Of a stretch of 64,000 nucleotides of DNA, positions 1-64,000 are shown one piece after another; within the stretch, counting starts at the first letter, position 1, and the number at the start of each line of letters is the position of its first letter. The DNA comes from Styela clava. Its lineage: Eukaryota; Chordata; Ascidiacea; Stolidobranchia; Styelidae. The notes beneath the pieces are model-generated. The model was not told where the DNA came from and ran no database searches. It saw only the letters and a program-made list of their open reading frames with translations. The position numbers were made by a program, and so were the translations under genes. The stretch is taken from NCBI RefSeq assembly GCF_964204865.1, contig NC_135252.1, positions 12,979,383 to 13,043,382 of the forward strand, read 5' to 3'.

Positions 1-745
1 AAAGTCATTTCTGTATTTCATCAATATACTTCAGAGTCAATTCATTGATAAGTTTTTTAGTTAATGATTTAACCTTATGATGCGTAAATGAGCGCTTAAG
101 TGAGTTTTTGATAAAATTAATAACTGTAATCAGAAAAAAAAGTAAACAGACCTTGCAAAAAAATGTTGGTAAATAGTATGAGCGATAACCGAATGTTGAT
201 CGATAAACAGCGAACGGACTATTCCAAGCAGATATGAAATCCGAAAATGCAAGACTACATATTATTACGTTGAACGCAGATCTGAAAAAGATTGATAAAA
301 TGAAATTACCTCTTCAGCTGCGTCTTTTTAGCAAACTTCATACTGTCATGTTTAGATTTGTTATTCTACTATACTATGTTACTATGTAATATACTGATCC
401 GTTTCTATTAAAAGTCTTCAAATTTAAATTACTTAATTTCATCTGAATATATCTATCTTGTTTTTCAATGGGTATCAATAAATCTTTACGTTTGAGTATT
501 ACTATACGGGAACTTTAATTCGGCGAGCATCCATCTCCTCCATTATCAATGGGGAGCATATATTCCGCGTGGAAATCGGTTGAAAACTGTAGAATAATTT
601 TCAGCTGGTTTTCTGCTTCATTCACAATGTGTTAAATGCAATAAGATTCAACATCTCAAACACCAGAGATATGCTGACTTTGACTTAAAAAAACTTTTTA
701 TAAAAGTATCAAATCCGAAAGTTACGACAATTCTCGCTTACTCAC
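1..745. other. Intron of the GPCR-like gene, no exon recognised
   Basis: AT-rich sequence downstream of the GPCR TM1 exon on the minus strand. No reading frame here looks like TM2 of a rhodopsin-type receptor, so I treat it as intron. Confidence 0.35.
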
Positions 746-1289
746 GTTTTTAAATCTGCTGACTTTTTTACAACAAGTATTGTCAATGCATTTGCAAAAA
801 TTCCAAATACAAATAATATACCCACAATAGTACAACATGAAATTGCTCCAGCAAGCGTCAAAAAATCATTTCTCTGCCTGTTAAAATATAAGAAATTAAA
901 ATTCATTTTCTTTTTGTCATACCATAATAAAGATGTTTACAAGAGCCTTAACTTAATAAGATAGTATTTTGAATGAACTCAAACAATTGGCATGCAAGAC
1001 TTTTATTACAAACATTGTTGCACATATCTTTTTCAAAATATCGTGCTTATATTTTTTCACAAGTACATTACAAAACTAAATAAATGCATGGTAAACACCA
1101 CTAATTATTAAGTTATACATTGTAAAATATAATACTATGTTGTTTATTTTTATATTACTGGAATAGAAATGAGTAAAAACTTTAGTCATACCCGCTTTTT
1201 GTAGTTAATCCTTCAAAAGATGTTGTATTGCTTGTGTTAAATAGTTTGGTTGTCAACGATGAAGATGGAAGAATGATAGAATTGTTCAT
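746..1289 (-). CDS. Rhodopsin-like GPCR, first two coding exons (partial)
   Basis: Two exons are visible: 1289..1192 and 877..746. The first starts with ATG and encodes a short Ser/Thr-rich extracellular N-terminus with N-glycosylation sequons (NNS at residues 2-4, then NTS and NTT). It ends GG|GTATGA. The second follows a TTTTAACAG acceptor and completes the Gly codon in phase. It encodes one hydrophobic segment containing FGIFANALTILVV, then KKSADLKT and a GTGAGT donor in phase 2. A segment with G/A-N followed by a basic loop ending in LKT is the usual TM1 and first intracellular loop of class A receptors, often peptide or amine receptors. The remaining helices should lie below coordinate 1; I found no TM2 exon in 1-745. 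The receptor class is inferred from TM1 alone, so the ligand is unknown. Confidence 0.6.
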
Positions 1290-3823
1290 ATCTTTAGTTC
1301 TCAGCAAAAACCACTGAATTCTTCTATCGAAGATTAATTTTAATTAGCGAATCTTCCGTTATAAAATATATTAATGTCTTAACTCATTATCTGAAATCTC
1401 CTGCCAAAATCGTCGCGTTACGATATTGTAATGCTAACACACATTTGAATAGAAAAATAGATATTACACTATTGGGTTTAAATGTTGGTTAAATACTTAT
1501 AGTTATGTTTGTATATTCACGATCCGTGAATTTGCACAGAACCGCGGTAATTTTATGGAATTAACATCAAATATTTACAATATACCAGGAAAGATGTTAT
1601 TTAATTAACCAAAACTGAATAAACTTTTATACACAATGTTATAAGATCTAAAGATTCAAATCTTTTATATTTTTTCTATGTATAGCAACGATCACAAATT
1701 AGTGCTATTTTGGCGAATGTAAAAGCTATCCTATTAGAAAAAAGTTCAACAAACATTGGATTATTTTTAGAAATTGCATGATGCAGTTTAATTATGTATT
1801 CGAATACTCCCATCTATCCAGCTGCAATAAATATAATATGAAAACATTTTGCTATATATACAAACTTTGTATCGATTGTTATATCAACATTTTGAAAATA
1901 TTTGAACCGGTTTTACATCACATAAATGTAAGGAAATTAGCAGAACGCCAGAACAAGCTCTACGTATGTATTAAACAGAATTATCAATTAATACGTCAGA
2001 TTGCTAAATGATACCCCATCGGGTATAAAAGGAATCCAAATGACATGCTTTTATTCGTTCACTATTGCAATATATGAAATCGATATAACATTGTAATTAC
2101 CGACCATTACTGAAGATTAGTTAATACCAACTTGAATACAGCTTACAAGATGTAATTATATATTCTCATGTTTTCAAGAAATTAGGTAATGATATGGCAG
2201 ATTTAACAGATTGCCGAAATCATTTCCTTAATGGTATTTACTGATTACCAAAATAGGTTTCTAAAAATAGATCGCAAAGGTTAAACAGCCCCTTGTGACC
2301 TACTTCATTTAAAGTTTTTATATCGCACGAAGATAGTGTTTAAAAATTCACATGTAGGCCTATACTTGTATTTGTATCAATTTTTTCCTTGGTTCTATCT
2401 GCCACTTATGAAGCACTTACTTTTACATAAAATGAGGTTGTTCTACTTTGTATTTTGTTGGGTTAACTTTAATGTATTATTTGCAACATCATTCAAAAAA
2501 CTTACTATGTTTAATAATATTGGCGATAATTGATAAAATTTAATGAATATATCAGCGACAAACATTCTCTGACAGAAATATGTCAATACACATCTATAGA
2601 TAATCTTTGCTTGTACAATAATATGTCTCTATGTGTGATAAATTAATTATATATTATGCCAAAGTGCGTTAGAACTACTCACGTTTACCATTAGCTCAGT
2701 GATTGCGATTATGCTTTACCCTGTATTGAACACAAAGTGTACATTTGTTTGTTTTGTTTTTATGTTGTTGTTACAATTCTTTTTCCTCATTCTTCTTGTT
2801 GTTATGAAAAAAATCGCTTTTCTCAGTAATTACTGGACCAATTGCTTTGGAATTTCCACTGGTTAGAGGGTTACTTGTTACTTTTATTTATTTCGAAAAT
2901 TTGTGTGCGCTATATGAGATATGCTTTTTCTGTGCGATGACCTTATCAAAATTAAAAATTGTAAACCGTGTGGCGGTTCATCGTCCGCGTCAGACAAAGT
3001 TGTTAATAGTCTATACTGTGACAGATTGAATACCCGTGCTACTTCATTTTTGCCTTCGTGTATTTTGCTCTTTGGTTGATTTATTTCAAATTTTTTAGAT
3101 TATACTACCAGCAAAGATCACCATGCCAAAGACACAAGCAGCATTCTCGTTATTTATTCAAATATTTCGATTTATTGTCGACAAAATATTAGACAATGAC
3201 TAGCAAGAAACAAAAAGAAAATCCAATCTTCATTACAAAATGCATTGTGTGGTTAAATACGTTTGTGGTAATTACGAAGAGGCAATAAAATACTAATACA
3301 AAAGAATGGTTTAACCGAAGATAACCTGAATTTAGCATGATACGTTTTTAGTGCTCAGAAAGTGACAGATATTGATAAAGGTTCCGCTGGAGAGAGGGAA
3401 AGAAGAGAATGAAAGAATAAGGAGAAAAAGGCTGATTAAACTGATATTTGAGGCAGCCGGAAAAGGCGAGGGAGATCATTCGGCAAATAAAAAAACGAAC
3501 GTTACAAAAGTATTTTAAAGGATCAAGCAGCATGACAAATGAAGGTATTCAAGTTCTGATTAAGTTATATAAAATCTAATACAAAAATCGTTTAGAAAGA
3601 TTTAATATTGCTATAAAATTATTCTTGTATGAAAAGATTCATTTAAAAAATGTACCCCAATAAACCTCTTATGCTAACATCAACATTTAAATCTTTTTCT
3701 CGAGAAGAAATTTGCTGAAGTCTGAAATGAGATAAAATGATTTAAAACTTTTGAAATTCGAATATTTGATTTTAAAAATAATAATAAAAAAAGAAACTTT
3801 AGAACTAGAATTTTTCTAAAATT
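1290..3823. other. Intergenic, no gene recognised
   Basis: AT-rich stretch between the start of the minus-strand GPCR and the 3' end of the minus-strand myosin light chain gene. Short open frames of 60-80 codons occur but lack splice context, codon bias or any family motif. The GPCR promoter should lie in the first part of this interval. Confidence 0.4.
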
Positions 3824-3829
3824 TTTATT
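3824..3829 (-). terminator. Poly(A) signal AATAAA of myosin light chain gene
   Basis: AATAAA on the minus strand, 85-91 nt after the predicted stop codon of the myosin light chain gene. It is the first canonical signal downstream, and its distance is usual for a short 3' UTR. Confidence 0.5.
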
Positions 3830-3914
3830 TAATTTTATTAGATGTGTTTTATAGTGGTGTTGTATCATATTTTTATTTTCTTATTTTTCTTTTCTTTTAT
3901 ATACTTCGAAAATT

Positions 3915-6900
3915 TCATTTAATACGGTATGCTGTCATCCGAAATGATGTACAAAAATGACAAAAATCTCCGACGAAGTGAAATAGCCAAATATTTACCT
4001 GAATAGTTGATGGTTCCGCTCGAATCTTCTTGTCCATGCATCATTGTTGCTACTTTGCTAGTTGACATTCTTTCACCTACAAAACCATAATATAACGATA
4101 AGCACAATGTTTCTCTCAAGTAAATTGAAGGAAAGATTCAAAAAATGCAAAAAAAAACATTTTTTTCTCGAAAATGCTAAAAAAGCACTATCGCTAGACA
4201 TATTGAATTAATAATTTGCAATTGTGATATATCGTTTATTTTATACTTGAAATACTTCTGCATATATAGTTCTACTTCATATGAAACAAATAATGTCACC
4301 TAAAGTTGTCAAAATATGTCTGATTTCAGCTCCTCTCAATGTACCATTGCCGTCTTTATCAAATACTCGTAATCCTTCAACAAAATCTTCGTAGCTTCCT
4401 TGTTTTGCTAGTTTTTGAATTTGTGACAATACTGGTAAAAATTCTTCGACTGTCATTTTTTTTGTTTTGAGTTCTAAATGAGGATAATGTAATTAAAAAG
4501 TTTATTTTAAATAAAGTCGTGGTCATTTATTTCAAAGTAAATAGGCTACTTAGTATATATTTTTATTCAAAGTTTATAGAAGCGACGAAATGATAATATT
4601 GTAGTTGTAGATGATGAAAACATTTAAATAAAACTCATTAACATTAAAGACACTTATCTTAGTTCATACATTTTATCTGTTTAATGTTAATAGGAATCAG
4701 GTAAAACAGCATAATAACAAAACGCTTTATACGTCCATTTCGTGTACAATTCTAAAATGCTTATGCTCTTGAACGAATGAATCATATTATTTCATTCCCT
4801 GGTATCCGTATTTTTACAACAATGTACTGACCTTCTTGACTAGGATTTCCCATGTATTTCATGACGTCTTCATTAGTGGGACATTCACCGAGTGCTCTAA
4901 TGACGTCACCAACCTGGTGATAGTAGATCGTTTTACCATCGGAATCGGAGAAAAGTTCGTAAGCTTCTCTGACATCTGTATCAGTAATGCATTATTGAAA
5001 AAAACATTGAAGAGGTGGAATTTTGAATGTCAGAGTCGAATGTTAGTTTCCTTTTATAATTTTCTTTTATTTATGTGAAATATATTTTTTTAGATTATTC
5101 GGACTTGAAAGCATTCCAATTAAAATTTAAGACAGTTCGCACCACAACAATATCAAATATATATAGCAGGAATAAATTTTAATAATTTTTGCTGGTATAG
5201 CTTATGGATAGTAATAAAATATTCTCACCTTCAATTTGTTGTTCTGTAAATTCCTGTTAATAAAAAAAAAATGATGATTTTCAAACAGACTATCCATAAT
5301 TTACCTTATACAAGAAAGCAAGGAAAAAAGTTCAATGCTCTTCATTGAAATATATTCCTATCAAATCATTCTCAATTTCTTCGCATTTTTCGATCAATTT
5401 CAGGGTGATTGAAAAGTAACTCCCTATTTTAAAATAAATACAATTTATTCAAATGCTATATCATGTTTCATGTTTCTAAATTTATGTGTATATATTACTT
5501 AATATATGGCAATTTAATTTATGTTCTTGTTTTCCTTTCAGATTTGTTTAAATATTGTTCAATTTCAATCTTTTCAAATTTATTTTATTTCAAAACCCTA
5601 CAAAAATGGCTGGACGTCTTACTCTACAGGAACGTGCCCAGATAGCCGCGCGTTATGAAGTTTGGGGATGCATTGTTCAAGTGCAAAGATGGTGGAGAAC
5701 TATTAAGGGAAAACATGCCCAAATTGACCCGAAGACGATCAAGAATTGTCATAAAAAACTTATGACCACAGGATCTGTGGCTGATACTCAAAGAAGCGGT
5801 CGTCTTTCCAAATCCAGAGATCCTGAGGTAGTGCAAGTTGTTAAAGAAATGTTTACCCGTAGCCCACATAAGTCAATTCGTCAAGCAACAAGAGAAAGTG
5901 GGCTCTCCTTTCATTGTGTACGTAATGTGCTAAAAAACGAGCTTAAATGGCGTGCTTGGAAGCCGCATTACTGTCAAGCACTCTCTGCAGAAGACTTTGA
6001 CATTCGTATGGAGTTTGGTGAAATAATGTTGGCTTGGTTTAGAGATTGGCCCAACCTTTTTAAAAATATTCTATGGAGTGATGAAGCTGTATTCCACATA
6101 GGTGGATTTGTGAACCGTCATAACTGCCACTACTGGGCGGAAGAAGATCCTCATGTTACCTGTGAAAAAATGCAAAATCGATCCAAAGTAACGGTATGGT
6201 GTGGAATTACTTTTGATAGGATTGTGGGTCCCTTCATTCTTCGCGATACCATGAATGCCGAAAGGTACCTCGCTATGTTGAAAGATGAAATTTGGCCAAT
6301 TATCAGTGCTTGGGAAAATATTGAAGATTTGATTTTCATGCAAGATGGAGCTCCTCCACACTTTGCTATTGTTGTTCGTGAATGGCTAAATGCTCAATTT
6401 CCTGGAAGATGGATGGGTCGTCGCGGTTCGCACGAATGGCCTGCCAGAAGTCCTGACTTAACACCCTGCGACTTTTTTCTCTGGGGTTGGATGAAAGAGG
6501 AAGTCTACTCAACCAAACCAAGAAATTTGGAAGAACTTGAGGGGCGAATACGTGAAGTTATGACTTCCATCCCGCAAGAGTTTCTTGCGAAATCAGTTGA
6601 TGCGATTCCTGGTCGACTTGAGAAGCTGGTGGCAAATAAAGGCGCCCATATTGAATTTTAAATAAAAGCCCATGCATTATACTTCCTTCTCATATTCATT
6701 AATTGTAGAAATTATATTTTAAAAATAAACTATAGTTTTTTTAAAATAGGGAGTTACTTTTCAATAAGCCCATGCATTATACTTCCTTCTCATATTCATT
6801 AATTGTAGAAATTATATTTTAAAAATAAACTATAGTTTTTTTAAAATAGGGAGTTACCTTTCAATCACCCTTAGTACTCAGAAAAAAACTACGAAGATAT

Positions 6901-6947
6901 TTCTTTCAGACCCATTGAAGCGATAAAACAAATATTGTACTCACCAT
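3915..6947 (-). CDS. MYL6: Essential (alkali) myosin light chain
   Basis: Six exons: 6947..6945 (ATG only), 5253..5229, 4975..4832, 4473..4300, 4076..3999 and 3931..3915, giving 146 residues; vertebrate MYL6 has 151. All junctions are GT-AG and in phase. The protein starts [18 protein letters not shown], then has the [19 protein letters not shown] block, an [19 protein letters not shown] linker, [20 protein letters not shown] (the third EF-hand and the best-kept loop) and a final [19 protein letters not shown] hand. This is the layout of a light chain that wraps the myosin neck next to the motor domain. The first loop ([12 protein letters not shown]) has lost classical ligands, as usual in this family. 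Exon 6 is only five codons (AYRIK) and is the least certain part. Assignment to MYL6 rather than MYL1/3/4 is by overall form only. Intron 1 carries a mariner. Confidence 0.88.
5606..6661 (+). CDS. Mariner-superfamily transposase, DDD type with 36-residue spacing
   Basis: Encodes 351 residues from the Met that opens [18 protein letters not shown]; a Met 17 codons upstream (5555) is possible but adds low-complexity sequence from the untranslated leader. Residues 1-110 hold paired helix-turn-helix domains ([35 protein letters not shown]). The catalytic core has WSDEAVFH for the first Asp, [10 protein letters not shown] for the second and [15 protein letters not shown] for the third. I count 36 residues between the second and third Asp, against 34 in classical mariner. 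The insert [19 protein letters not shown] resembles a group I recall from arthropod genomes, often annotated with DUF4817. No stop or frameshift is seen. It should catalyse cut-and-paste at TA. Subgroup naming needs a tree. Confidence 0.9.
   Translation: MAGRLTLQERAQIAARYEVWGCIVQVQRWWRTIKGKHAQIDPKTIKNCHKKLMTTGSVADTQRSGRLSKSRDPEVVQVVKEMFTRSPHKSIRQATRESGLSFHCVRNVLKNELKWRAWKPHYCQALSAEDFDIRMEFGEIMLAWFRDWPNLFKNILWSDEAVFHIGGFVNRHNCHYWAEEDPHVTCEKMQNRSKVTVWCGITFDRIVGPFILRDTMNAERYLAMLKDEIWPIISAWENIEDLIFMQDGAPPHFAIVVREWLNAQFPGRWMGRRGSHEWPARSPDLTPCDFFLWGWMKEEVYSTKPRNLEELEGRIREVMTSIPQEFLAKSVDAIPGRLEKLVANKGAHIEF
6666..6865. repeat. 100-bp tandem duplication at mariner right end
   Basis: Two adjacent 100-bp copies, 6666-6765 and 6766-6865, both starting AAGCCCATGCATTATACTTC. 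They match throughout except for a T-to-C change in the inverted-repeat part of the outer copy. The inner copy stops within the inverted repeat at TTTTCAAT and lacks the outermost CACCCT. The inner copy matches the left inverted repeat better than the true terminus does. Confidence 0.9.
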
Positions 6948-7199
6948 GTCTTTGCTAGGTACGTTTCTTGTTCTGATATTTTAGAATACTTGAAAGCTGA
7001 GATTGAATAACTGATTAACAAAAGAGAACATTCTACCTTTTTATAGTCTAAAGTTACAGCATGTAACGAAGAAGTGATAAAGTCAAAATTACATCCCGTG
7101 GATAGCAGATGTTTGGGAGCGACATATCGCACTTCGGAAATCGCGCCGAGTAGCCAATTTAAACTGGTAGGTAACAAAGCCAGATCATAATCCAATTAG

Positions 7200-9261
7200 C
7201 ATCTTAATAGGAATAGTTCCAGTTTTAAATCATGCAGATAATTTAAATGACTAAAAGTAAATGAAATAGACTATTCTTCGAACTGTGGCCCAAGTTCACA
7301 ATAGTAACTATATTTCATAATTAAAAGTCAGATGCCGGAGTATTTATATGCGAATCCGGGTACTTTTAGCAATAGTGCAATTTACAGTATATATTACCTT
7401 CTGGTCTACAAAATGCTTAGTAGCATATATGTCCTCATTTTTAATATTTTATGCACCACTGTGTCTTGAAAGGTTTGTCTATTTTGTCATCTCGACTGCT
7501 TATGAGCTGAACCGACAAAGATGAATGTGCAAGATGTACAGTTGATTTTTTATTATTAGTTTTTTATCATTACTAGTTTTGTTTGGATTCAATGAAAATT
7601 GCAATTTTTTGAATTTATTTAGATGAATACACAAAATTTATTCTGATGGATGGATTTATGAAATCTAAAATGAACGTTCTAACAAATGATTCACAGTACG
7701 GACGGGATATGACCATTTTCCGCCTTTGATGCGTTATGCCGTAATTTATATTCATATGTCTTGAATGTTGTTTACAGATATACATCATATCTCAATGTAA
7801 GAGGGTTTGCTTTACAATTTGTAGCGTAATGAGTAGCGTAAAAAATATATCAATCCGACACAAATTTGCCTGATCTGAAGTCGCAAAATTGAAAATTGAG
7901 GTAAACATAAGTGCATTCTATCTATGTGCTTCACGAAGCCTCGAATACCTAATTGGTATATATATCAGTCATTAGAGTATATTAAATTCTGTCGTAGCGG
8001 TGTTCGCGTTTTAGGCGTTTTATATCGCTGTCTGTAGAGACTGGCTTGCCTACGAATTTTTAGCTTTGAAACTGCGAAAAAACTTTACAAAAAATGGAGA
8101 GTTGTTGTTTCTCGTTGAATTAAAATTTTTTAATTTCAATTTTATGAAATTCAGTTTATTTCTGTTATTTACAGAAAACAATTTGATTATTTTTGACAAA
8201 ATGCGAATACGCGATATTATCATTATTATCAAACGAAAACGAAAATTTAATCTTGCATCTGGGGATCGAAAATCAGTTTGAACTGAATTTGTTTGAACTT
8301 AATTTATATAAAAATCGGAAATGATATTAAACTCGATATTTGAATTCCAATTAATGTGTAGAATTACAGAATTTTGTGTAGTGCCATATGTCAAGTGGCA
8401 AATGAATATTATATTCATCACGTATCGCTATACACTCGACATAAATATTGACAAACGGAATGTACGAAGTATAAGCTTAATATAAGTTGAAGTACTCTTC
8501 ATAAGTTAACGACACTCATTGTAATTTAATTAAATTTACGTTGGTTTTATAGTAGTTAAACATCGAATTTTTTTGTACCTCGCTTTTCCGCCTGTATTTT
8601 GCATATATATATATCTAAAAATAGAGCAAAATGAATCATAAAATTGAAATTATTAGTCTAAGTGAGGGGAATCCTTGAGATACCAGTATTTTATTGTGTC
8701 TCTTTCTGCCAAATTGTACTTAAAAATTTGTCAGTTTATCAACTGATGAATGCCAGCTAATTTACTACTTTATAATTGATATTAGGTCCGGGAAATTGAA
8801 TCGTGTGACAATTAGATTTATAAAGATTATGATTTATGAAAATTAGAAAATACTTGAGGAATGATTGAGTAACAAGTTCGTAAGCACTAATTAAAAGAAT
8901 TTGAGATGAAATATTGGTCATTATCTGTGCACCGAGCAATTTAGATTTTTATTCAATTTTAACGAAAACTTTTCGTAGTACGATGAGCATGTACAGTATT
9001 TTATATTTCCATTAAACTGGAGTATACTGTCAAATAGTATGAATAGTTTTCTTATCAAAGAGACAAACAGGAGAGAGAGTGTGATTTTGCAGATAACCAC
9101 GAATTTTCGTACGACATTTATCAAAAATAAATTCTAAAAATGTGCAGAGATATTGTACTATATAATACTTGCTTCGAGACCACAGAAATTAGTGGAGTAA
9201 ATCACTTAAACTAATGGATTACTCTCTAAGAACTCACTAACAACAACTCACTAAGAACAAT
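7200..9261. other. Intergenic, no gene recognised
   Basis: AT-rich region between the 5' end of the minus-strand myosin light chain gene (ATG at 6947) and the plus-strand gene at 9262. It should hold both divergent promoters. I see no conserved exon, transposon terminus or structured RNA; open frames up to about 70 codons look random. Confidence 0.4.
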
Positions 9262-11005
9262 ATGCTGACAAATTGCAACGATTCGGAAACTGGATATTAC
9301 CGCCATTTGAAAGACAGAGTAGCTAAAAAGAGGTTCAGAATGGCAAAAAATAAAATGAACAAATCGACTATGAAATCACCTCATATTTCATCTCACACTA
9401 CAAAACAGTTATCATATACTTCTGACCATGTTGAAAATAAAATACAGTCTACTGCTGTTTTAAGTTACCTTTTGTGTTCACGAGAAAAAGAAAAGTTGTA
9501 TGCAAATCATTCAATTGAACAAAATAATATTGTACATAAGCAATTGCAGGAAATAATGGCGAGAAGGCCTGTAACTACTTCCAGCATAAAGCCGAGTGAC
9601 ATAGTCAAACACGCTCCTCAAAAACACTCAAGAGCAAAAATTGGAGGTAGAGAAAAATCAGCTAATTTACATAGAGCTAGGCTAAATACCTCGACAAGAT
9701 TTGATAGCGTTTCAGAGAAGATTGCGGATTTTGAAAAAAAGACAAATCGAGTCACACCAAATAGCTCTCAAACTACTAAAATATTTTGTTTGCCATATGA
9801 ACGAGATAATTTCATGGAAACAAACGAGACATATTTAAATAGAAGAAGTCCTTGTTTAACTACGCCCGAAACCGTTCCTTTATATCACAATTCCTCACAG
9901 AACATGAGAGAATATCGTCAACCGCCCAATTTATCTGAGGGCTGGAGCAAGTCAAAAGGTACATTCAACCACCCATACGAGCCAGCACAATTAGCAAACT
10001 TCAACTCATATTCAGGGTATATAACTCATTCATCACGCCATCCTGAAACTCTATGTTGGTCCAGATATTATGCAAACAGTTTGATGTCTCCAGAAAATTG
10101 GTATTTTGCGACCAATGGACATATTATGAGTACACCCTTTCGCTATCGTCAAACTTGGGACGAAATACCAAGCTCAATAATGCATCGTAACCGACAGTTT
10201 AGAAAGAAAAACTACTCGAAAGCTTTTTTATTTGGATTTGTTTCTCCAACTGCAAACTCATATAGCGAAAGAGCCAAAAGAAGTGAGGAGGAACGAAGCA
10301 GTGAAAGTACAAAAAACCCTGAAAAACAAGATCGTACTTATGCCGCTGCAGTTATTGAAATGACTCCAAAAGTGAGAAATGTTTATTTTAAATAAACATT
10401 ATTATTTGCACTATTTGAACTTTTTCCTACCAATCGTCTCCAATCGGAACACACTTAAATATATGAATCTACTTTTTTCGCTCTCTATGACCACCTAACA
10501 ATGAAAGCTGATTCTTGCAAAGCATTTTGCATTCTGTCTGTTTTTTCTATTACACAAATACATAGAAAAATATCATGGCTTTACAGATATTATCATGATT
10601 TTATTATTTTGTTTGGCTACTCTCATCCGTTGCAAGATAATCCAATTCTGCTGATGTTTATTATATTAAGTATGTTTGTAATATATATGTAATAAGCAAT
10701 TTCAAAATCATCAAATGTTTACAAAGCCAGACGGAATTAAAACTTCGATACACATATTTTGTCATTTATGTAACAAAAAAATTCTCAGTAATTTTTCAAA
10801 GCAGTGGCTCTGTCTTGTAACTTAATATGCATAAATCAATATACAGGTTAAAACAAAGCCGTTGCGACGAGGATCAAAAACATATTGTACTTCATTAGGA
10901 ACAGTTCATCGACAACAACGAGGATTGAAACGAACTTTACTTGCTCTTCTTGGATTTTGTTTGCTGTTAATAGCAGTGATTTGTATTGCTTATCATATAA
11001 TTTAA
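9262..11005 (+). CDS. Unrecognised protein with C-terminal membrane anchor
   Basis: A 370-codon open frame starts at 9262. It runs to a stop at 10393-10395, but CCAAAA|GTGAGA at 10371/10372 is a good donor. A second exon, 10847..11005, follows an ATATACAG acceptor in phase 0. Joined, they give 422 residues. The first part is hydrophilic and rich in Ser, Thr, Asn, Lys and Arg, with basic patches (KDRVAKKRFRMAKNK) and an aromatic Tyr/Trp-rich stretch near residues 210-320. The last exon gives RGLKRTLLALLGFCLLLIAV and ends about 12 residues later: a basic flank, one hydrophobic helix and a very short tail, as in tail-anchored proteins. I recognise no domain. Alternatively the unspliced frame (377 residues) is used and the exon is spurious; the phase match argues against that. 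Confidence 0.55.
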
Positions 11006-11786
11006 CGATTTAATTTATAGTTCCTACTGTATGTGCTACTACTGCTGAATAAGATTTATAAAAAAAAAATTGCGTTTCAGTTTTTTATGCACAGTGGTCC
11101 TTCTGTATTCTGTTAAGTTGACATCAAAACTCGACTTTGAAACATTATTTATTTATTGGAAATATGCAATTGCAATATAATGCAAAAAAGCATTATGCTG
11201 ACTGGACAACCTGACACTAATAAGGCTTCTAGCCTTTCAACACATTATATACTGTTTTCAGCACTACTTGTTACCATGGCAATGCGCTCTGTAAACCTCG
11301 ACTGCACATTTAATTATTCGATCATAATGCTCAATTGTGCATAAATATTTAATACGAAGTGTACTTGTGAATCGTTTTCACCAATTTATTGTTGCTCTCG
11401 TTGAGATCGCTGTTGCTCTGGAAAGCAATCGCTTTTCTATGCAACTAATGGATCAGTCAATTTCCAATTTCCAATAGGCTACTTGAACTTGATCGAAGCC
11501 GCTAGAAGGCTATTAATCTTATTTTTTCAAGTTTCCCGATATTTCACCGAAGATTTCGTTGTTTTATTTTAATTCATGGGAACACTTTTAAATAACGCAT
11601 ATATATGAGAACATTTCACTTGACATTCTTTCTACGTATTTATATATTTCAACATTGCTTTCTTGTTTTTATTATGACTATTTAAATGTCGTTATTTTAG
11701 CAAAAGTAATAGATTAAGAAAAGTAATAGATGCATGGAAAATTAACATTCTACAGTGATTTATTGATTTAATCGAAATGTCTAGAA

Positions 11787-12706
11787 CAGGGTGGTCCAAA
11801 CCCAGGCCCAAGGGCCACATGTGGCCCGCCGCATCATTATATGTGGCCTGCGTCGCATTTGCGCGAGGGTAATCAAGAAATGCCATTTGGTGTTGTTTCG
11901 TCATAAAAATAACCAGAAAAATCTTTTGACATATTGTTGTTACACCGCCAATTCCACTGAATTGACTAGTGTATTGGCTAGCTGAGGTAACTAGCAAAGT
12001 TGAATGATGTGCTTGGCATTCTAAATTTTTATTTGGCTTTTCATCTTTTTGGTCGGGAATATATGCTAACAAAATAAGCTTCATAGAAAACTGAATATCG
12101 AATGAGGAATCTATTAGCCTAGGTTGGCTATGCCTGGTCACTAAATATTTATGTTATGGCCGAACAATACAATTCCCACCGGGTGGATTTTTGTAACCAG
12201 CCTAAACAGTATTACAAAAAATGCTGACTATATGTCAGAAAATTCAGTAATTACCCTTCTGCATCTCAAATTTGGTAATATTCGGTATTCAATCAATCTG
12301 CAGTTACTTGTAAGTTATTTTGTAAACATTAGTTTAAAAATAAAGCTGACCAATTCAAAAATATTTTTAACTGGGTGTGGGAGGGAAAATACCACAATGC
12401 TTGCTTGATATGTCCGCAAGTTGTGTCGGTGACAACATAAGACGGCACTTCCTTCGTTATGAAAAATTTGAAATCTTACACTAAATGTATTTATATAGTA
12501 AGATTTTTGCATGTTTTAGTGAGTTTTTTTTTGTAATTTTTGCATGCTTTAGCTTAAAAAAAAAGTCAAACAATGATCAATGTATTTGACAATAAAAGTG
12601 TTAGTTTTGTATTGCACTGTTTACATATTCTTGGCACTATTGTGGCCCGCGAACAATACAAAAATAATAGTGTTGCCCGCGAGGTCGACAACCTTGGACC
12701 ACCCTG
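11787..12706. mobile_element. Non-autonomous hAT element, 8-bp TSD GTCTAGAA
   Basis: The ends are CAGGGTGGTCCAAACC at 11787 and GGACCACCCTG ending at 12706. They are flanked by identical 8-bp GTCTAGAA at 11779-11786 and 12707-12714, which fits the nTCTAGAn preference of many hAT transposons. Subterminal GTGGCCC and GCCCGCG motifs are typical of hAT relatives with CAGGGGTC-like ends. The 920-bp interior holds no transposase frame, so it is a deletion derivative mobilised in trans. Confidence 0.85.
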
Positions 12707-12769
12707 GTCTAGAAGCAACTTTGGAAACAATTCAACGAGTGTTCTCATTGGGTATATATAATAACTTTT

Positions 12770-13014
12770 GGGTGCTCCCGAAGTATGCGAACCAAGATGG
12801 CGGACATCGGAACGTAACATGGGTAACAGGTTAGGGTTAGGCGATAACTTTTTTCCAATTTTCCTTATTTTAGTCCTATTATCAGTTCGGAGACTAGCCA
12901 AGAGCCTCCCGTAGTATTTATACCTAAAATTATGGCCTAACCCTAACCTAGTACACATGTTACATTACGATGTCCGCCATCTTGGTTCGCATACTTCGAG
13001 AGCCTCAATTTTTG
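12770..13014. mobile_element. Foldback MITE, copy A
   Basis: Long imperfect inverted repeats: the left GTGCTCCCGAAGTATGCG and AACCAAGATGGCGGACATCG are mirrored by the right CGATGTCCGCCATCTTGGTT and CGCATACTTCGAGAGCC. Inner arms contain GTTAGGGTTAGG and CCTAACCCTAACC. The centre carries GGAGACTAGCCAAGAG, shared with the copy at 32273-32512. No coding capacity. The terminal base and target duplication are unclear. Confidence 0.7.
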
Positions 13015-13328
13015 ACTGAAGTGTACATATGAATCATTCTGTTAAATTGTTGCTGTTGTTGTTGTAAGCTGTGTTGCTGTTAAAAAAAAAACTACTGTGA
13101 TTACTGAATCGATTTCAATTTTTAGCACTTGAATGTGACTGAAGCTGCTAGAAGTCTATAATTTCAGAACGTATACTTAACTTCTAATTTTTCTGTTGTG
13201 AAATTTGACCTTGAAGTCCATATATACTGCCATATTGCTTGAATATCAGGCTTCTATTTGTTTGAATTTGAAATGTCTAAACAAACTATTTTAATGATGG
13301 AATATATCTCATCTATATAGACAAAAAA

Positions 13329-13436
13329 GGGTACTCCTGAAGTATGCGCACCAAGATGTCGCATAACCCGAAACCTAACCTGGTAAACCTGAGTTCAGGT
13401 CGTGCACCATCTTGGTGCACATACTTCGGGAGGTCC
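13329..13436. mobile_element. Short foldback MITE, copy C of the same family
   Basis: Ends GGGTACTCCTGAAGTATGCG and CATACTTCGGGAGGTCC pair with each other and match the ends of the longer copies at 12770 and 32273. CACCAAGATG and CATCTTGGTGCAC continue the hairpin. At about 108 bp it lacks most of the interior, so it is an internal deletion or a sister subfamily. Confidence 0.65.
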
Positions 13437-13845
13437 GAAAAAAGAAATAGGTTTATTATTTACTCAATGGGAATACAGCACTTGCTTGCATAGTGGTAGT
13501 GAAGATTGGTGACTTGACATCTTTCATAAAAAAACGCGATTTTAAATGCGCGTTAGAAACCATATTCAGGACGGATAATCCACGTAAATAGCGAGGTGCA
13601 GTTCCTACCACTTCTCGGCAGCTCCTGCCACGAACGAACCGCGGCGTCTCTTGCCATGATTTTATGGCGCTATTACCGGTATATTCACAAAGTCATGTAC
13701 TAAATTTTAGTTTATCACAGAGAAATATATCTACTTAAACCTGAAACCTAGCCTCAAATTCATCAATACTGTATCCTTAAGGAAAACTTACCCAAAAGCC
13801 ATAAGGACAACTTACCCAAAAATTTTCACATCAAGGGCAGCCCGG

Positions 13846-14030
13846 CCCTTACAGCCAACATGCCTTGGTTTGTGGCAGCAAAATTTTACCCGCCATTGTC
13901 TTTCAATTTGCTGCCGTGGTACCCGCCTCACGCCATTGGTTTGTGGCAGCTAAAAAGTCAACCGCCATGGTTTGACCATAGCGGCCATGGTTTGGAAGTC
14001 CCGCCATGGTTTTGCGGCAGCTTCAGACGC
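13846..14030. repeat. GCCATGGTTTG/GGCAGC-rich imperfect minisatellite
   Basis: At least five diverged copies of a unit like CCGCCATGGTTTGTGGCAGC lie at irregular spacing, in a notably GC-richer patch than its surroundings. The frame crossing it reads as repeated PPW and GLWQL-like peptides but has no start context or splice signals, so I treat it as non-coding repeat DNA. Confidence 0.6.
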
Positions 14031-14099
14031 CACAAAATACTTAAAACTGCACTTGAAAGCAGTGCAAATTTTCATTCAATTAAACTAAGTCACCGTTAC

Positions 14100-17000
14100 T
14101 AATAAACTACGTGTTACAGTTTGGCGTAGGCACACATCTTCCAATATACCTGGAAATAATCAACGAAAAATACCTTTTGATTCTTTGGTGAAATATTGAA
14201 AATGAAATCTTGAGGAATTCTGATATTGAGGATGCAGCATTGATCTTTAACTCCTAATAATCTTTACTTTATCGTATTATTGCAAAGTTTTTCAATATTT
14301 TGAAATCATTATTTTGTTGAGAAACGTTTAAGTAACTGCGATAAATGAGTACCAACAAGTTGTAACAACTATTTTAGCCTAGTTTATCTGTAGATTCATG
14401 GCCTTTTTAAATTGCTGCAACATTTTTAAAGATATATTAACAGATTTGTTGGATTTTTTCCTTGCTGGACACGAAGCTGATCCTTGGATCACTTTGCTCA
14501 ATCGTTATCGTTGTTGGTCTTGTTCTAGGTGATTGTAGCTGTTAGGCAAAAAATCACTTTTCTCAGCAAATTTTCAGTATAAATATATATATTTAAAGTT
14601 AATCGTTTTTAATTTAATTAGAATTTGTATGTCAACTTTAATAGAAATACATTATTGCGTACAGTGAGACAAATGCGCGTAAGCGTTTAACGTCATTATG
14701 AGTGCAACATAAACAATTTTTATTTTTGGTATTATTGCCTCAACGTTTCTCATGAACTATCAGCGCGTCAAACTGATAAAATCATCCATTGCAATAACGA
14801 CGTTAATCCTGAAAGGCACTCGCGTATTACGTTCAAACAAAATGGAAATATTTAGATCGGTCCAAAGTTTCTGATTTTCATCCTTCGTTGACAAAAAGTC
14901 TTATTCGTCAGTGCTATTTCGCAAAATTTCAAATTTTATGACTGTTTTGGTCATACTGACAGAACAAATAACAACAGCAAAACCAACATATAATAAGGCA
15001 ATAACAAAGTTGGAATGTAGATTGAACATAATGGCATAGGATGAAAAAATAGTTTTTAATTAATTTTAGATGTGTAGATTATAGAAAAAACTCAACTTCA
15101 TATAAAGAACTCAATATTTAAATGTAATGCAATCCAAATGAACTTACGGTGGATTTGTAATATCACTACAATCGCGATCACTCCATTAAATATTGTGGCT
15201 TTCGCATGTGCCTTTTGATCATACTTTTATGACAGAACACCCATGAATATGAAATCGTAATCTTGTTTACCGTAACTTTCACTAAAGCCGACGCTAGACT
15301 ATTATTGCGTCACCAATGTTAACGTCGTCTGTGATTTCGAATTCGTGGAACGTTTTACTACATACAAATCTTGGCAGAAATTGAGTTATAGTTATTGCAT
15401 GTATCGATGTATATGTCTATGTTTCCTCTGTTGTCAGACGACGAATACCACTCTAACGCCTGCACCGATCCCCCAGTCTGTCCGACACACGTTAACGAGG
15501 CAATGTCTTTATTGTCAATAATACAGTAGAATGATCCAACCGGATAGCATAAAAATCAGTAATATTCAGTAGCTCATATACTAATTCTCAATAGATGAAA
15601 ATGTACTAATCAAGTATGGAACATAGATAAATTATATTAAAACTGGTTTGTCATTAAGAATTGTCATTAATTACTTCCACTAGCAAAACTTGTTTGGCGG
15701 TTTATAATTTTAGAAAATCTGATTTTACTGGGTTTACGACGATTCATATTATTATTTTGAAAAATAGCAGTAAAATTTAACTAAAATACCAAGATTAACC
15801 GATGAGATTTTATGGAATCCTATTGACACAAGATTCATCTGCATTGAATGTTGAAACATGAGGTAGGCTAGGCTTCGACAATCTTTTTCATATACCTTCC
15901 GGCAGAAAATGGTTTGACGCTTTAAAAGTAAAAGTGTTTCAATACAAGCCAGAAGTGAACTCGTCACGAACCGGCACTGCCGCGCTCGGTGGTTGCCGAT
16001 CAATGATCTAGTCATTTTAAGTACCTTATGCGGAGCGTACTGTTGCTAGTGATTGCGTGTTGACAAAGGTTGCCAAATAGTCTTATAGTGACAATAAAAA
16101 GTCTAATAAAATAAAATTATATAAAATATATTATGAAAAATAAAATATAAATAAAATACTAGTATATATAATAATAACCCATTGTTGTCATGAACGTAAA
16201 TTAATTTTGTCAGAATTACTCTGCACGACATGACTTCGACTAGGATGACACGCATGTTTGGAAGACATGTATACAACAAGATATGCGTACCTTGCGTTGT
16301 AGATAAGAATCAATCAATCAAGCTGATGAATCATATTTCATAAATAATCAACATCAATTTAATATTTTGAATGATTCATGATTTTGTTGCTATATACACA
16401 AAACTAAAACGGTTTATTTGAGTTACAAAGACTAATTGCCAAATTGCGATTTTTGGACACATCTTTACTCCAAATCGCTTATATATGACGTATAATCTTA
16501 TCTTAATTAAAAAGTTGCATAGATACTGCTAACGTCATTTCATGTTTATGGAAACAGTCTAAATCTGATCAACACTCGTTATCTATCGAAAGACGGTCAG
16601 AAGAAACGAACAAACTGTTTTTTTTTTATTGCGAATATGGCAATCATTCTTACCAGTTGAAATTTGATTTGAACATTGTTTTGCTTTACTTGAGAGTACG
16701 ATATTGATAACTTCATTATTCCAAGATAAAACACATTTTGACTATCTTAATTTTTCATTTTTTTTAATTCATAAAATCAAAAAAAATATTAGAATTCATT
16801 TCAACGCTATGATATGATTTCATGCAACTGCCAATTAAATATTTTAGATGTTTATTTTTTTTTATAAAATAGTTTGTATTGACAAAATTTCTAAAATTCC
16901 CTCAAACACCGATTATCTGAATTTGATATATAGAATGTATATATTGTCAATAGCATTTTCTGAAGCATCTGTAACCTTCTAAAAATGTAATGGATACAAA

Positions 17001-19503
17001 ATCGTACGAAATTTAATCTTAATCATAAAGTTAAGTTGGTACTGAAAATTTACAAAACCCTTTTTCGTTGACGATTATCTGGTTGTTGGATTAAAATTGA
17101 TTATAGATGTGCGTTGGGTGTAATGCAAATATATATTAGTAAGTAATTCGATTGAAAATGAAACTATATTAAAAATGTGTGAAATACATTATTTTACGTT
17201 AAACTACGGCAAGGACCAGGCAAATGTATTCTTTTTGTATTGTCCAACTGTTCCAAGGCCTTCTGAACCTATAACTAGCGTTAGAATGAAAAAAACATGG
17301 ATTGTGTAACAACTTTTCAGCAAAAGTTGCTTGGAAACAAAGTACTTGAACCGCAGTTTTGCCACATTCTACCGGTTTTGACTCTTTTAGTTGAAGTAGG
17401 TTCTTTTTAACATTATGTTAAAGAATGTCGCACGCATGCCAGATTATCATATGCCGTGGGCAAACTTAAATAATTTCTTACGTGGATTACTTGAATATGA
17501 GAACATGAACCGGTTTCACAAGACAAACTGCATGTTGCAATAGATTTACGACAAGTTGTTATTGATTTTAAATATGCTCATTATAAATATGTGACATTAT
17601 CAACCCTACAATTTACAAGTACAGAAGTTTTGTCGATAGTTCTGAAACAGATATCAATAGATTTCACAAATAGCATGAAACTATTTAAAGTAATTTTCAG
17701 AAAAATAAAAAAAACAAGGAAGATTTGGAACATTTAATAAATGAGTGATGATAACATGATAAGCGTGATGCATAAGCGTTTAGTATCAATTTAGAAGCAA
17801 AATAAAATTTACCACGCTCTGTTCCAAATTTTATTTTTTTCTTTGATAAATGACAATTACCATGTTTTTTATTTACAACCTTTTTGATGTAGAATAAATA
17901 CATGATACTTGAAAACATGACAATCAAATGTTTAATTTATAAAACATCACCGTTAATCAACCAATTTGTTCGTTAGATAGGTGAAAATTATTTAAAAGGT
18001 CGTGTATAATTAATGAAGTAATGCGAGTTTCTCCAAATTACAAATTTCTTTTTCTTTGAATTAGTTGAGGCAATAAATGTCATCATTCAAAATTAACGCT
18101 TGGAAATAACCACTTCTCGTTAAGCTGGTGTAGTATACCGACAGCTTCATTGAACGCGGAAAAAAGCGACTAGACAGCTTCGTGTATGCTGCTGATGCAA
18201 TAAGCGGATAGAAAATAACCTGAATTACAACCAAAAAATGAAAAATATCTCAGAAACTTCGTATTAATGATTTTTGATGCTCTTTATATTCAATTATCGC
18301 GATAGGTAGATCATAGAATATAAAATAAAACAGACTGAGTATATTATTGTGGATTCCATTTTGTTCTATAACGCATGATGAACGGATTATACTCATTCAA
18401 ATTTCATATTAAATTATCCTGATACCATTGCAGCCTATTTCGATTCCAAGTTTTATCTTTTCTGCATCTTGAAAAATATAAATCATATAAATCGAGTAAT
18501 TTTTTTTTAAACAGTACGCAATCGGGACAAAGCGGAGCATGTTACATTTCATTCGTTATATACCAAGCAATTTTGGCATGTGAAATCGTAAACTAAAGAT
18601 TACTAATATTGACTAAAAATTGAGAATATATTTTCAGATCATATATAAATATATATATAAGTTACGAAATGTATAAAGGACATACCGCTCATCGTAACAA
18701 CCAATAGAAAGGGCCTAAGTGTTTAAGGTGGAAATACCATGATATCGTTAGCACTGCGGCTTGATGACAACGTTGCGAAACACGTATACGTGCATACGTA
18801 ATTTATTTCGTAATGAAAATTTAACAATTAAAATATGTGAACAAATTTTTAATCCATGGTTGTAAACTCGACAAATACTAAAGAGATTTGCATAGACTTT
18901 TGTTCGTTTTTTCAAATACCAAGGTTACATATTAGTAAAATGAACATTATAAAATATAGAAATATAAAATGAGATTCTTAAAAGACCTTATTGTATGGTA
19001 ATTATAAGAAGTAAAAAATTGATGTTTATTTCGTTACTGGTTTAGATGAAAGAAAATATATATCAAATGTTTATAAAAATTTTTATCGCATCGAACAAGT
19101 TTTTTTTGATATTGAAAACCATTTAGCCTGAGGTATGGAATATGCAGACACAGCGCATGATACGAACGTGACGTTGTCGTGTTCAACGGTGAAAAATAGA
19201 CTAAATAAATTTGGGTAATAAAATGATATATATATCTTACAAAAAATGGTTTATCTTACCATTTTATACAAGTAAATAGATTCACGGTATTTGAATAATA
19301 ATTTATAACAGCATGACAACATTTATCGCCATGATAGTGAATTTTGCGTAAATTTGTATATATTTTTAACAGCATGAAATGACCTAAAGCGTCATCGTTA
19401 TCCGAACTGCGTTTTTCTTTATAATTTTTTTTGTCATCATTGACAGGATATAAAGTCTCCATCAAAGCTGTATTTCTATTCGTTCGTTTGAAAATCAAAA
19501 AGG
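14100..19503. other. Long intergenic stretch, nothing recognised
   Basis: About 5.4 kb of AT-rich DNA with poly(A)/poly(T) runs. I found no exon with a family motif, no RNA gene and no transposon terminus. Open frames (for example 15752-16015 and 17697-17927 on the minus strand) are short and compositionally random. The promoter of the gene starting at 19504 must lie at its right end. Confidence 0.4.
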
Positions 19504-20155
19504 ATGAAGCTGTATTTATTGTTGTCCATTCTTCTGTTTTCCGGCATCGCCGTTTATGCACAAGGTAAGAGTCGTATTTTTTGACCAGATAAATGCCTAA
19601 AATTCAACTATTTTTCCTACAAGGATTGATATACAATTAAAAGTCCATGATGTATTGATAATACTGCAAACTATACGCGAAACGCGTGAAAATACGATAT
19701 CTAATAAGATTTTTGAACTAGCTACATTTTATTAAGTAATTGTATGATATTAACTAATTGAAATTTGAAAATCAGCAAAAAAACAAACAAACTAGCAATC
19801 GTGTTAATAGTCTAACATTTTAGTTTGCATTTTATCACTCGTGAATCGCATTTCAGTTGTAGTAGTCTACATGCATAACGCTCGATTTGAAACAAACAAA
19901 GTTATATTTTACAGAAGGAGGAGAAGAAGAGGAAGCGGTAGTGGATGAAGGTGGCGAAGAGGTAGCGGTTGAAGGAGGCGAAGAGGTCGTTGAAGAAGAA
20001 CAACCAACTCAGCAGCCCGCCCCAGCATCTAGTATTGCTTGCGTAGTGGGTGCAACAGTGGACGGCATTGGCAACGAGACACGTGAGGAATGTCCTGCCA
20101 GTGACGTAAGATTCATTGTGTTTGCGACATACCTAAAGTGTATTGTAGTTTTATG

Positions 20156-20187
<32 letters not shown>

Positions 20188-21403
20188 CTACTCTTGTCCA
20201 TTTATGTTCTATATCATTTTCAAGATATTCATCAACATGAAGCCTTAGCCTTACCAGTGAAGCAACACATTTTAGGCGGCGGAATGACGATATTTGGATA
20301 GCATAAAATGTACTTTTTCAAACTTGCAGACCAGTGATGTTTCATATAGCGTCCTAATATCAGACGCGAACTTCCAATTCTGAAGTTGCGAGTGGTCATG
20401 ACAAACTAATATGCTTGTTCTAAAGTATAAACCAATGAAGCAAATAAGCTTTTGCAAATGAAGACGGTACTTCAACCATTTCTAATAATCATATTTTACT
20501 GTGAATTTATCAGCGTAAACTTGGAGGGGGCTGACTTCGATGACCGCATGGTCGTAAGCAAATAAGCTTTTGCAAATGAAGACGGTACTTCAACCATTTC
20601 TAATAATCATATTTTACTGTGAATTTATCAGCGTAAACTTGGAGGGGGATGACTTCGATGACCGCATGGTCGTATCGCTCCTTCCAGTCTATACCGAAAA
20701 AAGCGTACTTTTTTATAGCCATTATTTATTTATTATTACGACTGTTTTTTTCTGGTTGACGAAATAAATCTCTCTCTCTCTCTCTAGGACTAGGAAACAA
20801 AACGAAAAACTTATTTTTTAAAACAGACCTCTAAATTTTTTTTCTCATGTTTTAACATTTCGTATAATGGCTTTTTTTGATTCAACAGGATGTTTGTCAG
20901 ACCAAGATTGAATTGAGGGACGGTCTAAAATTTGTTTACAAAGAGTGTAAAACAGCTCTATCTTGTAGAAACAACAGAAAACAAAATAAAAAGGAATGCT
21001 TATCAGAAGATGCTAGGAATAAGAGGGTATGTATACGATCTGCGGAGACGTGTTTGAGCTTAGACCTATCGAATGAACGAAGTGGATAATTAGATATACG
21101 ACTAATAACGCGGGGCACCATCACCTTTCGAGTGTTCCCTTTTGCACAAGGAGATAGTTCACCCAGATCTTGGCGTCGTTCATCGAATATGAAGTTCCTA
21201 ATTCACAGAAAATGATTAAGGTTTACCTCTAATGGAGCCAAAAAGCTGAAATCACCAATGATTGTAGCGACGATTAAAAATCTCACTTTTTGTTTAAGGT
21301 TCTGATCTGCGTCAAATGCTGTAGAACAGACGAATGCAACTCAAACGAGGACTTACCAGCTGGAGCATCTCTTCCGGTACTGGACGACGAAGAAGAAACA
21401 TAA
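19504..21403 (+). CDS. Secreted acidic Ly6/uPAR (three-finger) domain protein
   Basis: Four exons, 19504..19564, 19915..20105, 20889..21026 and 21299..21403, all in phase with GT-AG introns, give 164 residues. Exon 1 is a clean signal peptide (MKLYLLLSILLFSGIAVYAQ). Exon 2 begins with a Glu/Gly/Val repeat (GGEE motifs, residues about 21-55), then QPTQQPAPASS, then the first cysteines. Exons 3 and 4 complete a Cys pattern ending CVKCCRTDECN. The CCxxxxCN end is the signature of Ly6/uPAR three-finger domains. A short acidic tail (DDEEET) follows, with no hydrophobic GPI-type C-terminus, so a secreted form is likely. Such domains usually bind other proteins. The acidic N-terminal extension is unusual for the family. 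Phase-1 and phase-0 introns fall between Cys pairs. Confidence 0.75.
20157..20184. repeat. (TA)n microsatellite
   Basis: Uninterrupted TA dinucleotide run in intron 2 of the Ly6-like gene. A (CT)n run also lies at about 20770-20784 in the same intron. Confidence 0.9.
20439..20674. repeat. 118-bp tandem duplication in Ly6-like gene intron 2
   Basis: Two almost identical copies, 20439-20556 and 20557-20674, both starting AGCAAATAAGCTTTTGC and ending GCATGGTCGTA. The one difference I noticed is GGGGGCTGAC in copy 1 against GGGGGATGAC in copy 2, implying a recent duplication. It shows no splice sites and I see no function. Confidence 0.9.
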
Positions 21404-21425
21404 TTTGCATTTTTGCTGTACTCCA

Positions 21426-21431
21426 AATAAA
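21426..21431 (+). terminator. Poly(A) signal of Ly6-like gene
   Basis: AATAAA lies 22 nt after the TAA stop, within CTCCAAATAAAGTCAC, giving a very short 3' UTR. Confidence 0.65.
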
Positions 21432-22966
21432 GTCACTAGAAATCATGATTGTGTCAAATGCATCGTATTTATAAAATACTTTTTAAGATTTGTCAATATA
21501 ATTTGGAAGAGGCAAAATTTGTGTTATCGGAATATATTTGAACAAACTCAATATTCAAGTTGCAATAAATCTCAATATTTTCGGCGACATATCCCATTGC
21601 CTCGGATCTCTTTACAAGTGTGTAGCCATCCATTGTTTTGTATGACGTAATACAACGCTTCGAACACGGATGAAAGTGGCCACCGATATCTAACAATATC
21701 TTAAAGAGTTGCTCTACATACGTATTTCGCTGTGAATATTATACGAGCCATATAGGCGCGCAGTTTCATCTATCTTGTTTGGTTCATTTAGTGAAATGAT
21801 TATTGATAGCAGACCAGAAAACGTCCGATTTTCAGTAAATCGTTCAAGAATAGACCAAAATGGTGTTGGCGAACTAATGAATCTATTTCTTAATACAAAT
21901 GTAGCAAAATTGCATTTAAAAAAGTTTTGAAAATTTTAGGCTACGCCCATGATCTCTTAGACTTTTATACGAGAACCGGCTGAATTATAAACACTGAAGT
22001 CTGGAATGGGATATGAATGTTGGGTTCATGCCAGTCTCAACGTGGTTAGAATAACCGCCGATCGTTACAGGTCAAATCATCTAATTCTAAGGTATTATTT
22101 CCATACTGGAAATCGGATAACGGGCTGTGCTACACTATCCTATTTAATGGGTTTCTCTACCGATTGAATAAGGAAATCCTATGCTATATCGGCGGAATAT
22201 TTTCCCACATCGAAACGTCTATTCAATCAGTTTTATATTCGAGAAACAGACCCCAATCATACAAGCCCATCGGGGACCGATGCGGTTATCTTGGAGTCAC
22301 TATTATTCACACGCACTATAAACCAGACATTCACTGTTTCAATACTCATTTTACATACTCATCCCGGACATCTGTTGCTGTCTGTCTGACACACATCTGT
22401 TGCTGCCTATCTAAAATACTGGTTGATTAACAAGATAAAGTCATCAACTGATATCTCGCGCTAAAGCTTTTAGTCGATCAAAAAAAAATAATAAAAACAG
22501 TAAAATTTTCTGATGAGAATGGGGTGGTATACTATTAGGAAAATCATTAATCTTTGTTGGAGATAGATGAAAATAAGATGATTTGATAAATCATGACAAT
22601 AACAGACTTCAGTGTGCTCACTTCTCAAGAGACGAAAAGAGCTAGAAGATTGGGTTGCATGAATACGCACAGGATAAAAGCAATTCATAGTGAAATGCAA
22701 GTCAAAAAAGTTGGATTGAATTTTGCACTGCCAACCTTTAAACTCACATACTTTAAGTTGAGAATATTCGCATAATTTGAGCTGATATTTAACTAACTGA
22801 AGCCTAAAAAACGTAAACTACTGCGCACACAAAAAATACTTGAATCTTTAAAATTGTGAAGCATATCAGAGTCTCCGACATACGTCCCTGACCATCACAC
22901 CACGAAAAACATTGTTATGCAGAATGTTGACAAATGAATGCATTTCAATACATCCAACTTGATCTT
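21432..22966. other. Intergenic between convergent genes
   Basis: Lies between the 3' ends of the plus-strand Ly6-like gene and the minus-strand DHX9 gene. No exon, RNA gene or transposon end recognised. I did not find a clear AATAAA for DHX9 on the minus strand here, so its 3' UTR end is undefined. Confidence 0.4.
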
Positions 22967-25900
22967 TCACCATCTGCCACGTCCTCTGGAAAATCTTCCA
23001 TATCCTCTACCACCTCGTGGACCACCACAAAATCCACCTCCACGAAATCCCCCAAAACCTCCGCCCCCACGTCCTCCATAAAAACCACCTCCCTGAAAAT
23101 CAAACATTTGCAGGTGTTGTACTGAAACGTATTGAAACAATTCACACAAATCGAGAGAGAGTATTCTAAGAATTACCGTAATGAAGAAATATTGAATACA
23201 CAATGATAGCATATGGTCAATCAGAAGAATAAAATTCTGGATTAGATTGTACCTACCCGTGGAGGACCACCATAAAACCCACGTCCACCTCTGAATCCTC
23301 TTCCACCACGAAATATCTTATGTGGTGCACCATCTGGCCGAAAACTGGAAAATTAATTAGAAAACTTAAACCAATGCACGATTATACCCCATAAGAATGC
23401 AGTTGGTGTTCTGATATTCAGATCTGGTGTTCGAAATGTTGTCCCAGGTTTGAACAAAGAATGAGTTGTTTAAAGCCACATATGCTGGAAACACTCATTT
23501 AATAATCGTTAATCGGCGTTCCATGATGAGCTTAATAGCATACCAGGGTTCCACATAGATAAAAAGGGTTGGAATGCACTGGTATATGGTTTGGATTTTC
23601 AATTTTTGAGACGGGCATATCTATCAAATGGTCAATTACTGGAGGGCTACTTAATGTTGTATTCCATTGTACAATATGGCAGGGCAATATGACACTTACC
23701 TGTGCAATGCCTCTTGCGGATCCACTTTACTTCCAGCTGCAGTTGCTTTTGATAATTCTCGAACAATATCCATCATTTCTGCTTCAGCTGGAGGAGGACT
23801 AGCGATGGACTCTGGTTCTGAAGTGGAACGAACTATTAATCCTTCAAGTGCTGTCCTTAAAGCAACGCAACTAGCAGCCGCATCCAATGGCATACGAAGA
23901 CGAATCCTGACAAAATATTAAATATAAGAAATCCAGCTCATGTCACCTAAAGAGTTGATTATAAACATGACTAGGCGTTTGGCAATTTGCACTAAGTGAT
24001 AGGAATCTGCTCGCTATCTGCAACCCTGATTACCTTGCGTCAGTTCCTGTGGGGCATAATTATGTAAAAGACAATTGCTGGACTTTTCGCCGCTGTAGGC
24101 TGGTTCACAAAACCTCTGGTCGGTTACGGCTTTCTCCACCATCAAGCCCATGCATCTGAAACATATAACTGGCCAACTAATCCCATACCCAGCAGTGACT
24201 GGTAACCAGACGAAATACGAGACAATATGGTTCGTCATATGATGAAGTCGTATTATGGGCTTCCCTCTTTGGCTAAAACTCCTATCCTATCATAAAAATG
24301 TTTTGGGCAATAGCATTGTCAATAGAAATTACTTATTTGGAATCCATTTTTTGCCCAAAACATGTGTATTATTACTTAAAACAATTTATATCGTTCTTTG
24401 AGATTGTCGAACCAGATTCGACTAGTGAACGAAGAAATTATTGAGTACCGGTAAGTAAAATATTTAAAACACAACAAAATCTCACCAATCATCTATTTTA
24501 ACAAATTCTTCATGAGCAGTTACTTGACTTGAACTAAATATTAGAAGCTGTAATGGTGTCACCATCGTCATTTGTTTTGCACTCACTGCTCTAGTTCGAA
24601 TCTAGGAACAAGGAAACTATAATAGTGATGTAGATGACTAGATGTAAAATTCTTCATTTGTAAGAAAACACTTGAGGTTGAGAAAATAGGATTTGTAGGG
24701 TCTCGAGAAAAAAATTGCTTTTTGAACAATTGAAATAGATAATGAATCAGTTGAAATATAATTTTGACACCTAACAAATGTCGGGGATCCAACTAAAAAA
24801 TTGTATTCGCTATGCCTATAAAGATCAAAATATAAGAACACCAGTTACCTTTTCTCCAAAAACAAAGAAGGGAGATGGGAAAGTGCAATCTTTGTTTCCG
24901 AATGGACAATTGACTGATGATTTATGTATCAGAGCAGCTCTGGATTCACACAAAACCTGAAAAAATGGAACACAGTTTCGAATTTCAAATTTTACGCAAA
25001 CTATTTTATTAAAATCAACTAATGAATACTGTTACATACCTTTCTCTTTTCTTTATGAATGCACACATTTGGATAAACACCAACACATAGAAGTGATATC
25101 ACAATGTCCAGTTTCGTATCTTCACCATTAAAGTTAAAGAAATGATGTTGAAGACATTCTTCCGGAAAGCCCTGTGAGAATGCAGAAGAATTAGATAGAG
25201 AAGGTAGAGACAAAGTGTCATGTATCAAAACTAATAATTACAGAACAAGAAATTTAAAGGCTTCTTTCTCTCAGTAAGGCATTGGGAGTATTCCGGACAG
25301 GCTGTCAGATAGGTCATGGCTAAGTAAGTTAAATATATTTTTGCTACTCTTTGTCAGAAATTGCAACTTTTATAATTTAATACTTCGTTAATGAGAATAT
25401 CTCTGAGTTGATTCTTAGCTTCTGATGTCATTCGAAGTGTTGTCATAGTAATTTGTTTTCTTTCACAAAAGTCTTTCTCTTGATCTTCTCCCCTCATACT
25501 GAACAAGATTACAACCAAAGTAAAAGAAAAGTAAATTGCATTTGGAGATGGAAAATCATACTGTGGAATACCAATATCAGTATGGCGACTTGAAGTTATG
25601 ACCTAAATTTGTCGCATACTTGACTGGCCCTGGCTGTGCAAAATGTTAGGAACGGATTTCCATAACTGACATGGACAGGTGAGCGGGGAACATGGTCTTT
25701 TTTCCTCAAGATAAAAATCCTATGTTATTTGGTTGCACCACTCATAAACGTCGCTTACCCTTTCTGGCATATGATAATAATAAATTAATTAAATATATCA
25801 GTAAATTAAAACTCATCTTTTACCTTGCACTTTCCCATGCATTAAAGCAAGATAATAAAGCTACGTGATCGGAAAATCTTTCTCCAGCAAAGTCACGATG

Positions 25901-28900
25901 CTTCCAACTCAATCTTTTTCCTGTCATTTCAAATGGTTCAGGAAAACATGATGCAGCAGCTATGATGCACATTGCATCACCGACACTAAAAATACATATT
26001 TATATTGTCTGAAACCGAGGTATATATGCTTACAAGTCCCGACGCACAATTAGCAAGCATACTATCATATTTTTCGCTTATATTCCAGTGTTGTCACAAT
26101 ACTTGTGTCACAATACTTGTGTCACAAACTTGAAGCTCGTTTCAACAGTATCTTTTTATGTTTTTAACTTTCATTATATTCATTATTATCATAATGCTCA
26201 CTAGCCTCGATTAAAGAGTATGTACTCTCACCTTATGTATTACCACAATGATAACAATCTCAAGCTTGAAGCGCAAATAGAGAGTATTACATTGTGATTT
26301 CCCATTTATGGCAGAGTGGCGCATCATCGTGCTAAGCGATAAAAATACGCTCGCCACCACACCTCTAATTGCCCTTCATGGGTTCGCAGGGACGAATCCT
26401 GTGGGTGACAATTATGTGCAAGTGGATTGCTGGACTCCATGTCACCTTGGGGTGGTCTACGAAACCGCTTGTCGGTTCAACTTCCTCCACCATTAAGACC
26501 ATGCATCCAAAACAATGAACTGGCTAACTAGTCCCATACCCGACATGGACTGGTAACCGAACGAGAGGCCGTGGTTCGCAATATGAATATGAGCAGTTTT
26601 ATCATTTATCCTCTCCCCTGGGGTAAATATGTAAATCCTATCGTACACAAAATAACATTGCTTATATAGTGTTTTTAGACCTTATTTAGGTTTTGGCAAT
26701 TGCCCTGCGGGGCTTGTCTTGTTTATTGTAATCTTTCTGTACCATGGAGTAGTTTAAAATAAATTATCTTTCTATCTTATCTATTTTACCTAATCTAAAG
26801 GACAGAAAAAATAAAATTCCGACATACAAGAAATTGCATCCGAGTACAATCATCTTTCCAAGTCTTGGTTCCAGAGGTAATTTAGCAAGAATTCTACCAA
26901 GTGGAGTCAGCTCATCATTTTTATCTAAAGCATTTATTTCTCGAAGTAAATGTTCTGCTTCAATCACTGCATCCAATGGTGGTGGTTCAAGAGCCTGAAT
27001 AATACAAAATACTAAATTTAAATAATGTAAAAGAATAGTAAATTGAATTCTTCTGTTAAAAGTCTGAAATTTTAAAACATTTCAGTAACTATTCCATTGT
27101 TAATATCGCATATTTGTGACTTTAATATGGGCAATTTTCATATTATTTTGTACAGCATCACGTTTCATCAATGTATGAAGTGTATCTGATTGAGTGATTG
27201 ACCTCTAAAATGTGGGATTGGATGGTGCCGGTCTCTGGTATACTTGTCTGTATCATCATGCTATATATAGATATTGTGTTAGTGTACAGTGCTGATATAA
27301 ATGGCAAGGATGATTCACCTTTGATAAAAATTCTCCAATACTTCCAAGTTGAAGTAGTTTTATACTCAAAGCAATTTCATGAAGTGGAGTTCTCAACATT
27401 TCAGGAGTGGAATGAGTATCAAGCCTAAAATAACAATTTCCCTGTTTTATTCCGCTAAGCAACATATTAGAAAATACAAAAACCTTGTCTTTATTAGTTT
27501 GATGATAAAAGTATGAAAATTCTAATCATTGATATTTCTTAGGAATTAATGAGTGCAAAATATTTGAGCAGATAACTAAACTATTCCATATACCACAACT
27601 CGTCACATATTCCCTATTTATAGTGGGAAGTTACATACTGCACTAGCCCAAATTACAAATAAGCAATTTACTTTTCATAACGAGGTCTACTGCACATGTA
27701 AAAGCAGAAACCAGGTCTAACACGACCAGCTCGTCCTTTTCTTTGTTCCATGTTGGACTGTGAGGCCCACACAGTGGCATAATTTGTCATGTTGTTGTGA
27801 GAAGTGAACATCTTCATTTTTACTCTGAAATCAAAAGATTTTAATTAAAAAATTCAATTTTTTGAGGTGTCTCGCACATTAATTCGGAAGGGGCTAAATA
27901 CAATCTGTAGGTAAGATGTATGGGTATGGATTTACAGGTGGAGTTTGACTCGAGCCAGAGCTGTGAAGTGTAGAGTTTGTTGATAATAAAGTCAGGGTCG
28001 AATCCCAGAGCAGGGAGTCTGAGCAAAAAGTAGAAGCTGAAATTCGAAATTTCTAATAGTCCAGGCCCATCACTGAAAAAGCTTGGGAATGACCAAGTTT
28101 AAAGACAAAATTCTGATAATACTCTGGTAAAAACATACTTGCATGAATCAATCACATAGACAACATCATTGATTGTGATGCTCGTTTCCGCAATGTTAGT
28201 TGACAGAATTATCTGAAATATAAATTCCAAAATCATGAACATAAGAGTAAAGTTTTATGTTTTAGTAATGAAGGAAGATGTTGCCCCAATTCAATAATTA
28301 TTCACCAAAAAAACTTGCGAACAGGTACGTAACAGCATTGACAAAATTTATTCACATTTTGATAATGTATAAAACAGTTGATTAAATTTTTGAAAATTCC
28401 GGTATATTTGATTTTTGGAATATCTTATTAATGAGACACTTTGTTGAACAAGTTCTTTTCTCTTATTCGAATTTGACATTGTATAAAACAGTTGATTCCA
28501 TCTTCAAAAATTCCGATAAATTTGATCTTTGATAATATTCTATTAATAAGACACTTTATTGAACAACTTCTGTTCTCTTATTCGAATTTGACAATGTATG
28601 AAACAGTTGATTCCATCTTTAAAAATTCTGATATATTTGATCTTTGATAATATTCTATTAATAAGACACTTAATTGAACAAGTTCTGTTCTCTTACCTTT
28701 GTTACACCCTCCGGTACTGGCTCAAAAACTCTGTGTTGATCTTCCCTTGGTATTTGAGAATGTAATGGCAGTATTCTGTACTTTGGTCCACCTTAGGAAT
28801 GATAAAAATTATATTGTTACTGTATGAATCAAGTTCATAATCACTTTTTCAATTTAGAATTTCAATTTAGATAGGGCCTCATATGAGATTATGAAATTAT

Positions 28901-31900
28901 AAACAGCAGAGAAACAAAATACTACAAAGTCAGTCAGACAAGTGAATAAAACAACGCAGTGTACGAAAGTTGGTGAACCCAGTCATGGAAACTTTTGAAT
29001 TTGACTTCGCTGATTCTCAAGAATCAAAAGACCTCGCTGACAAAAGACCTCGAAAGAAGACTTGAAGCAGCAGAAATGTGGTATATCAGACGAGTTATGA
29101 GAATATCGTGGATGGAAAAAAAGTCAAACGAAGAAGTAATGGAAAAGGCCGGGTACAAAAGATCCCTAATTAAAACCATCAGGAAAAGACAACTACAATT
29201 TTTTGGGCACATAAACAGAGCAAATGGGATAGAAAAGCAAATACTGTGTGGAAAGATTTGTGGTACCAAAAGTAGAGGAAGACAACGCACAAAACACACC
29301 GACAGTCTGAATAATTACGTAACGAAGAAAGAATCCTCCAACAATGAACTCATCAGGAGAACAAACAACAGATTGGAATGGAAGGCCATGATCGCCGATG
29401 TCTGTAACAGACCTGGTACATGGAGAAGAAGATTCTCAAGCATGATGTGTTATAATACGGAAGTGAAGTGAAACAGTTGATAAAATTTAAGACACTGTAA
29501 AGATTCGTAATCCAAATGAAAGAGACTAGGTGAAAGTTTCCCCAATTTTCACTCAATATTGATCTCTGACAGACCTGGTTCAGATGGATGAGTATATTCT
29601 GAATTGATATCTTATGTTATGAAGATACTCACTGAATACAGGATGATTTTCCAGATACTTCATTAACATGAATATAAGATTCCATCCAGGAAGAAATACA
29701 AGAACTGCACCAGGCACATTCAAACCTAAAAAGAAATAATATAAATTTTTATTATTGATACAAAGCAATAATATCAATGCTAAAAACAGCATATTTTGGC
29801 CGCAAATGTCACTATGAATGTTTCTCCAAGCATCGACTTCCTTGTTGACCTCGTGACATTTGCCAATCAGCAAGATGCAAAAAGTGACGTAATAATGCAT
29901 CCGCTCAGACACTTTTCTCACTCAGGCAGATTTTCAAGTGTGGTCGTAAACAACGCCTCGTTTTCACATCCTTTTATACTATTCGTTAGTTTTCAGTTGT
30001 GTTGCGGACATTTAAATATAAATCAAAAAATTCAATGATCACTTTGTCTTCCTAGAAGTTTCAGTTTAATTGCAGTAATCAAAAATTAGTGTAGAAATAG
30101 CTGTGATAGACTAGGCTATAATTCTTTACTGGTACTTTTAAAAATCAGATTGTTAAATGCCATGAATCAGAATGATGATTCGAAATAAATATCCCATTTT
30201 ACAGCGGCCCAACTCACGAAACTATTTTTAAAGTAAGCACCGAAAATTGTACAATCATGGTGAAGTATAGGACTTAATTTAACACTAACGACTACGAGGT
30301 CAGTATGAATAAATATATTTGAATATAACTTCAATATCTTGAAATACAGTGAAATTCAACATATTTAACAATAGATTTTGATTACCATACCTGCAATATA
30401 CTTGAGTAATGCTTCAATTAATTCAAAACTTAATTCTTTCTCACTCAGTTGAGATAATGCATGTCGAGTTGCTTCAGAGTAATTATTGCTGATTTGCAGG
30501 TTGAGATTTTCCTAAAATATGAAGTTTCAGATAATAGATAAATAATCAATGAAAAATAATATTCAAATTTAAGGTATAATTACAAAAAAGCTTTGAAAAC
30601 TATATAGAAATATGATTCTGTCAATTGATGCAAGAAAAGAAGCGATTTGAGTTTTGATCCGAAAAACAGCCATAGGCAGTAATTTCTATACAAATGGGAT
30701 TATAGCTATAAAAATATTTATCATAAAAATTCATTTCCTTGACACTAAATTGACGAGAGCTTGCGGTCAACTAAGTACTGACAAAGCGGAGCAACACTTC
30801 ATCGATAGGAAAGAGTTTGCATTAGACTAGAATGATCTTTAATAGAATAATGATGTTCGGTTGCACATTCGTCAAATATTTTATTCAAATAACTTCTGCA
30901 ATTGTATATCACAGATCTTATAGCATGGTGAATATTTAAAGTATATACCTCTACTTCAGGGTGCGCAAGGTTTTTAAACCAGGGGCCAAATCATGTAAGT
31001 GTGACGTGAAAAGTTACATTTTATTAACAATATTTACAGTGTTACAAAAGCCTAATTGGAAAACAATGAGACTCGTGCCAAAACTGAATTTAATCGCAAT
31101 CCCAACATTTTGAGCTATTTTGTTTAACTAAATATCGAAAATTTAGTTTTAGTTTGGTTGTGGCAGAATCAGGCGGGTCAGATTGAATTACTCAACGAGC
31201 CGGATTTGGCACATGGGCTGTGGTTTGCCCTTGTCAACTCTCCTTCCACTTACTTCATCATCGCCACCCATTCCAGTTTCATCATCATCGTCATTGTTGT
31301 TATTATTTTTACGATCTTTCCTTTTCCTATTCATTGGTGGAGGTGAGAATCCCAGCATTTGTACACAATCCTCAAGAAAATATTCTGAACATGAAAACGT
31401 TATTGAAGCATCATTGCAATAAAAGAAAGATCAATTCCTTTGGTCGCGTTACTGACCTTGGACAGGATGGGTACGTCCATGAACTTCAACTACTGGGCAA
31501 TTGTTGAAATATTGACTGAATATGGTTGTATCAATTGTGGCTGACATCAATATAATACGAATCCCGGTAAATGTGGCAACAATATCACGAAGAACAACAA
31601 GAAGAAAATCAGTCTAAAATAGAATACGAGTCGTGATGAGGTATAGGCTATTATATAGCCTAAATGAATAGTTTGATCTGATTCTCAAATGAACGATTCT
31701 GGTCCATAACAATATTATATAATACATACCCTATGGTAACAGAATTTCAACAAGTAATACATCGAAAACTACAATCAATTCAAATAAAGAATTTAAACAC
31801 TCAATTTTTAAAAAGTCTAAAATAACGATCCCGCCTCCAATAAGTTTGAAATAACACTTAAAATTCCAGGCTAATTGAAAGATGACTAAGAATCCAGCTC

Positions 31901-34900
31901 CAATAACAGCAAAAACAAGATGACTTCGACTATCACACTATCTTAGGACACAGCAAGCTTCTGGGTAACTGGATCTTATTAGCATGAGCTTGTACAAAAA
32001 TTACAACGATTTTAACTCTGATAAAGAAGGAGGTTATAACATATATATGTATATAACATAGCTTACATTGATGTCACGTTCATGAATTTCATCAACTACA
32101 ACATGGGATATTCCTCTTAAACCAGCAGTCAATTTTCTGAGCAGAACACCTGTAAACAAAGTTGTATGAATTCATATAGACTTCAATAAAGCATGAATCT
32201 ATTTTCTAGTGAGATGAGCAAGTTGGTAATAATCATGTTGGCATTGCATAGGAGAGATGACAAGTCTAAATCCGGTACTCCCGAAGTATGCATACCAAGA
32301 TGGCGAACACAGAAACATAGTATGTGTACCAGATTAGGGTTAGGCCATAATTTTCTTCATTTTAGTTCTATTACGAGTTCGGGGACTAGCCAAGTGACTC
32401 CCATAGTATTTGTACCTAAAGTTATGGCCTACCCCTAACCTGGTTGGTACACATTAACACATACTACGTTCCAGTGTCCGGTATCTTGGTAGCCATACTT
32501 CAGGAGTACTCCAAATCCTACGCCAATCATGGAATACTACATTGTAGATAGAGTAAACAGAGTGTCATTAAGTGTCTTTATAGTTGTAAAAAGACTTTAT
32601 GGACACCCTGTATTATATCAAAATATGCAGAAAATAATCTCACCAACAGTACAAAACAGGATTCCAGCGTGAGGTCTTGGTAAAACAGAATCAAATCTGA
32701 CACTGTATCCAACACTTTGACCAAGATCTTCCCCCCTTTCTGAAAACAAAGAAAAATAAACATACAGAGAAACTTACATCATAAATGATAGGATAGGATA
32801 GGATTTACATATTTATCCCGGGGGAGAGGAAAGCCGATAAGACGGCTTATCCATATGGCGAACCACGGCCTCTCGTCCGGTTACCATTCCAAGTCGGGTA
32901 TGGGATTAGTTTTTACTGTATTGTTTGTTTTTCGGAAGCATGGACTTGGTGGTGGAGGAAGCCGTAACCGACCAGCGGTTACGTGAACCACCCAACGACG
33001 GCGAGGAGTCCAGCAATCCTCTCGCACATAACCATCCCTGCATGAGATTCGAACCTGCGAACCCACGCAGAGTAATTAGAGGTGCGGTGGCGAGCGTATT
33101 CCTAACGCTTAGCCCGTTGAGCCACACCGCCGCACCAGCATTTTGACTGCATTTTCATTTTGAAACTTCGTGAATTAGATATTTTGGGCATACATACCTG
33201 TTAGCACTGCTCAATTTGACATGTCTATTTAAGGATTTTAGACTCTACCTGCCTTTGATATGCACTTCTAACAGAATATATCCTATGATTGAATTATACA
33301 ATGGAGACAAAAAAAATTGATACTCCCGTAAACTGAATGAAACTAATGAAATTTAAAAAGAATGGTAGTATCTAATATGAGTGGTATCTCCCAAACATTC
33401 TCGTTCAGTCAGTTATACTGATGACATCATTTTTCATTCCTGTCTTGAAGTAAAGTTCGACAAATACAACACTAGACAGGGGGGTATCAATAACAAAGTC
33501 AAGGGAGTGAATTCCAGCCAAATGGTAAAATGTCTCAAGATATGAAGAAACCAGTTTGGGTAACAACAATGTTTTAGTACATCTAGGCATTTCAATGGCT
33601 GAAACTTTGCTAAGAAAGTGCACATGAGCAAATTTTCTAAAAAGAATTCTATACAGTAGAAGGGCAATGAAAAGTGCTAGAAGACCTTCAGCAACTCTTT
33701 CAGCAACAGTAACAGCACTTATTCTTCTTGGTTGAGTCACAATAATATTACAATCTGATGCTCTATTTGATTCAATCAAAGATTCGAGAACATACTGAGG
33801 AACCTAGAACAGAATATTGATAAATCATTTTACCAAGAAATTAAAAGGAATAAATGAAATAGCATCAAAAAATGTCAAAAATTTGAATATTATAGTAGTG
33901 ACAGTACACCACTGATGGTATTTGGTCAGCAAATCAGACACGTCTAGTTACAGAAGCGTACTAGTTCTGTTAAACGTAAACCTAACTTTTTCCCACACAT
34001 GTGACTTGACTTTTTTTAGATTTTTCTCCAACCACGGAATACTGTTATCGTCACAATAACGAGTGTATATGTAACCCAAGACGCCAGAGCGCAACAGAAA
34101 CCTTCTCATTTTTAGTTGTTACATATGGACATCATTTTGGCCATACTTGTTTGACTATAAAAATAGCTACCTGTGTAGTTTTACCAGAACCTGTCTGTCC
34201 TCTGATAATAATTACAGGATTTTTCTGTATCTTTTCTAATAATTCATCTCTGTATGAAAATATTGGTAAATCAGCACGTTCATTCATCATCTGGAAATAT
34301 GTACAAAAAAATTGATTAGAAGTCAAGTAAATTGGTTCCAGCAACTGAAATCAAGATTCAGTAAATGTATAATAATTCAATTCCAAATGTGTGATTGATT
34401 TTTCAGATAATTTTCTCATTTTGTTAAATCATATTCGAGTCTGGTCAAATTATCGGATCAAGACAATGCAAGGAAGAAAAAGTGTAAAACTATTCATACA
34501 CAAATGCCGCTCAGAGAACAGGCCTTTTAATAAAAAAACGAGAGTTGACACAGACATACTGCATTAATTTTGTATATAAAGAAAAAAAAAGGTATCTCCA
34601 GGAAAACGACGACAAGAACAATAGACATTGTCATGAAATGGACTAAAAACTTTTGTATGAGCATCACTTATAATTTTGGGATCACAAACTTGATAAAACA
34701 TAAGTGAAATTGTCAACCAATAATATTATCACCACCACATTACCTTGTTCATCAGATTGTTTTTATCCAATGCATAATTGTATTCATTCAATAAGTCATG
34801 GCTAATTTGTTCAGAAGTCATCTGAAAAAGTAATAAAAAATGACAGAAACAAAGAAAGACTATGGTTTGAGGTTACTTATTGGTGTAGATACAATAGAAA

Positions 34901-37900
34901 CTTATATCTGAGGCAAAATAGTTTGTTTCCTGCTAGAAGGTCTACTTCTATTGGGCATCGTAGAATTGTGGTTATTGAAGATTTGGACTTGAATTTTGTT
35001 TGCACTGTGACCAAGGTAAAAATCTTGTCGTGTTAAAACCCAATGTTCACCATATCACCAAGAGTATAATAAATTGGGTAGGCAATGCCCTGCCAAAGAT
35101 TCCAGACCTTCTAGAAATAGTTATCAATATGTATCAGCAGCTGCTTATACAGCCTTATTGTGGTGAAGGCCTGAAAATGCCTTAGAAGAATGACAATTAC
35201 CACATCTTATGTAATCAGTACTTAGAAAACAATCAAAATCTTAAACAATGCCACCACTTAAAATAAATGATATAGAATAAATGAGGTTTTATTTCCTGTA
35301 ATACTTGTAAACATTTGTAAAGCAAAGGGCAAAATTCTTACATTAGCTAAAGGTCCTTCATCAATGTTACAACTTGTCCACGGATTCCAATTAGCTTGAG
35401 GTGGTGACCATGGAATCACTCCTGCTACAAGTTTCCGTTGAGACGGTGGAAAGAATATTTTTTTCTGAGGAATCAAACTGACTGGGTTCTGATTTGGATT
35501 AGCATTAGGTGGAGGAACAGCGGGTGCAATTTCCAAAGTAGCAAGAGATTCCTTCAAATGAGCAATAACTTGTGGATTCAGTGTTACATCATAGGGTTCG
35601 GCCTAAAACGGGAAAAATTAGATAGCAAAATGATGAATAAATAATATTGAAATTAAATTTTTTCAATACCAAAATTTATCAAGTGACTATTTTAAATACT
35701 TATGTAATCTTTATATATTTCTGCACAAATATTTATCATTCTGAAAAAAAAAACCTAAAATAATGCCCTAATAATACCTTACATCATATAATTGCAAGTT
35801 AAATTTGTATTTAAAATGGCCAACCGTCAGTTTATCCTACCAGCTGTAACAGATATCTACAGAAATAGTTGACCATACTATCCAGGGCATAAATGAAGCT
35901 AGGGGGTTGAGTGTAGCATGTATTGATTCAATGATTGATATTGAAGTCGGGGCCAGAGTCGTTCTTTTAAATTTCACTAGTTCAGCAATTTGAATTATTC
36001 AAAACAAAATTTAATTTTTTGGAAGGTGAGAGAGTAATTGAAATTTTCTTCAAAGATTTTGGTTGCAGACTTGCAGTCATAAGTCTTGTCAAGCAGGAAT
36101 CTGAAGTCGTTTTGAAATCAGAATTTGAAGTTAGAATTGTATGTACATTTTCAACGACCTCATGGGAGTACACTTTATATATGTATTACTATTGGGTATG
36201 AGTTCAAATACCTCATCACTTTGTTTCTTCTTGGTTAAGCCAGTATAATTTTCAATAACACCAAGATGAAACAATTGTCGTACAAGAGATAAAGCTGCCG
36301 ACTGTGATGCATTTTTTTTATTAGATCCATGTTCTCGAGCATGAAGAGCTGCAAATAACCAATGTTCACCTTTCAGTGAAAGATATAAGCAAACATATCA
36401 CCAATTTCACAAACTTCAAATAATTTAAATTTAGTCGGCTTTGCTAAACCAAAAAGATTTCACAAGTAGGAAATAAATTGGAAATGAGTTTCAAATATTT
36501 CATAGTTATTAATTCAATACCATAAGGAATATTTCTCTTTATAAGTCACTTACTTCTTCCAATTTTTTTGACATAGATAGCCATCTCAGCAATAAAGCTC
36601 CTAAAAATACAAATAACTCGTTGGCAGGCAAAGAGATGGTGATATAATTAATAAAGAGTCTTTTGACCACTTTGATTTGAAAATCAAAATTTAGTGCAAC
36701 CAATCTGAGTTTTCACCTTAAATTTTTGCGGCTCGATATGTCGTTGAAAGTTTTCAAATCGCTTATTTGAGTAGATATCATAAATTCGCAACATATTGTG
36801 CAATCTGTTCTGTGTTTCTAAACTACATTGTACTCACCCTTCAATAATCATGATCAAGTACAAATCCCGGGGCTAAGAAAATAGAAAGCAACAAGTTATT
36901 GCAACATCACAAAGCATAAAATAATATTTTCTGCTGCAGATAATAAATTACCATCGGCTCACAAATTATTACTAAGCGTAATATCTGTGAGCCATTGTGT
37001 CACTGAATATCACAAGTGCATTCCATTTTTCCCGTCTCATGAAATAAATGAACTTTATATTATTCATATTCATGGTAGCTTGTGAAGACAAGATTTGAAG
37101 GCACTACGGAATATATGTATCATAGAAGAATCGTAGAAGAATTCATTCGTACAATGATTATTTCCAAGTTAAAGTGTATTCTATCCTCCTCCAAATCAAT
37201 TTTAGACAGCAGAAAATATTTTATGCTTTGTGATGTCACAATGTTGCTTTCTACAATCTCATACATAGTTCATGGTGAAATCGATCATCAAAGTCAGAAG
37301 CTCATAAATATCAGAAAAATGTTCATTTTAAATAATAATGAATATGGTTATCGAAATTTCCTAAACCAGAAATAGAAGATATGCATAAAAAGAAAGAAAT
37401 TGCTAGAAGGAAGAGGAATTTAAAGTTTTCATTCTAAACAACAATCAAATTTAAGTAATAAAGTGGAATTGCTATTAACTTGACCCACTTGTTATGGTCA
37501 GGTCCAACTTGACTATACTTATAATCTGCAGAGATCTTTTCCTTTTGAAAAAATTCATTCAATCTTGATTTCGCATTGTCAATTGTCCAGTTTCCATGGA
37601 GACGAGAATTCATGTCAACTTCTTCTGATGCAAATGTCTAAGAAAGATAGAAATTTAAATAAAAAAAAGTGTCAGTGATTTGGTATTTACTACCTTTTGC
37701 ATATTCAGTCCTGTTAATAATGATCACATTTGTGAAGTTGTTTATTGGATTTGAAGTCATATTTTTTAATGTCCTCGAAGTCATAGACACAATTTCGAAT
37801 TCACTGGGGTCATAATCTTAGTGTTAACGGTGATAATTGAAGTCATATTTACGCTAGAAACTGTTATAAAGTTCTCAACAAACAAATGAAGAAGGTTTGA

Positions 37901-40049
37901 AAGAACACCAGAATTTTCTTTGTCATTGTTTTTTCAGAGTTAGGATCTGGAATGAAATTTCTTTCCCCCTGGATTTTTTTCATCCAAAGTCTGGTCTAAA
38001 TTTTACCAAACTGGGATACAAAATCTGATTCTACAGGTTTTCATGAGTGTTGCAAAATGTACTTCCAGAATGTTTCCAGAAACTAATTATAACACTACAA
38101 AAACTTGCCAGATCCTAGGACAATCAAGGAAATACAGAGATAAAAATGAGATAACAATGTTCACGAAAACAAAACAGTTGTTTTACATATTTTCACAGAA
38201 TCCAGCACCTTCAGGAGTTAATAAACTACCTCTTTCTCCTCCATCTCTTCCAATTTTCTTCTCTTATCATAATATTCATGCAATGCCCCACCTCTCTCAG
38301 AAGGGCCAGCACTTCCCATGCCATAACCTTGGAATCCAGAAGACATGAATTGGCTGTAAAGATGAAATCCTATCAGGTCAAATAGTTTTGAATCTACAAG
38401 ATAGGGCTGAAATTTGACCATAAAGCCCATAATCTAATCATATCAAGAAAATTGAAGAACAAGACATTTGCCGTGGCAAAAAATGGGGAGGATTTATTCA
38501 TACTTATGTCAGGAGAGGTCAATGATACAAATCAATCATAACTCGACTGTTTTTTCCCTTCAGACACTTATGGTATATTTGGATGGTGGAAGAAGATCAA
38601 ATCAACCACAGATTAAGTAAACCACTCAATGATTGTGAAGAGTGTACCCATCCCTTCGCAAGAAATGATTCCCACAAAAATTTAAATATGTAGACCCATG
38701 CAGCATATTTTGCAGTTTGATGTGCCACCATTAAGTCAGATAAAACACTTCACATGTTGAAGTTGAGCGTGTCAATTTTAACATCCCAATGTGCTTACTC
38801 TGATGGTTGGTTTTGAGAAAAATCATCCTGCCTCTGCATTTCCTGTTTTAGTTGAAGGTGAGGAGGAAGAGAACCAGGAAGTGGTTGACCTCCTTCACTC
38901 ATCATGCCAGTGCTGGAAAATTGGGATCCATTGTTTGGTGGCACCATAGGACCAGTGCGGACACCCTGGGGAAAATTAAACGATTTTAGTAAATTAGTTT
39001 ATTCCTATCAAACTACAAATGGTTAATTTAACCAATTTAATTTTAAATAAATTTTTATTTTTGTACAACATGTACAGATTCGGCTTGAAGGTCCATGCCT
39101 ACCTGTATCTTGGCACCAACAGTGGATATGATCCAATAGCAACTCTTAAATATTCCAGTAGTCGTGTCATGTTATCATTACATGTACAAGTAGTCCCCAT
39201 CATATTTTCATGTGAAGTTATTTTTTCATGGCAATTTTTTAAAGAAATTAGCATTTTGTCATTTTTTTTAAACAAGTTCAAGATTTAGGTTCCAGCTAGT
39301 GACAAAAGATACTACTGTATAAATTTCAAATCTCGAATGGATATAATACAGGACAAAACATATAAGAGAAAAAACAAAATATCCTTGAATGATAATCATG
39401 TATTTATATAGATATAAATACGAACCGATTTTGGGGGTACTTCAGAAGGCTTCATTTTTCCAGCTCGAACAAGATAATTAACAAAATCCCAGGCAGCGTT
39501 TGCTTGGGCATCCTTCTTATTTGTTGAGTTTCCTATTCCAGCATAAGGTATTGTATCAACTCTGAGCTAAAAATAATAATAATAGTTGAACATAAATTAA
39601 GTTTGATACCTAAAGAATTATAAACTTTACTATATTTTCATATTATATGTCTAAAATAGTCAAATCCAATCAGTGAAGCAATTTACATATTACAGAAATG
39701 AAAAAAACACTCGAATATTCAAAGCAACTCAAGACTGCATGTCATTGGCAATATAAATAGTTTTTCCTTATTACCAAATTGGCTTTGTTAAAGTTAAATC
39801 ATCATTAATGGAGCAAAATTTATCCCAATCCACTCATGTGGCAAATAATAAGTTTATTCATTTCACCACAAATGTAGTAAATGGCTTGACAGTTGACACT
39901 TCAGTTGAAAAATGCAATGAACGATATTCTCTGCTTACCTCACATTTAAATCTTGGTTTATACTTGTTGCCACCAGCTTGAACATCATAAACTGGAGTTA
40001 GCTTTTGTTTTCCAAGCCATGAATATACAAATGTCTTGACTTCAGTCAT
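22967..40049 (-). CDS. DHX9: ATP-dependent RNA helicase A (DHX9/maleless homologue)
   Basis: Thirty exons: 40049..39939, 39566..39426, 38965..38800, 38353..38230, 37637..37489, 36600..36554, 36348..36212, 35602..35342, 34821..34744, 34290..34171, 33803..33686, 32739..32644, 32149..32067, 31613..31457, 31384..31254, 30511..30391, 29725..29633, 28791..28697, 28212..28139, 27824..27672, 27424..27319, 26994..26828, 25985..25824, 25498..25384, 25171..25040, 24956..24849, 24601..24486, 23906..23700, 23344..23257, 23092..22967. About 1,260 residues (human 1,270). In order: dsRBD1 ([37 protein letters not shown]), dsRBD2 ([21 protein letters not shown]), a [16 protein letters not shown] linker, [10 protein letters not shown] (Walker A, about residue 436), [17 protein letters not shown] (about 536), [44 protein letters not shown] (about 795), HA2 and OB-fold regions, and an RGG/FRGGRG tail ending GRW. 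It unwinds dsRNA and R-loops in the nucleus. All phases agree except exon 3, which is one base short. Exon 15 carries a local [12 protein letters not shown] insert. Confidence 0.95.
24006..24296 (+). mobile_element. tRNA-derived SINE, copy 1 (diverged)
   Basis: Aligns by eye with the better copy at 32787-33135: TTGCTGGACTTTTCGCCG, CTGGTCGGTTACGGCTT, CCACCATCAAGCCCATGCAT, GACTGGTAACCAGACG and the tail CCTATCCTATC. The tRNA-like head is degraded. It lies in a DHX9 intron, antisense to the gene. Confidence 0.7.
26308..26645 (+). mobile_element. tRNA-derived SINE, copy 2
   Basis: The head GGCAGAGTGGCGCATCATCG and CTAAGCGATAAAAATACGCT resembles a tRNA 5' half. GGTTCGCAGGGACGAATCC is a broken B-box region. 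The body has GGATTGCTGGACTCC, CCACCATTAAGACCATGCAT and CGAGAGGCCGTGGTTCGC; the tail is TAAATATGTAAATCCTATC. In a DHX9 intron, antisense to the gene. Confidence 0.75.
28351..28695. repeat. Three tandem ~115-bp units adjoining a DHX9 splice donor
   Basis: Units 28351-28465, 28466-28580 and 28581-28695 each contain TGTATAAAACAGTTGATT (or TATGAAAC), TTAATAAGACACTT and TTCTCTTA. Units 2 and 3 are near-identical; unit 1 is more diverged. The right edge coincides with the GTAAGAG donor of DHX9 exon 18 (minus strand), so the donor-proximal part of the intron has been triplicated. The internal copies read GAATAAGAG instead of GTAAGAG and have lost the donor GT. Confidence 0.85.
28995..29471 (+). pseudogene. 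LINE reverse transcriptase C-terminal fragment
   Basis: A 158-codon frame in the intron between DHX9 exons 17 and 18, antisense to the gene. It includes [56 protein letters not shown] and [15 protein letters not shown]. The block RRxLRISW...NEEV...RQLQFFGH is characteristic of the region after the reverse transcriptase domain in non-LTR retrotransposon ORF2 proteins. The catalytic domain and endonuclease are missing, so this is a 5'-truncated dead copy, the usual product of target-primed insertion. Confidence 0.75.
32273..32512. mobile_element. Foldback MITE, copy B
   Basis: The left GGTACTCCCGAAGTATGCAT with ACCAAGATGGCGAACAC pairs with the right GTCCGGTATCTTGGT and CATACTTCAGGAGTACTCC. The interior shares GTTAGGCCATAATTTTCTTC, ACTAGCCAAGTGACTCCC and GTACCTAAAGTTATGGCCTA with copy A at 12770. 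Sits in the DHX9 intron between exons 12 and 13. Confidence 0.7.
32787..33135 (-). mobile_element. tRNA-derived SINE, copy 3 (best preserved)
   Basis: Reading the minus strand, the head has GTGTGGCTCAACGGGCTAAG (A box) and GGTTCGAATCTC (a near-consensus B box). Then come GAGGATTGCTGGACTCC, CCGCTGGTCGGTTACGG and the tail TAAATATGTAAATCCTATCC with three or more ATCCT units. This fits a tRNA-derived SINE with a pentanucleotide tail. Same transcriptional direction as DHX9, in an intron. Confidence 0.85.
38575..38740 (-). mobile_element. tRNA-derived SINE, copy 4 (highly decayed)
   Basis: Plus-strand TTTGGATGGTGGAAGAAG, AACCACAGATTAAGTAAACC, GATTGTGAAGAGTGT and ACCCATCCCTTCGCA follow the same order and spacing as copy 3 but with many substitutions; the B box is lost. 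An old insertion in the DHX9 intron between exons 3 and 4. Confidence 0.45.
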
Positions 40050-40066
40050 AATGAAAAAATGTCATA

Positions 40067-40076
40067 CTACAGAGAG
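40067..40076 (-). promoter_or_regulatory. Candidate 3' splice (possibly trans-splice) acceptor 17 nt before DHX9 ATG
   Basis: On the minus strand GGTCTCTCTGTAG precedes a 17-nt leader, TATGACATTTTTTCATT, and then the DHX9 ATG at 40049. The pyrimidine tract plus AG just before the start is what a spliced-leader acceptor or a 5' UTR intron acceptor looks like. The leader contains an upstream ATG opening a seven-codon frame that overlaps the main start. Confidence 0.4.
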
Positions 40077-40136
40077 ACCTTACGATATTCAACTAATAAT
40101 ATTAAAAGGTATTGACAAGATACTTGCAATATAGTT

Positions 40137-40142
40137 TTTATT
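40137..40142 (-). terminator. VHL: Poly(A) signal AATAAA of VHL
   Basis: The only AATAAA (and no ATTAAA) I find on the minus strand between the VHL stop (40661) and the DHX9 ATG (40049). It sits about 520 nt after the VHL stop and about 70 nt before the candidate DHX9 acceptor. Confidence 0.55.
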
Positions 40143-40660
40143 TAGAAGAAACCTAGCTTTACATTTCAAAACCAATAAACACATTAAACTTCAATTTCAA
40201 TTCGGAAAAATCAAGTAGCATCACCAAATTTGCATTAGAAACTTAATGAGATGTTACCTCACTAGGAACATTCGGACAATAGGTTTGGAGTGCATAATAA
40301 ACGACAGTTAATGAAAGGTACAAAAATTGAAGACTTTTGCATAATGTTAGAATAGAAAAAATAAAAACAAGCATCAGCTTTATAAAACATATAATATACA
40401 TTAATATATAGGTTTTTTAAGAAAGAATTGCCGAGTCTAAAATCATTTTATATAAAATTTGTGTCAGAAATGTAAGTTTTTTAAATAAATACTAGTTGAT
40501 ATTATACTCATACAACAATCTTATGTTCTAAAATTAAAATCAAATAAACATTAGAGATTAAGTATACGACAATCAAAATATTTAAAGTACCAAAGATCTC
40601 AAGCCAATTTTTTCCGTAAACAGTATTAAGGTAGGTATCCTGACCTGTACATTATAGATA

Positions 40661-42024
40661 CTAATCTCCCTCAAAATAAATAGGAAGGTTTTTATTATCC
40701 TGATCTTTCGATAACTGTTTCAAGTCATTAGCTAATACAACAGGTAATCCATCAAAGAGTTGATCAACTTTCGAGTCAAATGTAGCAATAGAGGTATATT
40801 CACAATTTACCACCAAGTAACGGTGCAAGTAGTTCAAGCATATTTGCCTTAAATTCAAAAGAGGATTCACAATTTCAACGGAATGAAATCTTTGATGTTC
40901 TCCACTCCATTCAACAGGAAAGTAGATTTTCTCAAAGTTAGGAAGGAAAGTGAGTGGATGTCTGAAGAAAAAAAAAACATATACTCTTGAGTGGAGAGTG
41001 AATGCAGGAATATGAATAAATTTCTCAAGCAAAGAAGGAGATTAAATAATATTTAATCCTACTACAATACTAGACTATATTCAAAGAAATTAGTCTAATC
41101 AGAATTCAAATCAAAAATGTAGTTTTAACATTCAGATCGTCGAGAGTACCGTTCTTTCAGCAAAACTGATATTTTCACAATGGAAATCCAATTTGAAAAT
41201 GAAGATAAAATTGAGAAATTGAAATATTTTGCCATAATCTCTCATCTGGCTGTGAGTTAAATGCAGAAAAGTGGTTCGTAAATTTAGAAATTACCGTAGG
41301 TTATACAATGATACAGTTCATGCATAATGTAGGTAATTGCTGAATTACCGTAACCATAATTAAAAATGAAGGTAAAAATACCGGCTAACAGATTAATGCC
41401 TGAAATCAATAATCGCAAATAATGTTTTCTAACATACTGACATACCGGTATATAGTAGGGTCATGAAGAATAATTAAATGCTAAACATGGAATAGAGTCA
41501 TAGACTACAACTAACCCAACGCTGCAATGTACCACAAGACATTTCTGCATTTAGGTAGACTAGACACTGCTGTACAGCAGTACAGAGATGGGTTAAGTAC
41601 GGTACCTTGAAACCTCACAAAATCTATTATTGCAGTATTGCATTACCAATCCATGCATCATCTTTCAGTCTCTGTATTAACAATTGCTAGATTGCAGATT
41701 ATTCTTGCCACATTCTATGACAAGAATTTTACGAATTTAATGCATATTTTCCGAAATTACTCCAGTACCGGTACCGTACTCTCCACTCTGAACATCCATA
41801 CCGTACCTGCAAATACTCTCATAAAAAACCCAAGGATGTGTCTTGAAAGTATCCATCAATATATAATCTCTTGGTTCTAATCTGTCTTTATACACAACAT
41901 GATTTCCCTGAAAGTTGAGCCATTCAACAGAAACGTTCCTATCAGTTTTGTTAACAAATTTTGCAAAAGCAGGGTTTTGAGAATGTTGAGATCGTTGGCG
42001 TTGCTGCAACGGGAAATCGGACAT
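40661..42024 (-). CDS. VHL: von Hippel-Lindau tumour suppressor homologue (E3 substrate receptor)
   Basis: Two exons, 42024..41807 and 40961..40661, joined TGCAG|GTACGG to TTCTTCAG|A in phase, give 172 residues. Exon 1 carries the beta domain: AKFVNKTDRNVSVEWLNFQG, then VVYKDRLEPRDY and DTFKTHPWVF. By alignment from memory the human hydroxyproline-pocket residues W88, Y98, H115 and W117 are kept, and S111 is Thr. Exon 2 carries IYFPVEW, then NLRQICLNYL (residues 109-118), which fits the elongin-C BC box LxxxCxxxL, then two predicted helices. Known role: with elongins B/C and cullin 2 it ubiquitinates prolyl-hydroxylated HIF-alpha. An in-frame Met at 42087 would add 21 residues; I prefer 42024 because TATTTCAG just upstream looks like an acceptor. 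DHX9 follows on the same strand after 611 bp. Confidence 0.88.
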
Positions 42025-44158
42025 AATGCATGAATTGACGACGAGGCACTTACAATAAAATCTAAATACTGAAATATACCGATACATACAGTTTAGTTCA
42101 ACTCAACCGTCAACTTAATTCAGAAAATTAAACGCTGGCGAAGACAGCAGTATGAAAAATGTATTCGCAGCCATTCCAGAAATAGAAAGGACTAAAACCT
42201 ACTAAGGCCTACTTGGACGTAGAACTGTAGAATGTGGTTAAAACAGGGAAGTCTTTCAAGTTAAAACATGGTTCCAAAAATGGTAAAGGTTTCTCGAATC
42301 ACCAAATTGCTGGCTTGGCCTACACATTTATATGCAGGTTTTAAGTTGAAGCTGAAGGCGCCGGCTATGAGAATTGCGAGATTTTCAAATATACAAAATA
42401 TGATAACCGATATCCATTTACTTATAAATATCAGTTATTTTTTTCCGATGCATGATAATGGACTTTGTTCGGCTAAAATTTGTGACCTCCGCCAGAGTCA
42501 CTTTCAAAAAGTTCGTTCGTAGTTCCACCAGATTCGTCATGTCTTATTCAAGCGCTGCACAATACAATTTATTTACGCATTAGGATTGCTGTGGACATGG
42601 AGAAAACGGGAATAAAACTACGCTCCGTAACTACAGTGTACCACTCATACTGCGCATTGGTCAAATCTCGCGTTTATAACTATAATTCGACGACTCCATA
42701 TTTGTTCACAGAAAATAACAAACTCGGGCACTATTCTGCAAGCCCTGCTCACGTACTGAAAATTATAAAGTCAAGTACTGTACAGTCCGGCATCATTCTC
42801 ACGCCGAGCTTAACCCATTATTAGAACATGCCTAGGTTTAAATTACCAGTAGCACTATATCATTTGAAAAGTTTGCCTTAAATATCACTGATTTTTAGAT
42901 AATCTTAAGACCTCCAATTTAACGTTGGGAAAGGAGAAATAGAGTAACATACTTAAACCATAACATAATCAAAGAATTATGATTGCTATTTTATAACCAT
43001 ACGCCTATCAAAATGCAACAATGTTTGTTGCCATTTTTTAAATTCGCATCAACATGGAGTATACCATAAAAAACACATGATATCGCCGGGCCAAGGGATC
43101 GTCCGAGTAATTACTTACCTCTTCTTCGACCGTTTTCTAATTTGATCACAGTTAATTAATAATGTGATATCGCTAATCAGTTTGAGCGGGAATGTGCGCT
43201 TCGCTTTTCTCAACCATTCACTGGAGTTAGTAATGACGAACGGTTTGTCTGTTCTGTAGGAGCTTTTCAACGTACCGTAGTCTTTAATTTTTTTTGGCGC
43301 AACATTACAACATTAAGGTAAGCAGATGTTTTTTGATAAAAAATATATATATATACTAAGTCGCTGGTACAATTCTGCTACTTTTGGTATTATGTTTTAT
43401 AAATAGCGAATTATAAAACTTGAGGGGTTCCGGCAAATCAAGATTTCAAGTGTCGATAATCGCGAGATAAACAACATAATCAAAAAGGTTGAAGCAAGGA
43501 ACTTCCGAGATAAAAGAACAATCTTTTATGAAATCCAATTTAAACCTAAACCAAAGTTTGATTCCCCGGTGAGACAATTTTTTTATATATATTTAGATGG
43601 GCATACAAAGTTGTACGGACTAATCAAGTGGGACTTGGTTACCCGAATAAGTTAGACTTTTTTCATTTTGCACAATGTTTCTTGTTTTATACACATTTGT
43701 AATTTGGTAATCTGTTGCATTCATAATGTGGGTCGATAGCAGTATATAAGTTCCATTCCCATACGCTCAATTGCAACCAATGTTTTAAAATGTCTTTTCG
43801 TTGTTCCTGGTACTACTATGAATATCACGTTAGCAACACCCGTTTCATATAGCGTCCAATTATTAGAGTAAATTAGTGTAAATTTCATTGTACAAAATTG
43901 AAGGTCTATGCGAATCCTTTTATATAAAACGTATTACATATATATTTTAATAAATAAAAATTGTGTGAATATATTTATTTATCAAGTATTTATATTTACC
44001 GGTAGATATACTGCATGGTTTGACAATTGTGTGGATCATTGTTGTACAAAGAAATATCGACTATAGACTGGGGAATTTACGTTTGCAAACATGCGACGAT
44101 AGTCGTTACACAGGGGTAAATATTACACGCTTATGTTATATAATAGATAATCTACAGC
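42025..44158. other. VHL upstream region, no coding gene recognised
   Basis: Holds the presumed VHL promoter. On the minus strand TATATTTCAG near 42070 is a possible 5' UTR acceptor, and GAAGAAGAG|GTAAGTAA near 43115 is a strong donor that could end a non-coding first exon. Open frames at 42268-42522 and 42591-42824 on the plus strand have no motif or splice context, and I do not accept them as genes. Confidence 0.35.
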
Positions 44159-45357
44159 AGGGGTGTCAAACTCGTGGGTTTGAAGGCCGCATTGCATTTT
44201 GGGAATTGTGCAAAGGGCCGCAAACAGATTTGATATATTTTGATAATGTATACTTGAAGCATATTTTAAATAGGTGTAGTTTGTGACATATACTGTGATG
44301 CAATTAAACAGTCAAATGAAGTTTTGTTATTTTCTTAAATTTTAAATACCATTTACATATTAATTTTTGCATTTCACTATTTTTGCAATTTACTGTATTT
44401 ATTACAAAAATTTTATTTTATGTATAACTATCCAAAATATTTTTGAACAAAGTTTTGATAAGGAAAGAATAATACATACACTAAAAATGACTTAATCTAA
44501 ATATATAGATCTAAAATTTACAATATTGCTACAGAATGAACTCAATGTTTTTTATTGAACATGTCCTGACTTTTGACATCTCTTTTGTGCCACCAGCTTA
44601 CTAATATCAGGCTGAAATGATTTTACAGTATCAACTCTGATTAACGAGGTCACATGATCATCGGTTAATCTGGATCGTTGAGAATATTTGATTAATTTCA
44701 TTAATGCAAAAATATTACGTTCATCATTCCATGTATAGATCAGTAAACAAACAAATTTTAGAACCAAACTTTTCCCGCCACTACCTTCACGTGGCATAGG
44801 ACCGGTTGAGTTATGATTGATATTGATATTTAGTAACTAAGTATGGTATAATCATAATAGTATACAAACACATAAATATTTTCTGTTCGTAGTTGATCTT
44901 TAAAATTGTCATATTGACTGCTGAGCTTATTCTGATGATGTCTACTCATATTGTATTCTTTCATTTTACTGATAGAAACGTGAAAAATTGATCAATGCGC
45001 TTTAGAATTTTGAGAAATGCAGAAATATTGCAACTCCCCTTTTATTTAAAATTGCCACTTTTTTCATGTACTTTGTGTTTCATTTAATTCCCGTAGTGTT
45101 TTTTTTACAAGTATTCTTTTGCTAGCTTGAGGTGTATCCATACATAATTGTGTCAAATTGAAAACAAAAACATTCAATTTTCCAATGTTATAATTGTCGT
45201 TTTCTGTGTGAATAAGCAGTTTCACTTTAGGGTTTGAAAAATGTATTACATTTAGGTAACAAAATATATATTACATTTATTGTTAGGCGTTCGAGGGCCG
45301 CATTGGAAATTCTCTGGGGCCGCATGCGGCCCGCGGGCCGCAAGTTTGACACCCCTG
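44159..45357. mobile_element. hAT element with 8-bp TSD ATCTACAG
   Basis: The left end is CAGGGGTGTCAAACTCG at 44159; the right end is CAAGTTTGACACCCCTG, ending at 45357. They are flanked by identical ATCTACAG at 44151-44158 and 45358-45365. GGCCGCAT and GCGGCCCGCGGGCCGC are subterminal. The 1,199-bp interior keeps a remnant of the transposase C-terminus, so this is an internally deleted copy of a once autonomous element. Confidence 0.9.
44552..44797 (-). pseudogene. hAT transposase C-terminal remnant
   Basis: An 81-codon frame inside the hAT element. The part SRLTDDHVTSLIRVDT, then PDISKLVAQKRCQKSG, matches the usual C-terminal end of hAT transposases related to GTF2IRD2, EPM2AIP1 and ZNF862 (pattern RLTDEHL...PDIDKLV..KRCQ.SG). 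The catalytic core and BED finger are absent. It shows that the element's coding strand is minus. Confidence 0.7.
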
Positions 45358-45365
45358 ATCTACAG

Positions 45366-48300
45366 CTTATCTGGCCATTGAAATAGCATATAATCTCTGG
45401 TCGGAGCCTTAGAGATAACCCGCCAAAACACTTTGAACTAGCAATATTTACCTTGTAAAAAACTTTTTATTTTATTTTAAATAGACTCCATAAATCGAAT
45501 ATAATTTAAGTTTATGTTCACCACCAATCAATAAACGATAATATCGGTCGGAGACCGAAGACTTATCGATCGAAACTGCGGTTTCGATTCATGGCTCTAT
45601 AGTGACACCGCGTGTCTCATCACTAATTAATTAATAATTCGCTAATTATACGACATAATTTATAAAATGTTTTTCTACTTTAATTTCAAATTTGAAAAAG
45701 CGGGCCGAGATGATTCTTCAATGGCTTGTTGTGAAAACATTCTTGACGTGTTTATTTTTCAAGAATTCAATACATATAAGTAATAATTTTATCAATGCAT
45801 TGCAACAGTACATTGAATTTGCTTACCCAATTGACTGGATCACTGAGACTATAGTAGGCTTTAAAATATTGTTATACTATTTTCAAAATTAATAACAGCA
45901 GGTGTTATTGATTTTATCCTTTCTATTACAGTTTTTTTTTCATTTCCAAGTAAATGAAAACTAAGGCTAACTAAAAGCTTGTTATCGGTCGTGCTCGTTG
46001 GTTGTGTCAATTTACAATAGAAAATCTATCAGGATAGTGTATTGTTTTTTGTATATTTTGTTTCAATGACACAGCTCATTTTGCTACATTTACGAATTTT
46101 CAGAATAAACAAATAAATGAAATTGAAACTAATCATATTTTTCTAGAAACAAGACAAATTTAAAAAAGAGAACAAAGCAACAAAGTAAGCGACTATAAGG
46201 AACAGTTGTTCTACTAGGCCGATTTGCATGGTAATTATTAATTGAATTATTATATTATTGATCAGTTAAGTTGAGTAAAAAAGTAGACTTTGTCAAATTT
46301 CACTTTAAAAATTTTAGAGTTCAACTTTCACTGAACTATAGCGTCTAGAAATAGATTCCCCAATTCAATCTCATTCTGAATAATAATAATACATCTGAAC
46401 ACCTCAGAGATTAAATTAATGATAAATTGAAAAACGAACGTTGCGACTGTGCAAAACAATCCAAATGAATTCATCTGATAAATGCCGATACAGCTGAAAC
46501 ATAAAACAAAGTAACCTTCCATATCTTACAGTTCACTTTCCTTCCTCCATCTTACAGACAGGGTCGGCTATAGACAATACTGCGTGCGATGGATGAAGAT
46601 CCTGTGACAGCACCTAACCGATTTGGAATAAGTTAGCTGGATGCCAGTAATAATAATATTATGCAGCTTTCAAGTTTTTTTTTATTAATTCCGCTGATTT
46701 ATGCTTCACACAACTGAGCCTATAAGGAGGTTTAATAGGAGTTTATGTGTGCGTTTACCATGTGAAACTGCGCTGCATTTTTGATATTTCCTATTTATTC
46801 ATTTATTGTGTTGTTTTATCCGTTTATTTATTTATTTTTTTTTGTCATTTTACTTACGTTCCGTGTTAGTAGCCAGCCAGAGATACAGCGGGAAAAGTCG
46901 TTGTGCAGATATTTAGAGCAGCATTAGATTGAAGATAAAGACCAAGAGTTGTTATTGCATGGTATCATTGTAAGATACAGACGGCAAGGCGCCAATATTA
47001 TTGAAACGAGTCCTATTATGGTACCGGTAATTATTAATGTACATAAGTAACCCGGATACTCCGACCCAGACTCTATCTGATGGCTTTGAGAATCTCAGAA
47101 TTCAACTCTAATGCGAAATTTTAGTTTTGAACTTTTCACTCAAAATTCTATTGGGTCTCCTTTTCAACTTCCAAATATCAAACATTTTCAACTCTGGGGA
47201 AACTCTAATAATTACATATGAGTAGTTTATATACATTCCGAACTAAGGAAATGGGCGCTGTTCAAAAATTAGTGTCTCAGCATCTTAGATAGTCTATTCA
47301 CAAGTCTGATATCAAATAGGCCTGTACAAGCACTTATTGAACTGTTTGTGTGAACTCATTCTCTAGGTACCACAAAAAAAGTTTTCAGCAGCAATTCACA
47401 TAGCTACTGCAAACCAGGTGTAATAATATAATGGGTATATATCTGCTAATTTATTCAGCTGTTTGATCTCATCTAGAATGTTTTGAAGAATAAGTTAATT
47501 GCAAAGGACAGTTCTTTGATTGAGCTCTTGTGTCCTTCAATGAAGTGAGGACGGACGCTAAATGTCCTTTATTTCTAGCATCTATTCTGCGATAAAAGCT
47601 GCAAAATATTTAAAAGTATATATATATATATACATATTAAAAATAATAACTGCACAATATACATAACAAATTAATCTTGTAGGTCCGGGATGGCGACTCC
47701 GAAACTGGCCAACTTCAGTTGAAATGTTGCCAGTGACGACGAGCTAAGATGACGTCTCGAAGCTAATTTGTTGATGAACTGATGAATTAGGTCATTTTAC
47801 ACATGGTGGTGTAATGAATGTCTCAGACAAATTGCAAGACGCAAGTAGACTGTCATTGCTTTTCTGGGATAAATTTCTTAGTACCAATGGCTTTTTAAAA
47901 CGTCGCAAAGTGCCTGGAAATATTAACAATTTTTTGCCTGCTTTATCCGGAAATTTTTTTGTTGAATGCTGAGGAATTCTCGACGGTTTCATCGCCCATT
48001 AGAAAAAGTTTTATTACCAACAAAATTATTTGCGAAAGTTTCCATTCTGTATATAATTTAAGAATGTTGAATATTTCAGAATGTGAAATGCCAGTCTAAT
48101 ATTGTAAAATGATCATGCATTAAACAGCTTTGGGCTCGGCAGCTTTGTCACTTTACCCTGTTTTTTGTTCGAGTTGATGGCAGCGGCATATGTAGGAGGA
48201 AGTTAATCTCGAGGGACCTCTATAAAGGTTTTGAAGAGACGCTGACACGGGAAAGGGTAAAAATATGTAACAATTATCTGATTTGTTCCGTTCATTCCAT

Positions 48301-49683
48301 TTATCTTGACTAAGGAAGGATATACAACTATGTGCTTTCGACATTAGTAACCTAACTTACGATAAACCGAATTTAAACAAACAGGTTGAAAAATTAGTGG
48401 TGGGACAATAGCAGGATATTCCGAGGAAATTTCAATACTCTGAAAAGCGCCAATCGTTAAATGTTTACGTAGAATTTCGCAATATATTAAAGTTATATAT
48501 TGTTAAAAAGCGTCAGTCATTAAATGTTTGAGTAGCATTCCGCTGTATGTAAATTAACACACTTTTAAAAAGCGCCAGTCGTCGTGATTAAGTAGCATTT
48601 CGCCGTAACCTTTAGTACTGCCAAAACGCGTCAGTCTTTCAATGTTTCAGTAGCATTCTGCCGTAACTTCAGTATTTAACGCGACTGTGGCTAACAGTTA
48701 CAAACAACTTTGACAACAGGTTTGATACAGTCAGATTCAGGTACACGAGTGTTTCATGTCATACGCGTTTATTACGTGAAACAGTTTACTGTGAATACAA
48801 GATAGCAATGCTCAAATATATGGGCACGAAAGCCAAAACGAAATATTTTATCAACAATTCCCCGAAAATTGTACGATATCCTGAACGGGGCTGAAACTGT
48901 GGAAAAGCTACCGGTACGGTAACTTATTATCATCCGGTAACGGTACCCCGGACTATCGCAGATTTTCCAGGTCATTTTACGATGATTCATGCTTCCAACG
49001 TGATTTGAAATACAAAATGATCCGAGTCACTACTGTAACATTAGATCCGGTGCCGTAGTCTACCTTTCCCCATACAAAATCCGACTTCCGAGATCCCGCG
49101 ACGTTTCCTTAGCACGAGATCCTTTTGCGCCGCGGACCTCTACAATTAATTTATATATATTTAATTTTGTCGACATCATCACACAAAACGTCAGATGAAA
49201 AAATCAACCCCACAGAGCTCACAGAAAGTTTTTGAATAAATATATATATATATAATAGCCTTCTAGAGACTACAGCAATCTCTAATCTCTGTCAAAGCAG
49301 TTGGTCCAGTAAATAAATAGAGAAGAGATTGTTTCATAACAACAACAAGAAAAATACCGACAAGAACAACAACAGCATATTAATAATAACAAGGGAGCGA
49401 TGCTCGAATATATGAACACGAAAACCAAAGAAAAGAGGACCTTACCGTTTACAGTACCGGTACCCCAAAGAACTTCCAGCTTTGGCGTGGCAAGATATTA
49501 GCACGACAAGGTCGAAGAACCGCTAAAAATAATTTTGAAAAAAGTTTATTACAAAAAATTTTGAAGTGAAAATCAAATCACATAGACCACGTGTACCACT
49601 GTAGCCTACGTGAAACTCAATTTTTATGTTGGAATTATAACAACGAGCTTAATTTCTTGTTCTTCCAGGATAACAAGATTAGT
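45366..49683. other. Intergenic, repeats only
   Basis: No accepted gene. It contains diverged tandem repeats near 48.5 kb and a less AT-rich patch at about 48750-49150. Open frames of 60-75 codons on the minus strand show no motif. Confidence 0.4.
48443..48672. repeat. Four diverged ~60-bp tandem units
   Basis: Units start near 48443, 48505, 48567 and 48623. Each has AAAAGCGYCAGTC (or CGCGTCAGTC), then TTAAATGTTT, then GTAGCATTTCGCCGTA. Units 2-4 are closer to each other than to unit 1. Confidence 0.7.
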
Positions 49684-49706
49684 ATGAACGCGGAATCAAC
49701 AAAAAG
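49684..49706 (+). other. Candidate alternative first coding exon of the OATP gene
   Basis: ATGAACGCGGAATCAACAAA leads to AAAAG|GTGACA, a seven-codon open start ending in phase 2, the same phase and the same final AAAAG as the chosen OATP exon 1 at 50453. TTCTTCCAG about 14 nt upstream could be an acceptor for a leader exon. The protein would start MNAESTK. This is a phase coincidence only; I cannot show that it is used. Confidence 0.25.
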
Positions 49707-50452
49707 GTGACAAATTGCCCCACCAGTCGTCTACTATATGTGCTCGGTTCTTCCCTTTCAGACTCTTTTGGTATTGGCTTCTTCGTGAATTTTATTGTGA
49801 TATGTAAAGGCGCCCGAAGGATTTTTCTGGTTTATGAAATTTTATTTGTTTACAACTGTGTGTGTTTGCGCGTTCTACATCAGCGTCAATTATAAATAAC
49901 TTCGCCGACTTTCGAATCCACTGTTTCGACGTCTGAAATTGCTATTTTGAAGTTAGTGTTTTTGTTGGGCTTGTGCTTTACGTATATATATAACTGTTTC
50001 TGAAACTGCGTCAAATGATGTAATATGTTCCCGATTGTAAACAATTCTCACTGTTTTTTATATTTTATCGTTACATGTTTCCTCATTTTAATGAGCTTTG
50101 AAAGAACTTTGCCCGATTTTGAATCGCGTTCACTCTTTTGTGTGCTTGCACTTTTTTTTGGCGAGTAGGCATGTATTTGTAGTTGTATGTTTTTAACTTT
50201 GTTATGAGTTACGCTCGCCTCTCAGGTATCTGTTCCTATTGTTTGTCTGCTTACTTTTTGTGTTGTTTTGACTTATGCCAGAGAACCGAAATAAATAATT
50301 GATCGGTTGTTTTTTTATATAATTGTCGTATAGTGAACGTTGATCGAAGAAAATTAAAAATCAAGCTAACGCTAGTGCAAATAAAGTTGCAGTATGCCAG
50401 TTTTTCTTTAAAATTGCATACAAAAAATAATAAATCTGCGAGTAGCGCAAGT

Positions 50453-53400
50453 ATGGATTCAAGACAAGACGCCTCAATACAAGAAGATCTCGGAGAAACT
50501 GCCAGTACTACTAATAGATATGCTAAAATGAAAGAAAATATTTCGATCGACGGAACGACATGCGGCATACAAATTTCATCTGGTACAAAAAGGTATGGTG
50601 GGAAATTGAATTCACATTGAAGTTAATTTGTATTTCCAAACTTTGAACATGATATATATAATAATAAAAGTTAATAATAATAATAGAAAGGTTTCCTAAT
50701 CTCAGCAATTTATTTCGGAGCAGAACATCGTGTTTTAATGATCCAAATAAGTAGTCGGTAGTTTATTTTTTCACCATGCTGAAAAAGCACTCACACTATA
50801 CAAATTACAATAAGTTTTATATGAAGAAATTCCATTTCAGGGTGAAGGGAAACGCGGAAAATCAATACTGCTTATCGAGCAGCGGCACCCAATTTTATTT
50901 TTTTGTATGTGTATGCACTGATTTGTTTTGATAGTATATTACTTTTTTTTGATAAATTTAAAGAAATGCATATATTGGGATTCTCTGGAAGTTTGTTTGA
51001 TTTTATTTAAACTATCATTTTACAGGTTATCATTCGAAATTTTTTTTCTGTGAAGTCATCTTGCCTTACTTAATTCCGTTTCTAATTTTATTAAGATACA
51101 TATTTACTGGCTTACAACGATTTGCTTCTCCACGATGGGCACTAGCATTCTTGTCGCTTGCATACCTCTTCTCAGATGGAGTGTTACTTGGAGTTTTCAA
51201 CGTAACAATAACGACCATTGAGAAACAGTGAGTAGATATAGATGACTTACAGTCTTACATGATATCACAAAAACTACTGTATATATAAGACAGATTCCAC
51301 TGATCTATTTTTCAAATTAACCACGGAATGTAGAATGTTCATTTATTTGCTAAAGATTAATTCAAGTTTTCTGCAAATAATACTATTAAGAATAAAAACA
51401 ATATTAAAATGTTTTTTTTTAGTAAATTTCATTCCACATTTTTTCTTGAGCCAAGATGAGCAGAGTGTTCAGATTATAAATATAACATGGCTAAATATAA
51501 CACAAATGTCAATTTACCTGCGGGCATTCGCAAAGTCAAATATAGCGCTTATGTCATTTGGAAAACAGCAAAACTAAGCATATTTGTGCAGTAATCGAAG
51601 CAAAAATTTGTACACATCAAATATTATATTATGTAATTTCACAAGTTCTGATTTATAAAATAGTCATTGTTTGCATACGATAAAAATTATTAAAAACGAA
51701 TTGTTCACAGATTTCATCTTCGAACAATGGAATCAGGAGTCATCGGTGGGATGATAGATCTCGGTGCATGTATTGCGCTTATCGCAGCTATATTCTACGG
51801 AGAAAAACTTTTTAAAACGCAGTGGATTGGGAGAGGAATTCTTATTAGTGGTCTGGGATGCATTATTTTCGTTATACCTCATTTTACCTCACCACGTTAC
51901 ACCTATGGCTATGGAGTCACCAATTACTGTGGAAATGTCACTGAAATGAACTGCAGTGCTTCACCTATCCGAAACTACAGGTTAACAAATATATGTTTTC
52001 ATTGACGATAACATCCAAATATATATATTTGAGTGCTTAATTGTCACTTGATATGAAAAGATATATCACAGAAGATATATTACTTTTTACTCTTGACTTG
52101 TGTTAAAGAGCCCTAATATAGTCGTAAGGCCTCTCACTATTATAGTTTAACAGTTCGTTTTATTAAGATTTATATTCATGTTGGGAACATTTTGTTGTGG
52201 TATTGGTTCGGAATTCCTTCCTTCTATCGGTATAACATACCTGGATGAAAACGTTAAGCAAAGATATTCATCGATGTATAACGGTAAGCAATGAATGAGC
52301 TTTCAAATAATTCAATAATTTCATTGGTTTGGTTTCGAAACTAATTATAATTGACTAACACATTTTCATTCTTTTCTGTTAAATGCAAGTATTTATTGGC
52401 GCTTCACGTTTCAGGGATTTTCTACAGTTCATCAGCAGTTGGTACGTCCATAGGATATTTACTTGGCGGTGTGACTTTAGAACTGTACAATCAACCTTAT
52501 CAGAGGTATTTTCCATAACTAAAAATCTTGGGCATAATTTCTCGAACTGTCATATTTTTTCGAATCGATATTGATTTATCTCACCTTGTTTTTTTTTAAA
52601 TTATATTTGGGAATAAAACTGATTCAAGAGTCCTGCTTCATTCAATTTTACAATCTCCATTCGTCCATTTGTTAATGTACTTGTATAGAGGAGATTATAT
52701 ACAACGACGACGAGATGTTTTATCCTCGTTTCGTTACTTATAGTCTAGATTGGGCATGTGAATATGTTTAACATTATTATTATTATTTAATTCCATGACA
52801 TGGAGACAATGCTTTTCTTTATAATGTATTAGCTTTAATTGAATAGTTCTTTATACATTTCTTTCCTTCTGGCAAAAAAGCAATCATGATAGGTTTTATT
52901 GAAATGCTTTTCATTGAATTTATTTTTTCCTAAATTCTTACTACATTCGGCATTAATTTAAAAAATAAAACAAGCAAACCTTAATTATGACACGCGAAAT
53001 GAAGTATTCCACCAAAATCGGCATGGTTCACATTTTTGCTGAAATAGCCATGTTCTATCAAAGACTCTACGATCACCTTTGAGTGACGCATACCATATAC
53101 ACACGAGAACCGACATTCACCTTTTATACTTCGCCCATTTAAATTATATGGTCTCACCACTCAAATGTGCTGTAGTTACGCCTAAATTTTGATTTCATCA
53201 TTATGTACCTGAACTGTTATGTACCTGTTATGTACCTTGGTGTTGTGTTTAGGCTTGCACGTAATTTACGGATTTACGGAATTACGTAATTATTTGGAGT
53301 TACGGAAGGGAAGTTACGAATTACGTAAAGTCGTAATAATTGCATTGAAACGAGCTTTCTTCAAAGTAGTCAATTTCGTCGATTGCGAAAAATGAAAGCT

Positions 53401-56400
53401 CAACAAGTAGAAGAAGTTAGGGTTTCGGTATTCGCAGCCGTTTTTCTCTCTCTTGTTACGTAGGTGAGGGAAGGCATGACGCGTTGCCATTTACTAACCT
53501 ATTATCAACTTATCTGGCATGGCCAATGTTAATTATTAACCTAGTTAAGGGGGAAGAACTGAGTAGGGCCGTTTGACGCCAACACACCTGGTTTCAACTT
53601 CTCCCGCAACTTAACCGTAGATAAGGGATAGCATTGCGTTGAGACCGATCGACGCCAACACACCTGGTTACAACTTCTCTCGCATCTTATCTAGCAGTGC
53701 CATGGCCAATGTACATAATAACCGTAGATAGGGGGAAGAATTGTGTTAAGACCGATGGACGCTAACAGCTCGGTTTCAACTTCTTCGGGTGAAATGACTA
53801 ATGAACGCAGGAGATCAATCTACCAAACATGGTCTATCAAACATTTGTATCCATTATACTTTTATTTATTATTTACTTGTTCCAGTTTTCCGTTACTTAT
53901 GGTATATATGTTCCGTTTCTATTTTATTCTAATTTATATTCACGCGTTTAAATAGTGGGAATTCCCCACCAAGTGTGGATTAGCAATGCTTAACCATTCT
54001 TTATTGTTAATATCAACACTTAATATATGAACATGGAATATCATACTGTTTTTAGCTGTTTTGTTTCAGACTTGAGGAATAAACAGGAAAATATCCATAA
54101 CCTTTCAACACGACGATCTTGTGAAATTTAACGAAGAGCTTTCGCGACGAATTGGAACCAAATAAGCGAAAAGAGCGATTGATCACTCGCGCCAATACCT
54201 CGCCGTGATAATTAATGTCGCGTTTATCAAATAGAAATATGACGACAAAAGAGAGATTGCGTAATGAACCAGCGCAACTTCGTCTTCTCGGCATCGGTAA
54301 AGCGATTGAGACGGCAGAGAAACAGCAAAACGACGGATTCCTCGCGGACCGCTAAAAATTTAACTGCTATCATATATAATCAAATATGAGCCAGTGTGTA
54401 TATTCCGTGCGAGATCCATTTTCTATTACAAAATCTTGATGATCTGTTAACGGTTTTATCGTTATATATCAGTCCGGACTTGGCCTTGCTCATGATGTTT
54501 TTCACAATTCCTCGCAATATTTCGGCCATATATGATTAACTGTCTTACCAAATGCGGCAACTTATTTTGATTTATCGTCGACTTGAATACCACCGACACT
54601 CGACCAAACTTGTGTCAATCTTGGCCGATAGGATCGCCGACTTGAGTTAGCAAATAAATGTCGTGAGTGTAAAATAAATGTCACAAAATGCATTGCTTTG
54701 CGATATAACTTTGTATAAGTTCGGTATTTAAATTATACGCAAATAAATAATATTTGATTTAAATTTATCGCAAATAATGTTATAAACATTCAGTCCGCGA
54801 AATGATTAAATGTAAAATGAAGCATGGTAATCGGAATATCGTCAATAAGTCGACATCAATAATTATTATTATAAAATGCTAACAAGGCAGTAATGTCGGA
54901 AAAACAAGTCTTCGTCGCGAGGAAATCGCAAGGTTAATCAAACGAGAGAATAAGCTCGTCGTTGGTTAATAAATTAGAAACCCGTAATTTTTATTCAGTA
55001 CGAGAGTCGATTTTAAAAAACTATCGTTTCCATAAATATCCGTATACCAGTGTCGGTAATGATAGAATTGATCGCATAAAAATGGGACAGTTAATTTGCG
55101 AAGGTGATAAAGGAAAACCAAAGCTAACACAAAAGATAAAAATCAGAATGAAATTAGTTTGAATTCACTCCTTGATATTTGTATTTAACATCTGCCGCCG
55201 GCGTGTAGTACTGCCAAGAATATGAAAACCCAACTTCAATGTCCCATTCGGAAAAGAAGTGGATTCAATTGGTTGTTATGATAGGTTTAAATGCGTGGAA
55301 AAATATCGCAATTACGGGGTCATTACGTAATTGATTTTGCCGTAATTACGGAATTGATTTTTGTCAATTACGTGCAAGCCTAGTTGTGTTGTCTCTATTT
55401 ATATATATTTTCTTGTCTTATAAACTCCACTGTAAAAAAAGTTTTGCATATCCACTCTTACCACCCTCACAACACCAATCAACCCATCGCCCCACCGTGC
55501 ACAACTGGTTATATAAGGCAGGGGTTCTCAAACTTTTTGTGTTGCGGAGCCCTTGAAAAAGTTGACTATTATTCACGGAGCCCCAAAATAAATGTTAAAA
55601 TTGTTACTTTCCGAATAATATTCCTGAGTAAGTCAAAAGTACTGTACTTATTTTAAATGCTTAACCTCTTTTAATAGGGTTAATACAAGTCATAAATGAA
55701 TCTAAATGTAAAAGATGAAATATATATACTAAAGCTGTAAACTTGATACTTGACAAACATATTAATAAATTAGGGGTCGGATCTTTTACCTTTAGATATT
55801 TTTGAAAGACTTAAAAGGCCGCTAATAACGTACTCGATTGCATTTTGTTACGATCGCCGATTGTTTTCGTCAGCATGGCGGTGTTTATTCTCCCTAAATC
55901 AAAAATTTTCCTCGACATATACATGTATGATGTATTGTTCCACAATGACGACGAGTATTGCTTTTTTGTTCTCGTGGGGAATTATGAGTTCAATGTGAAA
56001 AACATGTTACCATATTATAGTCACCGGAGACGAAATGCTAAAAATAATAAATAATAAAAGGTAAATCCGCCACTCAAATTTCTTGATTGAAAAGCGGCAT
56101 ACTGAAATATTAAAACTAAAACTTAAAATGGGAGATAACACTATAAGTTTTGTTTCAGCAGACTCACGTCAGATTAAAAACACGTTCATAGACATTGTGA
56201 ATCAAAAACTTGGTGTTATGTTGGGTTTTCTTTGGTTATTCGTCGTAGTAACTGCGAAACCGAAACACAGTCAATTGTGCGCGCGATGTACCTATTTTTC
56301 CATTCTGAAACTACCGACGGAGCCGCATGCAATGAAATAAATTTCAATCTTTCGTATTTTGCCCCGACCTCTTGTTTTTTAAACGGCGACATCTTGCTCG

Positions 56401-59400
56401 TGAGTGCGAAAGAACAAAATCAAGCTTGACAAATCCCAAGATCGCAAAAATACGACTGCAATTTATGTATAGTTGGCAGTTTTTCGCGTATTTTATGTTA
56501 TTTCAGAATAGTAGTCTTTCATTTCAGTAATCCTAATAGTAAAATTAGCCAATTCAGTATTTTAAAAAGTAATCGAATAGCTCGCGGAGCCCCTGGGTTT
56601 CTCTCACGGAGCCCTGGGGCTCCGTACGGAGCACTTTGAGAACCTATGATATAAGGGACCATATTATACATATTTAATCTAACGTTTTTTGTTTTATATT
56701 TGTCAAAAGGGGTGCATGCCACACATTTGTGTTTTAGTCCAGTAGGTCTTGTGCATGCATCCCGTCTTAAATAATGATTGGCAATTTATTCATTTCTCAC
56801 TATTACGAGACGAATAAACATACATACACAATTGTCCGTTTAACTGGCGTAGTTTTGCGCACCATTATCGCATTCTATGTTCAAATGCTTCTTCCCGCTT
56901 TAAGAACTATTCTACGCCAAATAATATAATCTGGAATTTGTTAGCAAAGTGGTAATATTTACTGGGGTATATTCAGTTCTTTGCAATGATTAAATAAAAA
57001 TGATCTTGAGACTTCAAAGCGGGGACAATATATTATAAAATGTTCGGCGGTCTCGTTTTCCATGCAATGGTCGCAAAGTCCGTTGTCGCGGCAGCTAATC
57101 GCAGATGATAGTTTTTTAATTGACAGTGGCCTGTTTGTAGTCTGATTAAAATTGTTTCATATCTTCGAGATATTTTGTATGGAATGTGATCTTTACCTGA
57201 TGGGACGAATAACTTGAAATGTTGAGCCTTTTCTTGTGTGATATAAAATTATTCCATTCCATGTCGCACTAATTCACTTTTTCGAAAGTTTGATAACTAA
57301 TGTGAAAACTATTTTCTCACCTTGTTGCATCTTTGGCTAATTTATTTGCTTTTTCGTTGCCAGTATTTCCAATATGTCCTGGGGTCCACACCAAAATCTC
57401 TTGTTCTTGTTACAGTGTATCGATTGACACCACGAGCTCTTTGTGGGTTGGAGCTTGGTGGATTGGATACTTGGTTGGAGGAATAGGAATCATTTTGTCA
57501 TCTGTTCCAGTGATGTTCCTTCCCAAAAAATTACCAAGTACGAATGGTTTAAGGAAAGAAAGAGAGCAAAGAAAGGATGACAGCGAAAGAAGAGGCGAGG
57601 AAAAGCATATAGGCAAACAGTAAATAATTCGACTTAGTATTGCCTAATTCTTGCTTACCGCATCACGGTAAAGCAACAAAAATCCGATGTAATGCTCATA
57701 CATCACAATGCCAGAAACAAGTTTATGTAAATACCGCAAATATGAGTAATTTTTGATTTTATCCACTTATGGTTATTGTAGATGTTCGGTGTTTTGAGTT
57801 TCCGACCGGCTAATTCATTAAAATAACCAATCTTGCTAAAACAGAGACTCGCTTATATAACCCCTTGCACATGGAGGTCAATATAATTGGTTGATATAAT
57901 TTGAAACGGATATCTGAACTGAATTCCACATTGTCATAATTGCCAGGAACCCGATAAAGTTATCACTATTTGATTTTTAGCAATTATGTCAAACCTCGTT
58001 TTAACTGAAATGACATTTTGTATAAAATGCTTGTACACTATCAATTAATTTTTCTGATCATAGTGCTCTCAAACTCAAAGCAATAAGAATTCATTTTCGG
58101 TTTTAACATGAATCAAATGCCCTTAAAATATTTAAAACAGTTCACTTCATATACCAGTGTGCAATGAGTTAATGCAAATTTCTTTTACGCTTTTCTAATA
58201 TATAGATTGGTGTGGTGATGTTTTACAAAATGGCCTACTTATTTCTGCAGACTTTTGGATTTATTCAAAAATGGCGTATTTGTTTCGGTGATGTTGGTTG
58301 GTGTCATGCACAAAGCTCTAATCTTTGGTTTTGCAAATTATTCAATTAAACTGGGAGTTGAATTGCTTGGATTGGAAGAAACTAGAGCAGCTTATTATTT
58401 GGGTTTGCTATTCTTGCAAATACTTCTTAATTGATGTAGTGCTATTAATATTTGATATTTAACAAAATAGTCGAAAAACATGAATGTACTTCACTTCTTT
58501 TTTTATTTAGGGGCCCTGGTTATAGTTGCATCAACGTTGGGTTATGTGATAAGTGGCGGAGTAATAACAAAATTTGACTTAAAATTGGAAGGAATATTAA
58601 AGTTTATGTTGGGAACTAGCTTTGTTTCGTTTTTGTTTGTGTTTGGATTTATGCTGAAATGCCCTGAAAAAGGTAATTATTTCCTGCGCAAAATATCTCA
58701 GCCAAATAATTAACGCTTGAGAGAACTGCTAGGTCGAATTTGTATTAAGCCCTATTTTTATAAATGAATGTATGTATACCTTAGTATTTTTAATCGTTAG
58801 AAATGCGAATCAATCACCTCAAGACTTCAAAATGACTAGATATTGAAGTAAATAAAAATAATGAAATGTAAAATATACCCATGGATATTAACATTATTTT
58901 TAATTCCTAATAGCCTTAAGGCTATTACATATCACACGAAATGGAGCGAACTATTTACCTGTTAGTTTTGCAATTCTTTTAATTATGTTGTGATGTAAGT
59001 GGGTATATACAAATAATACTCTATTACAAACAGCTTTTTATTTATTCGCTTAAAGCTATTTTAAAGCCTGAATGAAAAGCCGCAGATGCCTCCTAAGACC
59101 AAATTTGGAGTTAGTGTTTACGCAGCGGTTTCATATTATTTTTTATTTGTCAGATGTCTTTCATGATATCCATTTCTTGAATCTTTAGACCATAACTAGC
59201 CCTAAAGCTATTAAATGTTGCTAAGTACAAGATGATAATTAGATTAGCGCCGTGTATATTTTGAGCATTCATTAGGATCTCGATTCCCGAATAGCAGCCA
59301 ACCACCGCAAGAAGGTCCTATTGCTCCCCCCTTAACGCCCGCTGTATACGGGTGGGTGACAATTTTGCGTTTTTGTTGCAATATCGTACAGTTGTGAGTT

Positions 59401-61857
59401 TTCTTTTTTCGTTCATTCAAATGTACTTTTTACAGATTTTGCTGGAGCAACAATAGCTGTCGATACCAGCAATGCAAGTAATTATATCAAATCCATTGAA
59501 TCAAAGTGCAATACAAAATGCGGGTGCAGTACAGATAGATTTAATCCGGTTTGCGACGATCTAGGCGTGACTTATTTTTCCCCATGCTATGCAGGGTGCT
59601 TAACACAAATGAACGAAACGGTAATTAACAGAGTGTTTAATTTTTCCAACTAATTAATGAAATTATCTTCTTCTTTTATAAAAGTTCATTCTTTTAGAAT
59701 TCGTAAAATTTATCGCAAAATTATCAATTCTTTGCAGTTTTTCTCAGATTGTCAATGCCTTTCTGGAGGAAATATTACAAGCGTAGTTTCGTCTGAAAAA
59801 TGTGCTCATGAAATTTGCCCAAACATGATTACAATGGCATTGATACTGTTCGTTAGTTATTTCAGCGGATTTCTTGCAATTACTCCCATTGTTCAAGCTA
59901 CCTTGAGATGTGTCAGCTTCAATCAACGAACGATGGCACTCGGTGTTGAGGTGAGCTTTATTCTAAGCCAGGAGTCGGCAAACTGTGGCCCGCGAACTAT
60001 TTTTTTGCGGCCCGCGAACGACCGTACTTTATTGCATAAAACTTCTATGTCATTTACGTTTAGTTGATGAACGTCCCATTGTTGGTTGTAATGTAAAAAT
60101 AAGTTCATTTTTTAAGTTCAAAAATGTCTGGAAAACGGAGGGAAGTTTGCAACGAAAGTCGAACATTCCAAAGTGCTTAGACGGAAAAATATTTTTTTTT
60201 GCGCATTTCTAACTGTGATATGCATAGTTAGCATCGCAGGTATTATGAGATTTAATGTTAATTGTCATTACAAAACATGTCATTGCGAATATGAAATTCG
60301 GGCCGGGGCTGCGCCACTGCCACTGCTGCTAACGCTTTGGCCATGACACAGAAACAACATTATTCTGCACATAATATTTATAATTATACTATAACGTAAC
60401 AAGTATATAATTCACAATTACTCGTTTAATGATCCTATATTTTAATTATAATTTAGACAAATGACAACAAAACGCAGAAAAGTTGATGTTAAGTGCAAAT
60501 GGTTTCATGGCGCAAAAAATATTCAAATGGTCAGTCTTCGCGCGCTATACGTAATTGACTCACTCGCAGTTTACTCACTTTAAATATATTTAAGAATGAG
60601 AGTTTATCGTTCTGATCAGTTTTCAAGGAAACTATATAAATATAAAGCCTAGTTATTTTGAAATTACTTTCGGAGAAATGTCGATGTATTGTCGGTATCT
60701 TTTCTCGCGTTTCGTTTTATTGTCGCTTAAAATTATATTCTTTCGTGACGGATATTACTTGAAAACACACCCAGACACTGTGATTTAACGTTGTTGTGGG
60801 TAAGGAAATACGTTTCCTCTCATTTTACTTCGGTCAACTTTTTTCTACACTCATTGTATGATGAATTGATTTCTTGTAGCGTGAGCAGGCCTAGTACTAC
60901 CGTCAAAAAGTCCGCCTAAGTTGGGACCTCGAACCCTGATTAAAAAAGAAATGATCGCGCGGCTCTAAGCTCTGCGGTTCGTCACTACTGTCACATTTCC
61001 AACACTTGAAAATATAGGGGTGTTTTGACTAAAAATAAAGGCACAAAACGTCTCTTCGAATGAGTAGTTACCTGCGGCGAGCTCATCTCATCGGCTTAGT
61101 CTTGTCTGCCCAAGACAATTCATTCTCCTTGTACCGATCACAGAACGACATATAGACACCGTCTTGACGTTCATAAATACAACAATGAAATTCCGTGAAT
61201 TTAACAAACATCAATCCCAACATCCGGATCAGAAAAAGAACGACGATTCTCAGTTGGAATGGTTTAAAAATAAATCAAAAGTGCATAAATACAAATATCT
61301 GCCAATGGTTTAGTAGTGTATACGCTATAATTGTGCAGCGGCCCGCAGTTTGGACCACCCTGGTTAAAATAATACAAACAGAATGTATATTTACGCAGAA
61401 AATTGCTCAAATACTTCTCGGAAGATTACTGGGTAGACTGCTGTTTGGCGAAGCTGTTGAAGCAGCTTGTTTGGTTTCAAGCACAGAGTGCGGAGACCGC
61501 GGTACTTGTCGATCGTTCCAGAAATCAAACTTGGCAAGAAATATCACGCTTCTGATGGCTTCGGAACGGGTGAGTAGGCAAAGCATTTGAACGAATATGT
61601 CTCTCCGAATATCAAATGTTAAATATGAGCGTTTACGTAGCATGGTGATTTTGTATTTTCATTACAGTTCAAGTTAATTCAGTATATTTCAAAACTGTTT
61701 ATCATGTATGTTACGATGTTTCCTCGTAACCATTTTATCTCAATATTCACAGTTTCTTGCTGTTGTGTTCGTCGCAGTTGCATTACTAATGTTGAAGCGA
61801 ATTCCGAAGCGAGGCAAGTATATTGAAGAAAGTAATCGAGTAGATGTGAACTCGTAA
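50453..61857 (+). CDS. Organic anion transporting polypeptide (SLCO/OATP family)
   Basis: Twelve exons: 50453..50592, 51096..51227, 51711..51980, 52168..52283, 52415..52505, 57416..57619, 58251..58402, 58511..58672, 59436..59620, 59738..59950, 61399..61569 and 61753..61857. All are GT-AG and in phase, giving 646 residues, a normal OATP length. A 46-residue cytosolic N-terminus leads to GLQRFASPRW and TM1. Then come TTIEKQFHLRTMESGVIGG, an extracellular loop, YLDENV, GYLLGG, and WVGAWWIGYLVGG with a basic loop. The large extracellular Kazal-like domain (exons 9-10) keeps ten Cys (CNTKCGC, PVC, PCYAGC, DCQC, KC, IC). TM11-12 and a polar C-tail follow. The family carries bulky organic anions (conjugated steroids, eicosanoids, bile salts) across the plasma membrane. 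Exons 2 and 4 both use the unusual acceptor TTATTAAG. Intron 5 (4.9 kb) holds two hAT elements and intron 10 a third. Confidence 0.93.
53250..55382. mobile_element. hAT element with TAGGCTTGCACG ends, 8-bp TSD GTTGTGTT
   Basis: Ends TAGGCTTGCACGTAATT at 53250 and AATTACGTGCAAGCCTA ending at 55382 form a perfect 17-bp inverted repeat. Subterminal sequence is rich in TTACGGA/TCCGTAA-like motifs. GTTGTGTT occurs exactly at 53242-53249 and 55383-55390. The 2,133-bp interior has three diverged copies of GACGCCAACACACCTGGTTT-like sequence between about 53570 and 53780 but no transposase I can recognise. Lies in OATP intron 5. Confidence 0.88.
55519..56648. mobile_element. Non-autonomous hAT element, 8-bp TSD ATATAAGG
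   Basis: The left CAGGGGTTCTCAAACTTTTT at 55519 pairs with the right GCACTTTGAGAACCTATG ending at 56648. Subterminal GCGGAGCCC motifs occur at both ends. Flanks ATATAAGG at 55511-55518 and 56649-56656 are identical. Open frames inside (60-90 codons) show no transposase motif. It lies only 128 bp from the preceding hAT element. Confidence 0.88.
59969..61362. mobile_element. Composite hAT-like insertion filling OATP intron 10
   Basis: The left end CAGGAGTCGGCAAACTGTGG at 59969 with GGCCCGCGAAC motifs, and the right end GCGGCCCGCAGTTTGGACCA and then CCCTG ending at 61362, are both hAT-type. They are not close inverted copies of each other, and the flanks (TTCTAAGC and GTTAAAAT) do not match. 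The right end reads, inverted, CAGGGTGGTCCAAAC, the same as the element at 11787. The simplest reading is two related insertions fused by deletion. It covers nearly all of the 1,448-bp intron: it starts 18 bp after the donor and ends 36 bp before exon 11. Confidence 0.65.
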
Positions 61858-62934
61858 AACTGAATACTATTGAAACTTTGTGGACACTAAATGTACAGAA
61901 GATCGCCCACTTAAAACTTTGATGTTGTTTCTTTTGGGGTGATGTTATTGTTGGGAAAATTTTCTTATCCTTAAAAGTATATTTAACTAATCGTATTAAA
62001 ATTTTCATTATTTGAAGATTGTTGATGTCGTCATAAAGCACTGAAACTATATTTTTTTTTACAAATGTCCTGATTACTAACCCCAAATTTTTCGATTTCG
62101 ACGAATATTGCACCATGGGGTATTACGTCTTTCACCAAACGATATTAATGTGGATTGCCAATTCAGCGAGACTTGGTTTGCAATTTTGAATAAAAAACTT
62201 TTGAATGGTCATATATCGTATTTCAGCCATTGGACCTCAGTGTCCATATATTCAAGCATTGGTCTGTTATTTTTATTGATATGGATGAGTTTATACCATA
62301 TTGAAAATATATTACAATTCATTATTATTGTCTAATATTGAAGTGAGATGCCTACATATATGATGTAGTTGCAACCGTTTGTCCATACTTAATTAACACT
62401 TGGACAAGTGCTGTTTATTATAAAAGTCCGGATTGCAAATTTAACCTTAAAATTTAATCTTTGTTCATACTATTACTATCTTAAGAAGGCAAATATCAAT
62501 TTTGTATTTAAAATCGGACGTTGACGAAGTGAGATATATATGTGGTAATCTTAGCTCTATTAAGTCGGTGTATGTGGTAATCTTAGCTCTATTAAGTCGG
62601 TGTACTAAGCCAGTGGCTTAGTTTTGGGAGTTTCTGAATTTATGAAGCATAATATGAAAATGTATCATCTCTCAATGCGCATGCTGTGACGAACAAGAAT
62701 TTTGTTACATCAGTAGAAAATCTTCATTATCGGGCCAGTCCATAATCATAATTTGTGCATCTCGTCAAAGACACACAAACTTAATGTTTATTTAATCTGG
62801 CAGATATGTCAAGAAGCAATATAACTCGAACAGAAACAATTTTGATTGTTACTGCAATCAATACACAAATTTTCTTCACCTATTATCTTTCGACAAAATG
62901 ATATTTTCCCAATCTCGTGTCAGTTGTATCATCG
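61858..62934. other. Intergenic between convergent transporter genes
   Basis: Contains the 3' UTRs of the plus-strand OATP and the minus-strand SLC22 gene. An AATAAA on the plus strand at about 62189 could end the OATP transcript. No other gene seen. Confidence 0.4.
62539..62602. repeat. 32-bp perfect tandem duplication
   Basis: Two copies of a 32-bp unit starting TATGTGGTAATCTTAGCTC and ending AAGTCGGTG, at 62539-62570 and 62571-62602. Confidence 0.9.
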
Positions 62935-63561
62935 TTAGCGGCACATTTTAATCTTGTACCTGCATATAACAGAATCAGTTAATAAAACACGACGTCAAAT
63001 TATTCCGTTAGTATATTGTTAATCAAATATATAAATGCATAGTATTAGCCTTATTTCAAAATATAATGCCTTCTGGTAAAACGGAGTTAAATTTTCTTTG
63101 TGATTCCATTTCACGTAATAACCATAACTAACCTATCTTGCTTGATGACGTCATCCATATTTTCTGGCAATTTAACGTTGTTTGTTTCTGGTAACACTAA
63201 GCTGATGACACTTGCCAGGACTGTGAAGCATCCCATTATTATGAATGGAATATCTCGTCTAGCACTTTCTCCTGTATTTAAAAACCAATAACTTTGTTAT
63301 TCACTCATACATAAAGGAAATTTATCAATAAACAAGGCTACGGCCCAACAACCTATAGCAATCTAATATTGAACTAACCTGCAAATACCATGTAAGGAGC
63401 TGAAATTGTTCCAATTCGTCCGAAGGTAAAGCAAATCCCCATTCCCATATTTCTCATTTGAGTTGGATATAACTCAGCTGCATAAATATATACGACTGAA
63501 AATACACCCGAAATACAAAGTTTTCCAAACATTGCACAAACAGTCATCAGAATTTCGTCAA
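62935..63561 (-). CDS. SLC22-type organic ion transporter, C-terminal exons (partial)
   Basis: Three exons in phase: 63561..63379, 63271..63133 and 62959..62935. The first has FGKLCISGVFSVVYIYAAEL, then YPTQMRNMGMGICFTFGRIG and SAPYMVF, the TM10-TM11 region of SLC22 carriers (family form FGK...YxYxAELxPTxxRxxGxG). The second has ESARRDIPFIIMGCFTVL (TM12) followed by LPETNNVKLPENMDDVI, the LPET...LPxT cytosolic motif. The last exon adds only YKIKMCR and a stop. It is an MFS plasma-membrane carrier for organic cations, anions or zwitterions. The N-terminal two-thirds lies beyond the right edge, so substrate class cannot be judged. Confidence 0.85.
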
Positions 63562-64000
63562 CTGCAGAAAGTAAATTGATATCATGTATTTGACCGTTTT
63601 TATTTGTACAAAAAGAAAGTATTATGATTTTGCCTTAATTTTATAATTTCATAAATTTCGGTATTAAAAATATGATAACCACACAACTTTCCATCATACT
63701 ACTACTTGTCATATTACTTTAAATTCCTACTAATTGACGATTCCAATAAACATGTATTTTTAGTACACCCTGTTCATCCTAAAAACATACATTCTTTACG
63801 ATGGCCGATGGGGACAATCTGGATCAATGTAACAAACTTTCCTTTATTTTAATTTCTTTAATGTTCACTTTTATGAATGACAACGAAGTCGTCAGCACGA
63901 CTTGTAACAGGGTTATCTGAGCGATATGGAATACTCTGTAAGCCAAAAGAGTTTTAAACGATTATATAACGTATATTTATTTCCTACTATAGATTATTTC
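63562..64000. other. Intron of the SLC22-type gene
   Basis: Upstream of the TM10 exon on the minus strand. I see no further SLC22 exon here, so the next upstream exon is probably outside the window. Confidence 0.4.

Follow-up and report, generated by a model that had tools for sequence, protein, structure and literature searches.

VHL and DHX9 of Styela clava lie in one CpG-depleted domain and may be transcribed together

The genes of Ciona operons mostly abut, with a median spacing of 1 bp and intercistronic DNA in 44 of 1,172 predicted operons in the accounts cited here (PMC2760879, PMC7986045). For Oikopleura dioica operons, an intercistronic median of 31 bp is given after a 60-bp cut-off (PMC7986045), and Oikopleura introns are described as peaking at 47 bp (PMC4122922). 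At the fuhc locus of Botryllus, a 227-bp gap and rare linked transcripts are reported, the cited account records no spliced leader, and its authors regard read-through as the simplest reading (PMC3691228). The gene pair considered here, VHL and DHX9 of Styela clava, lies in a stretch of 64,000 nucleotides (the window) and was proposed as a candidate trans-spliced operon in a first-pass annotation. The poly(A)-plus-acceptor argument behind that proposal did not survive our analysis; the operon reading itself retains the short gap between the genes and gains a CpG-depleted domain shared by both, which is independent evidence and leans to shared transcription.

Both genes, together with the strand-specific features described below, are on the minus strand, and they are neighbours, as the genes of a spliced-leader operon are. 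The VHL gene (42024-40661) consists of exon 1 (41807..42024), coding from the ATG at 42024 and supported by reading frame, splicing check and domain and structure matches, an intron (41806-40962), and exon 2 (40661..40961), supported by reading frame, Pfam and splicing check and ending in a TAG stop at 40663-40661. Once joined, the two exons are in frame and encode 172 aa, and the product matches the Pfam VHL family (PF01847, 4.6e-9) and, in the PDB, human VHL (E about 2e-4). The coding region of DHX9 (RNA helicase A), delimited by protein match and exon placement, occupies 22967..40049; it has many exons, starts at an ATG at 40049 that corresponds to the first residue of RNA helicase A in the alignment, and ends in a TGA at 22969-22967. 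Its first 14 exons share one reading frame in the exon-joining check, which took in these and five 3′ exons, and the middle exons were placed. Among the intervals listed for the pair, 24 of 25 fall within 72-1051 nt; the remaining one, 1528 nt between 31253 and 29726, probably hides one more DHX9 exon.

The gap from the VHL stop to the DHX9 ATG measures 611 bp (40050..40660), as first annotated, with 26% GC by sequence count and 43% T on the sense strand. This spacing is short compared with that of the other recognised genes of the window, and the closeness of VHL and DHX9 does look unusual for the window as far as genes were recognised; 13 ORFs outside the pair, chosen by eye, were sent to Pfam, so that neighbouring genes may be missed. 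The other annotated positions hold as well. The sole AATAAA of the gap, a candidate VHL poly(A) signal found by hexamer search (40137..40142), lies 518 nt beyond the VHL stop, close to the 520 nt first given, and is followed by a pyrimidine tract and AG (40067..40077), the proposed trans-splice acceptor. This AG ends at 40067, is preceded by TCTCTCTGT, and stands 17 nt upstream of the DHX9 ATG. From the end of the AATAAA to the AG is 70 nt; the <100 bp by which operons are recognised runs from poly(A) site to acceptor, both of which are candidates here. A search for 14 poly(A) hexamers returned none between 40136 and 40068; TATAAA, a weaker variant, also occurs in the gap at 40452 and 40384.

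As evidence in itself, the combination of AATAAA and AG was rejected. At least one AATAAA occurs in 65% of 2000 dinucleotide shuffles of the gap, and 13% of the shuffles combine an AATAAA within the final 150 nt with a YAG within the final 60 nt. In the first acceptor model the AG at 40067 scores -2.03, which 39% of 920 other regional AGs equal or better, and all 26 placed cis acceptors outscore it (lowest -1.7, leave-one-out); in a purine/pyrimidine model it again ranks below 26 of 26, with 27% of other AGs equal or better. Both models learned from the 26 acceptors located in VHL and DHX9 by reading frame and motif, and the in-frame check covered VHL with the first 14 DHX9 exons (14 acceptors) and the five 3′ exons (4 acceptors), the other 8 acceptors lying outside it. 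A junction at the proposed AG would also bring an out-of-frame ATG after one base, opening a 7-codon reading frame (40042..40065, read by eye) that overlaps the DHX9 start codon. Trans-splicing at 40066-40067 is unsupported as the exact site. The layout of poly(A) signal and acceptor fails as an argument for an operon because the AATAAA is at chance level, the AG is weak and the spacing is unlike that of Ciona operons. An alternative acceptor-like site (40093..40108, last base of the AG at 40093) scores above 2 of the 26 placed acceptors in one model and below all 26 in the other. A scan for bacterial promoters and terminators, which is inapplicable to an animal genome, gave 4 promoter-like matches against 4.9 expected.

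The CpG content of the locus was described by a two-state model, which places VHL, the gap and DHX9 in a single CpG-depleted domain (22310..41955), the longest of the window. The domain begins at 41955 in VHL exon 1 and ends at 22310, which is 657 bp beyond the stop codon of DHX9. An intronic repeat copy at 32808-33169 divides it into two HMM segments, of which 33189-41955 has a ratio of 0.41, the lowest among segments with more than 13 Cs. Upstream of VHL the DNA is CpG-intact (42025..44225), and a promoter serving both genes would most likely lie there; the closest gene recognised on that side is an organic-anion-transporter gene on the opposite strand with its first match at 51.7 kb. We infer that the depletion reflects germline gene-body methylation and that this marks shared transcription. 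Work on Ciona describes promoters as unmethylated; when a promoter was placed inside a methylated gene in one transgenic line, the region from about -800 to +1000 bp stayed free of methylation, and the same source describes methylation of some intergenic stretches that lie between convergent genes (PMC3827831). High CpG scores tend to mark ascidian promoters, according to an account in which these promoters are also judged partly methylated and CpG-rich stretches restricted (PMC3333190). The model labels 11 further segments as depleted, including 45760-47602, where no gene was recognised, so depletion is no proof of a gene.

From -600 to +100, the CpG o/e is 1.13 at VHL and 0.53 at DHX9, the latter lower than in any of the 202 overlapping 700-bp windows taken from intact DNA. 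In a transplant control, overlapping CpG-intact 611-bp stretches put in the gap's place gave a depleted-state posterior <0.99 in 131 of 131 cases (22 of 22 for low-GC intact stretches), and the real gap has a posterior of 0.997. Stretches transplanted from depleted DNA reached at least 0.99 in 88 of 107 cases (low-GC, 17 of 18). The power of the test is limited, in that an intact 611-bp insert was called intact outright (posterior <0.5) in 74 of 131 cases and, at low GC, in 7 of 22; a promoter shorter than 611 bp would escape the model more often. Windows and domain labels come from one model with a fixed switching rate, the windows overlap (100- or 150-bp steps), and the test covers a single gene pair with VHL as its sole promoter control.

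Co-transcription of VHL and DHX9 from one domain is our tentative reading, somewhat short of an even chance. A polymerase would start in the CpG-intact DNA upstream of VHL, at about 42.0-44.2 kb, read through VHL, the gap and DHX9, and stop near or past 22.3 kb. The VHL mRNA would end near the AATAAA at 40142, and the 5′ end of the DHX9 mRNA would arise within ~100 nt of the downstream end of the gap, through spliced-leader trans-splicing should the animal have a leader. The absence of a strong acceptor near the DHX9 ATG and the un-Ciona-like spacing weigh against co-transcription, as does the comparable Botryllus pair with its reported lack of a leader. That a two-gene operon joins VHL, an oxygen-sensing ubiquitin-ligase receptor, to the RNA helicase DHX9, under a methylation footprint that runs on regardless of the boundary between them, is more doubtful. 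The last 10 nt of the Ciona leader are absent from the window, which is uninformative since 0.67 occurrences are expected by chance; Rfam at gathering scores gave no match in the window and a tRNA scan found none there. Relatives sought in collections without animal genomes comprised no viral contigs, no plasmids and, among genome contigs, two bacterial ones. A literature search for VHL, DHX9 and operon together returned one paper, by its title on human rDNA; we do not conclude from this that the literature lacks the pair.

Both alternatives named in the first-pass annotation were weighed. We judge it about as probable as co-transcription that a promoter within the gap serves DHX9 alone, the two genes then being neighbours and not an operon. 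Transcription could start directly upstream of the ATG, where the TCTCTCT tract may just as well be a start site of the pyrimidine type, or at a more distant point, from which a short outron would be removed as a leader is trans-spliced to a single gene. About half of Ciona genes are described as trans-spliced, with an upstream part of median 458 bp when the first acceptor is used (PMC11155486), so a 611-bp gap can hold one. The TATAAA words at 40452 and 40384 would suit such a promoter, although TATA-like words are expected in 26% GC DNA, and the acceptors near the DHX9 ATG are all unconvincing. Taken alone, the gap has 7 CpG against 10.3 expected, odds of about 3 to 1 for the depleted state and nearly undecided. 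Its TpG/CpA of 1.08 is intact-like and not gene-body-like, values as low or lower being found in 1% of depleted windows versus 46% of intact ones (among low-GC windows, in none of the 18 depleted and in 5% of the 22 intact). Against a gap promoter, none of the 131 transplanted intact stretches matched the posterior of the real gap, and CpG depletion runs on through the DHX9 5′ end, the first 1000 nt of DHX9 having an o/e of 0.37 and a TpG/CpA of 1.32. Depletion can, however, begin within ~70 nt of a start codon, as at VHL, whose first 1000 nt are themselves partly depleted (o/e 0.72), so that depletion right after the DHX9 ATG is, on its own, compatible with a gap promoter.

The other named alternative, a non-coding first exon cis-spliced to DHX9, we regard as unlikely. 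Such an exon would lie within the gap, with 40257 as donor and either 40093 or 40067 as acceptor, or come from upstream of VHL, and the tract near the ATG would be an ordinary intron end. Donor scoring does identify a good donor-like site at 40250..40260 (gag|GTAACATC), whose score is reached by 1.5% of other GT sites; this site, with its donor position at 40257, and another at 40644 are each equalled by <2% of 1028 other GT sites, and an intron from 40257 to 40093 would measure 165 nt, inside the range of 24 of the pair's 25 intervals. Both candidate 3′ ends are weak, 40067 in both acceptor models and 40093 in one. Finally, the reading put forward for Botryllus fuhc in the account cited (PMC3691228), in which polymerase now and then reads on from one close gene into the next and the RNA has no dedicated processing, is very improbable here. 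DHX9 would then need a separate promoter, to which the CpG footprint lends no support.

If co-transcription holds, the operon would join a known class and put hypoxia signalling and RNA metabolism in a single transcription unit. It would also suggest a sequence-only test for animals with mosaic gene-body methylation, in which an operon should appear as a single CpG-depleted domain, uninterrupted by an intact promoter between genes. CpG footprints could then predict operons without RNA data, which is checkable on roughly 1,300 candidate Ciona operons.

Among known systems, Botryllus fuhc is likewise described as a tight same-strand pair with a short gap lacking clear promoter elements; linked transcripts were seen there and a leader was not found in the cited work. 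With the spliced-leader operons of Ciona intestinalis, VHL-DHX9 shares a same-strand pair, a short gap, and a candidate poly(A) signal followed by a candidate acceptor. Unlike the abutting operons described in that species, its AATAAA ends 70 nt before the AG, with none of the 14 hexamers between them; the direct junction of poly(A) site and acceptor that is typical of Ciona, though not defining elsewhere, is thus not seen. Introns of VHL and DHX9 measure between 72 and about 1050 nt, in contrast to the 47-bp peak given for Oikopleura. The intercistronic spacing reported for Oikopleura dioica would be roughly matched by VHL-DHX9 with a poly(A) site ~20 nt past the AATAAA.

The window has a GC content of about 34% and belongs, judging by its genes, to an animal genome, with the oxygen-sensing gene VHL and the RNA helicase gene DHX9 lying in succession on the minus strand. 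VHL (exons 42024-41807 and 40961-40661) encodes 172 residues and its predicted product contains the VHL beta domain; residues 11-157 are similar to human VHL, and the residues opposite human Y98, H115, W117, L158 and C162 are kept in the alignment. DHX9 (start 40049, stop 22969-22967) matches RNA helicase A: its first residues align with that protein from residue 1, and a longer chain covers the RNA-binding part and reaches into the beginning of the helicase core. The DHX9 product ends in a glycine-rich tail. The 611-bp gap separating the pair (40660-40050) is short for the window, as far as can be judged from the recognised genes, since only 13 open reading frames outside the pair were searched against Pfam. 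The genes recognised outside the pair are an organic anion transporter gene on the plus strand (51694-59650, OATP and Kazal matches) and an EF-hand exon on the minus strand (4280-4492, Pfam EF-hand match). By eye, this exon and a frame at 4785-4991, which has no Pfam match, resemble a myosin light chain.

The first-pass annotation proposed a trans-spliced operon, with a poly(A) signal followed by an acceptor at which a leader would be joined at 40066. The AATAAA at 40142-40137 is indeed the only one in the gap, and the tract with its AG at 40067 is present as described; their evidential value is weak. Over 2000 dinucleotide shuffles of the gap, AATAAA occurred on average 1.03 times and at least once in 65%; it fell within the last 150 nt in 22%, and 13% combined this with a YAG in the final 60 nt. 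In an acceptor model trained on the 26 acceptors placed in VHL and DHX9, the AG at 40067 scored -2.03. Leave-one-out scores of those 26 run from -1.7 to 13.3, and of 920 other AGs, 39% equal or exceed the score at 40067. This AG also fell under all 26 in a second, purine/pyrimidine model. Spliced-leader resolution at 40066 receives no support from the sequence. If used, this acceptor would leave an out-of-frame ATG (40065) one base past the junction; its reading frame (40042-40065, minus strand) has seven codons, and its stop overlaps the DHX9 start codon. The AG at 40093 scored 3.4, inside the real range, in the first model and under all 26 in the second. Farther upstream, at 40645, 40528, 40437 and 40262, are the acceptor-like sites of the gap that rank highest by one or both models, and their use would place 5 to 14 of the 15 upstream ATGs of the gap in the DHX9 5′ UTR.

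CpG content offers a test independent of these signals: methylated CpG decays, and methylated transcription units are therefore left without CpG. In Ciona, methylation covers the bodies of broadly expressed genes but spares promoters and most intergenic DNA, and a promoter placed in a methylated gene held about -800 to +1000 bp unmethylated in one transgenic line (PMC3827831). Our argument assumes Ciona-like methylation in Styela clava, taken from the pattern alone. A two-state CpG model of the window labelled 41955 to 33189 and 32780 to 22310 as depleted, the break at 32808-33169 coinciding with a copy of a tRNA-like repeat that occurs three times. Joined over this repeat, these 2 of 13 depleted segments form the longest depleted domain in the window (22310-41955), which closely fits the VHL-DHX9 unit, with edges about 70 nt inside the VHL coding region and 657 bp beyond the DHX9 stop, and looks like a mosaic-methylation footprint. 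CpG ratios are 0.98-1.32 in three stretches upstream of VHL and 1.21 in the kilobase past 22310. Depletion alone is no proof of a gene, because 11 other, shorter segments (ratios 0.0-0.84, longest 4.3 kb) are also labelled depleted.

The main competing explanation is a DHX9 promoter inside the gap. The region from -600 to +100 of DHX9 has 7 CpG versus 13.3 expected (VHL: 28 versus 24.8), and the first 1000 nt of DHX9 have 9 versus 24, with TpG/CpA raised to 1.32. The gap has a depleted-state posterior of 0.997; when it was replaced by other stretches of the window, all 131 intact stretches gave less than 0.99, and 88 of 107 depleted ones kept at least 0.99. Several points weigh against joint transcription. 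Taken alone, the gap has 7 CpG versus 10.3 expected, odds of about 3 to 1 for depletion, and its TpG/CpA of 1.08 is typical of intact windows, under 99% of depleted ones, and low versus low-GC windows of both states. Of the 131 intact inserts of gap length, only 74 (7 of the 22 with low GC) were assigned outright to the intact state. The first 1000 nt of VHL are themselves partly depleted (21 versus 29.1), so that the low ratio after the DHX9 ATG is weaker evidence than it appears; ascidian promoters have also been judged partly methylated, with CpG-rich stretches restricted (PMC3333190). Sense-strand T excess is 0.16 in the gap, compared with 0.13 for the VHL intron and 0.07 for the DHX9 introns pooled, and Ciona outrons are described as U-rich (PMC11155486); the gap value fits transcribed DNA and an outron equally. 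Joint transcription of VHL and DHX9 is a tentative reading, to which we give somewhat less than an even chance, and a DHX9 promoter within the gap is just as probable: the two stand about even because the first kilobase of VHL is depleted and the power of the replacement test is limited.

The tRNA-like copies (24053-24161, 26324-26645 and 32794-33120) lie in DHX9 introns and carry motifs resembling box A and box B by eye; the one near 32808-33169 is perhaps the youngest, because it is still CpG-rich. Upstream of VHL, 44160-45360 holds a hAT-like element, recognised by eye, whose inverted ends are of the CAGGGGTGTCAAACTC type; 44253-45217 within it is CpG-depleted, as is 45760-47602 (ratio 0.69), where no gene was recognised. 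Elsewhere, a 369-aa open frame (5552-6661) has a DDE_3 match slightly below the curated cut-off, as in a mariner-like transposase, and a 384-aa frame (9241-10395) has no Pfam match. A 118-nt tandem duplication with 99% identity occupies 20438-20673, and one of about 115 nt occupies 28358-28648.

In the Botryllus fuhc pair (PMC3691228), a short featureless gap goes with rare linked transcripts and no leader, an example of how such a layout can mislead. Ciona operon genes mostly abut, with a median intercistronic distance of 1 bp and intercistronic DNA in only 44 of 1,172 predicted operons (PMC7986045, PMC2760879), whereas 70 nt separate AATAAA from AG here, an interval with none of the 14 poly(A) hexamers searched. 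The 611-bp spacing between coding regions is compatible with an operon, because it includes the VHL 3′ UTR. A poly(A) site about 20 nt past AATAAA would leave about 50 nt to the AG and bring the arrangement nearer the Oikopleura pattern.
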